Assembly (NCBI RefSeq): GCF_902459745.1
Contig: NZ_CABPSJ010000002.1
Span: 310,001 to 374,000 of the forward strand
Direction of reading: 5' to 3'
Origin: Pandoraea communis
GTDB taxonomy: Bacteria > Pseudomonadota > Gammaproteobacteria > Burkholderiales > Burkholderiaceae
Length of the DNA: 64,000 bases
Under the pieces are notes generated by a model, which worked only from the letters and a program-made list of their open reading frames with translations, had not been told where the DNA came from and did not search any database. Shown piece by piece: positions 1 through 64,000 of this stretch. Both the position numbers and the translations under genes were made by a program. The number at the start of each line of letters is the position of its first letter. Positions within the stretch are counted from its first letter, which is position 1.

Positions 1-294
1 CAACACGAATGCCAGCAACACCCCCGGCGCGATGAGCAACGTGTAGAACATCGGATCGGGTTTGACACCCGCGCGCTCGAAGAAGAACTCCCACGGCAAC
101 GACTTGCGGCGCGGCGCCCGGGAAGCGGCCCCTTCGCCGGCGGAAAATCGCGGCGCGTTATTCGCGAGCTGCTGCTCGAGAAACGCGCTCGTCGCCTGAT
201 CTCTCACGCGCTTTTGCGTGCGGCGCCACAGTTCCAGCCCTGCCGCGATCAGCAGCAGAGCGATGCAGATGACCCACAGCACGACGGGATTCAT
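1..294 (-). CDS. tadB: TadB inner-membrane platform protein of the Tad/Flp pilus (partial, runs off left edge)
   Basis: Reading leftward from the ATG at 294 gives 98 codons with no stop before the window edge. The protein begins with one hydrophobic helix (about residues 2-20) followed by a basic stretch and, near residue 70, the segment PWEFFFERAGVKPDP, after which a second membrane helix starts. This matches the N-terminus of TadB, the polytopic platform protein that works with the TadA ATPase to assemble Flp pili. The start overlaps the stop of the ATPase gene by four bases (ATGA), a sign of translational coupling. TadC and the remaining tad genes are expected to the left but cannot be seen. 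Confidence 0.88.
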   Translation of the reverse strand, partial: MNPVVLWVICIALLLIAAGLELWRRTQKRVRDQATSAFLEQQLANNAPRFSAGEGAASRAPRRKSLPWEFFFERAGVKPDPMFYTLLIAPGVLLAFVL

Positions 295-1658
295 CGCCGG
301 CGTCCGAAGAAGCCGCCACCGCCCGAATCCGGCGGCGTATTGCTCTGAGATTGCGCTGCGGCTGCCGCATTGCGCGTTTGCTCTTTGTAGCGCTGCAATT
401 TCGGCGAGTGCGGCTGGATACCGAGCGAGATCCAGCGGTCCTTCTCTTCGCCATCGGGCCCAACGACCGATTCGTGGCGGTACAGCTCCTGCGTGGAGAT
501 CACCGTGTCCGACACGCCGGTGACTTCGGTAATAGACAGAATGCGCCGGCGCCCGCTCGACAGACGACCGATCTGCACGATGAAATCGAGCGCGCTGGTG
601 ATCTGCCGGCGCAGGCTGCTTTCGCTGCCCTGGAACCCGGCAAAGCCCGCCAGCATTTCGAGACGATAAAGACATTCGCGCGGCGAATTGGCGTGAATCG
701 TCGCCATCGATCCTTCGTGGCCCGTATTCATGGCCTGCATCATTTCCAGCACTTCCGAGCCGCGCACTTCGCCCACGATGATCCGGTCGGGACGCATCCG
801 CAAGCTGTTGCGAATCAGATCGCGAATCGTCACTTCGCCCGATCCGTCGAAGCCGCCCTGACGCGACTCGAGCCGCACCACGTGCGGGTGATTGAGCGAC
901 AACTCGGCCGTGTCTTCGACCGTCACGACGCGCTCGATCGCCGGAATGAAGCTGGCCAGTGCATTGAGCAGCGATGTCTTGCCCGAGCTGGTACCGCCTG
1001 ACACGAGAATGTTGCAACGCGAGCGCACCGCCGCGTCGAGCAGACCGTAAATCTCTTCGTTGAAGCTGCCCAGCGCGAGCAGGTCGGAAGGCTTGAGCGG
1101 GTCTTTGCGGAACTTGCGAATCGAGACGACTGGCCCGTCCACCGCCAACGGTTCGATGACGACATTGAGACGCCCGCCGTCGGGCAGACGCGCATCGACC
1201 ATCGGGTTCGACTCGTCGAGACGACGGCCGATAGGCGCGAGAATGCGGCGCACGATGCGCAGCAGATGCTGGTTGTCCGAGAAGCGCAACGCTTCGCGCG
1301 CCAGCACGCCGTGGCGCGAAACATAGACGTCGTTGTAGCCGTTGATCAGAATGTCTTCCACCGCCGGGTCTGCGAGCAGATCTTCGATGGGGCCGAAACC
1401 GGCGAGTTCTTTCGTGAGCGCATCGGATATCTGGCGTAGTTCCGATTCGTTGATCGGAATACGGCGCAAACGCACGAAGCCGTCCATCTCCAGATCGACA
1501 AACTGCTGGATCGCGCTGCGACTCCAACGCCCGAATTCGGCGCCGAGTTCCTCGATCCGCGCAAGCAGATGTTCGTGCGCAGCGGTCTTGATGTCCTGAA
1601 ATTGCTGCGAATTGGCAAACGCACGCTTGTCGTCGGCAAATTCAATGGAGTCGGTCAT
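291..1658 (-). CDS. tadA: TadA/CpaF pilus-assembly secretion ATPase
   Basis: A 455-residue type II/IV secretion ATPase of the CpaF/TadA family, the cytoplasmic motor for Flp pilus assembly. The Walker A motif GGTSSGKTS lies at about residues 221-229 and the Walker B-like RIIVGEVRG at about 292-300; an N-terminal region of about 100 residues precedes the ATPase core, as is normal. The ATG at 1658 is chosen because the reading frame further upstream would run into tadZ; it starts one base after the tadZ stop. The frame can be extended 38 codons further, but that part is tadZ sequence. The gene overlaps tadB by four bases. Length and motifs are complete for the family. Confidence 0.95.
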
Positions 1659-1659
1659 A

Positions 1660-3000
1660 TCAGTGCTTTCCGATGATTCGGCCCAGCCAGCCCGAGGACT
1701 GACGCTGCGCTGCGGCCCTGGCGTGTTGCGCCAAGAGCAACCGTTCGACGAGCGGCTGCAACGCGCGCACATACGGGTCGCCGCGCGCGGTATCGAGAAT
1801 CAGTTTTCCCTGGTTGGTCGCCGAGAGCATCGCCAGCGGGCGATCGGGCAACGTGGCGAGCAGCGGCACATCGAAGCGCTTGGCGATCTGGTCGGCGGCC
1901 ATGCCGTAACGCGGATCGTAGCGGTTGAGTACCAAGTGCAGATGATCGCGCTCGACACTCTTCTCTTCGAGATCACGCAGCAGCGAGGCGAGCGAGACAA
2001 TCGCGCCCACACTCTGATCGACCACGAGCCAGACTTCGTCGGCCGCGCGCACGAGACTCGCCACGAATGCCGGATTCGAAAAGCCGCCGAGATCGGCCAC
2101 GATCAGATCGAAGAACGCGCGCAAACGGTCGGTCAGCGCGAGTGCGTCGGCAGCCGCCACGCTGCGCATGTCGCCGAGATCGAGCGGCAGCGGCAGTACG
2201 GCCAGACCGCTCGACGCGTGCGAGACGGCAGTGTGCACGAGGGTCTCGTCAAATCGCCGCAGGTTCTGCACCGCCTCGGCGAAACTGAACTGGCTCTGCG
2301 TATTGAGATACAGCATGCCATCGCCCGCGGGCAACCCAAGATCGAGCAACGCGACATGACCGAGCAGCGACGCATCGAACTTGTCGTCCTTGTGGTTCGC
2401 TGCCTTCGCCGCTTTGGCGGTCCTCTCCGGATGCCCCCCCACCGACAGTTCCTGACCGAGCTGCGACACGTGTGCGGCGAGCGTGCTGCATCCGACACCG
2501 ATTCGCGCGCCAAGGAGCACCACGAAACGGCCGTGCCGTTGAGGTGACGCAACGTTGACCGTGGGCGTCTGTTCGACGACCCGGCGGATGACCTCGAGCG
2601 CCTCTTCGTGCGTCGAATGCATGTCGATGAAATCGTGCACCCCGGCGCGAATGGCCGCTTTCATGCCGTCGGCGCGCACCATCGAACCCACGGCCACCAG
2701 CGGCAGTTTGGGTGCCACGCGCTTGAGCATGTGTGCGAGTTCGGTAGCCGCGGCAATGCCCCCGTCAGGGCTATCGCCGGTGTGCTCCGTCGGCTCTCCG
2801 GAGAAATCGAGCAGCACGACCTGCGGGTCGAGATCGCCGATGCGTTGCTGCAATTGCGCCGGACGGTCGGCCTCCTGGAGCACGACGCCCTCTTCGCTCA
2901 GCGCCGCCGAGAGCCACTGACCGTGGCCGGCATGCGCACTGCAAAAAAGGAAGCGATGCAACTCTGTCATGGTGTCCAGTATTCGCGTCGGTGCGTTCAT
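1660..3000 (-). CDS. tadZ: TadZ/CpaE pilus-localisation ATPase
   Basis: A 446-residue protein with a receiver-like N-terminal domain (VVLLDFSG, Asp at about 65) and a C-terminal MinD/ParA-like ATPase domain starting near residue 155. The P-loop reads GARIGVGCST (about 164-173): it keeps the glycines and the final Ser-Thr but lacks the lysines of the canonical deviant Walker A motif, a divergence known in TadZ/CpaE proteins, which place the Tad machine at the pole. The start at 3000 is supported by an AAGGAG seven bases upstream. It lies between the secretin and tadA genes in the usual tad order. Confidence 0.92.
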   Translation of the reverse strand: MNAPTRILDTMTELHRFLFCSAHAGHGQWLSAALSEEGVVLQEADRPAQLQQRIGDLDPQVVLLDFSGEPTEHTGDSPDGGIAAATELAHMLKRVAPKLPLVAVGSMVRADGMKAAIRAGVHDFIDMHSTHEEALEVIRRVVEQTPTVNVASPQRHGRFVVLLGARIGVGCSTLAAHVSQLGQELSVGGHPERTAKAAKAANHKDDKFDASLLGHVALLDLGLPAGDGMLYLNTQSQFSFAEAVQNLRRFDETLVHTAVSHASSGLAVLPLPLDLGDMRSVAAADALALTDRLRAFFDLIVADLGGFSNPAFVASLVRAADEVWLVVDQSVGAIVSLASLLRDLEEKSVERDHLHLVLNRYDPRYGMAADQIAKRFDVPLLATLPDRPLAMLSATNQGKLILDTARGDPYVRALQPLVERLLLAQHARAAAQRQSSGWLGRIIGKH

Positions 3001-3074
3001 TTGTGCACTCCTTGCTGCCCTGTCCCGGCTCTCGCTGTTATCCGCTCGATGCCGCTTTCCTGCCGGTGTCGGCG

Positions 3075-4514
3075 CTACTTCGAAAAACCCGGCAATTCGC
3101 TGTCGCTTGCCACGCCCATCAGGTAAGCCCCCCAGACCGGTCCCGGACGGCGCTCGCGCGTATCGCCCGGCAGCGGTATGTCCGCCCCACGGGCCACGGG
3201 TTTCACCAGATGCGGTGTGACGACGATGACCAGCTCCTTCTCGGCGCTGCTGTACTTCAGATTGCGGAAAAACGCACCGATGAGCGGCAGATCGCCGAGC
3301 AGCGGCACCTTGTCGACCGCAGACGTCGTCGTACGTGAGATCAGGCCACCGATGATGAAGCTCTCGCCATCGCCCAGTTCGACGGTCGTGTCCGCGCGAC
3401 GTGTGGTGATCGCGGGAATCTGTGTCGAGTCGGTCACGATGGCGTTCGTAAAGTCGATGTCCGACGCTTCGGGCGCCACTTTCAGTGCAATGCGGTTCGG
3501 CGAGAGAATCGTCGGCGTCACGGTCAAGCCCACCCCGAACGGCTTGTAGACGATCGTGGTCGTGCCGAGGCCGCCCGACTGGGGCACCGGGATCTCGCCA
3601 CCGGCGAGAAAGCTCGCGCTCTGCCCCGAGAGGGCCACCAGCGTCGGTGCGGCAAGCACCCGGCCGAGGCCGTTCGATTGCAACAGATCGATCTCGGCCG
3701 ACATGCTGAATGCGCCCCGGGTGATCGAGCCGAAGAACGAACCGAAGTTCGCCACGCCGCTCGATCCGTTGGTGCCCCCGAACGCGGAGCTGAGCGCCGA
3801 GGTCACGCCAAAGCTGCCCGAGCCCGTCTTCTTCGACGCACTGAAGCTCGCCCCCAATTGATTGAGGATGTTGCGATTGATTTCGACGATCTTCACGTCG
3901 ACCTGCACCACCCCCGTATCTCCGACCGTCGAGCGGTCAACGACGACGCCACCTTTACCTGTGGCATCGACCGCCGCCGATTGCAACCCGCTATGTTCGA
4001 TGATGGTGTTCGCATGGCCCTTGATGAGCGCCGCGTTGCCGCGCGCGTCGACAGTGGCGCTGCCGGTGTCGCCCAACACACTCTGAAGATCGCCCGTCAC
4101 ATGGACTTCCCAGCGCACCGGGTCGCCGCCGCGCGGCCACGCAGCGACCTGCGTGATGCCGGCCTTCTTGCCCACGACCAGCACCGAGCCGCGCCGTCCG
4201 CCCGTGCCCTTGAGCACAACGATGTCGGCGATGGCCGGATCCGCCACGGCGACGCGCTCGAGCGATCCCGGCACTTGCAGTTCGCGCTGCTCGTGAACGC
4301 CCAGCGTCAGCGAGCGCGCCCCGGCGCTCGAGACGGGATCGGCCGCGTCGGCCAGACGCGCCGCTACCGTGGCGCCGCACACGATGAGCACGGCAAAGCA
4401 CAACAGCATTCCCGTGACCCGTCTGGTCTCTCGTCTGGCAGTGCGAACCTGGCTTCTGATCATGGCGTGGCTGTATCGGTCACTGTGTCGGTTATATGGC
4501 GTAGCGTTTCCCAT
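3075..4514 (-). CDS. rcpA: RcpA/CpaC outer-membrane secretin of the Tad pilus
   Basis: A 479-residue secretin-family protein. After an N-terminal hydrophobic export signal (about residues 36-58) comes a pilus-secretin N-domain (SLTLGVHEQRELQVPGSL), then a BON-like region, and from about residue 280 the secretin C-domain with VPLLGDLPLIGAFFRN near the end. It forms the outer-membrane channel through which the Flp pilus leaves the cell. The start is uncertain: the ATG at 4514 and an internal ATG at 4463 both lack a convincing ribosome site. The gene follows rcpC after 41 bases and precedes tadZ by 74, so it is probably one transcript. Confidence 0.93.
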   Translation of the reverse strand: MGNATPYNRHSDRYSHAMIRSQVRTARRETRRVTGMLLCFAVLIVCGATVAARLADAADPVSSAGARSLTLGVHEQRELQVPGSLERVAVADPAIADIVVLKGTGGRRGSVLVVGKKAGITQVAAWPRGGDPVRWEVHVTGDLQSVLGDTGSATVDARGNAALIKGHANTIIEHSGLQSAAVDATGKGGVVVDRSTVGDTGVVQVDVKIVEINRNILNQLGASFSASKKTGSGSFGVTSALSSAFGGTNGSSGVANFGSFFGSITRGAFSMSAEIDLLQSNGLGRVLAAPTLVALSGQSASFLAGGEIPVPQSGGLGTTTIVYKPFGVGLTVTPTILSPNRIALKVAPEASDIDFTNAIVTDSTQIPAITTRRADTTVELGDGESFIIGGLISRTTTSAVDKVPLLGDLPLIGAFFRNLKYSSAEKELVIVVTPHLVKPVARGADIPLPGDTRERRPGPVWGAYLMGVASDSELPGFSK

Positions 4515-4555
4515 CCAACGTCACAACATCTGCTACATCAGCAAGTTCAGTCGTT

Positions 4556-5575
4556 TCAATAAGACGCCGTGGTGCGCTCCGCGCCGCGCACGACCTCGAT
4601 CGTGCCGCCACCGCCACTTCGGCCCGGTGCGCGAGGTGCGGCCGCTGTCCGGCGCACCGGTTCCCCGGCGAGCCCTGTCGTGGCAATTCCCGCGTAGGCC
4701 CGGTTCTCTGGCGTATCGAGCGCCGCCTTGTCGTCACCCTTCAGCCCAGACTTCCCTGCGAGCACCGGCGGTGGCGACGGGAACAGCGACGTGTCGGGCG
4801 TGGCATCGTCGCCCGGATTGCGCAGTGCCAGCATGATCTTGCCTTGCTGTGTGCCCAGTACCACACGGTTGACGTCGGCCACCGGCACGGCCACGACCGC
4901 AGCGGTCGCCGGCATGGGCGGCTGAGTATTCCCGGCCGGTGCAGGCTGCGGTGGCGGCGTGGTCGTCGCGGCCTGTACGGTAGACACCACGCTCGGCGCG
5001 GCGGGTGGCGGCGTTACATCGTCGAGCGATGCGTTGCCGTAGCTCAGCACCCGCACGCGAGACGCCAGCAGACGCGACTGTGTATCGTCGATCAGCCCCC
5101 CGGGCGTTCCTGCCGGTTGCGTGGTCTTCATGGTGAAGAAGACGTCCACGTAGTCGCCCGGACGGATGCGGTGACCGACACCGACGGTTTCGGTCACCGG
5201 AATGGCCACGGCACGCTCGCCGGTTGCGAGCTGCAACGCCAGGCCGCGGGCGAGCGTGTTTTGCGTGACAGGCACACCGGCTGCGAGGGCAACGAGCGGC
5301 ACCCGTCCCACGACGTCGGCCGGGTTCGTGAAGGCGCCCACCGTCTGGCTATCGAACTGTTCGAGCTTCACGCCGTCTGCGCCGATGGGTTGGCCCGGCG
5401 AAAGCGACTTGGCCGCCACCACGGCCGGATAACGCTGCGTGAGCGTCTGTGTCACCGGTGACGGTGCCGTGGCCGGCGCCGGTGCGTTAGTCGTCCCGAG
5501 GCGCAGCGCAAAGAGCGCCAGCAGCACGCCGGCAACAACCAGCACAGCAGCAATAATCTTGGTGGCTTTGTTCAT
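4556..5575 (-). CDS. rcpC: RcpC/CpaB Flp pilus assembly protein (SAF domain)
   Basis: A 339-residue protein with an N-terminal membrane anchor (about residues 6-26), then an SAF-type domain (VAAKSLSPGQPIGADGV, about 53-69) and the conserved stretch ERAVAIPVTETVGVGHRIRPGDYVDVFF around residues 120-147. This is the CpaB/RcpC family, periplasmic accessory proteins thought to link the secretin to the cell wall. A Pro- and Ala-rich linker occupies about residues 190-230. It lies just upstream of the secretin gene in transcription, the standard pairing in tad loci. The C-terminal tail is Gly/Arg-rich and poorly conserved in character. Confidence 0.92.
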   Translation of the reverse strand: MNKATKIIAAVLVVAGVLLALFALRLGTTNAPAPATAPSPVTQTLTQRYPAVVAAKSLSPGQPIGADGVKLEQFDSQTVGAFTNPADVVGRVPLVALAAGVPVTQNTLARGLALQLATGERAVAIPVTETVGVGHRIRPGDYVDVFFTMKTTQPAGTPGGLIDDTQSRLLASRVRVLSYGNASLDDVTPPPAAPSVVSTVQAATTTPPPQPAPAGNTQPPMPATAAVVAVPVADVNRVVLGTQQGKIMLALRNPGDDATPDTSLFPSPPPVLAGKSGLKGDDKAALDTPENRAYAGIATTGLAGEPVRRTAAAPRAPGRSGGGGTIEVVRGAERTTASY

Positions 5576-5703
5576 GGCTTGGGGCCTGTCGGCCGTTCAG
5601 TCACAACTTGCGGGACGCCGGCGGACCGGCGGCATGACAACGGGCAAAACCTCACATCGCTTTGTCGCTTGCGCTACGAATTCAACATCTGCTCAACCCC
5701 GGC

Positions 5704-6180
5704 TCAACTCCCGCCCAGCGTAGACGTATCCAGCGTGATGGCTGCGGTACCCACAATGTTCTGCGGCACCAGGTTAGTCAGCCCAGGCCAACTGACAGTC
5801 ATCGGCTGCGTCAACGTCAACGTAACGCGTACGATGCATTGCGAACTGCTGTTGGTGGCCGACGCCGGGCATGGCGCACTCGCGTCCGACGCGAAACTGG
5901 CGGTCACGACCGATGCCGACGGCCAGGTCAGCGTGCTGTTGATCGCCTGCGTGGCGTAGGCCTGACGCTGCGACATCGTGCCGGCGCGCAGCATCGCCCG
6001 GCCGGCCTCGGAGGCCGCCTGGGTGAGCATCTGTCGGGCAAGGATATTGATGGAGAACGAGACGGCGACATAAAACGCGGGCAGCAGAATCATCAGGATG
6101 AGCATGAATTCCAGTGCAGCGACGCCGCGCGAGTTCGCGCATCGCAGCCTTGCTCCTGCCTGTGCCCCAGACCATTTCAT
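5704..6180 (-). CDS. TadE-like pseudopilin
   Basis: A 158-residue protein with a TadE-type N-terminus: a short basic leader, then G-VAALEF (cleavage expected after Gly19, Glu24-Phe25) and a hydrophobic helix. TadE/TadF pseudopilins are processed by the same prepilin peptidase as Flp and are needed for pilus assembly. The ATG at 6180 is chosen over a longer frame because a GGGGAG lies seven bases upstream. It sits between the peptidase gene (192 bases upstream in transcription) and rcpC (128 bases downstream). The C-terminal part has no motif I recognise. TadE and TadF cannot be told apart from the sequence alone. Confidence 0.82.
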   Translation of the reverse strand: MKWSGAQAGARLRCANSRGVAALEFMLILMILLPAFYVAVSFSINILARQMLTQAASEAGRAMLRAGTMSQRQAYATQAINSTLTWPSASVVTASFASDASAPCPASATNSSSQCIVRVTLTLTQPMTVSWPGLTNLVPQNIVGTAAITLDTSTLGGS

Positions 6181-6372
6181 GACGACACTCCCCGTCGCGC
6201 ACGGCACTCTGTGGCCGTGTTTGGCGACGCATTGGTACAACCCATTTGCGCGGCGTCGCCCGCGCCTCCCGTTTTGCGGTGCTGCCTGAAGCAACACTCG
6301 TCACCTCTGCGCTTCTTTACCTCTTGTTCCACGCGGCTCACGCCCTGCTCTGCCGCGCCGCACCTCCTGCGC

Positions 6373-6852
6373 TCACCTCACCACCAGCGCCGCTGCGGCC
6401 AGATACGCCCCATAGGGCAATCCGATACGCCCGGCCCGCCAGTGCAAAACCCGTTGCCAGACACGCGAGGCGCTCAGCGCGTCGCACCCATGTGCCAGCC
6501 ACTTCAACCGTCCCGTCAACAGCACCAGCGCATGTACGCCAGCGGCGACACTGGCCAGACACCACACCGGCAGCAGCGCCGGATAACCCGCCACCAGACC
6601 GATCAACGCAAAGAGTTTGACGTCGCCGCCTCCCATTACGCCGCGCCACCAGAAAGGTAGCAATACGATCAATCCCAGAAGGGCACCCAATCCGTGCACC
6701 CACAACACCCGAGGCTCGCCATGCCATGCCCGCCACGCAATCCAGACCAGTGCCAATGCCCCCACACACAGTAGCCAGACATTCGGAATACGACGTGCAA
6801 TCAGGTCGGTGATCACAATTGGCACGCATAACAACCACAACAGCATCAGCAC
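6373..6852 (-). CDS. tadV: TadV/CpaA prepilin peptidase (A24 family)
   Basis: A 159-residue polytopic membrane protein with the two aspartates of A24 prepilin peptidases: Asp16 in TDLIARRIPN and Asp77 in GGGDVKLF. It lacks the N-terminal methylase domain of PilD, as expected for the short TadV/CpaA type. It cleaves the leaders of the two Flp prepilins and the TadE-like pseudopilin. It starts 13 bases after the first Flp gene, so it is probably co-transcribed with the prepilins. About five hydrophobic segments fill the sequence. Confidence 0.92.
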   Translation of the reverse strand: MLMLLWLLCVPIVITDLIARRIPNVWLLCVGALALVWIAWRAWHGEPRVLWVHGLGALLGLIVLLPFWWRGVMGGGDVKLFALIGLVAGYPALLPVWCLASVAAGVHALVLLTGRLKWLAHGCDALSASRVWQRVLHWRAGRIGLPYGAYLAAAALVVR

Positions 6853-6865
6853 AGCGTATCTCGCA

Positions 6866-7075
6866 TCAATGAGAGGCAGCCGACGTGGCCGCCGACGTCA
6901 CCGTGCTGAAGGCGCTTGACAACACGTCGGTGAGATTCGTGAACACCGTTGTGCCAATCACCACTGCCACGATGGCGGCCAGAATGCCGTACTCAAGCGC
7001 CGTGACACCGCTTTGCCGCGACAGTCTGCGCTGCCGCCCGGCCCCGCCTGCTTGCCTGCCCCGCATGATTCGCAT
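6866..7075 (-). CDS. flp: Flp-type prepilin (copy 1)
   Basis: A 69-residue Flp prepilin: a 23-residue basic leader ends in Gly, followed by VTALEYGILAAIVAVVIG, the classic Flp motif with Glu28-Tyr29 and a hydrophobic assembly helix. The C-terminus is Ser/Ala/Thr-rich. The start at 7075 is preceded by GAGGG seven bases upstream; the longer frame reaching 7183 has no such support. It lies directly before the prepilin peptidase and after a second Flp gene with an almost identical helix but a different leader and tail, so the two arose by duplication. Confidence 0.92.
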   Translation of the reverse strand: MRIMRGRQAGGAGRQRRLSRQSGVTALEYGILAAIVAVVIGTTVFTNLTDVLSSAFSTVTSAATSAASH

Positions 7076-7235
7076 GATTCGCCCTCGCGAATACAGCCTT
7101 TCATCGCGCTGAATGACGCCGTCAACCGAACGGTGTCCTTCCCTATATCGCCAGCGTGTCTCTGGGTTGCATGCACATTGCATGCTGGCACTTGTTACTG
7201 CTGACTGGCTTCATACGGCCCGCAAGACAAACGCG

Positions 7236-7421
7236 TCAGCCACCCGCGGATGTCACCGCCGACGACAACTTCGAGAAGATCTGACTGAACGTCGTAGTCA
7301 GGCTGCCGTAGACCGTGCCGCCGATCACCACCGCTACGATTGCGGCGAGGATGCCGTACTCCAGTGCCGTCACGCCTCGCTCGTCGCGTGCAAATAGTCG
7401 AAAACGCTTGCTGAGTTTCAT
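7236..7421 (-). CDS. flp: Flp-type prepilin (copy 2, first gene of the tad operon)
   Basis: A 61-residue Flp prepilin with a 16-residue leader ending ARDERG and the mature N-terminus VTALEYGILAAIVAVVIGG (Glu21-Tyr22). The ATG at 7421 follows a GAGGG ribosome site. It is the most upstream tad gene on the minus strand, so the operon promoter should lie in the 850-base region to its right. Of the two prepilins, its short leader and position make it the better candidate for the major pilin, which is an inference. Confidence 0.92.
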   Translation of the reverse strand: MKLSKRFRLFARDERGVTALEYGILAAIVAVVIGGTVYGSLTTTFSQIFSKLSSAVTSAGG

Positions 7422-7998
7422 ATCACCCTCCCTCAAATAGGTGCCAGGCGCCCGCTGGCATGCATGACGAGAAGTCACCGGCCTTGCGGTCGTGTGGCAT
7501 TGGCTCGCCATTTCGCTTATTAACTCTTGACTTCGGCCTCGGGTTCACTGCGCCATAAGGCTTGCGAACCTCATTTATGTTGCACGCCAACATTTCTTTA
7601 CTTGTTGGAACAGCCTTTGCTGCGGCGTGCTATTTTTTTCGATGCTAATTTAATCTAAAACACAAAAAATAGAGCATTACTTCCAATCACCCTCAAAAAC
7701 GCAATAAAGCGTTACTCAGGTTGCCCAAACAATACTCCAAAACCAGGTAATGCAACCCTCATGAGGGAAAACCATGATTATTGCAGCACCACACACCTCA
7801 AGGCGACAGCTACCCATACGCGCAGCACCTATTTAAATAACTATTCATTCATTGCGCGTCTGATCCGGAAAAAGCCAAGCGTCGCGCGCTACTACTTCCA
7901 ATTACGGCGCGCGCATCGTTTTCTCCGCTCGGGTATTACCCGAATCGCTCACACCCCATCATATTCACCACCTTCCAAAGTCAATTTCGCCAGTGGCG

Positions 7999-8031
7999 TT
8001 ACGTAACGTTCTCCGTAACACACCCCGTAAC
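7999..8031 (+). promoter_or_regulatory. Candidate activator-binding array: three CGTAAC repeats, 12-base period
   Basis: CGTAAC occurs at 8002-8007, 8014-8019 and 8026-8031, exactly 12 bases apart; the first copy is part of the perfect palindrome GTTACGTAAC. The array ends about 180 bases upstream of the sigma-54 promoter, a normal distance for an enhancer bound by an AAA+ activator. The repeats are seen directly; their role is inferred. Confidence 0.45.
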
Positions 8032-8066
8032 GGGAACAGCAATTCACCTGAAATTCGCTGTTTCCC
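8032..8066. repeat. Near-perfect inverted repeat upstream of the sigma-54 promoter
   Basis: The arm GGGAACAGCAATT is mirrored by AATTCGCTGTTTCCC around a short CACCTGA centre, with one bulge and one wobble. It directly abuts the CGTAAC array. It could be an operator or part of the same enhancer, and it lacks a T-tract that would make it a terminator. Confidence 0.4.
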
Positions 8067-8213
8067 GATGGCGTTAACCCTGCCCCACCTTCTTCGGACG
8101 ACCACCGATCTCTCGATCAAAAAGATTCTTGTTTTCTGAAACGCAAATAAATACAGGCTTTCAGCCAATTACCCAGAAAACTAGAAGGCTTATTCAAACC
8201 TGAATTCAGAGAT

Positions 8214-8228
8214 TGGCACAGCTCTTGC
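8214..8228 (+). promoter_or_regulatory. Sigma-54 (RpoN) promoter
   Basis: TGGCAC AGCTC TTGC matches the RpoN consensus TGGCAC-N5-TTGC in all ten conserved positions, with the invariant GG and GC ten bases apart. It points right and lies 44 bases before the ATG at 8272, so it should drive the small gene at 8272 and at least the first lipoprotein gene. Sigma-54 promoters need an ATP-dependent activator bound upstream; none is encoded in the window. Confidence 0.8.
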
Positions 8229-8271
8229 GGATATCCCTGCATCGCAACGCTAAAGATCGCCGGGGGACACC

Positions 8272-8580
8272 ATGATCATTGGCAATACAAAACAAACGAT
8301 GCAGCCCGCAGCCGAGCGGCAACGCATCGCGGCGATGCAGCGCAGCGCTGCTGCCGAAAACGATCGTAGAGGCGCAAGCCCAGGGAGGGGCGGTGCAGAA
8401 GGCGGTGGCGTACGCGCCACCGCCACACCGACCGACGCAGCCAACGCTCGCAGCACCGGCAACACGAATTCGGCCCAGGCGATGACGGGCCCCGATAGCG
8501 CAGTGGTCAACGCGCTCCTGTTCGCACTCATCGCACAACGCATGAACGCCCGACTGGCCGCGCAAGACGCGCTCGTCTGA
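8272..8580 (+). CDS. Small hypothetical protein, first gene after the sigma-54 promoter
   Basis: A 102-residue protein with a good ribosome site (GGGGGACACC before the ATG). The N-terminal half is hydrophilic and rich in Gln, Arg and Ala; the middle is Gly/Thr/Asn-rich low complexity; the last 25 residues (NALLFALIAQRMNARLAAQ) could form an amphipathic helix. There is no signal peptide and no recognised family. It ends 31 bases before the first repeat-lipoprotein gene and is probably its operon partner. Function unknown. Confidence 0.72.
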   Translation: MIIGNTKQTMQPAAERQRIAAMQRSAAAENDRRGASPGRGGAEGGGVRATATPTDAANARSTGNTNSAQAMTGPDSAVVNALLFALIAQRMNARLAAQDALV

Positions 8581-8611
8581 ATACCAAATAGACCAGATAG
8601 AGGACACCACC

Positions 8612-10195
8612 ATGAACAACTTCCAACGCAACCTTCTCGCTTCCGCCTGCCTTCTCGCCGTCATTACGATGACCGGTTGCGCCAGCTCCGGCTCGGGTGG
8701 CACCAGCGGCTCTCTCGGGGATGGGGGTGGCACCACCGCTGGCACCACCGCTGGCTCCGGCGGTGGCGGCGGCACGGGCGCCGGCACTGTCCCCGACGGT
8801 TCGGGGACCGGCGGCAACGGTAGCGGCGGCGGGAATGGAAACGGCAATGGCAATGGCAACGGAAATGGGGATGGCGGCACGGGCGTTGCGACCAACCCAA
8901 TCGGCACCGTCGCCGGTACGGCCAGCACGGGGGTCGTGACGCAAGTCGGCAAGACCGTCAGCAGCGTTGGCACGACGCTCGCCGGCACCCAACTGCCGCT
9001 GCTCAGTTCGCAAACACAAAGTGGTCTGGCGGGTGCCGTTGTCTCCACCGGCAACGCCGTACAAACGCTCGGCAACGGCCTGTCCGACGGTCTGGGCAAG
9101 CTCGGTTCGGTAAAGGACCCGCTCAATCCGACGCTCGCCAGCGTAGGCGGTGTGGTCTCGAACCTCGGCACGGCCGGCACGCAACTGGGCAGCGCCGTCG
9201 CAGGCCTCGGCCAGACGGGGCCGCTGGGTAACACGCCGGTCAACGGCGTTACCACGCTGCTCGGCGGCGTCGTGACGTCGGTCGGCAAGGCAGGTGAAGC
9301 CCTCGGCGGCGGACTGACGCAAACCATCACGAGCGGTCCGGTGCAACAACTGACGTCGGCGCTCTCGTCGGCCATCAACCCGATCACGAACGTTGTGACC
9401 AACACCACGCAAACGCTTGGCAACGCCACGGGTGCCGGTACGCCTGTCGCAGGTTTGCTGGCTCAGGTCGGCGGGGGTCTGGCAGGTGTCGGCACCAAGA
9501 TCGGCGGTCAGTTCAACAACCCGATCGCGGCTAACGTCGGCGGCATCGTCGCGGGGGTCGGCAACACGGTGGCCAGCCTTGGCGGCGTCGTTCACGGCAC
9601 CCCGACGAGCGCCAACCCGCTCGCCCCGCTCACCTCGGCCCTGAGTGGCCTTGGTGGTCTCGGTGGCGGCACCGGCTCAAGCCCGCTCGCCCCAGTCACG
9701 AACCTGTTGTCGGGCCTGACGGGCGCGCTCGGTGGTGCCACCGGCGGTGCCCCGGGCAGCAACCCGCTCGCCCCGGTCACGAACCTCGTCGCCGGGCTGA
9801 CGGGGGGCCTCGGCGGCGCCGCTGGCGGAGCCTCGGGCAGCAACCCTCTCGCCCCGGTCACGAACCTCGTCGCCGGTTTGACAGGCGGCCTCGGCGGTGC
9901 CGTTGGCGGTGCCTCGGGCAACAACCCGCTCGCCCCGGTCACGAACCTCGTCGCCGGTTTGACGGGCGGCCTCGCTGGCTCGCTTCCGGCAGGTGCAGGC
10001 GCTTCGGCAAGCGCCGGTGGCACGTCGGCGGGTGCGGGCGGCTCGGCCTCGGGTGGCGTACTCGCACCGGTCACCTCGCTGCTCGGCGCCGTGACGGGTG
10101 CGGTCGGCGGCGCCACGGGTTCGGGCAGCAGCAACGGCGGCCCGCTCGCACCAGTGACCGGCCTGCTTGGCGGGCTGCTCGGCGCAAAGAAGTAA
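8612..10195 (+). CDS. Gly-rich repeat lipoprotein 1 (paralogue family of three)
   Basis: A 527-residue predicted lipoprotein: a signal peptide ends in MTGC with the lipid-accepting Cys23. Next comes a Gly/Ser/Thr spacer with an Asn-Gly run (NGNGNGNGNGD, near residues 75-85), a core of about 220 residues rich in Gly, Val, Leu and Thr that is shared with the two paralogues downstream, and then four tandem units of 26-27 residues built on LAPVTNLVAGLTGGLGG. The mature part has no further Cys and essentially no aromatic residues. Such composition suggests a repetitive beta structure or an extended surface/matrix protein. It is not a strict Gly-X-Y collagen. It is preceded by AGAGGA and lies just downstream of the sigma-54 promoter. 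Confidence 0.85.
   Translation: MNNFQRNLLASACLLAVITMTGCASSGSGGTSGSLGDGGGTTAGTTAGSGGGGGTGAGTVPDGSGTGGNGSGGGNGNGNGNGNGNGDGGTGVATNPIGTVAGTASTGVVTQVGKTVSSVGTTLAGTQLPLLSSQTQSGLAGAVVSTGNAVQTLGNGLSDGLGKLGSVKDPLNPTLASVGGVVSNLGTAGTQLGSAVAGLGQTGPLGNTPVNGVTTLLGGVVTSVGKAGEALGGGLTQTITSGPVQQLTSALSSAINPITNVVTNTTQTLGNATGAGTPVAGLLAQVGGGLAGVGTKIGGQFNNPIAANVGGIVAGVGNTVASLGGVVHGTPTSANPLAPLTSALSGLGGLGGGTGSSPLAPVTNLLSGLTGALGGATGGAPGSNPLAPVTNLVAGLTGGLGGAAGGASGSNPLAPVTNLVAGLTGGLGGAVGGASGNNPLAPVTNLVAGLTGGLAGSLPAGAGASASAGGTSAGAGGSASGGVLAPVTSLLGAVTGAVGGATGSGSSNGGPLAPVTGLLGGLLGAKK
9680..9990 (+). repeat. Tandem 78/81-base repeats inside lipoprotein gene 1
   Basis: Units start at 9680, 9758, 9839 and 9920, so the periods are 78, 81 and 81 bases; the last three units are very similar at the DNA level. 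Each encodes NPLAPVTNLVAGLTGGLGG plus a Gly/Ala/Ser linker. All periods are multiples of three, so copy number can change without breaking the frame. Confidence 0.85.
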
Positions 10196-10464
10196 GCCGG
10201 GGCCCAAGACCCGACGACGTCATCCAGATGGCCGCTCGATCATGACCCGCGCGATTCCTCCGCCCGTCTGCGACCGCCGCGATCCGGCCCTCGCCCCGAT
10301 GCCCACGCATCGGGCCAGGCAAGTCCGGCTCCGGCGCACCCCACACGCCGCGCTCACACAATGGCATCACAGCGAGCGGCCCCGGTTCCTCAAGTGGAAG
10401 TCACCACCTCACCGCGCGACACGTCGCCGGCAAACATTCAGAACGATCAAGGGAGATAGCCATC

Positions 10465-11646
10465 ATGTCCAACGCACTTCAACGCACCCTCCTGGCCTCG
10501 GCCGCCATCGGCGTCATCGCCCTCACCGCCTGCTCCAGCGGCGGTGGCGGCAGCGGCGCTACCTCGACCGGTGTCACGGGTACCCCAAACGCAGTCGGCA
10601 CAACGGCGAGCGGCGCAGGCGGCGTCGTGAGCTCCGCAGGTAACATCGTCAGCGCCTTGGGCGATCAGGTCGCCAACACCCAACTGCCGCTCGTCTCGCA
10701 GCAAGCCTCGCAAGGCTTCGGTGGTGCACTCTCGAATACCGGCAAAGCCGTCACCGACCTCGGCAATGGTGTGAGCAATGGCCTCGGTCAATCGGGCACC
10801 TCCGCTGACTCGGTGGGCATCACGCTCGCCAGCACCGGCAACGTTGTCACCGATCTGGGTCAGGCGGGTGTGTCGTTGGGCAGCGGTGTCGCCGGAATCG
10901 GCAAGAGCGGCCCGCTCGCCGGCACCCCGGTCGATACGCTCACCGGTGCACTCGGCAACGTCGTCGGTACCGTCGGTCAAGGCGGCATCGCCGGCGGTGC
11001 GATTTTGAAACAGGCCTTCTCGGGCGGCCCGGTGACGCAGGTCACTTCCACCCTCTCGGCCGCCGTCAATCCAATCACCAATGTGCTGTCGGACACCACG
11101 CGCACCGTGGGTAACACCACGGGCCTCGGCGGTCCAGTGCAGAACCTGCTGACGGTACTGGGCGGCACGGTCAACACCGTCGGTTCGACGATCAAGGGCA
11201 CGTCGCCGAATCCAGTCGTCGGCGCACTGGGTAACACGGTGATCGCCACTGGCAACACGGTCTCCGGCCTCGGTGGCTTCGCGAATGGTCAGACATCCAC
11301 TGGCTCGTCGAATCCGTTCGGCTCGCTGCTCGGCAATCTCGGCACGACCACGGCAGGTGGCGGGGGCAGCGCGTCGAACCCGCTCGGCTCGGTCACGGGC
11401 CTGCTCGGCGGACTTGGCGGCTCGGGCGGCGGCAGCCCGCTGGCCCCCGTCACGGGCCTGCTCGGCGGTCTGAGCGGCGGCAGCGCATCGGGCGGCAGCA
11501 GCAGCCCGCTGGCTCCCGTCACGAACCTGCTCTCGGGGGTGACGGGCGCAGCCGGCGGCAGCTCGGGGGGTGCGGCCGGCGGTCTCGGCTCTCTGCTTGC
11601 GCCAGTCACCGGCCTGCTCGGCAGTGTGGCGAGCGTCGGCAAGTAA
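10465..11646 (+). CDS. Gly-rich repeat lipoprotein 2
   Basis: A 393-residue lipoprotein with lipobox LTAC (Cys23), a short Gly/Ser linker and then the shared core: an opening stretch like VSALGDQVANTQLPLVSQQA, followed by repeated NTGKAVTDLGNGVSNGLGQ-type segments. The C-terminal third carries shorter repeats (SPLAPVTGLLGG, variable linkers). No Trp, Tyr or His is seen. The ribosome site AAGGGAG precedes the ATG by nine bases. A 269-base gap separates it from lipoprotein 1; no clear terminator or promoter is visible there, so read-through from the sigma-54 promoter is possible but unproven. Confidence 0.84.
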   Translation: MSNALQRTLLASAAIGVIALTACSSGGGGSGATSTGVTGTPNAVGTTASGAGGVVSSAGNIVSALGDQVANTQLPLVSQQASQGFGGALSNTGKAVTDLGNGVSNGLGQSGTSADSVGITLASTGNVVTDLGQAGVSLGSGVAGIGKSGPLAGTPVDTLTGALGNVVGTVGQGGIAGGAILKQAFSGGPVTQVTSTLSAAVNPITNVLSDTTRTVGNTTGLGGPVQNLLTVLGGTVNTVGSTIKGTSPNPVVGALGNTVIATGNTVSGLGGFANGQTSTGSSNPFGSLLGNLGTTTAGGGGSASNPLGSVTGLLGGLGGSGGGSPLAPVTGLLGGLSGGSASGGSSSPLAPVTNLLSGVTGAAGGSSGGAAGGLGSLLAPVTGLLGSVASVGK

Positions 11647-11713
11647 TCGCCCGCCCAACGTTGCATTGCGCGCTGCGCGCATGCACCACCCGAGTCATCG
11701 ATAAGGAGATGCC

Positions 11714-12445
11714 ATGGCCCGCTTCATTCCCGACACCGGCGTTCTAATGCGCGGTCATGGCGAATCCGCCCCGCAAATTTCCGAACCCGTGGCAGTGCGC
11801 GAAACCGGCGACGGTTTCGCGAATGGCCACAGCCATCACACGTACGGCACCGAGTCGAGTGCCGCCTCCGGGGCGACGTCGACTGCCTCCCCGCTCAACG
11901 CAACGCACGGCACCATGAGCGATCGACATACGAACCGAAACGAACTTGTCGCCGGCATCGTCCGCTCGCTCGGACGCCGGCTCGCCGTGTACACCGCGCT
12001 CTATCACTCGGCGCTTGCCGAACAGCTCGGCCTGAACGTCACCGATCTGAACGCCCTCGATCTGATTCTCGAACTCGAATCGATCACTGCCGGCCAACTC
12101 GCCGAACTCATGGGTGTGAGTTCCGGCGGCATTACCACGGTCATCGACCGGCTCGAACGTGCAGGCTTTGTCGAGCGTGAGAAAAATCCGCACGATCGCC
12201 GCATGGTGATGATTCACCCCATCGAAGCGCGTTGTGCGCAGATCGAGCAGTTCCTGTCCTCGGTGTCGCGTGAGCTCACCGCAGTGAGTGCCGCGTACGA
12301 CCACAGCGAACTCGCCGCGATTCACGATTTCCTGGTGCAGAGCATCCGCACCCTGAAGAGCGAAACCTTCCGTCTTCGTTTCGAGGCCGATCAGGACATC
12401 GCCGGTCTTGTCTCGAACAGCCGGGGCGCGTCGACCAAGGTCTGA
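11714..12445 (+). CDS. MarR-family transcriptional regulator with a long N-terminal extension
   Basis: A 243-residue protein whose residues from about 70 onward are a MarR winged helix: ITAGQLAELMGVSSGGITTV is the recognition-helix region and DRLERAGFVEREKNPHDRR the wing. The first 67 residues are Ser/Gly/His-rich and have no counterpart in ordinary MarR proteins of about 150 residues; the long form is nevertheless supported by AAGGAG five bases before the ATG at 11714, while the internal Met68 has no ribosome site. It lies between lipoprotein genes 2 and 3 with gaps of 67 and 33 bases, so it is probably co-transcribed and may regulate the cluster. Ligand unknown. Confidence 0.88.
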   Translation: MARFIPDTGVLMRGHGESAPQISEPVAVRETGDGFANGHSHHTYGTESSAASGATSTASPLNATHGTMSDRHTNRNELVAGIVRSLGRRLAVYTALYHSALAEQLGLNVTDLNALDLILELESITAGQLAELMGVSSGGITTVIDRLERAGFVEREKNPHDRRMVMIHPIEARCAQIEQFLSSVSRELTAVSAAYDHSELAAIHDFLVQSIRTLKSETFRLRFEADQDIAGLVSNSRGASTKV

Positions 12446-12478
12446 GCGCGCGGCAGTGCCTTAACGAGGAGAAACGTC

Positions 12479-13723
12479 ATGTCGAAGATTCTGCGCCCCA
12501 CGTTGCTTGCTGCGATGGCGGCGGGCATCGTCAGTGTTACCGGCTGCTCCAGCTCGGGAGGCGGCAGCGGGGCCACGGCCAACACCCCGGCCAACCCCGC
12601 GAACCCGACGAATCCGAACTCGCCGGCCAATCCTACGAATCCGACGACTCCGGCGACCACCAGCAATGGTGTGGCCGCCTCGGTCGGCTCGGTGGTCAGT
12701 GCCATCGGCAATCAGGTCTCGGGCACGACGATTCCCGGGGTGTCGCCGCAGGCCACACAAGGCTTCGGCGGCGCGCTCACGCAAACCGGCAACGCCGTCA
12801 CGGATCTGGGTACCGGTATCGGCAACGGGCTCGGTCAACTCGGTAAGTCCGGCACCGATCCGGTCGGCATCACGCTCGCGAGTACGGGCGGTGTGGTGTC
12901 CGATCTCGGCAAAGCCGGGGTATCGCTGGGCGGCGGCGTCGCCAGTATCGGCAAGAGCGGCCCGCTTGCCAACACGCCCGCCGATACGCTCACTGGTGTG
13001 CTCGGTACCGCCGTCGCCACCGTCGGTCAGGGGGGTGTGCAAGGTGGCGCGGCGCTCACTCAAGCCCTCACCAGTGCCCCCGTCGTGCAAGCGACAACGG
13101 CGCTTTCGTCGGCGATCTCGCCGATTACCAATACGGTGGTAACGACGACGCAGACAGTCGGCAACACCACCGGTCTCGGCGCGCCTGTCGCCGGCCTGCT
13201 CGGCACGCTGGGCGGGGCATTGAACTCGGTGGGCACCCAGGTCAAGGACGCAGCACCGAACGCCGTCGTCGCAAGCCTCGGCACCCCCCTCGCGGCGCTA
13301 GGCAACACTGTGACGAGTGCCGGCGGGCTGCTCTCCGGCGCGACCGGCACCGCGAATCCGAATGCGCTTGGCAACGTGCTCGCCAACATCGGCAATACCA
13401 CCGCGACGCCCACGACGGCGAGCGGCGGCAATCCGTTGGGCAGCGTCACCGGCTTGCTCGGTGGACTCACGAGTGCGACAGGCTCGTCCGGCAGCAATCC
13501 GCTCGGCGCAGTGACTGGCCTGCTGGGTGGCGTGACGAACACCGCGGGCGGCGGCAGCGGCGGCGCGGGTAATGCGCTGGCGCCGGTCACCACCCTGCTG
13601 AGCACCGTCACCGCCCCCTTGACGACGCTGGCCAGCGCGAGCGGCGGTGGCGCGGGCGGCGCAGGTGGCCTGCTCGCACCCGTGACAGGTTTGCTGGGGG
13701 GACTCGGCGGACTCGGCAGGTAA
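12479..13723 (+). CDS. Gly-rich repeat lipoprotein 3
   Basis: A 414-residue lipoprotein with lipobox VTGC (Cys23, the same position as both paralogues). An Asn-Pro-Thr/Ala linker (ANPTNPNSPANPTNPTTP) replaces the Gly-rich linker of the others, a feature of spacer regions that hold a domain off the membrane. The shared core follows (about residues 65-290) and then Gly-rich LLGGL-type repeats. The ribosome site GAGGAG lies seven bases before the ATG. A rho-independent terminator follows at 13802-13835. The core is most similar to that of lipoprotein 2. Confidence 0.84.
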   Translation: MSKILRPTLLAAMAAGIVSVTGCSSSGGGSGATANTPANPANPTNPNSPANPTNPTTPATTSNGVAASVGSVVSAIGNQVSGTTIPGVSPQATQGFGGALTQTGNAVTDLGTGIGNGLGQLGKSGTDPVGITLASTGGVVSDLGKAGVSLGGGVASIGKSGPLANTPADTLTGVLGTAVATVGQGGVQGGAALTQALTSAPVVQATTALSSAISPITNTVVTTTQTVGNTTGLGAPVAGLLGTLGGALNSVGTQVKDAAPNAVVASLGTPLAALGNTVTSAGGLLSGATGTANPNALGNVLANIGNTTATPTTASGGNPLGSVTGLLGGLTSATGSSGSNPLGAVTGLLGGVTNTAGGGSGGAGNALAPVTTLLSTVTAPLTTLASASGGGAGGAGGLLAPVTGLLGGLGGLGR

Positions 13724-13801
13724 CGCGAGGCATCGAGACACCGAAGAGAATCGCGAGGGGGGGGGCGTCGGCGGGGTGCAGGCCCCAATGACGACGGCAA
13801 A

Positions 13802-13835
13802 CCCGGACAGTGAAGCGACACTGCCCGGGCTTTGT
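13802..13835 (+). terminator. Rho-independent terminator of the lipoprotein cluster
   Basis: CCCGGACAGTG and CACTGCCCGGG pair around an AAGCGA loop with a single mismatch, followed by CTTTGT. It lies 80 bases after the third lipoprotein gene. Confidence 0.65.
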
Positions 13836-13896
13836 CGTGTCTGCGCCCTGAACGACATGCCGCGTCGAATGCGCGGAGGCCGGTAGAAAAAGCGCG

Positions 13897-13934
13897 TAAA
13901 AAAACCCGGACTGCATCGCGTCCGGGGTTTTGTA
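13897..13934. terminator. Bidirectional terminator between convergent units
   Basis: CCCGGAC (13905-13911) pairs with GTCCGGG (13920-13926). A seven-base A-tract on the left gives a T-tract for minus-strand transcripts from the DUF2147 genes; GTTTTG on the right serves the plus strand. Confidence 0.75.
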
Positions 13935-13984
13935 TTTTGGGCGATTGCGCAGACGCGCGTCGCACCGAAGCCGCTACGGCACGT

Positions 13985-14467
13985 TCATTGATCGCGGATC
14001 CACGTCTGCGTGCGACCGATCAACGAGATGCCGATGAAGCCGCGAACATCGAGCTTCTTGCCACCGTCGACCACGGTCATCTTGCAGTTGTACTCTTTGC
14101 CGTTTTCCGGATCGAGAATCTTGCCGCCGCCGTACGTGTCGCCGTCTTTACGCACGCCGCGAATGATCTGCATGCCGAGCATCTTCTGGCCCTTGCGTGC
14201 GTCGGTGCAGGCCGAGCACACGCGCTCCGGATCATCGCTTTCGCCGAGCCCCTTGGTGATGGTGCCGACGTATTCGCCATCCTTCTCCGAAATCGTCACG
14301 AGGGCTTTCGGCTTGCCGGTATTGTCGTCGATGGTCTTCCATACGCCGATCGGCGATGCATCGTCGCCCGCCATTGCCGCTTTGGCCACACCCCCCAACA
14401 GCGCCACTGCGACGAGCGCGTGAGCACCCAGACGTCGCCACGACGTCGCGTTAGAAATCTGCTTCAT
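13985..14467 (-). CDS. DUF2147 secreted protein (copy 1)
   Basis: A 160-residue protein with a cleavable-looking signal peptide (about residues 1-32, ending AAMA) and a DUF2147 domain: PIGVWKTIDDNTGKPKALV at the start, then ISEKDGEYVGTI and GRTQTWIRDQ at the end. DUF2147 proteins are periplasmic lipocalin-like proteins of unknown role. A CSAC pair (CSACTD) suggests a disulfide. The ATG at 14467 is chosen because GGGAGG lies upstream; longer starts have no site. It is a tandem paralogue of the next gene, roughly 60 percent identical by eye. Confidence 0.88.
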   Translation of the reverse strand: MKQISNATSWRRLGAHALVAVALLGGVAKAAMAGDDASPIGVWKTIDDNTGKPKALVTISEKDGEYVGTITKGLGESDDPERVCSACTDARKGQKMLGMQIIRGVRKDGDTYGGGKILDPENGKEYNCKMTVVDGGKKLDVRGFIGISLIGRTQTWIRDQ

Positions 14468-14655
14468 GGTTGTCATCCTCCCGGATACGGAATTGATTGT
14501 CGTAGGACTCGCGATAGCCGCCATTGCCACCCGGCCGCATGCGCGAGTCGCTTTGAAGATTACGCCAAAGGCGTGACGCCGTGCTGAGGAAGTCCTCTAG
14601 CCGAGAAGCGCTCCGTTCCTCTGATCGATGCCGACAATTGCGCCGGGAGGCAACG

Positions 14656-15129
14656 TTACTGCTCCCGTATCCAGGTCTGCGTGCGGCCTAGCAGCGAGAT
14701 ACCGAAATAGCCTCGAACTTCGAGCTTTTCGCCGCCGTCGACAACGCGCATCTTGACGCCATATTCGCTGCCGCTGTCCGGATCAAGAATTCTCCCGCCG
14801 GTGTATTCGTCGCTCTCCGGAGCTTTGCGCAGGCCGCGAATGATTTGCAACCCCTGAAGCTTCTTCCCCTTGCGCCAATCGGTGCAGTCATTGCAGCGAC
14901 GCTCGAGCGCGTCGCTCCTGCCGAGGCTCTTGGTCAGTGCCCCCATGTATTCACCGTCTTTCTCGGAGATGGTGATAAGCGCCTTCGGGTCGCCGGTTTC
15001 GTCGACGATTCGCCATACACCGACAGGCGTCGGCATGTCCGCAGCCGCCATCGCGAAGAGCATGTTGCCCGACAAGGCAACGGCGACGCACAGACGTTGC
15101 CACAACGATGCATTCAAAATCGCTTTCAA
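14656..15129 (-). CDS. DUF2147 secreted protein (copy 2)
   Basis: A 157-residue DUF2147 protein with an N-terminal signal sequence (about residues 1-29). The domain carries PVGVWRIVDETGDPKAL, ISEKDGEYMGAL, a Cys-x2-Cys pair (CNDC), GRILDPDSG and the ending GRTQTWIREQ. It lies 188 bases upstream (in transcription) of its paralogue. Burkholderiaceae often carry such proteins; no enzymatic role is established. The duplication probably predates this genome's recent history, since the two copies have diverged clearly. Confidence 0.88.
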   Translation of the reverse strand: MKAILNASLWQRLCVAVALSGNMLFAMAAADMPTPVGVWRIVDETGDPKALITISEKDGEYMGALTKSLGRSDALERRCNDCTDWRKGKKLQGLQIIRGLRKAPESDEYTGGRILDPDSGSEYGVKMRVVDGGEKLEVRGYFGISLLGRTQTWIREQ

Positions 15130-15167
15130 GATGACCTACGTACCCGAGACAAGAATGAGATTGACGA

Positions 15168-15791
15168 TTACAGGGGCGGCAAGGCAATCGCGGTCAGACG
15201 CCACTGCACGAGATTGCGGCGCGTGAGCGTAAACGTCACGACGCGCTCCGGACGGTCACTGCGCGACACATGCACAAGGAAGTGACTGAAATCCTGAAAC
15301 TTGGTTCGCGTGATAGTACGCGGCGGCTCATTACCCGAGGGTGACGATGGGCTCGATTCGCTACCCGCCGAGGGTGCCTGCGGTGAACGGCTCTGCGCTT
15401 GCGGCGGCTGTGGCGCCGCATCGTGCGGGGCCGGGGCATCCGGTGCCGGCGGCAGTCCCGTGCTGTCACCGCGCAGCATGGCGGCCACGGCCTCCGGCGT
15501 CAGCAACGCCTCGACCACGCGATCCGACACCCAACCGCCCAGCGCGAGCGCCAGCGCGCCGAAGGCGTTGCCGCGTTGTTTGTCCATCTGGCGCGTGAGT
15601 TCGTCATGCAAACTCATCTTCAGACTCTCCCGAACTGCGGGATAGTCCACATACGACGACAATGCCGTGGCATCGCGGGCGTTGGCGGCGTCGCGCGCGC
15701 GCCACAAGGTGTAATACGGCGTACCGAAGAGCAACCCCAGCACCACAACCAGCGCTCCAATGGAAATGCCGGCAATTGACAGCTTACGCAT
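15168..15791 (-). CDS. DUF2939 membrane-anchored protein
   Basis: A 207-residue protein with one N-terminal transmembrane helix (about residues 5-26) and a DUF2939 domain: YYTLWRARDAANARDATAL and YVDYPAVRESLKMSL. A Pro/Ser/Ala-rich low-complexity linker lies around residues 125-165. The start at 15791 is supported by GGAG seven bases upstream. Its stop is 38 bases from the DUF2147 copy 2 start, so the three genes may form one transcript. Function unknown; the topology is anchored with the domain outside the cytoplasm. Confidence 0.85.
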   Translation of the reverse strand: MRKLSIAGISIGALVVVLGLLFGTPYYTLWRARDAANARDATALSSYVDYPAVRESLKMSLHDELTRQMDKQRGNAFGALALALGGWVSDRVVEALLTPEAVAAMLRGDSTGLPPAPDAPAPHDAAPQPPQAQSRSPQAPSAGSESSPSSPSGNEPPRTITRTKFQDFSHFLVHVSRSDRPERVVTFTLTRRNLVQWRLTAIALPPL

Positions 15792-16008
15792 CGTAAAACT
15801 CCATCGATCAAACAGCGCATGGTAGGCGACATACCACCCCCCCACCTGCTGGCTTACATTGCTTTACAAATCATTACAGCACGCCGGCTTGCGTCCTCTT
15901 ACTCTCAAAGCATAGCGGCAAGACCGCGACACATACCGGCGTACGCCGATCCGGGTGGCGAGACATGTGTGCGGCACGCGGCAGTTCAACTGACAAGGAG
16001 GTGGCAAC

Positions 16009-16338
16009 ATGCGTCACACTCGACTTGTCCGGATAATGTGTTTCGTCATGCTGGCCGGTGCCGCTTTTTGCGCATCGGCCCGATCGTCGTCGGACGGCCG
16101 CTTTTTCCAAGGCTGGTTCGCACAAGCGGCCGATCGTCCAGACGGGCGAGGCGACAACCATGGTGGCGCACGGCCCGGACCATCACGAGCGCCGCAGCAG
16201 CAGGAAGTGCGCCCGCAGGGCGATTTGCGCGGCGATATCTACAACCATATCCGCGAACAGCGGCAACCGCCGCCATCGGCACCGCCGTCGCCCTCGCCCG
16301 ACCCGAGACAGCGTCAGCGCGATCGCAATGGGCGCTAA
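16009..16338 (+). CDS. Small secreted Pro/Arg/Gln-rich protein
   Basis: A 109-residue protein with a clear signal peptide (MRHTRLVRIMCFVMLAGAAF, cleavage near CASA) and an excellent ribosome site (AAGGAGGTGGCAAC then ATG). The mature part is hydrophilic and low in complexity; residues 75-95 (RQPPPSAPPSPSPDP) are Pro-rich. No family is recognised. It stands alone between a divergent DUF2939 gene and the convergent zapE gene. The real ribosome site and signal peptide make me call it although the function is unknown. Confidence 0.7.
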   Translation: MRHTRLVRIMCFVMLAGAAFCASARSSSDGRFFQGWFAQAADRPDGRGDNHGGARPGPSRAPQQQEVRPQGDLRGDIYNHIREQRQPPPSAPPSPSPDPRQRQRDRNGR

Positions 16339-16405
16339 GCGTTCATGCCAGCCATAGCAGGCATCTCCCCGGCGCCGCAGACGTCGCGGTGATTGCGGTG
16401 TGCGC

Positions 16406-17503
16406 TCAGGTGAGCGACGTATCCACCACGCGGCGCGGTGCCTCGAGATACTCCAGCGACTGCATCTCCACGAGACGCGACACCGTGCGCGTAAATTCGT
16501 TGGCCAGCGTACCCTCGGTGTACAGTTCCTCTGGCGGCACTTCTGCCGACATCAACAGCTTGACCTTGTGGTCGTAGAACACGTCGACGAGCCATGTGAA
16601 ACGACGCGCCTCCGAGGCCATGCGCGGGGTCATCTTGGGCACATCCGACAGCACGACGGTGTGGAAGCGGTTAGCCAGTTCGAGATAGTCGTTCTGCGAA
16701 CGCGGGCCGCCACACAGCGTATGGAAGTCGAACCACACGACGCCGCCCGCGCGACGCAGGGCTTTCAGCTCGCGCTGTTCGATATGCAGCAGCGGACTCT
16801 CGTCGGGCACCCCGGCGATCTCGGCAAACGCCGCGCGCAGTGCACGGTTGGCCTCGTTCCCGAGCGGATAGTGGTACACCTGCACTTGCGCCAGCGTGCG
16901 GCGGCGATAGTCGACACCGGCATCGACATTGAGCACGTCGAGTTTCTCTTCGAGCAGACGGATCGCGGGCAGCACACGATCACGATGCAGGCCATCCGGG
17001 TACAGCGTGTCGGGACGATAGTTCGATGTCATGACGAACTGCACACCGTTCTTGAACAGCTCGGCGAGCAGGCGGTGCAGGATCATGGCATCGGCCACAT
17101 CCGAGACGTGAAACTCGTCGAAGCAGATCAGGCGATATCGTTTGGCAATGCGCTTGGCCAGCTCATCGAGCGGATCGGGCTGCCCTTTGAGCGCCTGCAA
17201 TTGGTGGTGCACCTCGCGCATGAACTCGTGAAAATGCAGACGCGTCTTACGCTGCAACGGCACCACCGAGTAGAAACTATCCATCAGGAAGCTCTTGCCG
17301 CGACCCACGCCGCCCCAGAGGTACACGCCTTTGGGCAGATCGGGATGCACGAGCCACTTCTTGAGGCTATTCGAGCGCTTGGCCTTGTAAGCCGCCCATT
17401 CGTCATAGCACTGCTGCAAACGCTCGACGGCGCGCTCCTGCGCCTCATCGGACTGATAGCCGCGCGCGGCCAATTCTTGTTGGTAATATTCGCGAACGTT
17501 CAT
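16406..17503 (-). CDS. zapE: ZapE (AFG1-like) cell-division ATPase
   Basis: A 365-residue AFG1/ZapE P-loop ATPase. The Walker A is GGVGRGKSFLM (about residues 65-75) and the Walker B RLICFDEFHVSD (about 120-131); MTSNYRPDTLYPDGLHRD is the family's sensor region. ZapE associates with the Z-ring and is needed under stress. The ATG at 17503 starts MNVREYYQQ; the frame upstream overlaps the lpdA terminator. It follows the 2-oxoglutarate dehydrogenase genes in the order typical of Burkholderiaceae, but the terminator between them suggests a separate promoter or only read-through. Confidence 0.94.
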   Translation of the reverse strand: MNVREYYQQELAARGYQSDEAQERAVERLQQCYDEWAAYKAKRSNSLKKWLVHPDLPKGVYLWGGVGRGKSFLMDSFYSVVPLQRKTRLHFHEFMREVHHQLQALKGQPDPLDELAKRIAKRYRLICFDEFHVSDVADAMILHRLLAELFKNGVQFVMTSNYRPDTLYPDGLHRDRVLPAIRLLEEKLDVLNVDAGVDYRRRTLAQVQVYHYPLGNEANRALRAAFAEIAGVPDESPLLHIEQRELKALRRAGGVVWFDFHTLCGGPRSQNDYLELANRFHTVVLSDVPKMTPRMASEARRFTWLVDVFYDHKVKLLMSAEVPPEELYTEGTLANEFTRTVSRLVEMQSLEYLEAPRRVVDTSLT

Positions 17504-17542
17504 GCGGTGCGGCGACGGGCCGGGGGGGCAGAGAAAATCAGG

Positions 17543-17572
17543 AAAAAACAAAGGCGAGTTACCTCGCCTTTG
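17543..17572 (-). terminator. Rho-independent terminator after lpdA
   Basis: On the minus strand AAGGCGAG and CTCGCCTT pair around a four-base loop and are followed by TTTGTTTTTTCC. It lies 26 bases after the lpdA stop and would end the odhA-odhB-lpdA transcript before zapE. Confidence 0.8.
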
Positions 17573-17597
17573 TTCATACACGTCAGCGTAAAGCGGC

Positions 17598-19028
17598 TTA
17601 CTTGTTCAGCGCGCGCTTCTCGACGTCGAGGGCAGCCTCACGCATCACTTCCGACAGCGACGGGTGCGGATGGCAGATACGGCCAATGTCTTCCGACGCG
17701 GCCTTGAATTCCATGGCCACCACGGCTTCTGCGATCAGGTCCGAAGCGTTCAGGCCGATCACGTGCACGCCGAGGATTTCGTCGGTCTTGGCATCGGCCA
17801 GCACCTTCACGAAACCGTCCGACGCGCCCATGCCCAGCGCACGGCCGTTGGCCGCGAACGGGAACTGGCCCGGCTTGAACTCACGGCCTTCGGCCTTCAA
17901 CTGCTGCTCGGTCTTACCGACCCAGGCAATTTCCGGCGACGTGTAGATCACCCACGGAATGCAGTTGTAGTCGATGTGCGGCTTCTGGCCGGCAATGACT
18001 TCGGCGACCAGCACGCCTTCGTCTTCGGCCTTGTGCGCGAGCATCGGACCACGCACCACGTCACCGATCGCGTACACGTTCGGCAGCTTGGTACGGCAGT
18101 GGTCGTCCACCGGAATGAAGCCGCGTTCGTCGGTCGACAGATCGATGCTTTCCAGGCCCAGATTGTCCGTGTTCGGCACGCGGCCGACTGACACGATCAG
18201 ACGGTCGACGTCGAGCGTCTTGGCGGTGCCGTCCTTGTCCGTGTAGTTCACGGTGACGTTGTTCTTGCCGGTCTTGACTTCGCCGACCTTCACGCCGACG
18301 TTGATGTCCAGACCCTGCTTCTTGAACTGCTTGGCAGCTTCCTTGGCAACGCCCGCATCGGCGGCGGCCAGGAATTCCGGCATGGCTTCGAGCACGGTGA
18401 CTTCGGCACCCAGACGGCGCCACACCGAGCCCAGTTCCAGACCGATCACGCCAGCGCCGATCACACCCAGCTTCTTCGGCACGGTGTCGAACGAGAGTGC
18501 ACCTTCGTTGTCCGAGATGAGCTTGTTGTCGACCGGCATGCCCGGCAGGTGACGCGCCTTCGAACCCGTGGCGATGATGACGTTCTTGGCGGTGACCGAC
18601 TCAGGAGCCTCGCCCGACACGTCGATCTGGTAACCGCCGTCGCTCTTGGCGGTGAACTTGCCGTGGCCCTTGAGCCACGTGATCTTGTTCTTCTTGAACA
18701 GATACTCGATACCGCCCGTCATCTTGTCGACGATGCCTTGCTTGCGCGTGAGCATCTTCGCGATGTCGATCTCGACACCCGACGTGGTGATACCGTGCTC
18801 GGCCAGATGATGACCGACCTTTTCGAACTCTTCCGACGAGGCCAGCAGGGCCTTCGACGGAATGCAACCGACGTTCAGGCAGGTGCCGCCAAGCACCATC
18901 TTGCCGGCCGGGTTGGTCCACTTTTCGATGCAAGCGACCGAGAAGCCAAGTTGCGCGGCGCGAATGGCGGCGATATACCCACCAGGGCCAGCGCCGATAA
19001 CGACTACATCAAATTCTTTATTTGCCAT
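17598..19028 (-). CDS. lpdA: Dihydrolipoyl dehydrogenase (E3)
   Basis: A 476-residue flavoprotein disulfide reductase. FAD-binding [10 protein letters not shown] starts at residue 8; the redox disulfide is Cys50 and Cys55 in [13 protein letters not shown]; the NAD-binding [11 protein letters not shown] lies near 185; the dimer-interface catalytic pair is His455 and Glu460 in CHPHPSLSE. It re-oxidises dihydrolipoamide on the E2 subunit and reduces NAD+. It is the third gene of the 2-oxoglutarate dehydrogenase operon, 103 bases after odhB, so it is dedicated mainly to this complex (inference). The start [10 protein letters not shown] matches family N-termini. Confidence 0.96.
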
Positions 19029-19131
19029 TTTGAGACTCAGTGAAGGTTGACGGCAGGGAAAGGCGCGGTGCGCCGGCCACATGGCGCATGCAGCGCGTGG
19101 CCGGCCAACACCGCGCAGTGCGCGCTAACGC

Positions 19132-20394
19132 TTACAGGTCGAGCAGCAGGCGAGCCGGATCTTCCAGCGCTTCCTTCATGGCGACGAGGCTCAGCACGGC
19201 TTCGCGGCCGTCGATGATGCGGTGGTCGTAGCTCATGGCCAAGTAGTTCATCGGGCGGATAACGATCTCGCCGTTCTCCACCACAGCGCGGTCCTTCGTG
19301 GCGTGCACGCCCAGAATGGCCGATTGCGGCGGGTTGATGATCGGGGTCGACAGCATCGAGCCGAACACACCACCGTTCGAGATCGAGAACGTACCGCCGG
19401 TCATTTCTTCGATCGACAGCTTGCCGTCGGCAGCCTTCTTGCCGTACTCGGCGATCTTCTTCTCGATGTCGGCCAGGCTCATCTGGTCGGCATTGCGCAG
19501 GATCGGCACCACCAGACCACGCGGCGAGCCGACAGCGATACCGATGTCGAAGTAGCCGTGATAGACGATGTCGTTACCGTCGATCGAAGCGTTCACGGCC
19601 GGGTACTTCTTGAGCGCGTGGACAGCGGCCTTGACGAAGAACGACATGAAACCCAGCTTCACGCCGTGTTCTTTCTCGAACTTGTCCTTGTACTTGTTGC
19701 GCAGATCCATCACCGGCTTCATATTGACCTCGTTGAACGTGGTCAGAATGGCGTTGGTCTGTTGCGATTGCAGCAGGCGCTCGGCGATACGGGCGCGCAG
19801 ACGCGACATCGGCACGCGCTGTTCCGGACGGCCTTCCAGCGACGTGTCGCGGCCCACCGGGGCGGACACCGACGGCAGCGCGGCACGCGGTGCCGGTGCA
19901 GGAACCGACGAAGCGGCGGCAGCCGGCTTGGCGCCAGCGGCCAGGGCGTCGCCCTTGGTCACGCGACCGTCACGGCCCGAGCCGGCGACGTCGGTCGCCG
20001 ACAGGTTCTTCTCGGCCAGCACCTTGGCAGCGGCCGGGCTGGCGATCCCCCCCGAAGCACCACCGGCTGCGGCAGCCGCGGCCGGGGCAGCGGCGGCCGG
20101 CGCAGCGGCTTCCGCCGGCTTCGCGGCGACCGGTGCGGCAGCGCCTGCCTTGGCTTCGGTGTCGATCTTGGCAATGATCTGTTCCGACGTCACGGTGTCG
20201 CCTTCGCCGGCGCTCACCTCGACGATCACGCCAGCGGCGGGCGCCGGCACTTCGAGCACGACCTTGTCGGTCTCGACTTCGATCACGGTTTCATCTTGGG
20301 CGATGGCTTCGCCGACTTTCTTCTTCCAGCCGAGCAGCGTGCCTTCGGAAACCGACTCGGAAAACTGGGGGACTTTGACTTCAACAATGGCCAT
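19132..20394 (-). CDS. odhB: Dihydrolipoyllysine succinyltransferase (E2 of 2-oxoglutarate dehydrogenase)
   Basis: A 420-residue E2 enzyme. A lipoyl domain occupies residues 2-76 with the lipoylated Lys44 in ETDKVVLEV; an Ala/Pro-rich linker follows; the E1/E3-binding domain is around [19 protein letters not shown] (about 120-150); the catalytic acyltransferase domain ends with [13 protein letters not shown], the conserved His-x3-Asp site. It transfers the succinyl group to CoA in the TCA cycle. It begins 89 bases after odhA. The ATG at 20394 ([10 protein letters not shown]) fits the family; ten further upstream codons are unsupported. Confidence 0.96.
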
Positions 20395-20483
20395 TTCTGG
20401 ATCCTGGATTCGATAAACGTTCAATTCGGAAATACGGCAGCGGCCGTCCTTGGGGGAGGACGACCGCTGAAAGACCTAACCGG

Positions 20484-23345
20484 TTACTGCACCACGGTCG
20501 CGCCCTTGAGGCGACCGAAAGCCGTATCGAGCAACTGCTTGAGCTGTTCGTAGTGCTTGGCGTAGTAGCCCACGGCAGGCGAGGCCGAGGCCGCGCGACC
20601 CGCGTAAGCCAGTTTCTGACCGGCGCTCATGCTTTCGATCAGGTGGTGCTCGATGTAGAACCACGGACCCTGGTTTTGCGGCTCGTCCTGGGCCCACACC
20701 ACTTCGGCAAGGTTTTCGTACTTCTTCAGTTCGCTCTCGAACGCCTTGTGCGGGAACGGATAGAGCTGTTCCACGCGGATGATCGCGACGTCGTTCAACT
20801 TCTCTTCGCGACGGCGAGCAATCAAGTCGTAGTACAGGCGGCCCGAGCAGGCGACAACGCGCTTGACCTTCTTGGCGTCGATCGAAGCATCGGTTTCGCC
20901 GATGATCGTCTGGAAGCCGCCCTTGGCGAGTTCCGACAGATCGCTCACAGCTTCCTTGTGACGCAGCAGCGACTTCGGCGTGAACACGATCAGCGGCTTG
21001 CGCAACTGGCGGATCATCTGACGACGCAGCAAGTGGAAGATCTGTGCCGGCGTGGTCGGCTGGACCACTTGCATGTTCGTGTCGGCACACAGTTGCAGGT
21101 AGCGCTCGATACGTGCCGACGAGTGCTCCGGACCCTGGCCTTCGTAGCCATGCGGCAGCAACATCGTCAGGCCCGACACGCGGCCCCACTTCACTTCACC
21201 GCTCGAGATGAACTGGTCGATCACGACCTGTGCACCGTTGGCGAAGTCACCGAACTGGCCTTCCCACAACACCATCGTGTTCGGCTCGGCGGTCGAGTAA
21301 CCGTATTCGAAGCCCAGCACGGCTTCTTCGGACAGCACCGAGTCGATCACCGTGAAGTTGGCTTGACCGTCGGCCACGTGTTGCAACGGCACGTACGTAC
21401 CGTCGTTCCAACGCTCGCGGTTCTGGTCGTGCAGCACCGAGTGGCGGTGCGTGAACGTGCCACGGCCCGAATCCTGACCGGTCAGGCGCACAGCGAAGCC
21501 CGACGAGACCAGCGACGCGAACGCCAGATGCTCGCCCATCCCCCAGTCGAGCGGCTGCTCGCCCGCGCCCATCTTGCGACGGTCGTTGATGACCTTCTCG
21601 ACGAGCGGGTGAACCTTGAAGTTCGCCGGGATCGTGGTGATGCGCTCGGCCAGACGCTTGAGTTCGTTCAGCGGCACAGCCGTGTCGCCGGCATCGGTCC
21701 ACTTCTTGTTCAGGAACGGCACCCAGTCAACCGCGTACTTGCTCTTGTAGTTCGAGAGCACCGGGTCGATGGTGTGATGACCGTCGTCCATGGCCTTGCG
21801 GTAAGCCGCAACGAAGCCATTGCCTTCGTCCGCAGTGATCACGCCTTGCGTGACCAGCTTCTCGACGTACAGTGCGCGCGTGCCCGGGTGTTGGGCAATC
21901 TTCTTGTACATCAGCGGCTGCGTGACCGCCGGGGTGTCTTGCTCGTTGTGACCCAGTTTGCGGTAGCAAACGATGTCCACGACGGCGTCCTTCTTGAATT
22001 CCTGACGGAAATCGAGCGCCAGTTGCATGGCCAGCACGACCGCTTCCGGATCGTCGCCGTTCACGTGCAGCACCGGCGCTTCGATCATCTTGACCACATC
22101 CGAGCAATACGTCGTCGAACGCGCATCACGCGGATCCGACGTGGTAAAGCCGATCTGGTTGTTGATGACGATGTGCACCGTACCGTGCGTGCCGTAACCA
22201 CGCGTTTGCGCGAGGTTCAGCGTTTCCATCACGACGCCCTGACCCGCGAACGCGGCGTCACCGTGAACTTGCACCGGCAGCACGCTGGCCGCATCGGCGT
22301 CGCCGCGGCGATCCATACGGGCCTTGGCCGAGCCTTCGACCACCGGGTTCACGATTTCAAGGTGCGACGGGTTGAACGCCAGCGACAGGTGGACCGGGCC
22401 ACCGCTCGTCGAGACGTCGCTCGAGAAACCCTTGTGATACTTCACGTCGCCGGCCGGCAGGTCGTCGACGTGCTTGCCTTCGAATTCGGCAAACAGGTCC
22501 GACGGCATCTTGCCGAGGGTGTTGACCAGCACGTTCAGACGGCCACGGTGGGCCATGCCGATCACGATTTCCTGCACGCCCTTGGCACCGGCGTGGTGGA
22601 CGAGTTCGTCCATCGCCACGATGAAGGATTCGCCGCCTTCGAGCGAGAAGCGCTTCTGGCCGACGAACTTGGTGTGCAGGTAACGCTCGAGGCCTTCAGC
22701 GGCCGTCAGGCGTTCGAGGATGTGCTTCTTCTTTTCAGCGGTGAAGTTGGGCGTTGCACGCACCTTCTCCAGACGCTCTTGCCACCAGCGCTTTTGCACC
22801 GGGTCGCTGATATACATGTACTCGGCGCCGATCGAGCCGCAGTACGTGTCGCGAAGCGACTTGAGCAGGTCGCGCAGGCTGGCCTGTTCGAAACCGAAGT
22901 ACGTGTTCTCGGCCGAGTACACGCTATCCATGTCGGCTTCGGTCAGGTCGTAGAACGCAGGTTCCAGTTCCGGAATGGCCGGGCGTTCCTGACGCTTGAG
23001 CGGGTCCAGATTGGCCCAGCGTGCGCCCAGGAAGCGGTAGGCGGCGACGAGCGACTGCACGTGCACCTGCTTGCGGGCCACGGCCAGGTCGGAAGCACCG
23101 GCACGCGACACGAAGGCGTTGGCCTTGGCGCGCTGGGCGAACGACTCCACGATCGGGGCGTGAGCCACGTCGTTGGCGTTGGAACCATCAACAGCGGGAA
23201 CGTTTTGCAGCGCGTCGAAATACTGGCGCCAGTTGTCCGGCACCGAAGCCGGATTATCTAGATACGATTCGTACAGCTCTTCGACGTAGGGGGCATTGCC
23301 ACCGAAGAGGTACGAGTTCGCTTGGAATTGTTCCATCAAACTCAT
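20484..23345 (-). CDS. odhA: 2-oxoglutarate dehydrogenase E1 component
   Basis: A 953-residue thiamin-diphosphate enzyme, close in length to E. coli SucA (933). It starts MSLMEQFQANSYLFGGNAPY, typical of the family. The ThDP-binding region GDAAFAGQGVVMETLNL lies around residue 364, with IVINNQIGFTTS just after; the C-terminal transketolase-like part includes EHSSARIERYLQL. It decarboxylates 2-oxoglutarate and succinylates the lipoyl arm of OdhB. It is the first gene of the operon; its promoter should lie in the 541-base region shared with cysJ. Confidence 0.97.
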   Translation of the reverse strand: MSLMEQFQANSYLFGGNAPYVEELYESYLDNPASVPDNWRQYFDALQNVPAVDGSNANDVAHAPIVESFAQRAKANAFVSRAGASDLAVARKQVHVQSLVAAYRFLGARWANLDPLKRQERPAIPELEPAFYDLTEADMDSVYSAENTYFGFEQASLRDLLKSLRDTYCGSIGAEYMYISDPVQKRWWQERLEKVRATPNFTAEKKKHILERLTAAEGLERYLHTKFVGQKRFSLEGGESFIVAMDELVHHAGAKGVQEIVIGMAHRGRLNVLVNTLGKMPSDLFAEFEGKHVDDLPAGDVKYHKGFSSDVSTSGGPVHLSLAFNPSHLEIVNPVVEGSAKARMDRRGDADAASVLPVQVHGDAAFAGQGVVMETLNLAQTRGYGTHGTVHIVINNQIGFTTSDPRDARSTTYCSDVVKMIEAPVLHVNGDDPEAVVLAMQLALDFRQEFKKDAVVDIVCYRKLGHNEQDTPAVTQPLMYKKIAQHPGTRALYVEKLVTQGVITADEGNGFVAAYRKAMDDGHHTIDPVLSNYKSKYAVDWVPFLNKKWTDAGDTAVPLNELKRLAERITTIPANFKVHPLVEKVINDRRKMGAGEQPLDWGMGEHLAFASLVSSGFAVRLTGQDSGRGTFTHRHSVLHDQNRERWNDGTYVPLQHVADGQANFTVIDSVLSEEAVLGFEYGYSTAEPNTMVLWEGQFGDFANGAQVVIDQFISSGEVKWGRVSGLTMLLPHGYEGQGPEHSSARIERYLQLCADTNMQVVQPTTPAQIFHLLRRQMIRQLRKPLIVFTPKSLLRHKEAVSDLSELAKGGFQTIIGETDASIDAKKVKRVVACSGRLYYDLIARRREEKLNDVAIIRVEQLYPFPHKAFESELKKYENLAEVVWAQDEPQNQGPWFYIEHHLIESMSAGQKLAYAGRAASASPAVGYYAKHYEQLKQLLDTAFGRLKGATVVQ

Positions 23346-23886
23346 TTTGCGCTCACCTTTTCTACGAGTGTCTCGAGAAATAGCGGGTTACGAAACCTTC
23401 CGCGACACGGCCTGACCGATTAGCGGATTGCGAGAATCAAGTGGTGCTTGGAAGGACCTGATCAATCACGGCGAGGAGCATAGCACGTTTTCCTGGCCCC
23501 CACCGAGCGGGAAAGCCGTCATACGGGGACTTGCGGCGTGCCCGCCGCATGCGTTGCAGACAGCGCGCCGCCCGTGGCCGAACGCCCGTTCGCCGCTGGA
23601 CCGCCATGCGCACATCCGGCCCCGATTTCGCATCACCTACGCGCGAACTGACCGCGAACGTGCCGTCATCGCGCGCATTCTCACGATGCCTCCCAGAGCC
23701 GCCCTCCCCCCGCGCCTTATTCCAATATGAGAATTGGATATATAAAAATTAAATTTTATTATTTTAATTTCTAAAGACCAGCCGATATGGTGTTGAGTAT
23801 CCCCTTGCCGGTCCATCGGGGGTGGCTTGACGGGGCTGACCCGCCGAGGCTTCCACACAGGTCCGGCCCCTGGAGTCAGGAACGAC
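23346..23886. other. Divergent promoter region between odhA and cysJ
   Basis: 541 bases without a gene. Most is G+C-rich and featureless; open frames at 23428-23752 lack ribosome sites. An abrupt AT-rich block lies at 23718-23775, with the perfect inverted repeat TCCAAT / ATTGGA (23721-23726 and 23733-23738) followed by TATATAAAAATT and further A/T tracts. Its position 112-165 bases before cysJ makes it the likely cysJI promoter and control region; AT-rich targets are known for the LysR regulator CysB, but no exact site can be assigned. Confidence 0.55.
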
Positions 23887-25725
23887 ATGCAAGAGACGAC
23901 GCCGCTTAACGCCCAGCAGGCCCTGTTGCTCAGCCAACTGGTCGATGGCCTTTCCACCGAGCAGCTCGCGTGGGTGCGAGGGTTTCTCGCCGGCATCAAT
24001 CACTCGGTGCGGCATGCGGGTGCGCAGTCGCCGGCATTCGCCACGGCCAGCGCCGCCACACCGCACCTGACCATTCTGTACGGCTCGCAAACCGGCCATG
24101 CCCAGGAAGTCGCCGAGCACGCCAAGGCGCGAGCGGTAGACGCGGGCTTCAAGGTCGATCTGTTTGCGATGGGAGATTACAAGGCGTCGCGTCTGAAGAC
24201 CGACAAGTTGCTGCTCGTCACCGTGTCGACGCAAGGCGAAGGCGAGCCACCGGACGACGCCCGCGATTTTTACGATTTCCTGCATGGCGCGAAGGCACCC
24301 AAGCTCGAAGGCACGCGTTTTGCGGTGCTTGGGCTGGGCGATTCGAGCTATGAGAAGTTCTGCCAGGCCGGCAAAGACTTCGATATCAGGCTGGGCGAAC
24401 TGGGTGGCGAGCGCCTCGTCGCCCGTGTCGATAGCGACGTCGACTACGACGCACCGGCCGAGCAATGGATCGAAGACGCCGTCGCGGCGCTCAAGCGCGT
24501 GGCAGCACCGGCAGCCCCCTCGCCCGCCAAGGGCATTGGGTCGGCCGAGAGTCTGACCCTTGCCGCCCTGACAAGCGGTACGCCGTCTGCCGCCGCATCG
24601 AGTCAATACAGTCGCAAGCGCCCGTTCGAGGCCACCGTGATCGAGAACATCACGCTGTCGGGCCGGGGCTCGTCGAAGGAAGTGCATCACGTCGAACTCT
24701 CGCTCGAAGGGTCTGGCCTCACCTACGAGCCGGGCGACGCGTTAGGCGTCGTCGTGACGAACGACGACGTGCTGGTCGACGACCTCATCGACACGCTTGC
24801 CCTGGACCCACAGGCCACCACGACCACACAGGACAGCACCTTGTCCCTGCGCGACGCTTTCCTGCGCGCTTACGACATCACCACGCTGTCGCGCGGATTT
24901 CTGGAGAAATACGCGGCCCTCACGGACGCGACCGAACTCAAGGCGCTGCTCGCTGCCGGCAACGAAACGGCGTTGCGCGATTACCTGCATGGACGCGACG
25001 TCCTCGACGTCGTGCGCCAGTTCCCGGCCCGCAAGGTGAAGGCGGCCGAGTTTGTCGGTACCCTGCGTACGCTCCAGCCACGTCTGTACTCGATTGCGTC
25101 GAGTCTGGCGGCCAATCCGGACGCCGTGCACATCACCGTAGGCGCGGTGCGCTATAAAAGCCACGACCGTTCACGCCGTGGCGTGGCGTCGACATATCTG
25201 GCCGACGTTGCCCGCGAAGGCGAGACCGTGCCGGTCTACATCGAAGCCAATCGCAATTTCAAGTTGCCGTCGGATACCAATGCGCCCGTCATCATGATTG
25301 GCCCGGGCACCGGCATCGCGCCGTTCCGGGCCTTCGTCGAGGAGCGTCAGGCGCTGGACGCGCCGGGCAAGAACTGGCTCTTCTTCGGCGACCGCAACTT
25401 CCGCACCGACTTCCTTTATCAACGCGAATGGCAGCGCTACGTGAAAGACGGCGCGCTCACCCGGATCGACCTCGCGTTCTCACGCGACGCTGAAGACAAG
25501 GTCTATGTTCAGCATCGCATGCGCGAGCAGGGCAAAGCCCTGTATGCATGGTTGCAGGAAGGCGCGCACCTGTATGTGTGCGGCGACGCCGACCAGATGG
25601 CGCGTGACGTGAACACCGCGCTGATCGACATCGTCGCGGAACACGGCGCGCTGACGCAGGATGCTGCGGCCGAGTATATGAAGACGTTACAACGCGAAAA
25701 GCGTTATCAGCGCGACGTCTACTGA
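23887..25725 (+). CDS. cysJ: Sulfite reductase (NADPH) flavoprotein alpha-component
   Basis: A 612-residue diflavin reductase. A flavodoxin domain begins near residue 60 ([23 protein letters not shown] loop) and includes [13 protein letters not shown] and [12 protein letters not shown]; the FAD domain carries RLYSIASS near 400; the NADPH domain carries [12 protein letters not shown] and ends in KRYQRDVY, where the Trp or Tyr stacks on FAD in this family. It passes electrons from NADPH to CysI. E. coli CysJ has 599 residues. The ATG at 23887 follows AGGAA; a longer frame to 23827 lacks support. cysI starts 80 bases downstream. Confidence 0.94.
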
Positions 25726-25805
25726 CCGTCGCGCGCGCCAGACAAGACCGGAAGCGGCAAGCCCCATCAGCACGACACCCCGCGCTCACCGAGACAGCAG
25801 CCCAC

Positions 25806-27530
25806 ATGACGCAACCTACGCAAACCAGCGCCGCCCCACCGGCGGCGCGCTCCGAGGTCGAGAAGATCAAGGACGCCAGCCATTACCTGCGCGGCACGAT
25901 TGCCGAGGGTCTGGCCGACCCGCTCACGGGCGCCATCTTCGAGAAGGACGCCCAACTACTCAAGTTTCACGGCTCCTACATGCAGGACGATCGCGACCTG
26001 CGCGGCGAACGTCAGAAGCAGAAACTCGAACCGGCGTACCAGTTCATGATCCGCCTGCGCATGCCGGGCGGCGTATGCACGCCGGCGCAATGGCTCAAGC
26101 TCGACGAACTCGCGCAGAAGTACGGTGGCAACACGATTCGCCTGACCACCCGCCAGACGGTGCAGTATCACAACGTGCTCAAGCACCAGTTGCGCCCGCT
26201 CATCAGGGGCATTGACGAAGTGGCGATGACGAGTATTGCCGCGTGCGGCGACGTCAACCGTAACACGCTCGTCTCCAACAATCCGCACCTCTCCCCCGCC
26301 CACGCCGAGGCGCTCGACTGGTGCCTGAAAATCGACCGGCACCTGCTGCCGCAAACCACGGCCTATCGCGAGATCTGGCTTGGCGACAAGCGTCTGGGCG
26401 AGGGCAAGGAAGATCACGAGCCGATTTACGGCAAGCATTATCTGCCACGCAAATTCAAGATCGCGATCGCAATTCCGCCGAACAACGACGTCGACCTCTA
26501 CGCCAACGATCTGGGCTTTATCGCCATCGTGGGGGACGACGGCAAACTCGAAGGCTTCAACGTGAGCGTCGGCGGCGGTATGGGCATGACGCACGGCGAC
26601 GCGGCGACGTACCCCCGCACGGCGACTGTCATCGGCTATATCCCTGCAGATCGCATTGTTGAGGTGTCGGAGAAGGTGCTGCTCGTGCAGCGGGACTTCG
26701 GCGACCGCACGAACCGCAAGCACGCCCGCCTGAAGTACACGATCGACGACCGGGGCGTGGAATGGTTCAAGGAAGAACTCAACCGCTATCTCGGCTGGTC
26801 TCTCGCGCCAGCCCGCTCGTTCCGGTTCACGACCAATGGCGATCAGTACGGCTGGCTCAGGGGCGCCGACGACTTGTGGCATCTCACCCTCTTCATTCAG
26901 AACGGCCGGGTGAAGGATTGGGACGACTACCGCCTGATGACCGGCCTGCGCGAGATCGCCGGCGTGCATGACGGCGACATTCGCATTACGGCCAACCAGA
27001 ACCTGATCGTCGCTCGGGTGAGCGACGCGAAGAAGCCGCAGATCGAAGCACTCGTGAAGCAATTCGGCCTGCTCGACGGTCAACATCAAAGCGCGCTGCG
27101 AATCAATTCGATGGCGTGCGTCGGGTTCCCGACCTGCGGTCTGGCGCTGGCCGAGAGCGAACGCGCGTTACCCGGCCTCGTCACACGGCTGGAAAAAGTG
27201 CTCGACGATGCCGGGCTTGCGGGCGAGCCGATCACTATCCGTGCGACGGGTTGTCCGAACGGCTGTGCGCGTCCCTATCTCGCCGAGATCGGTCTGGTTG
27301 GCAAATCGGCGGGCAAGTACAACCTGTATCTGGGCGCGGGCTTCCACGGTCAGCGGTTGAACAAGTTATATAAAGAGTCTCTCAGCGAGGACCAGATCGT
27401 TGCCGAACTCACGCCGCTCTTTCAGCGTTATGCCCTGGAGCGCGACGGCAGCGAGAAATTCGGCGATTTTCTCGTGCGTCAGGGTGTGGTGAAGGAAGTG
27501 GTGGAAGCCCGCGAGGACTTTCACGGCTGA
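25806..27530 (+). CDS. cysI: Sulfite reductase (NADPH) hemoprotein beta-component
   Basis: A 574-residue siroheme/4Fe-4S enzyme that reduces sulfite to sulfide in cysteine synthesis. The cluster cysteines are Cys438 and Cys444 ([10 protein letters not shown]) and Cys483 and Cys487 (GCPNGCARP), each four residues beyond the E. coli positions, matching the four-residue longer protein. [13 protein letters not shown] (near residue 113) belongs to the sulfite-binding region. It is paired with cysJ, giving an enterobacterial-type NADPH-dependent enzyme. A hairpin follows at 27552. Confidence 0.96.
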
Positions 27531-27540
27531 GTTCCCTCTG

Positions 27541-27577
27541 TACCAAAGAAAAGCCCCGGCAAGACTCGCCGGGGCTC
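27541..27577. terminator. Terminator between convergent cysI and a lipoprotein gene
   Basis: AGCCCCGGC pairs perfectly with GCCGGGGCT around AAGACTC (27552-27576). The T-rich side (TTTTCTTTGG) lies on the minus strand, so it best serves the lipoprotein gene; it may also slow plus-strand transcription leaving cysI. Confidence 0.7.
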
Positions 27578-27648
27578 CGGTACTGCTGAATCGCTGACTG
27601 CCGATGCACCGCCCCACTGCTTCGCAGTCTTCAGCGACGTATCGACCG

Positions 27649-28065
27649 TCAGTCGGTGCCGCCGGAGTACGGCACCATGCAGCGCCTGACGGTCTTCTCG
27701 TAGTCACGCGGCAGGTTGCTGCCGGGTGTTTCGTAATACTGAATACGCGATCCGAAACCGCCTTGCATGATGTCGACATACGGGTTGTAGATGGCCGTGC
27801 CCTGAGCATCCCGACCGCGATAGACACGCACGCGGTCGGCGCCCTGACGGGCATACGACGTCGAGTCGACATTCTGCGACAACTCGTTCCAGCCGTGATA
27901 AATGCAGTTGAGCACCATGAAGCGATCGGCCTCGGTTCCCTGGTCGAGCAGTCGACCCGTTGCCGGATCGGGCCGGCTCATCTGGTTGATCGGGCCACAT
28001 CCAGCCATGCCAGCCGCTACGCCGACCAGAATCGTCACCGCCGCCATCCGCGCCACTCGCTTCAT
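27649..28065 (-). CDS. Small outer-membrane-type lipoprotein
   Basis: A 138-residue lipoprotein: basic N-terminus, hydrophobic stretch and lipobox MAGC with Cys23. The mature protein contains RLLDQGTEADRFMVLNCIYH near residue 40 and two further Cys residues (about 54 and 129) that could pair. No domain is recognised. It is a single gene between the convergent cysI terminator and the chemoreceptor gene. Function unknown. Confidence 0.75.
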   Translation of the reverse strand: MKRVARMAAVTILVGVAAGMAGCGPINQMSRPDPATGRLLDQGTEADRFMVLNCIYHGWNELSQNVDSTSYARQGADRVRVYRGRDAQGTAIYNPYVDIMQGGFGSRIQYYETPGSNLPRDYEKTVRRCMVPYSGGTD

Positions 28066-28197
28066 ACTTCGACACCCTCAACTGAGCAAAAGATGGGCAA
28101 TGGTACCCGGTTCGGCGCGTCGCCGCCATGAACCCGCCCTCCCTGTGGGCTCGCCGGGCCCGCTCGCGGCGTCTTCGTCAGGCGTGCATCGTGCGAC

Positions 28198-29820
28198 TCA
28201 TGCGGCCAGCGAAAGCGAAGCTGCCCCCACGGCATGCAAGGCAGGGCGTCGCCCCCCGCCATGCGCGGGACCTTCGTCGCCCAACTGGAATCGCGCCATT
28301 TCCTCGCGCAGCGCGCTCGTCTGATCCTCCAGCGACGCGGCGGCCGCAGCGGCTTGCTCCACGAGCGCGGCGTTCTGTTGCGTCACGGTATCCATCTGCG
28401 TGACGGCCTGATTCACCTGCTCGATGCCGCCGCTCTGCTCATCGGACGCCGCCGAGATCTCGCCCATGATGTCGGTCACGCGGTGCACGGCCTGAACAAT
28501 GTCGTCCATCGTGCGGCCGGCCTCAGCCACGAGCGTCGAGCCATCGGCCACCTTCTGCGCCGACGCCTCGATGAGCGTCTTGATCTCGCGCGCGGCCGTG
28601 GCGCTGCGCTGTGCCAGCGTGCGCACCTCGCCCGCCACCACGGCGAAGCCGCGTCCCTGTTCGCCTGCGCGGGCCGCTTCCACAGCGGCATTGAGCGCAA
28701 GAATATTGGTCTGGAACGCGATACCGTCGATCACGCTGATGATGTCCACGACTTGCGACGAACTCGTCGAAATTCCCTGCATCGTGTCGACCACACGGGC
28801 AACGACCTGACCACCGCGCGCCGCGATGTCCGAGGCATTGACCGCCAGTTGGCTTGCCTGGCGGGCATTGTCGGCGTTCTGTTTGACGGTCGCGGTCAAT
28901 TGCTCCATCGACGACGCCGTTTCCTCCAGCGAAGCGGCCTGCTGCTCGGTGCGGGCCGACAGATCGGTATTGCCCGCCGAGATCTCCGCCGTGGCCGTGG
29001 CCATGGCATCGCAACTTCGGCGCACGCCGCGAATCGTGCCGGCGAGGCGCGACTGCATCGTGTCGAGCCCGCGCATGAGCATCGACATTTCGTCTTTGCC
29101 GCGCACTTGTACCGCGTTGTCGAGCTGACCGGCGGCGATGTTCTCGAAGGTCGCCAGGGCTTCGCCGAGCGGGCGCATGATCGCGCCGCGCAGCGAGAAG
29201 TAGCAGGCGATGGCCATGAGCACACCGAGCACGGTCGCGCCGATACTCAGCCAGCGGAACGCCGCCAGTTCCGACATGGACGCTTCGTACGTGTCGTGCC
29301 CGAGCTTCATCTTGTAAGCAGCCAACGCATCGCTGGCCGTGGTGAGTGCGGCATAGTGCTTGGGCAGCACGTTCATCGTGAGGTCGTCCATCGCCGTACG
29401 ATCGCGCGCGTCGATGGCGGCGAGCATCGGGTCCATCCCCTGATCGAAAAACGTGGCGCGGCGCGCCGCAACGTCGTCGGCCAGACGCTTCTCCTGCTCG
29501 CCATGCGGCAACGCCTGATACGCCGCCCACGCGGCGTTCGCTTCCTTGATCATGCTTCGGGCGCGGGCGGCCACCTTGTCGGCATCGGGTGATTCGGGAT
29601 GAAGCACTACGCGATCGAGAATGGCGCGAGTGCGCGCAAGCGTGGCGTTATCCTTGCCCAACGCCACGGTGGCGGCAAGGTGATTGGCATACGTCTCGCG
29701 AAGCGCATCTCCGGTGCGTGTCATACCGGCAATGCCGAGCGCGCCCAACAGAATCAACAATGCAGCTAACAGCGCCATCGTGATACTCAGGCGCGCCTTG
29801 ATCGAGAAGCTACGCAACAT
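28198..29820 (-). CDS. Methyl-accepting chemotaxis protein
   Basis: A 540-residue chemoreceptor. Membrane helix 1 lies at about residues 12-34, a periplasmic four-helix-bundle-like sensor (about 35-190) follows, then helix 2 ([19 protein letters not shown]), a HAMP domain ([19 protein letters not shown]) and a signalling domain whose hairpin tip reads [20 protein letters not shown]. The start at 29820 follows GGAG by seven bases. The ligand cannot be predicted. No C-terminal CheR-docking pentapeptide is seen; the tail is Ala/Gly-rich. A weak sigma-28-like promoter lies upstream. Confidence 0.95.
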
Positions 29821-30133
29821 GTGTTGTCTCCGTCTTATGTAGTGGTTTTCCCACCCCGGCCCGGCCTCTTTCGGGCCGGTAATACTTGTCACATCGGCGC
29901 GTCGCACGCCAGACTTGAGCATCCTGCGGGTTTACGTGCCCACACGCCAAGCCATTGGCAGACGTCCGATTGACGCAAATCAAGGGGTCGGCACACGAGG
30001 ATACCGCTCGGCGCTTGTTTTGCAAGCCAAAACAGAAGACGCCGGGGAAAAACAACTCAACACGGCCGGTGACTCGGGGAAGTGGGCATGATCTTATGTC
30101 ATTTTTTATATATTCATCTGATATATTCGAAAC
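29821..30133. other. 313-base divergent region between the chemoreceptor and the TPR gene
   Basis: No gene is seen. On the chemoreceptor side there is a perfect 8-base inverted repeat, CCGGCCCG / CGGGCCGG (29856-29863 and 29872-29879), which would fold in the 5' leader, and a sigma-28-like motif (29893-29918). On the TPR side the last 50 bases are AT-rich (TTTTTTATATATTCATCTGATATATTC), with TATATT as a possible -10. Confidence 0.5.
29893..29918 (-). promoter_or_regulatory. Weak sigma-28-like promoter for the chemoreceptor
   Basis: On the minus strand TCAA (29918-29915), a 16-base spacer and GCCGATGT resemble the FliA consensus TAAA-N15-GCCGATAA, with a one-base longer spacer and three mismatches. 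The motif lies about 75 bases before the start codon. Chemoreceptor genes are often FliA-controlled. Confidence 0.35.
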
Positions 30134-30436
30134 ATGATCGAAGGACTTGAGAAACTGCTGGCCGCCGGCAAAGACAACGCGCTGTTGCGTTTCGGGCTCG
30201 GGAAAGCGTATCTGGACGCCCAGGACTTCACCGTTGCAGCGGTGCATCTGACCCATTGCGTGGCCTTCGATCCCGCGTACACGGCGGCGTGGAAGCTGTT
30301 GGGCAAGGCACGGCAGGGGGCAGGCGATATTGATGGTGCCCGCGACGCGTGGACGCGCGGCATTGCCGCCGCGCAGGCGCACGGCGACCGGCAGGCCGAG
30401 AAGGAAATGACCGTTTTTCTCAAACGGCTGGGGTGA
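30134..30436 (+). CDS. Small tetratricopeptide-repeat protein
   Basis: A 100-residue all-helical protein with about two TPR units: LLRFGLGKAYLDAQDFTVAA and AWKLLGKARQGAGDIDGARDA. TPRs mediate protein contacts; no partner is evident. No signal peptide. No clear Shine-Dalgarno lies before the ATG at 30134, but the frame shows the normal codon bias of this genome and starts right after an AT-rich promoter-like region. It precedes the LysE-type gene by 91 bases on the same strand. Confidence 0.8.
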   Translation: MIEGLEKLLAAGKDNALLRFGLGKAYLDAQDFTVAAVHLTHCVAFDPAYTAAWKLLGKARQGAGDIDGARDAWTRGIAAAQAHGDRQAEKEMTVFLKRLG

Positions 30437-30527
30437 ATTCGCCCCGTACGCCCCCCGACTTCACTCATCAGGCGGTCACCACACGGGCGTGGTATCTTGC
30501 AGCTTGCCCTTTTGAGACGCAATCCAA

Positions 30528-31160
30528 ATGCCTGCAATCTCGACCTGGCTGGCCTTCGCGCTGGTCGCCATCGGCATGGCCCTGACGCCGGGACCGAACA
30601 TGATGTATCTGGTCTCGCGCTCGCTGTGTCAGGGGCCGGCCGCAGGGCTCGTCTCATTGGGTGGCGTGGCCTTGGGTTTTGTCTTCTACATGATGTGCGC
30701 GGCGTTCGGTATCACCGCCCTGCTCTTCGCCGTGCCGTTTGCCTACGACCTGTTGCGCTTTGGCGGTGCGATCTACCTGTTCTGGCTGGCTTGGCAGGCG
30801 CTCAAACCGGGCGGCCGGTCGCCGTTCGAGGTGCGCGCGCTCGATCGCGACAGCAATCGCCGTCTGTTCCTGATGGGCCTGTTTACTTCGGTACTCAATC
30901 CGAAGATCGCCATGCTGTATCTCGCACTGCTGCCGCAGTTCGTTCATCCGGAGCACGGCAGTGTGCTCACGCAATCGCTGGTGCTGGGCGCGACGCAAAT
31001 CGTCGCCAGCGTGGCAGTCAATGCGTCGGTCGCCCTGTGCGCCGGCAGCATCGCCCGGTTCCTTGGGCAACGCCCGGCGTGGCTGCGCATCCAGCGCTGG
31101 CTGATGGGCTGTGTGCTTGGTGCGCTGGCCGTGCGCATGGCCACTGAAGCGCGTCGCTGA
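30528..31160 (+). CDS. LysE/RhtB-family amino-acid exporter
   Basis: A 210-residue integral membrane protein with six predicted helices. The N-terminal signature MALTPGPNMMYLVSRSL is typical of the LysE/RhtB superfamily, as is FLMGLFTSVLNPKIAMLYLA in the middle. Members export amino acids or homoserine-like compounds; the substrate cannot be predicted. It follows the TPR gene and is followed by a 239-base gap before the penicillin-binding protein gene. Confidence 0.92.
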   Translation: MPAISTWLAFALVAIGMALTPGPNMMYLVSRSLCQGPAAGLVSLGGVALGFVFYMMCAAFGITALLFAVPFAYDLLRFGGAIYLFWLAWQALKPGGRSPFEVRALDRDSNRRLFLMGLFTSVLNPKIAMLYLALLPQFVHPEHGSVLTQSLVLGATQIVASVAVNASVALCAGSIARFLGQRPAWLRIQRWLMGCVLGALAVRMATEARR

Positions 31161-31399
31161 GCAAGCGACCGGTACTGCCCAGGCGTGTCCCGTTCATTGA
31201 CTTCGTCGCTCTGGACCGGCCCGGGAGCCCTCCGGCGCCCTCACCACGCCAACGTCTCGCGGTTTGCCGTGCCGGCGCCCCCATTTTTTTGGAGGGTGCT
31301 GCGCCGGGCGTGGCATACTGCACCGATTTCGCCGCGCGGCGGGGATCCACGCAGCGCTAGGCCGGCTGGCCTGTTCCCATCCTGCAATTTTCGTTGGGT

Positions 31400-33907
31400 A
31401 TGTCCTTGAAGCATTGTTTGCCGCCTCGTGCGCCGTCTGATCCGGCGCACCGCAACTCCCCCATCATTCCGCCCCAGGCACCGTCTGCCCACGTCGCCTC
31501 GCCATCTGGCCCCGGTCGACAACGTGGCTTCGGCACTTTCGCCGCCATCCTTGTCACGTTGGCAGGCCTGGCCATCGTCGGCGCGTTGCTCACCGGGTAC
31601 GCGCTGATCGTCATGCGCCCGAACCTGCCGCCGCTGGACGTCATCACCGACTACCGGCCGAAGGTGCCGTTGCGCATCTACACGTCCGATAACGTGCTGA
31701 TCGGCGAGTTCGGCGAAGAGCGTCGCAGCCTGGTCACCATCGACCAGATTCCCGATGTCATGAAGAAGGCCGTGCTCGCGATCGAGGACTATCGCTTCTA
31801 CGATCATGGCGGCGTCGACTTCATCGGTATTCTGCGTGCGGGCGTGTCCGACGTCTTGCACGGCGGCGCGGCGCAAGGCGCCAGTACGATCACGATGCAA
31901 GTCGCGCGCAACTTCTTCCTCTCGCGAGAGAAGACGGCCACGCGCAAGATCTACGAAATGCTGCTCGCCTACAAGATCGAATCGGCCCTGTCCAAGGACA
32001 AGATTCTCGAGCTGTACATGAACCAGATCTATCTGGGTCAACGCGCGTACGGCTTCGCGAGCGCGGCCCGCATCTATTTCGGCAAGGACCTGAAGGACAT
32101 CACGCTCGGCGAGGCGGCGATGCTGGCCGGACTGCCCAAGGCGCCGTCGGCCTACAACCCGATCGTCAACCCGAAGCGCGCGAAGATCCGGCAGGAATAC
32201 ATCCTCAAGCGCATGCTCGATCTGGGCTATATCTCGCGCAATCAGTACGAAGACGCCCTGCACGAGCCGATTCGCACGCGTACCTCCGGCAACGAATACA
32301 ACGTGCATGCCGAATACGTCGCCGAAATGGTGCGTCAGGCCGTGTACGACGAATACAAGGACGACACCTACACGCGCGGCCTGACCGTCATCACCACGCT
32401 CGACTCGAAGAAGCAGCAAGCGGCTTACGAAGCGGTGCGCATGGGGGTGCTCGACTACGAACGCCGTCATGCCTACCGCGGCCCGGAAGGCTATGTGGAA
32501 CTGCCTGCGGCGATGCCCGACCGCCAGCAACTGATCGAAGACACGCTGCTTGAACATCCCGACAACGGTGATCTGGTCGCGGCCGTGGTAGTGGCCGCCA
32601 GCGCGTCGCAGGTCACCGCGATTCCGCTCTCGGGCGATGCGGTCACCGTCAATGGCGACGGCATCGGTTTCGCGGCGTCTGCCCTCTCGGCCAAGGCCGG
32701 TGAAAAGGTACGTATCCGTCCGGGCTCGATCATCCGTGTGATGAAAGACGCGCGCGCCAAGTGGCGCATTGTGCAGTTGCCGGAAGTACAAGGCTCGCTC
32801 GTCTCGCTCTCGCCGGACGACGGCGCCATCCGTGCGCTGGTCGGCGGCTTCGACTTCAATCAGAGCAAGTTCAATCGCGCGACGCAGGCATGGCGTCAAC
32901 CGGGCTCGACGTTCAAGCCCGTGGTGTACTCGGCCGCGATCGAGAAAGGCGTGAGTCCGGCGACGATGGTGCTGGACGGCCCGCTCAACCTGCCGCCCGC
33001 CCAGACCGGCGGTCAGGTGTGGGACCCGCATGACGACGACGCCTTTAGCGGCCCGATGACCGTGCGCGAAGGCCTGCAACGCTCGAAGAACCTCGTGGCG
33101 ATCCGTCTGCTGCAATTCGCGGGAACGCAGTACACGCAGGAATATGCGACGCGCTTTGGCTTCGATGCCGACAAGGTGCCGCCGTATCTGCCGATGGCCC
33201 TGGGTGCCGGGCAGACCACACCGCTGCAATTGGCCGGTGCCTACGCGGTGTTCGCCAACGGCGGCTATCGTGTTGCACCGTATCTGATCAGCGAGATCCG
33301 GGATGCACGCGGCAACGTGCTCAACAAGGCCACGCCCGTGATCGCCGGAGTGAACGCCGCCCGCGCGATTTCTGCGCCGAACGCGTTCATTATGAACAGC
33401 TTGCTGCAAACCGTGGCGCAACGCGGAACGGGCTCGGGCACGAACGTGCTCAAGCGTACCGACCTGGCGGGCAAGACCGGTACGACCAACGACGCCCTCG
33501 ACGGCTGGTTCGCGGGCTATCAGCATTCGCTCGTCGCGGTGGCGTGGCTCGGCTTCGACCAGCCCAAGACGCTTGGCAGCCGTGAGTTCGGTGCGCAACT
33601 GGCGCTACCGGTATGGACCAAGTACATGGGCGTGGCGCTGAACGGCGTGCCGCAGCAACAGATGGCAATGCCTGAAGGCGTCAGCGTCGTGAACGGCGAG
33701 CTTTACGAGACCGACAAGTTGCCGGGCAATGGCTTCGTCGCGAGCATCGGTATCGACGACAACGGCGGTGGCTTCTCGCTGCCGTTCTTTGGCAACAATT
33801 CGCCATCGCCCGCGGCCCCGCCGCCGGCTTCCGGTCAGCCCCCATCGCCGGGGGGCGTCGACGCCAACGAGAAAGCGCGCATCCTCGATATGTTCAAGCG
33901 TCCGTGA
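31400..33907 (+). CDS. mrcA: Class A penicillin-binding protein (PBP1A type)
   Basis: An 835-residue bifunctional peptidoglycan synthase. One transmembrane helix lies near residues 45-68. The glycosyltransferase domain carries the catalytic Glu in AIEDYRFYDHGGVD (about 127-140) and GASTITMQVARNFFLS. An OB-like insert precedes the transpeptidase domain, whose SxxK is QPGSTFKPVVY (Ser about 503) and whose KTG is LAGKTGTTND (about 690). The ATG at 31400 is used; a TTG two codons earlier is in frame. In many beta-proteobacteria mrcA stands beside pilM; here it lies between a LysE gene and azlCD, so it may be a paralogue. Confidence 0.94.
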   Translation: MSLKHCLPPRAPSDPAHRNSPIIPPQAPSAHVASPSGPGRQRGFGTFAAILVTLAGLAIVGALLTGYALIVMRPNLPPLDVITDYRPKVPLRIYTSDNVLIGEFGEERRSLVTIDQIPDVMKKAVLAIEDYRFYDHGGVDFIGILRAGVSDVLHGGAAQGASTITMQVARNFFLSREKTATRKIYEMLLAYKIESALSKDKILELYMNQIYLGQRAYGFASAARIYFGKDLKDITLGEAAMLAGLPKAPSAYNPIVNPKRAKIRQEYILKRMLDLGYISRNQYEDALHEPIRTRTSGNEYNVHAEYVAEMVRQAVYDEYKDDTYTRGLTVITTLDSKKQQAAYEAVRMGVLDYERRHAYRGPEGYVELPAAMPDRQQLIEDTLLEHPDNGDLVAAVVVAASASQVTAIPLSGDAVTVNGDGIGFAASALSAKAGEKVRIRPGSIIRVMKDARAKWRIVQLPEVQGSLVSLSPDDGAIRALVGGFDFNQSKFNRATQAWRQPGSTFKPVVYSAAIEKGVSPATMVLDGPLNLPPAQTGGQVWDPHDDDAFSGPMTVREGLQRSKNLVAIRLLQFAGTQYTQEYATRFGFDADKVPPYLPMALGAGQTTPLQLAGAYAVFANGGYRVAPYLISEIRDARGNVLNKATPVIAGVNAARAISAPNAFIMNSLLQTVAQRGTGSGTNVLKRTDLAGKTGTTNDALDGWFAGYQHSLVAVAWLGFDQPKTLGSREFGAQLALPVWTKYMGVALNGVPQQQMAMPEGVSVVNGELYETDKLPGNGFVASIGIDDNGGGFSLPFFGNNSPSPAAPPPASGQPPSPGGVDANEKARILDMFKRP

Positions 33908-33974
33908 CCTACTGTGCGACGTCTGCCCGCACAAGCTGACAGACGTTCGCCGAATCCGGGCGCCATGCACGCGC

Positions 33975-33997
33975 GGCCACCCACAGGTGGCCGTTCT
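33975..33997 (+). terminator. Possible weak terminator after mrcA
   Basis: GGCCACC and GGTGGCC pair around CACA, followed by GTTCTTG. The stem is perfect but the T-tract is poor. Confidence 0.35.
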
Positions 33998-34127
33998 TGC
34001 ATCCGCCCTCCCCCCGGCTTCGCGCCTTCTTGGGGCTAGCGCAAGAACGTACAAGCGCGCGACGCGGCGCAGGCGCTATCCTCGACAGACTTATCACTCA
34101 CCTTTTCCCCTCAGGAAAGCCCTCACC

Positions 34128-34940
34128 ATGCCGGTTTCATCCCGTGCGGCCAGCTTTGCCGCAGGTGCCCGCGATACCCTGCCGATGATCGTCGGCGCGG
34201 CCCCGTTCGGCCTGATCTTCGGTGCGCTGGTGGCCACCACGCCCCTGGCGACGTGGCACGGTCAACTCATGTCGCTCACCGTTTTCGCCGGGTCCAGCCA
34301 GTTCATCGCCGCGGGCCTCTTCGCGACCGGCGTGGGCTATGTCGTTCTGTGGGCAACGACGTTGATCGTCAATCTGCGTCACATGCTGTATGCCGCAAAC
34401 CTGTTGCCCCACGTGCGGCATCTGAATCTGCGCTGGCGTGCCTTGCTGGGATTCCTCCTGACGGACGAGACGTTCGCCGTGACCAGCAGCCATTTCCACC
34501 GGCACCCTGACGACCCCATGGGTCAGTGGTATTTCTTCGGCTCGGGCCTGTCGATGTACCTTAACTGGCAGTTGTGGACACTTGCCGGCCTGTTGTTCGG
34601 CGCCGCTTTCCCGCGCTTGCAGACGCTCGGCCTCGACTTCGCGATGGTCGCCACGTTCATCGCGATCATCGTGCCGCAGATGGCCCGCATGCCGTGGGCC
34701 ATCGCGACGGTCGTTGCCGGTGCGAGCGCGTATCTGTGTCAGGGCTTGCCGTACAAGCTCGGCTTACTTGTCGCCGTGACGCTCGGGATCGCTGCGGGCA
34801 TGCTGACGTTGCACGCGAAGCGTCGTGATGGCGGGCGGGCGTCGCGCACCGGAAAGCGAGATGGCGTCCTGGGCACGGATACCCCGGATGAGCGCACCCG
34901 CCTGCGCTCGCAGGAAACCACCACGGGAGGTGCGCAATGA
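34128..34940 (+). CDS. azlC: AzlC-family branched-chain amino-acid permease subunit
   Basis: A 270-residue membrane protein of the AzlC (YgaZ-like) family with ARDTLPMIVGAAPFGLIFGA near the N-terminus, FAGSSQFIA at about 60 and LRHMLYAANL at about 88, all typical. AzlC and AzlD together export branched-chain amino acids or analogues. The ATG at 34128 follows TCAGGAAAG; the frame runs much further upstream but into non-coding sequence. The last 35 residues are hydrophilic and unusual for the family. The stop overlaps azlD by four bases (ATGA). Confidence 0.92.
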   Translation: MPVSSRAASFAAGARDTLPMIVGAAPFGLIFGALVATTPLATWHGQLMSLTVFAGSSQFIAAGLFATGVGYVVLWATTLIVNLRHMLYAANLLPHVRHLNLRWRALLGFLLTDETFAVTSSHFHRHPDDPMGQWYFFGSGLSMYLNWQLWTLAGLLFGAAFPRLQTLGLDFAMVATFIAIIVPQMARMPWAIATVVAGASAYLCQGLPYKLGLLVAVTLGIAAGMLTLHAKRRDGGRASRTGKRDGVLGTDTPDERTRLRSQETTTGGAQ

Positions 34941-35260
34941 ACTACGTGCTGGCCATTCTTGGCATGGCGATCGTCACCTTTGCCGTCAAGGCGGGCATCT
35001 TCGTGCTGGGTGACCGCGTGCGCTTTCCCGAATGGCTGCGCGAAGCGCTCTCGTTCGTCCCCGTGACGGTGCTCACGGCAATCATCGTGCCGATGACGCT
35101 CGCGCCGCATGGCAACGGGCTCGAGTTGACGTGGCGCAATCCCCAACTCGTGGCGGCACTGGTGGCGATTGCGGTATGTGCCGCGACGCGTCACCAGTTA
35201 CTCACCATCGGCGCGGGACTCGCCGTCTTCTTTACGTGGCAGTTGGGTGTGTTGGGATGA
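34937..35260 (+). CDS. azlD: AzlD-family branched-chain amino-acid transport subunit
   Basis: A 107-residue protein of four hydrophobic helices, the usual size of AzlD (YgaH-like). It includes FPEWLREALSFVPVTVLTAI, characteristic of the family. It is translationally coupled to azlC by an ATGA overlap and forms the small subunit of the exporter. A strong bidirectional terminator follows at 35317. Confidence 0.92.
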   Translation: MNYVLAILGMAIVTFAVKAGIFVLGDRVRFPEWLREALSFVPVTVLTAIIVPMTLAPHGNGLELTWRNPQLVAALVAIAVCAATRHQLLTIGAGLAVFFTWQLGVLG

Positions 35261-35316
35261 CCGCCGGGTGTGCATGGCGCGCATCGCGCACGTCGCCCCC
35301 TAGAAATCACGCCTAA

Positions 35317-35345
35317 GAAAAAAGCGCCCCGAGAGGCGCTTTTTT
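35317..35345. terminator. Bidirectional rho-independent terminator between azlD and gshA
   Basis: AGCGCC and GGCGCT pair around CCGAGA, flanked by an A-tract on the left and TTTTTT on the right, so it can stop both the azlCD transcript (plus) and the gshA transcript (minus). Confidence 0.88.
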
Positions 35346-35366
35346 CATGACATGGCAAACCGTGCG

Positions 35367-37055
35367 TCAGACGGAGACCGTACCGAGCGTGCCTGCACGG
35401 TAGGCGGCGACGAACGCGTCGAAATCACCCACCTGCGTGCGTTCCAGTTCGGCCTGCGTGTCGAGCGACTTGCGAGCCAGTGTCTCGAAGTGCTCGATCA
35501 CGCTTGCATCGAGCGGCATGTCGCGCAGCGTCTGCGCATGACGCTTGCTCTGCGCGAGCGCAAACGCCTGGAACGCACCGCCCTTCGTGCCGCGCAGTGG
35601 CTCAAGCGAGGCCATCACACGCGCAGACGGCGTGAGCGAGACGTCTTGCACCTTCGCCCGTTGCAGCGACATCGTATGCGCGTAGTGTGCCCCGCCGCGC
35701 TGTGCGTCGAAGGCGGCGGCCGTGCGGTCGATGCGATCGAGCAGCGCCTCGGCCCAATCGAACAGCGTGATCGCCTGACCGCCGCGATGCAGCACGAGGC
35801 CCGGCTTGCGGCCCTCTTTGACGACGTGAGCAAAGTTGTCGCGGTTCTCCATGTTCTCGGCGTTCGAGCACGACGGACTGTCTTCTAATGCGCAGAACAG
35901 CACAAAGGCGTCGATGAAGCGTGCCGTATCGACATCGATGCCCGCCGGCTGGAACGGATCGATATCGATGCAGCGAACTTCAACGTACTGCACACCACGG
36001 CGCGCGAGCGCCTGCACCGGACGCTCACCGCTGTAGGTCACTCGCTTGGGACGAATGGTGGCATAGAACTCGTTCTCGATTTGCAGCAGGTTGGTCGAGA
36101 GCTGAATCCATTCGCCGTCGCGCTTGGTGCCGAGCGCTTCATAGGCCGGATGCGGCTGGCTTACGGCTTGCGTGAGCGCATCGATGTAGCTGGGCAGGCA
36201 GTCGTAGCACGGCGAAACTTCGGACTGCGCGCTGTTCTGATAGCCCAGATCGCTCATGCGCAGACTGGTCGCGTACGGCAAGCCGAGCGTACCTTCGTCG
36301 AACGATTCCAGCCCATGCTGGCGGCCGCGCAGGAATTCCGCGTGCAGCACCGGCGAGGCGCCGAACAGATACATCAGCAGCCAGCTATAGCGGCGGAAAT
36401 TGCGGATAAGCGCGACATAGCGGGCCGATTGATAGTCGCGGGCCGAGTCCTTGACGCCTTCGCTTTCGCGCAGCAGTTCCCACACGGGTTCGGCCAGCGA
36501 GAAGTTGTAGTGAATGCCTGCGATGCATTGCATCGGTTTGCCATAACGCAGGGCAAGGCCGCGGCGATAGACATGCTTGAGCATGCCGATGTGCGACGTG
36601 CCGTAGTCGGCGATAGGAATCACGTCTTCCGGCGGCAGTGCCGGCGGCATCGAATCGCTCCACAGCAACTCCCCGCCCAGCTTGCGATAGGCGAACTGAT
36701 GGATTTCGTTCAGACGCGCGATAACGTCGGCGGCGTCGTGCTGAGGCGGCGTGATGAACTCGAGCAGCGCTTCTGAGTAATCGGTCGTGATCTCTTCGTT
36801 GGTCAATGCGGAACCCAGCGCGCGCGGATGCGGCGTCAGGGCAAGCGCGCCGTTGTCTTCGACGCGCAAGGTTTCACGTTCGATGCCGGACAGGCCCTCA
36901 CCGAGCAGCGCACGATGCGCGGGTTGCATGATAAGTGCCAGGCGCCGGTCAAGCAGCGCGTGGCCGGCATGTTGTCCGGTGTGAGCGGTTTGTTCGTGTT
37001 GACGATTCTGTTTTTCCAACTTCCATCCCTCTGGACTGGCGCAATGCTTTGGCAT
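35367..37055 (-). CDS. gshA: Glutamate-cysteine ligase (E. coli GshA type)
   Basis: About 562 residues, somewhat longer than E. coli GshA (518). GIERETLRV near the N-terminus, then [40 protein letters not shown] and GIHYNFSL are all conserved family segments. It makes gamma-glutamylcysteine, the first step of glutathione synthesis. The start is uncertain: an ATG at 37055 and a GTG at 37073 are both possible, and the first 40 or so residues (Gln/His-rich) are not conserved, so an internal start is also possible. It is a single gene with its own terminator. Confidence 0.93.
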
Positions 37056-37488
37056 GGTTTTCGTCGCCGGCACCCTTCACGGCACGAGGCCATGACCGGT
37101 GCAAATTCGGCGGCGTATGGGGGTTCTACGGGGTGCCGACGGCAACGGCGCGACCGCCGGAGCCGGAACTCCGGGGGACACGCTCGATGCGCGGCACGGC
37201 GCGAATTTGGCCTGAGCATAACTGAAAACGCCAAAGCGCGCCGGACGCCGCCTCAATCCCGCGCATCAGTTCCGGCGTGCAGGCCGACTCACGCGAGTTG
37301 AGCGATGAACGCACCTGAATGCACGATGAATGGCGATCATCCGACACCTTGACCTACCCACCGAAGAGCCGGTGCCGGGCAGGACAGAACGCGTGACGAC
37401 AACGACCGGCGCAGCCTCAGCGTCTGCCTGAGTCCGCCTGCGCGAAAGCCGCATTGGCGACCCGTCGCGGCACGTCGATACTGGCGTC
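37056..37488. other. Divergent region between gshA and the TauE/SafE gene
   Basis: 433 bases with G+C as in the host. A short imperfect palindrome (CCGGAGCCGGAACTCCGGG, about 37153-37171) is the only structure I see. No convincing gene or promoter. Confidence 0.5.
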
Positions 37489-38262
37489 ATGATGAATACT
37501 CAACATCTGACCAACCTCGTTCCCTTGCTGTCGCTGGGACTCTTCACCTTCCTGCTCGCCGGCTTTGTCAAGGGCGTGATCGGTCTCGGTCTGCCGACAG
37601 TGGCCGTAGGGTTGCTTGGCTTGGCCATGCCGACCGCCGAAGCGGCTGCGCTGCTCATCGTGCCGTCGCTTGTGACGAACGTCTGGCAATTACTGGCGGG
37701 CCCGCGCTTTGCCGCACTGGCGAAGCGCCTGTGGCCGATGTTGATCGGCATCGGTATCGGCACATGGGCGGGCGGCGGATGGCTCGCCAATGGGGGCGAT
37801 TTTGCCGGGATGGCGTTGGGCGTGGCGCTGCTCGCTTACGCCGTACTGGGACTCGCGGCAGTACGTCTGCATGTGCCGAAAAGCTGGCCTGGCGCACGCG
37901 TAAGCGCGCTCGGCGGCGTTATCGGCGTCATAACCGGGTTGGTGACGGCAGCGACCGGCGTGTTCGTCATTCCAGCCGTACCGTTTCTGCAAGCGCTCGA
38001 TCTCGACAAGGACGATCTGGTGCAGGCACTCGGTCTGTCGTTTACCGTATCCACGGTGGCGCTTGCCGCCGGTCTGGCGCACGACGGCATCTTCCACGGC
38101 CACGCGATCGGCGTGTCGCTTCTGGCGCTGGCGCCCGCGCTTGGCGGCATGTTCTTCGGCCAGTGGGTGCGGACTCGCGTCAGCGCGACGGTGTTTCGCC
38201 GCTGTTTCTTTGTTGGGTTGGCGATGCTGGGCGCGGAGTTGGTGATTCAGCACATGCGCTGA
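37489..38262 (+). CDS. TauE/SafE-family sulfite/anion exporter
   Basis: A 257-residue membrane protein with about eight hydrophobic helices. The signature GFVKGVIGLGLPTVAVGLL near residues 25-44 and a second-half repeat (GVIGVITGLVTAATGVFVIP) show the internal duplication of TauE/SafE permeases. Known members export sulfite, sulfoacetate or other small anions; the substrate here is unknown. The ribosome site is weak, and either of two adjacent ATG codons may be used. Confidence 0.9.
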   Translation: MMNTQHLTNLVPLLSLGLFTFLLAGFVKGVIGLGLPTVAVGLLGLAMPTAEAAALLIVPSLVTNVWQLLAGPRFAALAKRLWPMLIGIGIGTWAGGGWLANGGDFAGMALGVALLAYAVLGLAAVRLHVPKSWPGARVSALGGVIGVITGLVTAATGVFVIPAVPFLQALDLDKDDLVQALGLSFTVSTVALAAGLAHDGIFHGHAIGVSLLALAPALGGMFFGQWVRTRVSATVFRRCFFVGLAMLGAELVIQHMR

Positions 38263-38328
38263 ATGCTGCAGCGCGATGGCGGGACGGCGGGACGGCCGCC
38301 GCGCGTCCACGCTTCGGACGCGCGGGCA

Positions 38329-40017
38329 TCATTTGAGATCGGCGAAATCGACGTCCCAGAACTCCATCGCCCGACGGCTTTGCGGATCACGTCCTTCCTC
38401 TGCACGGCGTAGTTCGACGCGACGAATCTTGCCGGAGATTGTCTTCGGCAGATCGCAGAATTCGATGCGCCGGATACGTTTGTATGGCGCCAGGTGATCG
38501 CGACAGAAGCGCAGGATGTCGAGGGCGAGCGTATCGTCGGCGTGAAAGCCTGCGCGCAGGGTGATGAACGCCTTCGGCACGGCAAGCCGCACCGGATCGG
38601 GGCTCGGCACCACACCGGCCTCGGCCACGGCAGGGTGTTTGATCAGTTCGCTTTCCAGCTCGAACGGGCTGATGCGGTAGTCCGACGCCTTGAAGACATC
38701 GTCCGCCCGGCCCACATAAGTAAAGTAGCCGCGCTCGTCGCGCATGGCGACGTCACCCGTGTGGTAGTAGCCGTCGCGCATGGCCTCGGCGGTCTTTTCC
38801 CTGTCGTCTTCATATCCCTGCATCAATCCGGTCGGACGCGACGACAGAACGAGCGCGATCTCGCCTTCGTCGGCCTCATTGCCGTTGTGATCGAGCAGCA
38901 CGACGCGATATCCCGGCATCGGACGCCCCATCGCTCCCGCCTTCACCGGTTGTCCCGGGGAATTGCCGATCTGGCAGCACGTTTCGGTTTGGCCGTAGCC
39001 GTCGCGAATCGTGATCTTCCAGGCGCGCTTGACCTGCTCGATCACTTCGGGATTGAGCGGCTCGCCAGCGCCGATCAGTTCGCGGAACTTCCCTGCGTGG
39101 CGTGTCAGATCTTCCTGAATCATCATTCGCCAGACGGTGGGCGGCGCGCACAGCGTGGTGACGCCGCAGCGTGTCGCTGTCTCCAGCGCGGCACGTGCGT
39201 CGAAGCGCGAGAAGTTGTAGATGAAGATGGTCGCGCCCGCGTTCCAAGGCGCGAAGAAACAGCTCCAGGCATGCTTCGCCCATCCCGGCGAGCTGATGTT
39301 CCAGTGAATGTCGCCTGGTTGCAGGCCAAGCCAATACATCGTGGCGAGATGACCGACGGGGTAACTCTGATGCGAATGCAACACGAGCTTGGGTCGTGAC
39401 GTGGTGCCGGAGGTGAAGTACAGCAGCAGCGGATCGGTCGCGAGCGTGGTGCCGTCGGGGGTGAATTGATCCGAGGCGTCGTAAGCAGGCGCAAGTGGCG
39501 TCCATCCTTCGGGCGGGTTGTCGCCGACGGCGATGCGGCCGTAGTCGCCGGGTAGATGAGCGAACTTGAGGGCGTCGCGGGCGGTGGTGACGACGTGGCG
39601 AACACGGCCGCGCTCCAGCCGGTCGGCGAGATCGCCTGCGGTGAGCAGGGTCGTCGCGGGAATCATGACGGCGCCGAGCTTCATGCAAGCAAGCATGAGG
39701 TCCCAGAGTTCGACCTGATTGGGGAGCATGAGTAGCACGCGGTCGCCGCGCGACACCCCTTGTTCGCGCAGGAAATTGGCGACTCGATTGGAGCGTGCGG
39801 ACATCTCGGCGAAGGACAGGCGCGTCTCGCGACCGTCCTCTTCGACAACCCAGAGTGCGGGATGATCGTTGTCTAAGGCTTGGGCGTCGAAAAAATCGAG
39901 TGCCCAGTTGAAGCGAGAGAGAACCGGCCAGCGAAAATCACGGTACGCCACCTCGTAGTGGGTACGCTGCGCGAGAAGAAGATCGCGCGCGGCCTCGAAC
40001 CCCAGGATTTGCGGCAT
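38329..40017 (-). CDS. AMP-forming acyl-CoA synthetase (acetyl-CoA synthetase-like)
   Basis: A 562-residue ANL-superfamily adenylating enzyme. The phosphate-binding motif YFTSGTTSRPKLV lies near residue 205, GYGQTET near 350, and YHTGDVAMRDERGYFTYVGR with the hinge and KTISGKIRR (catalytic Lys) near the C-terminus. It activates a carboxylic acid with ATP and transfers it to CoA; by look it is nearer medium-chain or acetyl/propionyl types, but the substrate is not fixed. The start at 40017 follows GGAG by six bases; a longer frame to 40104 is unsupported. It is the last host protein gene before the tRNA. Confidence 0.9.
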   Translation of the reverse strand: MPQILGFEAARDLLLAQRTHYEVAYRDFRWPVLSRFNWALDFFDAQALDNDHPALWVVEEDGRETRLSFAEMSARSNRVANFLREQGVSRGDRVLLMLPNQVELWDLMLACMKLGAVMIPATTLLTAGDLADRLERGRVRHVVTTARDALKFAHLPGDYGRIAVGDNPPEGWTPLAPAYDASDQFTPDGTTLATDPLLLYFTSGTTSRPKLVLHSHQSYPVGHLATMYWLGLQPGDIHWNISSPGWAKHAWSCFFAPWNAGATIFIYNFSRFDARAALETATRCGVTTLCAPPTVWRMMIQEDLTRHAGKFRELIGAGEPLNPEVIEQVKRAWKITIRDGYGQTETCCQIGNSPGQPVKAGAMGRPMPGYRVVLLDHNGNEADEGEIALVLSSRPTGLMQGYEDDREKTAEAMRDGYYHTGDVAMRDERGYFTYVGRADDVFKASDYRISPFELESELIKHPAVAEAGVVPSPDPVRLAVPKAFITLRAGFHADDTLALDILRFCRDHLAPYKRIRRIEFCDLPKTISGKIRRVELRRAEEGRDPQSRRAMEFWDVDFADLK

Positions 40018-40202
40018 CGCTTGCTCCGAGCCCGGACGGGCAGGATTAGGCAGAATTCCATTATCGTAAGCCCCCCCGAATTCAACATCCGGAATAACCA
40101 TCATGGGGTTTTGTCGGCCGCCTACGCCGTACTATCGGCGCGTGATGTAAAAAATATGCGGGCGATGCGCATCCCCCCTTCCTTTCCCGCGCAAAGCTCT
40201 GC

Positions 40203-40208
40203 TATAAT
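40203..40208 (+). promoter_or_regulatory. -10 box of the tRNA-Pro promoter
   Basis: A perfect TATAAT lies 42 bases before the tRNA. The -35 region is not clear. The G/C-rich bases after the -10 are typical of a stable-RNA discriminator. Confidence 0.65.
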
Positions 40209-40249
40209 CGCCTGCTTTCGAGCAATGCATCTAAACGACGCATTTCTCA

Positions 40250-40326
<77 letters not shown>

Positions 40327-40334
40327 GGAAATAG

Positions 40335-40369
40335 AAGGCCTGACGAGTTCTGCTCGTCGGGCCTTTTGT
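40335..40369 (+). terminator. Terminator just after tRNA-Pro
   Basis: AAGGCCTGACGAG pairs with CTCGTCGGGCCTT (one G-T pair) around TTCTG and is followed by TTTGT. It ends the tRNA transcript. Whether it belongs to host or phage depends on where the att core lies. Confidence 0.8.
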
Positions 40370-40396
40370 CTAACTTGATGCCGAGTGTCTAACTTG
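40367..40396 (+). repeat. 11-base direct repeat next to the presumed att site
   Basis: TGTCTAACTTG occurs at 40367-40377 and again at 40386-40396, separated by eight bases. Short direct repeats beside a tRNA attachment site are typical of integrase or excisionase arm sites; this role is inferred. Confidence 0.4.
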
Positions 40397-40405
40397 GCAC
40401 GCCAA

Positions 40406-40897
40406 TCAGTTCTTCTCGATCACCGTTAACGCGTCGTAACTGCGCTCACAGGCAAGCCCTGCGATGTGGGCAGCGTCAGCAAATTCAGCGAGTTCTCCCG
40501 CAGCTTTGTCAGCCCGGCTGAACAGCCCTGCGAGCATATCGAGGGGATCTGTTCCCCCTCCGGCTGGCGCGCTTCCGCTGGAAGCGGCGGAATGTCGCGC
40601 GGCGGCGGTATATTCGGCAAGCTGCTTGCGCACCCGTTCATAAGCAGCATCAGAGGTGCGAGCCGCAATGCCCGCAGTGTCAGCAGATTTTTTAGCATCG
40701 GTTGAGATCCTAGTCAGCGTTTGAGTCGTCTGGCGATAGAAGTTGTTAGAATCGGAAAGGTCTTTGATTTGCTTCGCTTGGGCGGCGACAGTGGCTGACT
40801 GGTCGGCGTCGTGATGGCCCTTCCAGTAGCCGCCGCCGAGAGCAAATGCCATGGCGAGCAGGAAGGCGCCCCATACGCGCGGATCAAGGATAGTCAT
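40406..40897 (-). CDS. Rz-like inner-membrane spanin (DUF2514-like)
   Basis: A 163-residue protein with one N-terminal membrane helix ([18 protein letters not shown]) and a long coiled-coil region ([19 protein letters not shown] onward), the layout of an i-spanin. Spanins join inner and outer membranes in the last step of lysis. The start at 40897 overlaps the stop of the endolysin gene by four bases. A second gene, the Rz1-like lipoprotein, is fully nested in another frame. The C-terminal half contains a Ser/Gly-rich linker. Confidence 0.85.
40426..40698 (-). CDS. Rz1-like outer-membrane spanin lipoprotein, nested in Rz
   Basis: A 90-residue lipoprotein in a different frame, wholly inside the Rz gene. 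The signal peptide ends LLMNGC with lipid Cys23; the mature part begins with a Pro-rich stretch ([15 protein letters not shown]), as in Rz1 proteins. Nested Rz/Rz1 pairs are known from lambda. The ATG lies at 40698. It is longer than lambda Rz1 (60 residues before processing), and the C-terminal 40 residues have no obvious motif. Confidence 0.82.
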   Translation of the reverse strand: MLKNLLTLRALRLAPLMLLMNGCASSLPNIPPPRDIPPLPAEARQPEGEQIPSICSQGCSAGLTKLRENSLNLLTLPTSQGLPVSAVTTR

Positions 40898-41382
40898 AGC
40901 GCCCCCATTGCAGCGGTGTGATTTGCGGGCCACTCTGCCGGGCGGGGCTTTCCGGGGCGCCATACGCGAAGATACAGACCCCATGAGCCTTCCACGTCGT
41001 CTACATCGGGTAACGGCTGTGGATCGGTGTAGAGCAGCAGCCGGGCACATCCTGCGGCGAGAATGTCGTCTGACTCCAGCGAGCTATAGATAGCTACAGG
41101 GTCATACGCAACCTTACGGGCGGCACACAGATCGCTGAGATAGCCGCTCGTTCCCTTGAACAGATAGAGTCCCCAGATTCCACCGCGCGATGCCTGCGTA
41201 CCTTGTTCGCACTGCCACAATCCACGCGCTGGCCCTGTCGGCATCTGTCGCCGAAAAGTAAGATGCGACTCTTGCAAACCGATGGACAAGAGTTCTATCC
41301 GAGCCTTATCGCTGGTCATGAATGGCGGCAACAGCGCCAGCGCCGGATTGATAGCATTGGACAACGCATCAGCGGGCGTCAT
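40894..41382 (-). CDS. Phage endolysin (lysozyme-like)
   Basis: A 162-residue protein without signal peptide. LLSIGLQESHLTFRRQ and GPARGLWQCEQGTQ resemble the catalytic region (Glu in QES) of lysozyme-like phage proteins often found between holin and Rz genes. Near the end SWGLYLRVWRPGKP is also typical of this group. It overlaps the upstream holin-like gene (stop at 41369) by 14 bases and the Rz gene by four. The peptidoglycan-cutting role is inferred from motif and place. Confidence 0.75.
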   Translation of the reverse strand: MTPADALSNAINPALALLPPFMTSDKARIELLSIGLQESHLTFRRQMPTGPARGLWQCEQGTQASRGGIWGLYLFKGTSGYLSDLCAARKVAYDPVAIYSSLESDDILAAGCARLLLYTDPQPLPDVDDVEGSWGLYLRVWRPGKPRPAEWPANHTAAMGAL

Positions 41383-41644
41383 GGCCTAGCTCCTTGAAGA
41401 ATCGGCGTCGGATTTGGAGTTGCCAGAAGCCCCACAGGGACGCTATGGCAATGGCTACATTGAGAGTCACCTCTGGCGCGCTATGACAGGCAAGGGGCGA
41501 TCCAATATTGCCGATTGCAGCGGAATTGACGATCAACAGAACTACAGCCCCACCACTTCGCGTAGGTACTCGATGAGTCAAAACGGCCCACAGAGATAAC
41601 GAAAAAATCACAGAGTTAGCAATAAGATTGATTGCGGCCAGCAT
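41369..41644 (-). CDS. Small three-helix membrane protein of the lysis cassette (holin-like)
   Basis: A 91-residue protein with three hydrophobic stretches (LIANSVIFSLSLWAVL, GAVVLLIVNSAAIG, EVTLNVAIAIASLWGFW) and a basic C-terminus. GGGAG lies six bases before the ATG at 41644. It stands two bases after another small membrane protein and overlaps the endolysin gene, so it is a second holin or an antiholin. Its family is not recognised. Confidence 0.72.
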   Translation of the reverse strand: MLAAINLIANSVIFSLSLWAVLTHRVPTRSGGAVVLLIVNSAAIGNIGSPLACHSAPEVTLNVAIAIASLWGFWQLQIRRRFFKELGHDAR

Positions 41645-41646
41645 GG

Positions 41647-41949
41647 TTAGCTCCCGAGAATCTTCCGACGGGCAGCCGCCAGCCATTCCGGGATCTGCTG
41701 CATCAAATTGCTCACGAGCGATAGCCCGAACACCGCCGCCGTTGCTACTGCAAGCATGTGTGTGATGCTTCCCGGTATGATCGTGTACTTCTCGGCCACG
41801 AACCCGCCAACAAGGCAGCCAATTCCTAGGCTCGCCCCGAACGAGAGCCCGCGCTGCCACCAATTCCCCGGAATGAACTTGAGTGCGACGGCGGCCCCGA
41901 ACGCTGCGGAACCTCCAATCTTCACCAACAACGTCGTCTGGTCGTCCAT
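41647..41949 (-). CDS. Phage holin
   Basis: A 100-residue membrane protein with two or three hydrophobic segments (LLVKIGGSAAFGAAVAL, GLSFGASLGIGCLVGGFVA, THMLAVATAAVFGLSLVSNL) and a basic tail, resembling small phage holins. AAGGA lies upstream of the ATG. It is first in the lysis cassette holin-holin2-endolysin-Rz/Rz1, after a terminator at 42031, so the cassette may have its own promoter between 41950 and 42030, though none is clear. Confidence 0.75.
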   Translation of the reverse strand: MDDQTTLLVKIGGSAAFGAAVALKFIPGNWWQRGLSFGASLGIGCLVGGFVAEKYTIIPGSITHMLAVATAAVFGLSLVSNLMQQIPEWLAAARRKILGS

Positions 41950-42030
41950 CGTTATTCCTTGCTGTATCTCGATTTCCTCGTAATCGTAGACACCTCAAAA
42001 CGTGAACGCAGAGACTCGATGCGGCCAAAA

Positions 42031-42053
42031 CAAAAAAGCCACCCGAAGGTGGC
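42031..42053 (-). terminator. Minus-strand terminator upstream of the lysis cassette
   Basis: GCCACC and GGTGGC pair around a CGAA/TTCG tetraloop (42038-42053); on the minus strand the stem is followed by TTTTTTG. It would stop late transcription coming through the acyltransferase region before the lysis genes. Confidence 0.78.
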
Positions 42054-42172
42054 CTGGCTCTGAAACGCTAGGATGAATTGGTGACTCGTCGCCAAATACC
42101 CCTAGAAATGGAAGGTATGTAGGAATTCGATGTAAGATTCACAGCTTTAGCGGCTGCGTAAATAGTGAATTC

Positions 42173-43285
42173 ATGACAAAAAACCGAGATGGATCACCTT
42201 CAGGGAAAGAATCGCCCGCATCGTCGACTCACATCGACGCGTTCGATGGCTTGCGGGGGTTCGCAATTCTCGTGGTTTTCACGTTCCACTTTACTGGCAT
42301 TTACGCAAGCACGAACTACTTCCTGTCACCGAATGGTGTAGCACACAGCATCGTGTCACTCTTTCGCGCCGGGCAAATTGGCGTCGATCTCTTTTTTATC
42401 CTCAGCGGATATCTGATTTTCCGCTCGATATCGGGCAAGCAACAGCGCGCAACATTTATCAAGCACCGGATATCACGTCTGCTGCCTGCGCACTTGGCCG
42501 TATGCCTATACATCGCTTACGTCACGCACTCATGGGATGTGCTTACGTTCATATCGAACGTAACGTTTGTCGCCCCGCTCATCCAGAGTACCCCGACCCT
42601 CAATGACGTAACATGGTCACTTGCGTGGGAATGGGTCTTCTACGTGCTGATTTTCCTCGGCGCCAAGGTGTTTAACGCAAAGGGTTGGCTACTTCTTATA
42701 GTGACAACCCTGCTCGCCGTAGCGACTAGCGTGGTGTCCAACCATATCTCGGGCATAAATCCTATTGATCTCGGAAGATTCGCAGCGTTTCTGATTGGCG
42801 TCAGCCTAGCGATTCGCCCGGAATTTTCCCATCCGACGCATAGCATCAGGAGGTCCAATATGGTCGCCGGGGCTGCCTTCCTAGCTTTGCTGGCGATGAT
42901 GTCGCTTTGGTTGCATCAATGGCAGCGGATAACCACCCTCACTATGGACGGTGGATATTACATTGTGGTGTCGCTGCTTTTTTCCGTTCTGATCCGGGAA
43001 TCGTTTGTCTCAGGTAGCACGACGAGAAAAATTCTTTGTTTCGGCCCAATTCGTGCGATAGGAAAGATTAGCTATTCGCTGTACCTCGTTCACTCTGTCG
43101 TGATCGGCACACTTTTCAATGAGCTTCCGCCTGCGACATCGTTTGGCGAAATTCTGATGCGCTACATTCAAATCCTTGGAACAGCAGTCGCTATAGCAAT
43201 CGTGTCTTATTTCATCCTAGAACGCCCATATTTCTCACGCCGCGCAAGAAGTCTGCCCGAACCCAAAGTCGAGTTGGGCAAGTAG
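42173..43285 (+). CDS. Acyltransferase-3 family membrane protein (probable surface-modifying moron)
   Basis: A 370-residue membrane protein with about ten helices. The family signature HIDAFDGLRGFAILVVFTFH (conserved His and Arg) starts near residue 21, and FFILSGYLIFRS follows near 80. Such proteins O-acetylate lipopolysaccharide or other glycans and in prophages often change the host O-antigen so that related phages cannot adsorb. It is the only plus-strand gene of the prophage and appears lower in G+C than its neighbours, both signs of a moron with its own promoter. It lies between the fibre module and the lysis genes. Confidence 0.88.
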   Translation: MTKNRDGSPSGKESPASSTHIDAFDGLRGFAILVVFTFHFTGIYASTNYFLSPNGVAHSIVSLFRAGQIGVDLFFILSGYLIFRSISGKQQRATFIKHRISRLLPAHLAVCLYIAYVTHSWDVLTFISNVTFVAPLIQSTPTLNDVTWSLAWEWVFYVLIFLGAKVFNAKGWLLLIVTTLLAVATSVVSNHISGINPIDLGRFAAFLIGVSLAIRPEFSHPTHSIRRSNMVAGAAFLALLAMMSLWLHQWQRITTLTMDGGYYIVVSLLFSVLIRESFVSGSTTRKILCFGPIRAIGKISYSLYLVHSVVIGTLFNELPPATSFGEILMRYIQILGTAVAIAIVSYFILERPYFSRRARSLPEPKVELGK

Positions 43286-43293
43286 GCCTAGTG

Positions 43294-43791
43294 TCACTCC
43301 CAAGTAATCCCTTCGACGGCCGCAATCGTCTTCGCCGCAGCGATATTGGACTTCAGCGTTGCCCGCTTAGCGAACGCCTCACTCACTTGCGAGAGCATGA
43401 CCGAGTAAAGGCCCTTCAGGTCATCGAGCGTGAACGGGACCAATGTGTTGTCAGCGGACTTCCAGAAGAAGCCGGGCGGTACCGCGCCCGCTAGGGCGTA
43501 TCCGGTCACGGCTTTGAGCAGCACGCTTTGACTGTCAAAGCCAGTCGATTCGTCGCAGTCGGCCTGATACGTTTTGGTCACGCCAGCGGCGGTCGTGTAA
43601 GAGACGTCCAACTGTGCCGCAACCAAGTAGGCCGAATCGATCACATCGCTTTGCGACTTCTGCGCTTCGCTAAGTGTCGGTGCCGGAGGCCAAGGGCTTG
43701 GCAGTGCGTCATAATAGGTCTCGCCAGAATTGCAGTCGGAAGCAGAGTCGATGGCACGGAACCCATTCGATTGGTTAATCGCGTAGCCCAT
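43294..43791 (-). CDS. Phage protein downstream of the tail-fibre genes (fibre-assembly-like)
   Basis: A 165-residue protein. It begins MGYAINQSNGFRAIDSASD, which resembles the DUF4376-type proteins often found after fibre genes, and has a helical C-terminus (SEAFAKRATLKSNIAAAKTI). A good AAAGGA precedes the ATG at 43791; the longer frame overlaps the previous gene. Position suggests a chaperone or a small fibre component. It faces the acyltransferase gene tail-to-tail, with only eight bases between their stops. Confidence 0.7.
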   Translation of the reverse strand: MGYAINQSNGFRAIDSASDCNSGETYYDALPSPWPPAPTLSEAQKSQSDVIDSAYLVAAQLDVSYTTAAGVTKTYQADCDESTGFDSQSVLLKAVTGYALAGAVPPGFFWKSADNTLVPFTLDDLKGLYSVMLSQVSEAFAKRATLKSNIAAAKTIAAVEGITWE

Positions 43792-43802
43792 GGTGTTGTC
43801 CT

Positions 43803-44636
43803 TTACGAAAAAAACGATGTCAGATACGCGGCCCGAGTACCCCATGCGAATGCCTGTTTCAAATCCATAGCGTTCGTGGCGCTCATACCTTGATCGCCAG
43901 CGGCATAGGTGAAATACAGGTTGTCTCCCAGTTCGCAGAAATCGATGTCGGACGTATTCGTAAGCTCATCCGGAAGCGTCGGCGTCAATGCGTATTTGGT
44001 CGATTCAGTCCACGTCGAACAGGGATCTGTCGCCCGGGCGACACGCGTCTTGTAGATACCCGATTCCGTGACGAGATAATGCATGTAGTAGTACCCATTC
44101 GAGTAATCGATGCGGGGACATGCGACGTAGCGATCCGAGCCGAATACGTTGCCGTAAGGCGCCCAGGTGACAAGATCTGTCGAGACTAGCCAGCGAATGT
44201 TGAAGTCAACGTAACCGTAATACGGCTCCGAAGTCTCATATGCCATCACGTAACGATTGGCATCGGGATCGAAGCACACCGACGTGTTGAAAATCTTCTG
44301 TCTCGGATCTCCAGCAGCCCATGCTTGATCCGGTATGCTCCACGTTACGAGGTCGTCGGTATACATGTGCCAGATACTATTGCCCGCTGGACCAACGTTC
44401 CGCGTGCCCCAATAGTGCAGGCGAGTGCCGATAACCAGTGCGCATCCGAGCGTCAAATCGTTGGCAGGCGCTGACGCGACAATCTCGCCGGTAAAGTAAT
44501 CCGCTGCGACGAGAGTAGACGACAGGCGCGGAACGCGCGAAATGTACATAACCAAGAGTCGGCCATTGAAGAACACCACCGAACTCTCGACGGCGAACGG
44601 CTTGAAGATTGCGGCGGTTTTGTTGATGAGCATCAA
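43803..44636 (-). CDS. Beta-propeller (glycoside hydrolase 43-like) protein of the tail tip
   Basis: A 277-residue protein whose repeated blade-like segments (WHMYTDDLVTWSIP, RWLVSTDLVTWAPYG, YYYMHYLV, NLYFTYAAG) resemble the five-bladed propeller of GH43/GH62-type glycosidases. It has no signal peptide. It lies six bases after the tail-fibre gene, so it probably sits at the fibre tip and binds or cuts a host glycan. I cannot place the three acidic catalytic residues with confidence, so it may be binding-only. Confidence 0.68.
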   Translation of the reverse strand: MMLINKTAAIFKPFAVESSVVFFNGRLLVMYISRVPRLSSTLVAADYFTGEIVASAPANDLTLGCALVIGTRLHYWGTRNVGPAGNSIWHMYTDDLVTWSIPDQAWAAGDPRQKIFNTSVCFDPDANRYVMAYETSEPYYGYVDFNIRWLVSTDLVTWAPYGNVFGSDRYVACPRIDYSNGYYYMHYLVTESGIYKTRVARATDPCSTWTESTKYALTPTLPDELTNTSDIDFCELGDNLYFTYAAGDQGMSATNAMDLKQAFAWGTRAAYLTSFFS

Positions 44637-44642
44637 AGGACC

Positions 44643-46151
44643 TTAAAGATTGTCAACCCATCCAGCACAACACAACACACCGTAAGTCGTATCGTTGTTG
44701 GCGTAATATATGTTGGTACTTTCCAACGTAATCAAAGCACGCGTAACAATCGGCGCCGGACCATACCCAGAAATACAAATCACCATCGGCGGCGTATCAA
44801 GTGTAGAAGTTGCCCTCGAATAGGAACTATTGGGCGCACAAATTGAATGACCGCCAGTTGATCCGGCCTTCATTACGAGGTCGATTTCGCTTGCGGTCGG
44901 GGGTACAAAAGACCCCACAGCAAGTGCAGTGTAGGTGGGTGTATCCGGGTTCCCCGTGACTGACGATGCCAGAGCAGGCAGATAGGGGACATTCGAACCT
45001 GAAGCAGTGTTCACAACGTACTGCGCTTTCCGCCCGTATTGCAACGTCTGCAATAGGTATTTACTGCCCGAGCTATCCGTGCGCACTGCACCGACGCGCG
45101 CCCGGTAGCCCCCCGTAAATCCGGCAGGAGCAGTAGGCACCGTGGCGCTCGGGTCCAACGTCCCGCAAACGGTCGTCCCGTTGTACCAAACCCAAACGTA
45201 ATACCATGTATTAGCTGCGAGCGTGCCTGTGCTCAAGCTATTGGGCTGCCCAACAGTCCCCGCCGAATTGATCGTTACGCTGACCCCGCGTGCCGTCGTA
45301 ACGACGTTTGTCGCCGTTTCGAGCATGATCTCGTCAACCGTGACGACTGCCGAAGAGTTGTTAGCACCCTGCGCTGCGATTTTGAGGTTTTTGAAGCCAC
45401 CTTGTACGCCTACAAGCTGCGACAATTGCGCCGCGTGCTGCGGTTGCGTTGCAGTGCCGACTTGCAGCGCAGGCGGCAATACGATATTTACCCCATCACC
45501 ATAAATATTTGCCGATCCGGCCTGCTGAACGATTACCCCGGTTCCGCCCGCCGTTTTGGCCGTGACCGAGAAGTTGCCAGTGGTGTTGTTGATGATTAGC
45601 CACTGATTCTTCGTCGCGGGGAAAACCAACTGAACATTACCAGTCAATGCTCCTGCCAAGGTGATGATCGGTAGACCATACTGGGCCGGAGTTAGCGTCA
45701 CGGTGCCCGTAGTCAGCCCAGTGACGGGAGATATGCCATACGATTCTAGGGGCGCCCATCCAGTTGCACCGGGACTGTCGGGGTTCGATGTATTGTTGTC
45801 CATCAAACTCAGCCAGAATCCCATTCCGTCCGCACGCGCCAGAACCGCACCCATCGGATAGCCATCGACGTTTGTATCTGCCGAGAATGTCGCATCGAAG
45901 CCAACCTGACCGCCGGCGTTCAGCCATCGAGTCCAGGCAGACACCATGAAGAGAATGCCATTCATGTCGGTTCCGAAAGGCGGCACACCACCTGCGGCAA
46001 TCGGAGTACGTGTGAGCGGCGGGAAACCGTCGTTAAGCGATGCTCGGCCATCGACTACCCCGATTTGGCTTGCCTCAGGAATCGTCTGCTTGGCACCATT
46101 TGCCGCAAATGCAAGCGGCAATTTTGTTACTGGAATATCGGTAGCTTTCAT
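44643..46151 (-). CDS. Phage tail fibre protein
   Basis: A 502-residue protein. The N-terminal 150 residues (IPVTKLPLAFAANGAKQTIP, GGVPPFGTDMNGILFMVSAW) are typical of fibre proteins attached to the baseplate in many beta- and gamma-proteobacterial phages; the rest is rich in Thr, Gly, Val and Asn, as in beta-structured shafts, with AATQPQHAAQLSQ-like segments near 240. The C-terminal part should be the receptor-binding end. It follows the DUF2612 gene after three bases. Confidence 0.88.
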   Translation of the reverse strand: MKATDIPVTKLPLAFAANGAKQTIPEASQIGVVDGRASLNDGFPPLTRTPIAAGGVPPFGTDMNGILFMVSAWTRWLNAGGQVGFDATFSADTNVDGYPMGAVLARADGMGFWLSLMDNNTSNPDSPGATGWAPLESYGISPVTGLTTGTVTLTPAQYGLPIITLAGALTGNVQLVFPATKNQWLIINNTTGNFSVTAKTAGGTGVIVQQAGSANIYGDGVNIVLPPALQVGTATQPQHAAQLSQLVGVQGGFKNLKIAAQGANNSSAVVTVDEIMLETATNVVTTARGVSVTINSAGTVGQPNSLSTGTLAANTWYYVWVWYNGTTVCGTLDPSATVPTAPAGFTGGYRARVGAVRTDSSGSKYLLQTLQYGRKAQYVVNTASGSNVPYLPALASSVTGNPDTPTYTALAVGSFVPPTASEIDLVMKAGSTGGHSICAPNSSYSRATSTLDTPPMVICISGYGPAPIVTRALITLESTNIYYANNDTTYGVLCCAGWVDNL

Positions 46152-46154
46152 GTC

Positions 46155-46811
46155 TTACGCCTCGTAGAACGACCCTTGGTCAAACGGAGCCGCGCTCTCG
46201 ATTCCAGCCTCGAAGAAGCCGAACACATTGGGGACAGGCACCTGTATGTAACTGAAATCGACGCCAGTCGGGCGCGGCAAGATCCCAGATTGCGTAAGAA
46301 TAGCCACCTCAAAAGGTTGAAGATAGAACTCGAAAGTGAAGCGCATCGACATATTCCCATTGTCGATGACGTAGCACCGCCCGCGTCCTTTGAATAGACT
46401 TTGGAGCAGTGCGTTGATACTGGGAATCGAGCAATCCGTTATGTTCACGAGCGCCTTAACCATAATCAGCGTTCGGAACGCGTCATCGGAGAGATAGTAG
46501 TTCTGCATCGGAACGGTGCCATTGAAGAAGACGCCGTTATCGAAGGGCCGCGCACTCGCTACACCTGCCTCATCAAAGCCGAAATACACTTCCGTACCAG
46601 GTATCTGCAGCAGGCGCCCATTAGGGAGGCCGACAATCTTTCCCCAATTGTCTAGCCCCTTCCCAACAGCCGTGGAGACGTCCCACATCATGGTGAAAAA
46701 AGCGTCAATATCCGCAGTGGGGTCGACATACCCGTTCATGCTCTCGATTAGCTGATTAAGCGTCGGAGCGTTCGAATATTGTGAGAGGATGGTTTGCTGA
46801 ACGTTTTGCAT
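46155..46811 (-). CDS. DUF2612 baseplate-associated tail protein
   Basis: A 218-residue protein of the DUF2612 type, found beside baseplate J genes in this phage group. GKGLDNWGKIVGLPNGRLLQ near residue 52 is characteristic. Two similar segments, VYFGFDEAGVASARPFDNGVF and VFGFFEAGIESAAPFDQGSF, form an internal repeat at about residues 75-95 and 195-215. The role is probably to join fibre and baseplate. It starts four bases after the baseplate J stop. Confidence 0.85.
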   Translation of the reverse strand: MQNVQQTILSQYSNAPTLNQLIESMNGYVDPTADIDAFFTMMWDVSTAVGKGLDNWGKIVGLPNGRLLQIPGTEVYFGFDEAGVASARPFDNGVFFNGTVPMQNYYLSDDAFRTLIMVKALVNITDCSIPSINALLQSLFKGRGRCYVIDNGNMSMRFTFEFYLQPFEVAILTQSGILPRPTGVDFSYIQVPVPNVFGFFEAGIESAAPFDQGSFYEA

Positions 46812-46815
46812 GGCA

Positions 46816-48036
46816 TCAGGAGATGAGATTTACCGTGATGTCCGCATCATCGATCGTCGGAATCTGGTTGATATTCACCGCTATGCGGTTTCCACTTGTT
46901 GGGTTGGCAGACGTGCCAATGTAGATCGAATCAAGCTCAAGATTTTCGTCGATGGCCTCAACCGGACCGTAATAGCGACTGGCTAACATGTCGCGTCCAA
47001 TTCTGGCACGTTGGCCGCCGTCCGACCCACTGAATGCTTTTTTGATCGCCGTCTTCACCTGTGTTTCGATATCAGCAGGCAATGTACCGTTATCAACAAT
47101 GTTCACTGAAAAATAGATCGGCAGGCTCGCCGCGATCTGGAACTTGACGGTGTATTGTGGGAAAGGTGCGGTGTATCCATCTGTGTCATGGACTGTAACG
47201 GTGGTACTCCCGTTGTAATCACATCCGGGGGCCTTCTTCGACCAAATCGCATTGCCGATGTCCTGCGCAGCCCCGCCGGCTACGCACACATATAGCGAGT
47301 GCGGAATCAGCGTTACGCCGCCGATGACAACGCTTGATCCAGACCCATTGTCGGTAACATAGGCATCAAGAACATTAGCGACGCCGAGTACTGCCCCTCG
47401 CACGGACGGGACCATTCCGCTGGAGTTCTTCGCTACTGACTGCCGTCTCCGATATTCGAAATCGGCCCGTGATTCGACATCTGTTCCCAATATCCCATCT
47501 GCAGGATTGTTGATCGTGTCCCATCCGGGGATTTGCTGATAGATCCGGTTTAATGAACCCGCTGGGCATGCGATAGGGCCGTTTGTTTGGCATGCGAATG
47601 CCAAATTTATCGAGCCTGATGCGGGAATAACTCCTGCCTGCGTGCAAATGTAGACGTTGTTATCTGTCGCAATAGCTCGGGCACCTGTCGGAATCACCGT
47701 ACCAACCAAGCCGACACAGGTTGCCGTCACAGTAGTCGGTTCTGCCGGGTTTCTGTCGATGAAGTAAATGCGCCCGATAGCATCCTGCATACGCCCTGAT
47801 GCTAGGTCTGGGTCCATCCCATTAACCACAGAAAGGATGTCATCGTTCTTGCTTCCAACAATCGCTGTCGTGGATTGCGCGACCTGTCCTTGCGGCGCAC
47901 TAAGATTGGAACTCATATTGCCGCCAAACGCGGCATTCATATCCTGCTGGACGCCAGCGAGGATGTCGCTCTCAGCAGGCAGAACCGGCCCTGTCGGTTG
48001 CCAATCGATCCCCGGTACGCTGGAAGTGCCCGCCAT
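46816..48036 (-). CDS. Baseplate J-like protein
   Basis: A 406-residue protein of the baseplate J/gp47 family, a wedge component of contractile tails. PTTVTATCVGLVGTVIPTGA (about 98-117) starts the conserved region; SRADFEYRRRQSVAKNSSGM (near 190) and VANVLDAYVTDNGSG follow. It lies downstream of the gp25-like gene with a nine-base gap, the usual order in contractile injection systems. Confidence 0.92.
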   Translation of the reverse strand: MAGTSSVPGIDWQPTGPVLPAESDILAGVQQDMNAAFGGNMSSNLSAPQGQVAQSTTAIVGSKNDDILSVVNGMDPDLASGRMQDAIGRIYFIDRNPAEPTTVTATCVGLVGTVIPTGARAIATDNNVYICTQAGVIPASGSINLAFACQTNGPIACPAGSLNRIYQQIPGWDTINNPADGILGTDVESRADFEYRRRQSVAKNSSGMVPSVRGAVLGVANVLDAYVTDNGSGSSVVIGGVTLIPHSLYVCVAGGAAQDIGNAIWSKKAPGCDYNGSTTVTVHDTDGYTAPFPQYTVKFQIAASLPIYFSVNIVDNGTLPADIETQVKTAIKKAFSGSDGGQRARIGRDMLASRYYGPVEAIDENLELDSIYIGTSANPTSGNRIAVNINQIPTIDDADITVNLIS

Positions 48037-48045
48037 GATTTCCTC

Positions 48046-48396
48046 TTAAAACATGACCTTGAAGGTCTGATTGGCCGTCGTCGAACACAACACATAGCCA
48101 GAAAGTGCCCGATTGCTGAACGAATCGAAAACGCACTGAGCGGTTCGTATTCCGACAACACGAAGAGCAGCGGTTTCCATTTGCGAACGCACCAATGAAA
48201 TCGGCGGAAGTTTGCCGAGGATGTCTTCTTTGTAGCGAATGCCAACCGAAGTGTCGTAGTAGCACTCACCCAAGAAGGTCTTTAGTTCACTAGCAACATC
48301 CTGCGCAAGCGCGTAGGGATCCGAGGCCATCGCCCAGTCACCATTTGCGTCAAGGCATACATCCCAAATCTCTTGATCGAGAAGCATCGTGTTCAT
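48046..48396 (-). CDS. gp25/GpW-like baseplate wedge protein
   Basis: A 116-residue protein. DPYALAQDVASELKTFLGECYYDTSVGIRY resembles the gp25/GpW wedge family, with the typical LKTFLGE..YD.S.G motif. Its start shares one base with the stop of the spike gene (TGATG). It lies between spike and baseplate J, as in other contractile tails. Confidence 0.82.
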   Translation of the reverse strand: MNTMLLDQEIWDVCLDANGDWAMASDPYALAQDVASELKTFLGECYYDTSVGIRYKEDILGKLPPISLVRSQMETAALRVVGIRTAQCVFDSFSNRALSGYVLCSTTANQTFKVMF

Positions 48397-49133
48397 CAGT
48401 TAACGTCCCCAGAATTGCCACTCCCCGGCTGTACGCCGTTGTGCGTATGAACGTCTCCGATGTTCTTGCCGTTGTTCTTGATCGAGCCATTGATATTGAA
48501 ATTACCCGTAAGCGTAGCCTCCGAAGAACCTCCGGTCTCCCCCGCCATCGTCAGATTTCCGTTCAATGCGATATTTGGCGAGATGATGCTTACCTTTGAA
48601 TCGCCGGTAATCGCTACGTTGGGGGCCTTCACGTTCAGGTTGTTGGTTCCGATCAGTTCGACAATGCCATCGGCAAAGCGCACATACTGGGATGGAGTGC
48701 CATTGAGGCATCCACCGGTGTATATCCCGTCGGCCTTGGATAACTTGCGCTTCGATCCCGGATTTGCCCGTGCCTTCGTGTTTTTCACCACCGAAATATC
48801 CCGGTCAGCAAACGAGCACATCCCAATATCCCCGACTACGGGATCAATGATGATGGCGTTGCTGCCGCCCTGAATGCGCATATATGGGATGCCGTAAATG
48901 ATGCCGTGCTCAATGGCATTCCCCTGGCCATCGGTCTGATTGATCAATGGCTGCACATCTACGAAGCCGACTGGCGATATCCCACCTGCATTCGTAACGC
49001 CTTTTACCTCGACCAGAGTGCAAAAAGACATGCGAGCCATGAGTGACATGAACACGAACCGCATTTCATTGAACCCAGGCGCCGCGTCGACAGCGCGGCC
49101 GATTCCCCGATATCCAATATCCTCAGTCGACAT
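48396..49133 (-). CDS. Baseplate spike protein with C-terminal HxH apex (Gp138/gpV-like)
   Basis: A 245-residue spike protein. The N-terminal OB-like domain (FCTLVEVKGVTNAGGISPVG, about 38-58, and YGIPYMRIQGGSNAIIIDPVVGD) resembles the Gp138 family; residues 150-220 form repeated short strands (beta-helix), and the end GDVHTHNGVQPGSGNSG carries the HxH motif that binds an iron ion at the tip of P2-type spikes. It punctures the outer membrane when the sheath contracts. It overlaps the hub gene by 11 bases. Confidence 0.85.
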   Translation of the reverse strand: MSTEDIGYRGIGRAVDAAPGFNEMRFVFMSLMARMSFCTLVEVKGVTNAGGISPVGFVDVQPLINQTDGQGNAIEHGIIYGIPYMRIQGGSNAIIIDPVVGDIGMCSFADRDISVVKNTKARANPGSKRKLSKADGIYTGGCLNGTPSQYVRFADGIVELIGTNNLNVKAPNVAITGDSKVSIISPNIALNGNLTMAGETGGSSEATLTGNFNINGSIKNNGKNIGDVHTHNGVQPGSGNSGDVN

Positions 49134-49989
49134 AGTTCGGCACCCCCATGAGGTTGGAGAACCAGGGGCCGCTCGGCGTCTCTGAGGCCAAAGAATGGGT
49201 CAGTTGTAGGACTCGCCAATTCCCACATGCCGCTTGAATTTGGCTTTCGACAGTGACCACGCCACCAATCTTGAAGTTCGGATTGAAATAGGCCGAAACC
49301 ATCAGCCCGTTGGACGCGAATTTCGGATATCCAACCATGCCTGTCGTTGGTGAAATTAATGGCGGTTCTGGTTCTGGTCTGGTGCCATCGGCAGGCCAAA
49401 TGGCGAGCGTCCCACGGTCGATGACATAATTGATGTCTGCGGCCTCGGCGCAGTCCTTAACTTGATTCATCAGAGACCCTTGCAGGTACGGATGAGAAAG
49501 CTGAACAGACACGCCGTTGTTCTCGAACGCGAGCCCCATCGTATTTGCGAATCCTCGCATGAGTTCTGCAACGTCTGCTGCCCCCTGAATACTTGTCGGT
49601 TTCGCAGGCGATAACGAATAGTCGAGACCGCCCAAACCAATGATGTTCAGCGGCGTGTACGGCTGCTGGTCGAACTCTCCCCATGCCTGCCAGATTGAGC
49701 CCTGATAAACGGTACGCATGCCCGTCTCATCGTCGCCAGCCTCAACAAGGACAGAGTTTTTGAACAGGATCGCTGAATTGATGGGGCCAATCGCCGTAAT
49801 CTGATTGATGATCGATAACGGCACACCAAAGATCCGCAATTGGGCTTGAGGCTGAGATTCACCTCCATAGGACTGGATTTCGGCAGAAACCCGCAGTCCC
49901 GTTAGCTTCACTTGATTGCCAGCGGTCTCTCCGAACTGCCCCTCAGCGAGCGTGATCGTGATGTCGATCTTCTTTTTGGTCAGGCTCAT
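49123..49989 (-). CDS. Baseplate hub protein
   Basis: A 288-residue protein that begins MSLTKKKIDITITLAEGQFG and includes YQGSIWQAWGEFDQQPYTPL and AADINYVIDRGTLAIWPADG, the layout of hub proteins (gpD/gp27-like) in this phage group. The start at 49989 is coupled to the upstream gene by an ATGA overlap. Hub identity is inferred from size and position between the tape measure and the spike. Confidence 0.72.
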   Translation of the reverse strand: MSLTKKKIDITITLAEGQFGETAGNQVKLTGLRVSAEIQSYGGESQPQAQLRIFGVPLSIINQITAIGPINSAILFKNSVLVEAGDDETGMRTVYQGSIWQAWGEFDQQPYTPLNIIGLGGLDYSLSPAKPTSIQGAADVAELMRGFANTMGLAFENNGVSVQLSHPYLQGSLMNQVKDCAEAADINYVIDRGTLAIWPADGTRPEPEPPLISPTTGMVGYPKFASNGLMVSAYFNPNFKIGGVVTVESQIQAACGNWRVLQLTHSLASETPSGPWFSNLMGVPNYVD

Positions 49990-50285
49990 TTGTCGGCCGC
50001 CTCGATATAGTTCAAGAACCAACGCGTGCCAAGCCCTTGATATTCAGGATCGTCGGTGCCTTGGGTATCGAAAAACGAGAGATCACCCACGAATCCTAGG
50101 TAAGGTTGTCTGACCAATAACGTTCGATCTCTGGCCTGCACGCTAGTCACGAGAGCGACGTTGTTGATCCAGAGCGAGAAGAACATCCCCGTGCGCTTCT
50201 GATCGACTTTGATCCGGCAATTCTGGCCGCCCAAGATGATCGTGATTGCCTGCGAAGCAAGCGCCTGAAGCGGGACCGTTCTCAT
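49986..50285 (-). CDS. Small baseplate protein (baseplate-plug-like)
   Basis: A 99-residue protein, beta-rich in appearance (ITIILGGQNCRIKVDQKRTG, FFSLWINNVALV). It resembles small proteins found just before the hub gene in DUF3383-type myoviruses. It overlaps both neighbours by four bases. Function is inferred from position only. Confidence 0.68.
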   Translation of the reverse strand: MRTVPLQALASQAITIILGGQNCRIKVDQKRTGMFFSLWINNVALVTSVQARDRTLLVRQPYLGFVGDLSFFDTQGTDDPEYQGLGTRWFLNYIEAADK

Positions 50286-51013
50286 AACAGCCCCCTCACA
50301 TTGGGAAGGCCGTTTGCTCCAAGTACAGTTGATACCGGGCCGAACAGAACTGAGTTAGCGGCTGAAACCGCCTGAGACTGTACTTGACCCAAACTGAAGG
50401 TGTCCTCTGAAGCAGGCTCTTCCGTTGAGGTGAATTGCGCCGCTGGGGCCTGACGAACCTCTTGAATTGCCACGTCCGCAATGACCAATGCAACTCCTTG
50501 ACGACTATCCCTGCCATATCGATAAGCCACCACATTGGCGTTGACGTAAGGACGCTCTGGCGTCAAGACCGTTACCAGCTCGGTCGATTTGCGCAAATAT
50601 TCCAATTGCAGCAAGAATTGCGCGCGCTCGTAACTGGAACCTCCCTTAACCATCCGCAGATGCGTTATGTACGGTGTGTCGACCTTGTTGTATGTCTCGA
50701 AAGACCCTTGCTCGACTGGGTAGTCAGGCAATCTGGATTCGTTCGTATAGTCGAATGCGAGGATAGAATCAGGCTCTAAAAATGACGTTCCGTCAGACGA
50801 AAATACCCCGTAGACGAGGGAGGACGCGCCTGGGCCAAATAGCGACGACAAGATCGACGAAAGCGCTGACAGCCCCAGCCCAGAGACAATATTCAACGGC
50901 CCATCGTTGATTGCCGATACCACGCTTACCGCAGCGCCACGAGCCAATGGCGGCACGCCTGGAAGTGCCGGAATACTGGGAAATTTCGGGACGGAAATGA
51001 AATCGAGAGCCAT
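50282..51013 (-). CDS. Baseplate/tail protein downstream of the tape measure
   Basis: A 243-residue protein. A hydrophobic Ala/Ser-rich segment (LSALSSILSSLFGPGAS, about 48-64) precedes a Dit-like region (LAFDYTNESRLPDYPVEQGSF, ERAQFLLQLEYLRKSTEL). The segment resembling ALVIADVAIQEVRQA near 180 fits proteins that join tail tube and baseplate. It shares one base with the tape-measure stop. Confidence 0.7.
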   Translation of the reverse strand: MALDFISVPKFPSIPALPGVPPLARGAAVSVVSAINDGPLNIVSGLGLSALSSILSSLFGPGASSLVYGVFSSDGTSFLEPDSILAFDYTNESRLPDYPVEQGSFETYNKVDTPYITHLRMVKGGSSYERAQFLLQLEYLRKSTELVTVLTPERPYVNANVVAYRYGRDSRQGVALVIADVAIQEVRQAPAAQFTSTEEPASEDTFSLGQVQSQAVSAANSVLFGPVSTVLGANGLPNVRGLL

Positions 51014-52839
51014 CAGGGGGTCACTCCCGTATTTGCTTGCGGCATCGTGAACGAGTACTTACGCACTTCGCTCTTGAAAGCATTCGCAAAGGCGGCTGGA
51101 TCCGATGTCGGCGCGGTGATTTGGATGGGGCCGTGGAAGTGCGTCGAGTTCGTTTGCGTGCTATTGCTGGTGTTGTTCACAGAGGCGGCAGCAGCCTGTG
51201 AGGCATTGGAGCCAACGGCGCCGGCATCTGTACGGGCGTTTCCTTCGAATACCTGCTTTGCATATCGAATCCGAGCCTCGTTGTTTGCTTCGGCCTCGCC
51301 CGGGCGTTCATAGTCATTCGAATGAATGAGGGCGGCCCCACCGGGCGTTTTCGTGGCCTTGATGGCATCGCCTGCACGCTTCTCCGTGTTCTTGAGTTCC
51401 CAGATCATGAAATCGACCTGCTGCTCAAATGACGAATCCTCGATCTTCTGAGAGAACAGCTTTTCGAAGTCCTTCTTTCGAGACCCGAGCCATTGGCCGA
51501 TACCAAATGCGCCGCTTGATTTGTTCTTTGCGTTGGGATCGAGTTGGCTTTCCTGAATCGTCGAACCGACGATTCCTGCGGCCTGAGCGCGCGAGTATCC
51601 AGACTTCTGAAACGCATTCATCATGTATTGCGCTCGATCTGACGCATCCCCGCCTGACACCCCAAGCCGATCCTTCAGATATTCGTCTTCGCCCTTATTC
51701 AAGCCGGACGAATACAACATCCCTCCGAGAAAAACAGGATTGGTGAGCAATCCGATAAGGGCGCCCCCAGCCGCAGTACCATTGGCCGCACCAATCCCCG
51801 CAGCAAGTGCCCGGAATGCGCCGGCGAGCTTTAAGAGGTTCGCCGCCATCGATAGCACCTTCAGCGCGGCCAGGCCAATGAGAACATTTTTCCAGCCGCC
51901 TACGGACTCTGCGGCTTTGTCCGCCCATTGAACGAGGTCTTCAATTGCCGTAACAGCGGATTTCGCCCACTCGACAATGTCCTCCTTATGGTCCGCTGCA
52001 TATTCGGCAGCCTTCATCAACTTGCCTGCCAGTTGCTCAAGAACCGGCATCAATTCGAGGAGAACCACAGTCCCGGTGTATTTGAAGCGATCCGTCAGGT
52101 CGAGCCACTTATTGCGAAGCTCTTGGGCCTTCTGAGCCATTTCATCGGTGACTGCTGAGTTCTTTTTTTGTGCATCAACTAGCGCAAGGATCGCCGCCGG
52201 GCCTTGTCGAATAAAGTTGAACTCACTATCAGACACCCCCATCTGCTGGGCTACAAGCCGCGCACGTCCCGGATCAGTCCGATACATGTTCTGGATAATG
52301 CGGGCTCGCGCGAGAAGATAAGTGTTGCCGTCCTTCAATTCGCTGACGTTTCCACCCCAGCGGAAGAACTGTTGCACACCTTCTGTTACCTGACCAATCT
52401 TGAACTTGGCGACTTCCTGCTGAGATGCAGACAACGCCGCCGTGATTCCTTCAGCGGACGAACCGGCGCGACGTGCGGCGTTCTGCCACGCGGCGAGATC
52501 GGTCGTGGACATCTGCAGGTTCTTGGACATGTAGCCCAAGTTGACCGCACTGCCGATTGTTTCCTCGATGAAGTTCTTGATCCCGACGCCGCCAGTGAAT
52601 ATGGCAGCTAGGGCTAACACTTCGTTACGAAGTTTGGTGAACGATTCCTTCGCGCGTTTGTTGGCCTCTTCCTGCTCCTTGGCGGCTTTCTTCGCAGCAG
52701 ATTCGGCTTTCTTAAGGGCCTTAATCTGCTCCTTTGTCATCTCGGACGTGATTTTCGCAGCGTCCTGCTTCCCCTTCTTGAAGCCGGAAAGATCAAGTCC
52801 GAGCGTTATAACCAGAGCGTCAACGATTGTTGTGGCCAT
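51013..52839 (-). CDS. Tape measure protein with internal tail-lysozyme domain
   Basis: A 608-residue tape measure protein. It starts with a coiled-coil Lys/Ala/Glu region (about 25-65), has hydrophobic segments near 75-90 and 325-380, and carries a phage tail-lysozyme domain at about 405-520 (GYSRAQAAGIVGSTIQESQL, Glu in QES; SGAFGIGQWLGSRKKDF). Tape measures set tail length and can cut peptidoglycan during entry. The length is short for a myovirus, implying a tail of around 90 nm (inference). Start at 52839 (MATTIVDALV) or three codons upstream. Confidence 0.9.
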   Translation of the reverse strand: MATTIVDALVITLGLDLSGFKKGKQDAAKITSEMTKEQIKALKKAESAAKKAAKEQEEANKRAKESFTKLRNEVLALAAIFTGGVGIKNFIEETIGSAVNLGYMSKNLQMSTTDLAAWQNAARRAGSSAEGITAALSASQQEVAKFKIGQVTEGVQQFFRWGGNVSELKDGNTYLLARARIIQNMYRTDPGRARLVAQQMGVSDSEFNFIRQGPAAILALVDAQKKNSAVTDEMAQKAQELRNKWLDLTDRFKYTGTVVLLELMPVLEQLAGKLMKAAEYAADHKEDIVEWAKSAVTAIEDLVQWADKAAESVGGWKNVLIGLAALKVLSMAANLLKLAGAFRALAAGIGAANGTAAGGALIGLLTNPVFLGGMLYSSGLNKGEDEYLKDRLGVSGGDASDRAQYMMNAFQKSGYSRAQAAGIVGSTIQESQLDPNAKNKSSGAFGIGQWLGSRKKDFEKLFSQKIEDSSFEQQVDFMIWELKNTEKRAGDAIKATKTPGGAALIHSNDYERPGEAEANNEARIRYAKQVFEGNARTDAGAVGSNASQAAAASVNNTSNSTQTNSTHFHGPIQITAPTSDPAAFANAFKSEVRKYSFTMPQANTGVTP

Positions 52840-53038
52840 TCGCCGCATCCCTGCGCGCTTGGATTGCGCGCTCGTTATGGCTGCTGACTATGACGATCTC
52901 AACAAGATCGTATAGGTCTTGCGTCCCCAAGACCGTAGACAGTTCGCCGAATGTTGCATACCTAGAGCGTGTAACAAGATCAATCGCGTCTGAGACGTTA
53001 GGGCACGAAAGTGTCTCTACATACTCGCCGCCACCCAT
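52820..53038 (-). CDS. Small tail chaperone-like protein, possible frameshift extension of the upstream gene
   Basis: A 72-residue protein (MGGGEYVETLSCPNVSDAID). Its start shares one base with the stop of the upstream gene (TAATG) and no good ribosome site lies in front. The frame is open upstream in the -1 register back to a T TTT TTT heptamer, so it may be mainly made as the C-terminal part of a fusion, as G-T is in lambda. It overlaps the tape measure start by 20 bases. Confidence 0.75.
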   Translation of the reverse strand: MGGGEYVETLSCPNVSDAIDLVTRSRYATFGELSTVLGTQDLYDLVEIVIVSSHNERAIQARRDAANGHNNR

Positions 53039-53457
53039 TACCCTCGGGAGGTCGAGCCGGCGGCGGCTGTAAAAAAATCAAGATGGAGCTTCATGACTGC
53101 CGTGCGCAGTTTCAGACGCGTCGACACTTCCTCCACATCGTCTTCGGTCGGCTTGAATGACATTTCAGGATGGCGCGTATCACGGATGATATGAACGCAT
53201 TCCCACATCTCTTCGAGCAGTGGCTCGGCCACATGAAACGGCAACTTCCCGAGCGCCTGTAGGCCGATAGCAAACAGACCGGACATGCCCGACTTTCCTA
53301 TATCGTCTGGAACCTCGACGCCGGCCCCCATTAGGGCGAACAGAGCCCGCAGAGCCCAGCGCTCCGCATTGACCGCATCCATTTCCACGATCTTGAACGT
53401 CTTGCCGTTGTCTCGGCTCTTGTCGTCGATGGTGATTACAACTTCCTTGCGCGCCAT
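53038..53457 (-). CDS. Tail assembly chaperone
   Basis: A 139-residue protein between the tail tube and tape measure genes, the fixed place of tail assembly chaperones. It contains VVITIDDKSRDNGKTFKIVE near the N-terminus and mostly helical sequence after. Near its 3' end the codons GAT TTT TTT ACA provide a slippery heptamer (53077-53071), from which a -1 shift leads into the next gene. Confidence 0.8.
   Translation of the reverse strand: MARKEVVITIDDKSRDNGKTFKIVEMDAVNAERWALRALFALMGAGVEVPDDIGKSGMSGLFAIGLQALGKLPFHVAEPLLEEMWECVHIIRDTRHPEMSFKPTEDDVEEVSTRLKLRTAVMKLHLDFFTAAAGSTSRG
53071..53077 (-). promoter_or_regulatory. Candidate -1 ribosomal frameshift site (T TTT TTT)
   Basis: On the minus strand the reading frame ...GAT TTT TTT ACA... 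contains the X XXY YYZ heptamer T TTT TTT. After a -1 shift the frame is open through 11 codons to the ATG of the next gene and on through its 72 codons, predicting a 212-residue fusion. A short stem (CTCG / CGAG) follows at about 53041-53056, and GCCGCC at 53069-53060 can also pair with GGCGGC further on. Confidence 0.6.
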
Positions 53458-53473
53458 GTTTTATGCTCCTTTC

Positions 53474-53905
53474 TCAGACCGGAGAGACGATGACATCGCC
53501 CCAGGTGATCTGGTATGCGAACGGCTGCAATACCTTTTGTGCCCCAGGCATCGATTTGATGCGCGACAGAACACCGTTATTCATGGTGTATAGCTTGCCG
53601 ATCGAGGAAACGAGGATGGTTCCACTCGCCCAATATGATTCTTGCTGCGAGTTCTCAGCCTGCCACCACTGCTCAAACAGCAACAGAGACGGCGAATCGG
53701 CCTGCAATTCGATGGTCTGGACATGCAATTGCGGCAGCCAGCCGGCCGAAATGATGCCGTCCACACCCTTTTGGACTTCCTTCGTTGTCACGTCATCGCC
53801 AGTAAAAGCTGTATCGGAAGCGTAACCCTTGAGCGTCTGCGGAATCGGCAGGAAGTTGGCAACAGACAGGACAAACTTGGCGTTTGCCGAGGTAATCGAA
53901 GGCAT
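53474..53905 (-). CDS. Tail tube protein (DUF3277)
   Basis: A 143-residue protein of the DUF3277 type, which forms the inner tube of this class of contractile tail. It ends with LQPFAYQITWGDVIVSPV, typical for the family, and starts ITSANAKFVLSVANF. It follows the sheath gene after nine bases, the standard sheath-tube pair. Confidence 0.88.
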   Translation of the reverse strand: MPSITSANAKFVLSVANFLPIPQTLKGYASDTAFTGDDVTTKEVQKGVDGIISAGWLPQLHVQTIELQADSPSLLLFEQWWQAENSQQESYWASGTILVSSIGKLYTMNNGVLSRIKSMPGAQKVLQPFAYQITWGDVIVSPV

Positions 53906-53914
53906 GGTTCCCCC

Positions 53915-55414
53915 TTATTGGACAAGGATGCTGTTCATGGTGATCTGCTGCACGCTGCCGCCGTCCATGTACCAGAATTTCATCGGCGGCGTACCACGCG
54001 CTGCACGCACCTGAGGGGACGCCGGAAGAATCTGCAAGTACCAGCCTTGGGCGCTTAGAGTCTTATCGATCGCGACGCCGGCCGCGTTGTTAACGATTGC
54101 GGCCTGCTGGGCCGACAACGGTACGTCATTGCGAATCGCACCGAAGTTCAATGCTGCGTTGATCGGATCCATGCAAGACTGTCGAATCAAGCCATATCCA
54201 TCGTTGTTGTACGGAATAGACTTGACTTGATCGAGCAGCGTCATCAATGCCAGTTGGAATTGGTTGTTAAGCCAAATCTGGTTGATGTATGCATCAAGCC
54301 AGTCATATTGGCCGGCTACCGACCCCGGCATCAACCAAATGAACCCGTCGTTTCGGGTCGCGTACTGGCCGATATAGTTATAGCCGTTGGCCTTCAGGTT
54401 GTTAGCGATATCAACGTCCGTGACATCCGCCGTCATTCCTGCCTGCGACTTGAAGGCATATGTGATCCGGCCATTCGTCGCATTGAAATCGATAGAAGCA
54501 GTCGATCCCATGATGAACGCGGCGCGAAGAACGCCGACCGAGGCAGGAACCCAAATCGGGCACACACCATCGTCATTTGCTGCATCGACTTGATAGCCAA
54601 ACGAAGTCGTCGCAGCGCTCGATGTGGTCGGGCTGGCGTCGGTATCCCACGCGATATATGCATACTGCTTGTTTTGCGCGACTTCCCATGCAGCGAATGC
54701 CAACTTGGTAGCGACGTCTGGCTCCCACATCGTGGTGAACGTCACCCAATTTTGCGAGAGTTTGATAAGCCTCTGCATTGCGGTGGCCGGCGTGTCCGCA
54801 TCTGCGCCGGCACTGAGGATCGCGCCGTTTGTCTGCCCCAACAGCAAACCGGCCGCAAGGGTGCCGGTTGCGTAGGTCATGCTAGATGTGGTCGCACCCG
54901 TCGTGGGCGACGAGAACACAAAGCACGATTGAATCGAATCGAAAGCTACCGTCGGCACCTTGGCGCCCGTGAACGCAGCCGCGATGATCGTTGCCGCGTT
55001 GGAAAAGCTGGTAGCAGTGGCAAGGTTGATACTGCCAGATGTCACAGCAGTGCCATCAATCGTGAAGGTCAGCGTACCCGACAACGCCTGAAGCTGTGAA
55101 AGCGTCATCGAAGCGAGCGATGCCCCGCGCAATTGAGCAGCAAGCGCCACATCGGCGTAGCGGAATAGGCCGAGTTGTGCGGGGAGTGCATCCGAGTTCG
55201 TGAAGCCTTTGAAATACACCCCTGATGCACCGTACTCAGGCGATGTAAGTCCACATGCATTTCCCACCGACGTTGCGCCGGCGTACCAATTGAGAACACC
55301 AAACGGGATCTCAGCGCTCTTCGTGAGCATCACCCCATTCATGACCAGCGCGGAGCCGCCCGCGCTCACCACCTGGGGAATAACGTTGACTACTTGGCTT
55401 GCCGGGATCGACAT
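53915..55414 (-). CDS. Tail sheath protein (DUF3383)
   Basis: A 499-residue protein of the DUF3383 family, the contractile sheath in this phage group. It opens SIPASQVVNVIPQVVSAGGS and has YGASGVYFKGFTNSDALPAQ near 60; KSIPYNNDGYGLIRQSCMDP around 400 is in the conserved C-terminal half that builds the sheath core. Length is normal. Confidence 0.9.
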   Translation of the reverse strand: MSIPASQVVNVIPQVVSAGGSALVMNGVMLTKSAEIPFGVLNWYAGATSVGNACGLTSPEYGASGVYFKGFTNSDALPAQLGLFRYADVALAAQLRGASLASMTLSQLQALSGTLTFTIDGTAVTSGSINLATATSFSNAATIIAAAFTGAKVPTVAFDSIQSCFVFSSPTTGATTSSMTYATGTLAAGLLLGQTNGAILSAGADADTPATAMQRLIKLSQNWVTFTTMWEPDVATKLAFAAWEVAQNKQYAYIAWDTDASPTTSSAATTSFGYQVDAANDDGVCPIWVPASVGVLRAAFIMGSTASIDFNATNGRITYAFKSQAGMTADVTDVDIANNLKANGYNYIGQYATRNDGFIWLMPGSVAGQYDWLDAYINQIWLNNQFQLALMTLLDQVKSIPYNNDGYGLIRQSCMDPINAALNFGAIRNDVPLSAQQAAIVNNAAGVAIDKTLSAQGWYLQILPASPQVRAARGTPPMKFWYMDGGSVQQITMNSILVQ

Positions 55415-55417
55415 GGT

Positions 55418-55981
55418 TTAGGCTCCGGGAGGGTAAGCCGCGTCGACGTTGATGAATTCCTCGATGGCGAGTTCTTCGGCAAAGTCTTGCGGAACGGTTG
55501 TTACTGAGTTGACCTGCAAAAGCGCTTCAACCATGAAGCGCTGTTCATACTGTGATTCGCCGTCGACAATCGGCATGTTCTTCGCATCGTCGGCATGTAA
55601 CGGCTGGATTTCGGGATTGATGGCAGCAAACGCCTGGCATGCGTACTCATCGCGCCAAAGCGTCGCTACCATGTCCGCATATTCCTGAGCTGCCGGTCCA
55701 TAGAAGTCGATTTGCACTCGTGCTTCTGTCCCCATTCGGGCCTGCATCTTTCCGTCCTGCGGTGCGGGCAACGGCTGTGTGTTGCCCACGTAGTCATTCC
55801 AGTTGGTTGCAAGCCGCGTATTGCCGATCATCCAGAACTGAACGTAGTTCGGCCCTGTCGGCGCAGGAAGGCGATTGTCGTAGCCTTGCACCACCTCTAC
55901 GCCATTAGGAACGACGCCCAGCAAGAACGAACGAACAGCCGTCATCACGTCAGTTTGAGTGATCGAGATCGTCGCGCTCAT
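55418..55981 (-). CDS. Neck/tail terminator protein (LIC_12616-like)
   Basis: A 187-residue protein located between head-completion and sheath genes. VPNGVEVVQGYDNRLPAPTGPN and VQIDFYGPAAQEYADMVATL resemble neck proteins that cap the tail tube. It overlaps the upstream gene by four bases (ATGA) and precedes the sheath gene by three. The assignment rests on these segments and on the position. Confidence 0.75.
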   Translation of the reverse strand: MSATISITQTDVMTAVRSFLLGVVPNGVEVVQGYDNRLPAPTGPNYVQFWMIGNTRLATNWNDYVGNTQPLPAPQDGKMQARMGTEARVQIDFYGPAAQEYADMVATLWRDEYACQAFAAINPEIQPLHADDAKNMPIVDGESQYEQRFMVEALLQVNSVTTVPQDFAEELAIEEFINVDAAYPPGA

Positions 55982-56382
55982 TGCTGCTTATCCAATTGCA
56001 ACTGGATAGCCAAGGAACACCAATCCGGCCACGTTTCGTAAACCTGCACTACCAACCAACGAGTGTTCGCCAAGACGACTGGCATGCCCGCACCAGAACC
56101 AAAATCAAAGAGATCGCCGCCGCCCTTGCCTACACGGAAAACGCTCTGGAAGTTTCCGTTCAGATACACGCGTCGCAGAACACCCGTGATGTTTTGCTCA
56201 TAGAGATGTTGAAGACGACCAGCATCGAGCGCTTGCACCTGCACAGAAACCGGAATGGACGTGTAGGCAGGAATTCGCGTACCGTCTGGGTTCGTCGTAT
56301 AACCTGTCGACTGCTTGATCGTGGCCGCAACAAACGGGTTGATAGACGACACGAGGCCGGAAGCTATTCCATGAAGGTTCAT
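55978..56382 (-). CDS. Head-tail connector-region protein
   Basis: A 134-residue protein with many strand-like segments (YTSIPVSVQVQALDAGRLQH, WLVVQVYETWPDWCSLAIQL). It stands in the head-tail joining block between the gp10-like and the terminator genes and overlaps each by four bases. I do not recognise a named family. Confidence 0.7.
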   Translation of the reverse strand: MNLHGIASGLVSSINPFVAATIKQSTGYTTNPDGTRIPAYTSIPVSVQVQALDAGRLQHLYEQNITGVLRRVYLNGNFQSVFRVGKGGGDLFDFGSGAGMPVVLANTRWLVVQVYETWPDWCSLAIQLQLDKQQ

Positions 56383-56840
56383 TCCCTGCCTCCCTTCCCG
56401 TCCGTATCAACGACCTCGTAAGCAATCGAGTTCATCATGTTTTTCGTATCGCGAAGCGTCTGCCCGTGGCCTTTCCTCTCCACCGTGCTTGGTGCATTCG
56501 GGGGGCCAACGCCTGACGCTATGACACCTTTCATGTGAGCAACCGCCAATTCCCCAACCGTCTTAAGCGCGGTCTCGGCATCGTCTCCCGCACTCAGACG
56601 AGCCGCGAGTGCCTTAACCCAAAGATCAGACTTCGTGTCGGCAGTGATGCGCATGAAAGGACGTGGGGGGCTGTTTTCCGAGCCGTACTCATCCAGGAAT
56701 GCAACCGTCGCTGTCGACTCACCATCCGGATATGTCGAACCCTCAAGAATCCCGACTGCAAGCCCTTTCTTGTGCTTGTTCAGGATTTGGGTCAGCGCCT
56801 CGTCCAGCTTCGCGCCACCGGCGACTTTTAGTGTCGACAT
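56379..56840 (-). CDS. Virion morphogenesis / HK97 gp10-like protein
   Basis: A 153-residue protein. KKGLAVGILEGSTYPDGEST, FLDEYGSENSPPRPFMRITA and a Lys/Thr-rich helix with GQTLRDTKNMMNSIAYEV are the pattern of HK97 gp10-like tail-completion proteins (PPRPF is characteristic). The start at 56840 overlaps the DUF4054 gene by 13 bases; the longer frame is inside that gene. Confidence 0.78.
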   Translation of the reverse strand: MSTLKVAGGAKLDEALTQILNKHKKGLAVGILEGSTYPDGESTATVAFLDEYGSENSPPRPFMRITADTKSDLWVKALAARLSAGDDAETALKTVGELAVAHMKGVIASGVGPPNAPSTVERKGHGQTLRDTKNMMNSIAYEVVDTDGKGGRE

Positions 56841-57244
56841 ACCGGCACATACGGATACATTTGAAAGCTTCGCCACGGCAGTATCATTTGCCAGTACATC
56901 GCTCCGTACTGGCTCTGATTCCAATAGGCGGCGTTCTGGCTGTTAGATGCTGCAATCCCAGCCGTTACGGTTCCTTCCGTAGCATTCGTCATCTGCCCAA
57001 CGATTGCTGCGCCACTACCATCACCTGCCATCGCACGTCCCATCAGGAATGCGATATGGGCAGTAATCAAATACAACATCGTCTTGCGTACATCGACGTT
57101 ACAAACCGGCGAGGCGTCGGTGTTGTTCAGAAAGAGTTCGGCCATACCAAAATAGGACGTAGCTAACGATTCAGACACCGACGAAAATGTCGGGAACATC
57201 GCAAGCCATTCCGTATAGTTGAACTCGACAACACCACTCGCCAT
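56828..57244 (-). CDS. DUF4054 head-tail adaptor
   Basis: A 138-residue protein of the DUF4054 type (FNYTEWLAMFPTFSSVSESL near the N-terminus; LYLITAHIAFLMGR around 57-70; an Asn/Gln/Tyr-rich C-terminus). In this phage group it follows the capsid gene and is taken as a connector. It starts 14 bases after the stop of the preceding gene. Confidence 0.82.
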   Translation of the reverse strand: MASGVVEFNYTEWLAMFPTFSSVSESLATSYFGMAELFLNNTDASPVCNVDVRKTMLYLITAHIAFLMGRAMAGDGSGAAIVGQMTNATEGTVTAGIAASNSQNAAYWNQSQYGAMYWQMILPWRSFQMYPYVPVCRH

Positions 57245-57258
57245 CGCCGACTCCCTCG

Positions 57259-57627
57259 TTAGGCTTCGATGTTTTTGCCGTCGTCTTTCGAAGCGTCAGC
57301 CTCCGGGTTGATCGGCTCCAAGCCAACCTTTTCGGTCTGCTCTTGCGCCTTCTCAACACCTTCATCCGCCTTAGCTTGATCCTGTGCGAACGCAACTTCA
57401 TTGGCGATCACCGGATGCGAGGCGTAGCGTTTCTTCACGTCAGCCCACGCGTCCGGATCGACGCCATACGTGACACCATGACCAGAACCATCAGCGGCCG
57501 CGATGGCCCCCTTGTGGTTCCACCCCTTCAGAACCAGTTGCTCACCATTCGATAGCGGGAAAGCAATGCCCGAAGGGAGCTTGCAGAAGACGACGAGCTT
57601 GCTCGTGGATTTCGTTTCACCGGCCAT
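57259..57627 (-). CDS. Hypothetical virion protein downstream of the major capsid
   Basis: A 122-residue protein. The N-terminal half is compact (KLVVFCKLPSGIAFPLSNGE, with WADVKKRYASHPVI in the middle), the C-terminal 40 residues are acidic and likely disordered (DQAKADEGVEKAQEQTEKVG). It lies three bases after the capsid gene. No named family is recognised. Confidence 0.72.
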   Translation of the reverse strand: MAGETKSTSKLVVFCKLPSGIAFPLSNGEQLVLKGWNHKGAIAAADGSGHGVTYGVDPDAWADVKKRYASHPVIANEVAFAQDQAKADEGVEKAQEQTEKVGLEPINPEADASKDDGKNIEA

Positions 57628-57630
57628 GTC

Positions 57631-58662
57631 TTAAACCCCCAGCATCGATTGGCAATACACCGGGCGATACCAGATCGCGCCCCATGCACCGTTTGACTTC
57701 TTCTCGGCGAAGCTCGACAGGCGACGAACTACGCCATGCGAGCGCAAACGTTCGTTGAACGCTACTTCCACGGTCGGCTGACCTTCCACGTCTTCGGCGA
57801 TGAGTTGGAACAGATTGCCACCGGCCAGCGTTGCGTATTCCGGAACCTTAACGAAGCGAAGGTTCGGGAACGAAAGCTTGAGACGATCTTTCAACACCTG
57901 ACCGAAGCTATTCTGCTTGGTCAGGTTCGCCTCGACTCCCGGAGGAAGAACTGCGGCCATCTTCGTGTCGGAATCCACGAGACCATTTGCTGCAGTAACG
58001 AGGTTGTTGAAAACGGTCTCGAAGTCTGCAAAGATTTCATCGCTCGTCTTCAGCTTCCACGTATTGCCACCAGCACCGGTACCTGGTGCAACCGGCGTCG
58101 GCAAATCCGGGTCGTTCGTCAGCCCGTAGTTTTGCAGGCCGGCAACGCCGAACAGATAGATCAAGTTTTCCTTCTTGCGCAGCGTCAGTGCCGAAGCGGC
58201 TTGCTGCTGTGCCGCGTAGTCGATGCGCGCTTTGGCAGCCACCTCCATTTGCTTGTCGCCCCACTCGGTGATGGTCTGCGAGCGATAAGCTTGGCGCTGC
58301 GGGAAGTTCGCGTTGTGGCCCGAACGACCGTTGCCGGCCATGTCGCCGTAGGGCGCAGTTTCGCCGGTCGATTCCACCGACAAGAACGTCGACGTGTCGG
58401 TCGCGAAGTCGCCCTTCTGAACCGCTCCACCGGCCACTTCTTCGGCACGCATCGGGGCAGTCAGAATCTGTACGACGCGCGGATCGACATAGTTCGTCAT
58501 CCACTGCGGCACGCCGTTGTTCTGCACCGTAACCAGCGGTCCTGGCGTCACAGCATCCATGGCAAGCGCCAGTTCGGTACGCTTAGCGTCCGTCAGCATC
58601 TCCGCGCCATGCGCGAAGTGAATGCCGTACTGGCGCAGGAGATTGACTTGTGCTTGGCTCAT
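57631..58662 (-). CDS. Major capsid protein (DUF2184-like)
   Basis: A 343-residue protein, by place and look the major capsid protein. Conserved-looking parts are VDPRVVQILTAPMRAEEVAG (near 60), FPQRQAYRSQTITEWGDKQM (about 118-138) and VRRLSSFAEKKSNGAWGAIW near the end. It follows the decoration-protein gene after three bases and the DUF2213 gene beyond it, the usual order protease/scaffold, decoration, capsid. Confidence 0.86.
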   Translation of the reverse strand: MSQAQVNLLRQYGIHFAHGAEMLTDAKRTELALAMDAVTPGPLVTVQNNGVPQWMTNYVDPRVVQILTAPMRAEEVAGGAVQKGDFATDTSTFLSVESTGETAPYGDMAGNGRSGHNANFPQRQAYRSQTITEWGDKQMEVAAKARIDYAAQQQAASALTLRKKENLIYLFGVAGLQNYGLTNDPDLPTPVAPGTGAGGNTWKLKTSDEIFADFETVFNNLVTAANGLVDSDTKMAAVLPPGVEANLTKQNSFGQVLKDRLKLSFPNLRFVKVPEYATLAGGNLFQLIAEDVEGQPTVEVAFNERLRSHGVVRRLSSFAEKKSNGAWGAIWYRPVYCQSMLGV

Positions 58663-58665
58663 TTC

Positions 58666-59154
58666 TTATGCCCCCGCCAGTTGGCTGTGAGTGGAGATTT
58701 CGATGATCGCGCCCGATGCACCGCCGCGCGATACAACGAATTTGGTCTCGATGGCACCGGAGATCGTTGCCCCCTTGGCACCGAACTGCAACGTTCCATC
58801 GGCGAGCGTTGCGAACACCTTTTGACCGGCAGTCGCAGTAGCAGGAGCGAGAACGAAGTATTCGCCGCCCTCCGAGATTTGAGCCGTCTGGCCTGCGGGG
58901 ATCTGCATCGACGCTTGGCCGAGGAATGCCGTGATAAGACCTTGCTGATCGCGTTTGACGAAGCCCAGCGGTGAACCGGTACCGCTTTGCGTCACTTGGT
59001 TCACCGGATCGGACGACAGCGGCCACACGAAGGTGCCGACTGTCAGGACCGTGTTCGCAATGCGCGAGAGGACCGATTCCGGGTTGTCGGTCGAGCGATC
59101 GCCCGAAATGCCGATCTGCGGAAGCAGGTTGACGGAAGTCTGAAAGCCACTCAT
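58666..59154 (-). CDS. Capsid decoration (structural cement) protein
   Basis: A 162-residue beta-rich protein (PLGFVKRDQQGLITAFLGQA, GGEYFVLAPATATAGQKVFA). Small proteins of this kind lie between protease/scaffold and capsid genes and stabilise the shell (Gp24-like cement family). It is ten bases from the DUF2213 gene. Confidence 0.8.
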   Translation of the reverse strand: MSGFQTSVNLLPQIGISGDRSTDNPESVLSRIANTVLTVGTFVWPLSSDPVNQVTQSGTGSPLGFVKRDQQGLITAFLGQASMQIPAGQTAQISEGGEYFVLAPATATAGQKVFATLADGTLQFGAKGATISGAIETKFVVSRGGASGAIIEISTHSQLAGA

Positions 59155-59164
59155 GGTGCGCTCC

Positions 59165-60538
59165 TTATCGTTGCTTGATGCTAGCCAGACCGGCGAATTG
59201 CTCGGTCAAGGACTTTTCGGCGTTGGCCGCATCAGCGGCGATGGCCGGCGAAACTGCCGGAGCTTTTGAATGCTCGACAAGCATGTGAGCCATGCCCTTG
59301 TAGGCTGCTCGGTCATACTTGGCCGGATCCTTGCCTGCGGCCTTGATGGCGTAGGCGTAAATGTCTTCCGCAGAGTCGAAAGCCATCGCATCGATCTCGC
59401 CGGTAAGCGGCTTGACTTCACCGGCAGCGCGGAAGCGCCCTTGCAGTTCGGCGGCGACTTCTTGCGTCACGGCCTTACGGATGGTCTTGGCGTCCATAGC
59501 ACCCTTCGCAGGTTCAGTTTTGCGGGCACCTTCGGTCGACGTGGCCGTCGATGCGTTGTCCTTTGCCGGCTTGTCGACGTCTGACTTATCGGCCTCTTCA
59601 TCTTCGGCATCCGAGTTGCCATCGTCATCGATGTCCTCGTCCTTGCCGCCGCCTTCACAATCTGCGATGAGCTTCTTCAGACCTGCCAAGAGCTTCGCGC
59701 CCATGTCGTCTTCGTCGGCGGCCGTGCCGCGATCACTGCGGCGCCCGTCCGGGTCGTCCGGATCCTTCGCGCCTGGATCAGCACTGTCTTTTCCTTCTTC
59801 GGCTTGCGTTGCCGCGAGTGCTTCGATGAGCGTGTTTTCGATCGCTTCGGCGTCGATCATTCCGTCCTTGGCGATGAACGATTTCGTCTTGCCGCGTGCG
59901 GCTACAGCTTGCGCGAGACGGGCCGAAAGCGCCTTCTTCTGAGCTTGGTTGAGTTTCACACTAGCCACCTTTTCAGGAGTAGAGATTGCAGAATCGGCGA
60001 CCAGTACATCCGGCCCGGCCCGTCCTTCAACGACAGTTGCAACGTGATTTCCGTGGATATTCGTCATCACTAGGTCGTATGGCTGACCATGGTAGACACC
60101 TTTTTTCTTGCTGGCGGTGTAGTGATATGCGCTGGACAATTCGCGTTGCGATTCGTCGTTGATGCGGTCGATATAGTCCTGATCCCAGACGGCAATGCTG
60201 TTCTTCAGGTACTCACCATCGAAGCGCGCGTTGCTCCCGACCGTTCCGATTTGCTTCTCTTTCTCGGGCTTGGACGAAGAGACATGGATATGCTTCGCCA
60301 ACAGTGGAATGTTGTTGAACGTCGATGCGGCCTTTTCTAGTTCTTCTGGCGGCCGAAAGACTTGATAGATGGTGTCTGGGTCAAGTCCGAGGTCTTGATA
60401 TCCCGGAATTTCGTATCCCCAATAGGGATTGACACCAGCCTTGGAGATGTTCGTTTCGGAGACGTGCAGGCGACCGTCCTTATCGACGGTTCGAACCGAT
60501 TCACGGTCCATTGCGATCAATTCGGGCTTGATGGGCAT
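59165..60538 (-). CDS. DUF2213 capsid maturation protease / scaffold
   Basis: A 457-residue protein. Residues 1-195 are a DUF2213 domain ([34 protein letters not shown], with His residues; [20 protein letters not shown], where Ser and His look like protease residues; [14 protein letters not shown]). Residues 230-340 are highly acidic, Asp/Glu-rich and unstructured, followed by a helical tail, a scaffold layout. Two in-frame internal ATG codons with ribosome-site-like sequence (59860 and 59497) could yield a separate scaffold. It is preceded by a 73-base gap. Confidence 0.85.
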
Positions 60539-60611
60539 CCCCTGTTACCTTCTATGCCTGATGCGATTGAGCAGCATCATAGACACCAGAAAACGCCACA
60601 TCACGCCTAAT

Positions 60612-61400
60612 TCAGTCGTTTACCCCTTCAATGATCGGCTCCCATGTGCAGCCGCAGTTGATTTCCTCCCCGGGCATCGTCCATTTGCCGTCGAGATACA
60701 TGCCCTTGCTCAGATCAAAGACCTTCCCACTAGCGCGGACATGCGATTGACGCGGCTCTTTGCCGCCACCTGTATGCAACCAACGTCCTTGGGTGATCCC
60801 CAAATCGGCCTGTCGAACCCTCATCAAGTTCGACGTCGCCTTGTTGTTCTGGTCGTTAGCGATCAATTTGGCGCGGCGACGAGTGACGCCATAGCGCTTC
60901 TGCAGATCATCAGTCATGGCCGATAGATCCCGCCCATTCGATACGCTGCGCATCACAATCCCCTCAACTTGGGTGTGATATTCGCTTTGGATGGACTTGA
61001 TCAGGCTCACGTTCTCTTTGATGAGCGCCTGCATGACGTCGTTGGACGTAAGCGTGTCCTTTACAGACACCGACAGACCAGTGACCCTCGCCGCCTCTTT
61101 CTTTAGCGCGTATGTCGAATGCTTATCGACGCCAGCGACAAACTCCCTGGCGTACTGACTTGCCCGCTTCGCGAACATTCTCTTCCATTGCCTAGATAGG
61201 CTCGCAAGCTCAGACATGAGGCTAGACGATGGGCTGTCGTCCATCGCGATAGCGTCCTCATTCTCTCTATACCGGGCACGTAGCCAGTAGAGATAGGAAC
61301 GCTGCATCTGCCGGACAAGGTTGTCCAATTTGGCGCGATAGGCTTGCTCTACGCCGAGGTTAGGCTGGACGCCCCGAATCTTGGGGCGCGGCTTCTTCAT
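60612..61400 (-). CDS. Minor head protein (Mu F / SPP1 gp7-like)
   Basis: A 262-residue protein whose C-terminal half is the Mu F-like head morphogenesis domain: RRRAKLIANDQNNKATSNLM, then GRWLHTGGGKEPRQSHVRAS and GEEINCGCTWEPII, which carries the family's Cys-Gly-Cys. It enters the procapsid with or near the portal. It overlaps the portal gene by four bases (ATGA). Confidence 0.88.
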   Translation of the reverse strand: MKKPRPKIRGVQPNLGVEQAYRAKLDNLVRQMQRSYLYWLRARYRENEDAIAMDDSPSSSLMSELASLSRQWKRMFAKRASQYAREFVAGVDKHSTYALKKEAARVTGLSVSVKDTLTSNDVMQALIKENVSLIKSIQSEYHTQVEGIVMRSVSNGRDLSAMTDDLQKRYGVTRRRAKLIANDQNNKATSNLMRVRQADLGITQGRWLHTGGGKEPRQSHVRASGKVFDLSKGMYLDGKWTMPGEEINCGCTWEPIIEGVND

Positions 61401-63046
61401 TTGGCGCCACCGTTGGGAAGGTCATCATCCTCTTCCTCGCCACCGGTACCTGTTGCGTCTGGATCGTCGTCATCAGTGGGAACAGCATCAGGCAATGTGT
61501 CCGTGTCAAGAGCGTCATATCCGGACGAGGGATCGCTACCCACACGCTGGCGCTCTTCCTCTCTAGAAATAGTCTGGTTCGCGATCAGAATATCGCCCGT
61601 CTCAGCGTTGAGCTTATTGACGCGAGCCGTCTGCTCGGGGTCTGGCTTGTAGAGCGACAGGAAGCGGGATTTGATGGCTGAATCTACCTCTCCCCAAAGC
61701 CCGATCATGATGATATCGAGCACCTTAGCGAGGTTATCAGCCCAGTTCGACGCTTGCTTGCCGGCGCAAAAGTCATACCAGTTGCGCATATCGAACTCGC
61801 CGGTAGCGCTCAGCCCAGTGGGCGACAGGCCAAAATACTTGGTCACGGGAGTTCGAGCTACCCCGGCAAGGAACTGCATTGCCTGGAATACGATGTCCGA
61901 AACACCAGACAACGGGGTGTTGACCTGAACGAATTCTTCCTTCTCCATGTCAATCGTCAGGAGAGATCGGTTGTGCTTCTGCTGGCTGAACATCATTGCC
62001 CGGTAAGCTAGATCCCTACCATACTCAGCACCGCCGCCGCTCAAAATCTGCGTCATATCAGTCTTGATGATGTTCTGCGAGAATTTGTCGACCAGATCAG
62101 CGGCAGCCACACGAGCCGTATCGAACTTGTCGACATAATCGATCATCATCTGGGCGAGCGGGATGCCGAAGAAGTTGTAGGCAGGCTTCAGCAGCACAGG
62201 GGGGATGTTGTCAGCGAAGTGAAGCAGCCGCGTCGAATGCGTCTCCCGCCCCATCACATACCACGACTCGGGACGGTAAAAATTGTCCTTGAGCGGGTTG
62301 TCCGCATTGTATGGAGCCGGATAGACATTGATCGGCTCAATCAGCTTAAGAGCTTTGATGCGAGGCTTGCCGTCCTTCTGGAGCTTAGCCTTGTCCATGA
62401 CAAGAGGCGTTTTCAGTTCCGCCTCATCGTCGGGGTCGTTCCCCATGTCAATATAGAGCATGCAGCCGCCGGCATAGCCAGTCTTGGCCTCAGCATCACG
62501 GAATCGCTTCTTGACGTGCAGGCGATCCATTTCCTCTTGAATCTGACGAATGCGATCCTTGATTTCGTCCTTTCGATCAGGATCGTCCTCAAGCGCTTCC
62601 TGCTCCGTAGAGAACAATTCCACGAACTCTCTAGCCATTTCGTCAGCGCGGGCTTCGATTGGCGCCCGGATAAGCGGATGCTGCTCAAGCAGCGCAAGTA
62701 CCCCATAGCCAACGAACTCAGAACCGTTGACGGTCTGCGAATTTCGGAAATTCCCGAGGACATGGGCCATACCATTGCATACGCCGTCCATCGCAATCTG
62801 CGCCTGTCCACCCTTCCGGTTGGGGTGGCGATCCATTACACCCTGGGGCACTACACCGGGAGCAGGCTGATACGGCTCAAATTTGGCTCTTGCTGAATCT
62901 TCAGGCGTAGTGATCGACCCATCCGCCGACATGTGCATCTTCGCCAACGCAAGCAGATTCTGTGCAGCGTCGGGGCGGATGTTAAGCCCCTTCTTTTTTT
63001 CAGGGGTAGTCGGCACGGCCGCTACTTTATTGGTTGTCGTGACCAT
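61397..63046 (-). CDS. Phage portal protein (DUF1073 type)
   Basis: A 549-residue portal protein with GYGVLALLEQHPLIRAPIEA near 100, PINVYPAPYNADNPLKDNFY, ETHSTRLLHFADNI and TPVTKYFGLSPTGLSATGEF, all typical of the DUF1073 portal family. The last 40 residues are acidic (DDDDPDATGTGGEEEDDDLP). It forms the dodecameric DNA gate at one vertex. Start: the ATG at 63046 has AAGGG nine bases upstream; the ATG at 63055 would directly abut that site, so the shorter form is preferred. Confidence 0.9.
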   Translation of the reverse strand: MVTTTNKVAAVPTTPEKKKGLNIRPDAAQNLLALAKMHMSADGSITTPEDSARAKFEPYQPAPGVVPQGVMDRHPNRKGGQAQIAMDGVCNGMAHVLGNFRNSQTVNGSEFVGYGVLALLEQHPLIRAPIEARADEMAREFVELFSTEQEALEDDPDRKDEIKDRIRQIQEEMDRLHVKKRFRDAEAKTGYAGGCMLYIDMGNDPDDEAELKTPLVMDKAKLQKDGKPRIKALKLIEPINVYPAPYNADNPLKDNFYRPESWYVMGRETHSTRLLHFADNIPPVLLKPAYNFFGIPLAQMMIDYVDKFDTARVAAADLVDKFSQNIIKTDMTQILSGGGAEYGRDLAYRAMMFSQQKHNRSLLTIDMEKEEFVQVNTPLSGVSDIVFQAMQFLAGVARTPVTKYFGLSPTGLSATGEFDMRNWYDFCAGKQASNWADNLAKVLDIIMIGLWGEVDSAIKSRFLSLYKPDPEQTARVNKLNAETGDILIANQTISREEERQRVGSDPSSGYDALDTDTLPDAVPTDDDDPDATGTGGEEEDDDLPNGGAK

Positions 63047-63058
63047 GCCTATCATCCC

Positions 63059-63388
63059 TTACGAAAGATCCGATGCCTTGTAATCACCCGTCGATTCAGC
63101 CTTGGCGGAAGCCTTCGAGTGCAGACCGAGCAAATCACCGATTGCGTTCAAATCTTCCCGCAGGCGATCCACGGCCGCAGCCTCAATGCCTTCGACCTTA
63201 GCGATGAAGGCATGCAGCCCAGCGAAGCGCTCGACCGCGCCCGCATGCGAATCAGCGGTAATGATCACGGAATCGCCAATCGCAGCCTGAATTGCCGCCT
63301 GAGCTTCGCTCGCATCAATCTTCACAGACACCGCTAGTTTTTCATCCGTTGCGTCCGCGTTCTGATCGATCGAATCTGCCTTTGCCAT
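63059..63388 (-). CDS. Small helical phage protein between terminase and portal
   Basis: A 109-residue acidic, Ala-rich helical protein (SEAQAAIQAAIGDSVIITAD, RLREDLNAIGDLLGLH). GGAG lies six bases before the ATG at 63388. It is embedded in the packaging block. No family is recognised; a role in packaging or as a head accessory is possible. Confidence 0.7.
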   Translation of the reverse strand: MAKADSIDQNADATDEKLAVSVKIDASEAQAAIQAAIGDSVIITADSHAGAVERFAGLHAFIAKVEGIEAAAVDRLREDLNAIGDLLGLHSKASAKAESTGDYKASDLS

Positions 63389-63402
63389 GATGAACTCCAA
63401 AT

Positions 63403-64000
63403 TTAGCTATGCGCCATAGAAGCGCGGGCTGCGGCCATAGCCGCGTCAGGGTTGATTTTCAATCCAGTACGGCCTCGGATGAACCCATCCATGCTGTAAC
63501 GGATACCATCGATGTGGTGATTCCACTTGTCCACGATCACCGGCAGGATCTCACCAGTAATTTTGTCGACCTTGTATGAGTAGTTCTCAAATTCCTTGAT
63601 GGTGTTCACGCAACGGGTATGGATAACGATCTCATCAAAGCCACGCAAAAACGTTATGCCGTCCTCGACCGACCCTCCCCACTTCTCAGCCGCCGAGATG
63701 TTGAACCCCTGCTTCTTGACTAGGCTGATCGTCTCTGGACGAGCGCAGTCAGCCTTTATGGGCCACACGCGAGCGCCTGGGATGCCTGGAAACTTCAAGT
63801 CGTCAGACGGTTTCCACTGCAAGGATTGCGTTCCTCTCATCCGATCCTTACCGGCAAACAGTTTCCAAATCTCATCTAGGTCAACGCCGGCGCCCTTGTT
63901 CTGAGCATGGCTGTTAGCTTCGTAGTCGATATACAGAGTGTTGCCCTGCACGAAGGCACGATTAAGCGTCGTCGGGTCCTGTGCAAAGCCCCAGTCGGCG
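63403..64000 (-). CDS. Terminase large subunit (C-terminal nuclease part, runs off right edge)
   Basis: About 199 residues of a terminase large subunit; the frame is open to the window edge. [20 protein letters not shown] at the start is the first acidic motif of the RNase H-like nuclease, and [12 protein letters not shown]-like residues ([20 protein letters not shown]) near the end carry the last Asp/His region. It cuts concatemeric DNA during packaging. The ATPase domain lies beyond the window. Confidence 0.9.

Follow-up and report, generated by a model that had tools for sequence, protein, structure and literature searches.

PF15984 lipoproteins encoded beside flp are known in the Burkholderia cepacia complex and, in the excerpted text of PMC10224339, are proposed as collagen-like adhesins (Bcc-CLPs). 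In Burkholderia cenocepacia, BCAL1524 was found in vesicles and was needed for auto-aggregation, and biofilm was unaffected in the conditions tested (excerpt of PMC10303873). Contact with host membranes induces the flp genes and BCAL1520/1523/1524 together, according to the available part of PMC7970998. BCAL1536, termed GtrR, is described in partial accounts as a predicted RpoN enhancer-binding protein and as a quorum-sensing and c-di-GMP virulence regulator of B. cenocepacia; these excerpts do not name PF15984 genes among the GtrR targets.

Here we analysed a 64,000-nucleotide stretch of Pandoraea communis DNA (the window), in which three PF15984 lipoprotein genes are located next to a Tad operon. 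The first-pass annotation knew of no described function for such a trio, a statement that is contradicted by the lipoproteins beside flp in the B. cepacia complex (PMC10224339, in part).

The lipoprotein cluster and the divergent Tad operon

CLP1 to CLP3 resemble BCAL1524 and BCAL1523 in core family, lipoprotein nature and divergence from the flp operon. Compared with the Bcc-CLPs, three copies are present here, accompanied by a small genus-specific protein and a MarR-type gene; GXX´ repeats are few, and the matched core of B. cenocepacia NCTC13227 is 40% identical. In the latter strain, the CLP pair comprises 557 and 474 aa (558 and 475 published), with an RpoN site and four half-sites. A cluster of the small protein and three lipoproteins had been described at first, and these four genes were retained, whereas the MarR-type gene at 11714–12445 had been overlooked. 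The position of this gene is kept in the genus loci. No MarR gene was found at the equivalent position in 12 loci of other genera, two of which have a 34% match 5–6 kb away. CLP3 is missing from some genus members. The lipoprotein transcript probably ends at the hairpin downstream of CLP3, and we regard it as likely that the cluster forms one RpoN-dependent transcription unit, whose surface lipoproteins accompany the Tad pilus.

The presence of Flp, prepilin peptidase, RcpC, secretin, TadZ, TadA, T2SSF protein and TadG identifies the divergent genes as a Tad/Flp locus (Table 1). The back-to-back arrangement with a Flp operon was thus recovered, and the operon is complete only when genes outside the window are counted: a T2SSF (TadC-type) protein, a TPR (TadD-like) protein, TadG and a GtrR-like RpoN activator. 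Pfam did not identify another T2SSF-type protein in this operon.

Table 1. Features of the lipoprotein cluster and the Tad operon. Positions refer to the window, except for the activator, which is located beyond it.
Feature	Position	Strand	Basis or detail
TadA ATPase	291..1772	-	Pfam profile search
TadZ/CpaE	1660..3000	-	PF16968, E 2.8e-5, just under curated cut-off
RcpA-type secretin	3075..4514	-	PF00263
RcpC/CpaB	4556..5575	-	PF16976
TadE-like protein	5704..6297	-	PF07811
Prepilin peptidase (A24)	6373..6852	-	PF01478
Second Flp pilin	6866..7183	-	PF04964, E 3.6e-9
Flp pilin, first Tad operon gene, provisional start codon	7239..7511	-	PF04964, E 3.1e-11
Candidate upstream activating sequence, CGTWACG-type half-sites (CGTTACGTAACG ... 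CCGTAAC ... CCCGTAACG)	7997..8032	+	Conserved block, genus alignment
RpoN (sigma-54) -24/-12 promoter element, TGGCAC-AGCTC-TTGC	8214..8228	+	Exact match and genus conservation
Small conserved protein, 102 aa, no family match	8272..8580	+	DRRGASPGRGG motif; C-terminal ALLFALIAQRM stretch
Lipoprotein CLP1, 527 aa, Cys23, PF15984 core, C-terminal LAPVT repeats	8612..10195	+	PF15984, E 1.1e-52, 179 bits
Lipoprotein CLP2, 393 aa, Cys23, PF15984 core, C-terminal LAPVT repeats	10465..11646	+	PF15984, E 1.5e-44, 153 bits
MarR-type transcription regulator, 243 aa, between CLP2 and CLP3	11714..12445	+	PF01047, E 1.3e-15
Lipoprotein CLP3, 414 aa, Cys23, PF15984 core, C-terminal LAPVT repeats	12479..13723	+	PF15984, E 6e-45, 154 bits
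Intrinsic-terminator-like hairpin, bidirectional, closing the lipoprotein cluster	13905..13926	.	2 found vs 0.3 expected in shuffles
GtrR-like RpoN activator, 464 aa, 3´ end of Tad operon, beside TadG	G000:C2:302974-304365	minus	

A conserved RpoN promoter with an upstream half-site array

The element before the cluster, TGGCACAGCTCTTGC, matches TGGCAC-N5-TTGC exactly, in agreement with the perfect promoter noted previously, and is the sole exact match in the whole 64-kb window. The base 3´ of the element is G, and the stricter form ending in TTGCW is not matched. The P. communis genome contains 24 exact sites of this pattern compared with 17 for the reversed control pattern, so the hexamers by themselves are weak proof and conservation decides. 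All 27 usable loci of the genus, the window counted, have the element with 0–1 mismatch; L113 and L115 are truncated at contig ends and were not usable. The conserved TGGCAC/TTGC elements with the GG-N10-GC core are those of an RpoN-dependent promoter, and the conserved half-sites provide candidate activator sites ~100–200 bp upstream.

The array at 7997–8032 was the only match in this genome to a two-part pattern with 160–190 bp spacing; with 118–148 bp spacing, the same genome gave zero matches. In other genera, the same half-sites are located ~130–190 bp 5´ of the RpoN element. This conservation of both the site and an enhancer-like array supports the predicted RpoN control of the cluster. 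The lipoproteins belong to a known family (PF15984), and the new element here appears to be their switch, which consists of the RpoN site and the CGTWACG half-site array.

On the flp side, an RpoN-like site (TGGAACAGCCTTTGC, 7606–7620, + strand) is lost in several genus members and was not counted. In the reverse-strand lists of the intervals scanned, every RpoN-like site facing flp had at least two mismatches, which leaves control of the pilus operon by RpoN unsupported.

The Tad operon encodes a GtrR-like activator

The first-pass annotation had proposed that an AAA+ activator switches on the cluster, and the 3´ end of this Tad operon carries a gene for such a protein. It shares with GtrR (BCAL1536) the position in the flp operon, an AAA+ domain, a Fis-type HTH and the length (463 aa published); the AAA+ domain contains GAFTGA. 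A Burkholderia-type orthologue (L300 in genome G099), similar over the full length and 61% identical to the activator, has 463 aa and a TRESE end, which agrees with the published length and the cloning primer of GtrR. The Tad-operon activator is very likely the orthologue of GtrR, an assignment tied to BCAL1536 via the L300 length and primer-derived end residues only.

FleQ/VpsR-type activators of matrix genes are linked to c-di-GMP and a surface matrix. The same linkage, which is also proposed here, is described for BerB (PMC9684580, in part). Unlike these proteins, the present activator is encoded in a Tad operon, and its putative targets are lipoproteins instead of exopolysaccharide.

An activator orthologue is present in 58 of 58 PF15984-positive genomes (of 120; the gene is partial in G086 and has an internal stop in G137) and, among the 17 RcpC-positive genomes that lack PF15984, in a single one. 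For 51 of the 52 RcpC places picked, it is located on the same contig at a distance of 9.6–12.6 kb. The activator and the lipoproteins ride on the same Tad locus, which confounds their co-occurrence. G013 represents the only loss in the genus examined; there, lipoproteins and pilus genes disappeared jointly and a split activator gene remained, so this loss is not independent evidence. The predicted DNA-recognition helix, SRKVLWEKMRK, is conserved in the activator of the matching Tad operons (identical in 12 of 12 activators read). The same helix occurs in G037, where PF15984 is absent, as well as in a second G136 copy, and thus does not discriminate.

These features make it likely that the Tad operon encodes a GtrR-like activator of an RpoN regulon, comprising surface lipoproteins that would act with the pilus in aggregation; binding and function in this organism are predictions. 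When the Tad operon is expressed and the input signal is permissive (for B. cenocepacia, RpfR together with BDSF and c-di-GMP), the activator would bind the half-sites and loop to the RpoN holoenzyme, turning on the lipoprotein genes. After export and lipidation at Cys23, the lipoproteins would be placed either on the outer membrane or on its vesicles, and would promote cell-cell aggregation while the pilus is assembled or afterwards. A local braking role is possible for the MarR-type protein that would be co-transcribed with them in this genus. A poorly understood surface lipoprotein family would thereby gain a candidate regulator, a candidate binding site and a candidate partner organelle. 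This reading further hints at the task for which GtrR was selected, namely running a coat that accompanies the pilus whose operon encodes it.

It is unlikely, in our assessment, that the RpoN promoter is real and the half-sites are read by another activator or by the MarR-type protein of the cluster, with the Tad-operon activator serving other genes. Other candidate readers are available, as the genome encodes ten strong RpoN-activator domains (15 matches in all). The palindromic half-sites would also fit a dimer of the MarR-type protein encoded inside the cluster, but they are kept in other-genus loci showing no MarR gene there. Their distance of ~130–190 bp upstream is usual for enhancers, and the Tad-operon activator tracks the PF15984 family. 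The sole intact activator without PF15984 genes, that of G037, has GALAGA in place of GAFTGA. An unlinked lipoprotein gene with the switch (L167) adjoins a different activator-like gene, suggesting that some lipoprotein copies may be served by another activator.

Linkage of the lipoproteins and the putative switch to tad

The association of the cluster with tad was borne out, and the paralogues are not located mainly away from it. Among the matches listed, at least 94 of 150 PF15984 cores are located ≤12 kb from RcpC and at most 56 of 150 away from tad; this linkage was observed in at least 52 of 56 genomes, again among the matches listed. In 78 named loci, the RpoN site and half-sites precede 67 of 68 tad-linked lead genes (the single exception has two mismatches) and none of the 11 remaining genes, and both were absent from all 3400 shuffled sequences. 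Where the lipoprotein pair is rearranged, two divergent RpoN sites are present, one per gene (4/4 loci). A tad-linked PF15984 gene in G045 is without this promoter. Among 38 unlinked PF15984 genes examined, 19 have both elements, 19 have neither, and none has one alone. Kept together throughout the Burkholderiaceae, the two elements of the putative switch precede tad-adjoining PF15984 genes and approximately half of the unlinked ones examined.

The cores away from tad and the 19 unlinked genes missing the element would suit passive neighbours, that is, envelope proteins unrelated to the pilus that adjoin it by chance inheritance. We consider this quite improbable, because linkage persists despite rearranged gene order, the promoter signature is retained in the other 19 unlinked copies, and flp and the lipoprotein genes are co-induced in B. 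cenocepacia (PMC7970998, in part).

Candidate regulon members

The genome-wide search with the two-part pattern returned 132 rows compared with 66 for the reversed control, which indicates that the pattern is near background away from PF15984 genes. Near a PF15984 core were 57 of 111 distinct sites; the 54 sites away from listed cores comprise 43 in PF15984-positive genomes and 11 elsewhere. Fourteen of these 54, picked by half-site appearance, were examined. Because approximately half of the pattern is background, additional members were claimed only with at least three clustered half-sites. Sites before TetR-like, sugar-nucleotide dehydrogenase-like and transporter-like genes and L208 were set aside. 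L204 has three half-sites and precedes a nucleotidyltransferase-like gene, a misfit for a surface-protein regulon. In Cupriavidus-type genomes, two GXY-run lipoprotein genes have the same half-sites, an RpoN site and PLAPV-type repeats. The proposed members are PF15984 lipoproteins, these Cupriavidus-type GXY collagen lipoproteins and a core-less secreted LAPVT protein from one Pandoraea genome.

We lean slightly towards a family-wide RpoN regulon, in which the activator of the Tad operon (GtrR) would drive, both in cis and in trans, dispersed genes for surface proteins that accompany the pilus, the coat being programmed by pilus expression. With an equally slight preference, its members would share LAPVT-type C-terminal repeats, not one core, and would receive quorum-sensing and c-di-GMP input. 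If three half-sites are required, the site pattern predicts regulon members across Burkholderiaceae, some of which are without a common domain. In B. cenocepacia NCTC13227, a ~0.5 kb fragment before a leuA-like gene, bracketed by two primers from PMC8174753 (a reported GtrR/quorum-sensing target promoter, in excerpt), has neither half-sites nor an RpoN site; as it is perhaps not the one meant, it was given no weight for or against.

Lipoproteins and the small protein of the cluster

The core of CLP1 to CLP3 is Pfam PF15984 (Collagen_mid), ~200 aa in each, and all three exceed the curated cut-off of 31.1 bits. The three paralogous lipoproteins with Cys at residue 23 were confirmed; by eye and by pattern, each has a signal peptide, in which the lipobox Cys is preceded by TG, TA and TG, respectively. 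The mature chains contain 21–28% Gly and only 2, 4 and 1 F/W/Y/H residues, consistent with the near-absence of aromatics reported initially. Compared by profile with solved structures, the only match, to dicistrovirus VP4 (E 0.0018), was weak and judged to be chance. The suggested adhesive role gained support solely via the relative BCAL1524, through auto-aggregation, and the suggested biofilm role did not, as BCAL1524 was without effect in the conditions tested (PMC10303873, in part). It is very improbable that the three are true collagen-like adhesins attaching to host matrix by way of triple helices, as might be implied by the Pfam name, the proposal for the Bcc proteins (PMC10224339, in part) and the two Cupriavidus-type genes: the window proteins share only the name and Gly-rich composition with GXY collagen-like proteins, the GXY domain is absent from all three (longest runs of 5, 4 and 3 triplets), and the core is predicted to be all-helical, with low confidence (52 sequences, mean pLDDT 50).

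Orthologues of the 102-aa protein are present in 24 of 40 loci compared (12 of the 40 being from other genera). Within the genus, its gene is conserved as a coding sequence, with more change at third codon positions.

The lipoprotein cluster and its proteins

Each of the three window lipoproteins (CLP1, CLP2 and CLP3) carries a PF15984 (Collagen_mid) core, and the view in the first-pass annotation that such a trio has no described function was not borne out: they are members of this known family. The exact RpoN site that it had placed ahead of a small protein and three lipoproteins with Cys at residue 23 was confirmed, as were the small ORF and the divergent Tad genes, whereas a MarR-type gene between CLP2 and CLP3 had been overlooked. 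A sigma-70-like promoter was sought between the CLP1 and CLP2 genes and none was found. The genome has three PF15984 genes in total, and each is part of this cluster. Beyond it, two adjacent genes similar to one DUF2147 protein occupy 13985-15129, an arrangement seen at many loci of the genus; in other genera, too, DUF2147 genes occur close to the lipoproteins.

Features of the lipoprotein cluster, in window positions
Feature	Position	Strand	Remarks
RpoN site TGGCAC-N5-TTGC, exact	8214-8228	plus	next base neither A nor T
Small ORF, 102 aa	8272-8580	plus	
Lipoprotein gene CLP1	8612-10195	plus	PF15984 core, Cys at residue 23
Lipoprotein gene CLP2	10465-11646	plus	PF15984 core, Cys at residue 23
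MarR-type regulator, between CLP2 and CLP3	11714-12445	plus	PF01047, E 1.3e-15
Lipoprotein gene CLP3	12479-13723	plus	PF15984 core, Cys at residue 23
Terminator-like hairpin, downstream of CLP3	13905-13926		

The family name 'Collagen' is misleading for the three window lipoproteins: their longest GXY runs are 5, 4 and 3 triplets, Gly makes up 21-28% and the PF15984 core is helical in a low-confidence structure prediction. A PLAPVTGLLGG-like motif lies near the end of their tails; close variants occur in several other-genus proteins, whereas the repeats preceding it are variable.

Distribution and linkage to tad

PF15984 was detected in 29 of 32 genus genomes, usually in three copies, and in 58 of 120 sampled family genomes (10 of 25 genera); the nearest named relatives of the core, with identity up to 95%, are from Pandoraea species, which makes Pandoraea the most likely source of the window. 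The same gene order, searched for in relatives as the first-pass annotation had proposed, is kept in most genus loci compared: flp pointing away from the small ORF, CLP1, CLP2, MarR, CLP3 and DUF2147. Among these loci CLP3 was undetected in L088, L095, L099 and L106, and the small ORF in L088 and L095, the two most divergent. The paralogues reside mainly at tad loci: at least 94 of the 150 PF15984 cores listed lie within 12 kb of one of the 150 listed places of RcpC, the Tad marker. Among the matches listed, at least 52 of 56 genomes have one or more such cores. Three of the exceptions (the own genome G000, G016 and G031) are in fact linked (at the window, L114 and L111) and were missed since weaker RcpC rows fell outside the matches listed; the fourth, G095, ends at a contig border. 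Among the matches listed on both sides, 52 of 150 RcpC places are near a PF15984 core, and 17 of 75 RcpC-positive genomes have no PF15984 at all; thus one type of Tad locus carries the lipoproteins. The own genome has a second, different Tad locus (L219, G000:C1:98000-116000), and no PF15984 gene is present there.

A conserved RpoN site and half-site array

The cluster is preceded by a switch composed of the RpoN site and an upstream array of CGTWACG-type half-sites, which are candidate activator sites. An RpoN site with at most one mismatch lies between flp and the first gene in all 27 usable genus loci, the window included (23 exact; L113 and L115 were left out at contig ends). Of the 25 loci that have the small ORF, 24 show the site starting 58-61 bp upstream of it; in the other, L107, the ORF start is altered. 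About 180 bp upstream of the RpoN site, a block reading CGTTACGTAACG ... CCGTAAC ... CCCGTAACGGG (7997-8035) is near-invariant across the genus alignment, while its surroundings vary. A strongly conserved A/T-rich block at 8107-8170, between the half-sites and the RpoN site, is perhaps a DNA-bending site. The flp/lipoprotein interval also holds a conserved ribosome-site-like GAGGGAAAACCATGATT and a 20-codon ORF at 7765-7836, whose start, and not the sequence beyond it, is kept in the genus alignment; the GAGGGAAAACCATGATT region is similar to 8263-8281, where the small gene starts.

The elements of the switch are kept in other genera with different spacers. The RpoN site is exact in L116, L120, L122 and L125 and has one mismatch in L124 and L126, and all six loci have half-sites approximately 130-140 bp upstream of it. 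Back-to-back lipoprotein pairs (L117, L118, L119 and L121) have two RpoN sites, one per gene with 0-1 mismatch, and the half-sites sit between them. Half-site positions are fixed, for example at -187, -172, -153 and -148 from the RpoN site in L240, L246, L261, L275 and L278, and at -174, -160, -141 and -136 in L279 to L283. The two-part pattern occurs once in the own genome, at the window locus; across the genus it was found in 26 of 32 genomes, in 24 of them at this locus, with five other places in four genomes.

The switch was then scored in 78 named loci (148 PF15984 genes) from Pandoraea, Burkholderia, Paraburkholderia, Cupriavidus, Ralstonia, Caballeronia, Trinickia and Pararobbsia, chosen by similarity to the first lipoprotein, a choice biased towards linked copies. 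Lead genes were scored if they had a lipobox start and 300 bp or more of upstream sequence: 68 are tad-linked, and 11 have no tad genes in their strip. One of the 11 (L239) sits inside a cluster truncated by a contig end; seven further lead genes were left out (six without a recognisable start, one with a short upstream). When no more than one mismatch was allowed in the RpoN site and two or more half-sites were required 100-260 bp upstream of it, 67 of 68 linked genes qualified versus 0 of 11 others and 0 of 3400 dinucleotide shuffles (RpoN site alone, 1.5%), figures that are not probabilities because related sequences are non-independent. The 68th linked gene, L292, has an RpoN site with two mismatches. 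That this conserved cis signature is real is almost certain.

Unlinked copies and candidate regulon members

Forty PF15984 loci with no RcpC nearby among the matches listed were taken; 39 were scored (L168 ends too early), and L145 was counted as tad-linked on its Flp and prepilin-peptidase genes. With an RpoN site of at most two mismatches and at least one half-site in the upstream 300 bp as the criterion, 19 of the 38 unlinked genes have both elements, 19 neither and none one alone, so that the switch recurs, in trans, at roughly half of the scattered copies. For the 20 switched genes (these 19 and L145) the RpoN site begins 52-88 bp ahead of the gene, with two mismatches in four; L132 has a single half-site. 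The unlinked status of L140, which begins near a contig end, is provisional. In the unlinked, switched L167 (G041:C3), a different RpoN-activator-like gene is adjacent (47% identity stretch).

A looser family-wide pattern gave 132 rows versus 66 for a reversed control. The 132 rows correspond to 111 distinct sites, at least 57 of which have a listed PF15984 core no more than 2.5 kb away; most of the 54 sites away from listed cores must be chance. Fourteen of these 54, picked by the look of their half-sites, and two genus places were inspected, and products were named from sequence appearance. In Cupriavidus-type loci, at least three clustered half-sites precede two lipoproteins that have true GXY runs and, close to the end, PLAPV-type repeats (L202, L205), as well as another lipoprotein (L203). 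Stand-alone receiver-like proteins of 143-164 aa lie behind clustered half-sites and an RpoN site in L206, L207, L209, L210 and L214, also Cupriavidus-type, and are possibly regulators added to the same regulon. L204, likewise Cupriavidus-type and with at least three half-sites before a nucleotidyltransferase-like gene, is a misfit. In two Pandoraea-group genomes, a secreted LAPVT-repeat protein (L312) and a secreted Ser/Thr/Gly-rich protein (L313) lie behind the switch without a PF15984 core, and a Pfam search of their N-terminal 110 residues returned nothing above a cut-off.

A Tad-encoded activator as candidate reader

The divergent Tad operon encodes two Flp pilins, a prepilin peptidase, a TadE-like protein, RcpC, a secretin, TadZ and TadA and, beyond the window, a T2SSF (TadC-type) protein, a TPR (TadD-like) protein, a DUF3613 protein and TadG. 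The gene after TadG encodes an RpoN activator of 464 aa (PF00158, E 1.9e-63, and a Fis-type HTH); a Pfam search of its N-terminal part gave no match. Orthologues (at least 53% identity across at least 390 aa) are present in 58 of 58 PF15984-positive genomes (partial in G086, with an internal stop in G137), compared with 1 of 17 RcpC-positive genomes lacking PF15984. For 51 of 52 RcpC places picked, the activator shares the contig with RcpC at a distance of 9.6-12.6 kb. All 12 activators compared have an identical helix, SRKVLWEKMRK; they include that of the own genome, that of G037 and a second copy in G136, and L302 was left out because its reading frame was wrong. The GAFTGA loop of such activators contacts RpoN. 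The one exceptional genome, G037 (L217, G037:C21), has a Tad locus and an intact activator without PF15984, and reads GALAGA where others have GAFTGA or GSFTGA. In G013 (L216, G013:C10), a member of the genus, a deletion has taken out lipoprotein and pilus genes along with part of the MarR gene, the rest of which lies next to an activator gene in two pieces; as a single deletion, this is not independent evidence. G045, with a tad-linked PF15984 gene lacking this promoter, is an exception in the opposite direction. The Tad-encoded activator is the likely reader of the cis signature.

A Burkholderia-type orthologue of the activator (L300) resembles GtrR of Burkholderia cenocepacia in length and end residues: counted from the first Met it has 463 aa, with TRESE as its last residues, and published GtrR has 463 aa, with a cloning primer ending in the same five residues. 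GtrR (BCAL1536) has been predicted to be an RpoN enhancer-binding protein, and its mutant was attenuated (PMC5295037); it acts with RpfR under BDSF and c-di-GMP (PMC9684580, PMC12838280). BCAL1524-1520 and BCAL1525-1537 have been described as two putative operons of a flp cluster (PMC2753556), and BCAL1520, BCAL1523, BCAL1524 and flp genes are reported to be induced by contact with host membrane vesicles (PMC7970998). At L282, a named B. cenocepacia locus, TGGCACGACAGTTGC lies 78 bp upstream of the start of the first lipoprotein gene (557 aa), with four half-sites.

It has been proposed that PF15984 lipoproteins, of which J2315 has five, form a new class of adhesins (PMC10224339). BCAL1524 has been detected in outer-membrane vesicles; it promotes auto-aggregation and plays a part in a wax-moth model, with no biofilm role in the tested conditions (PMC10303873). 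Aggregation is somewhat favoured as the main output of the lipoproteins. The portions seen of three RpoN or flp papers (PMC5491218, PMC5552954, PMC5234846) hold no mention of these lipoproteins. A shared RpoN promoter and activator array of PF15984 genes is unreported in the literature searched, whose coverage stops short of the RpoN regulon of Lardi et al., 2015 and the GtrR study of Yang et al., 2017, and priority is not certain. With a conserved switch that extends to unlinked copies and matches the Tad-encoded activator, what began as a local curiosity becomes a regulon that can be tested.

Elsewhere in the window, 42173-63951 has third-position G+C below the rest and many short neighbouring genes on a single strand, and may be an integrated element.
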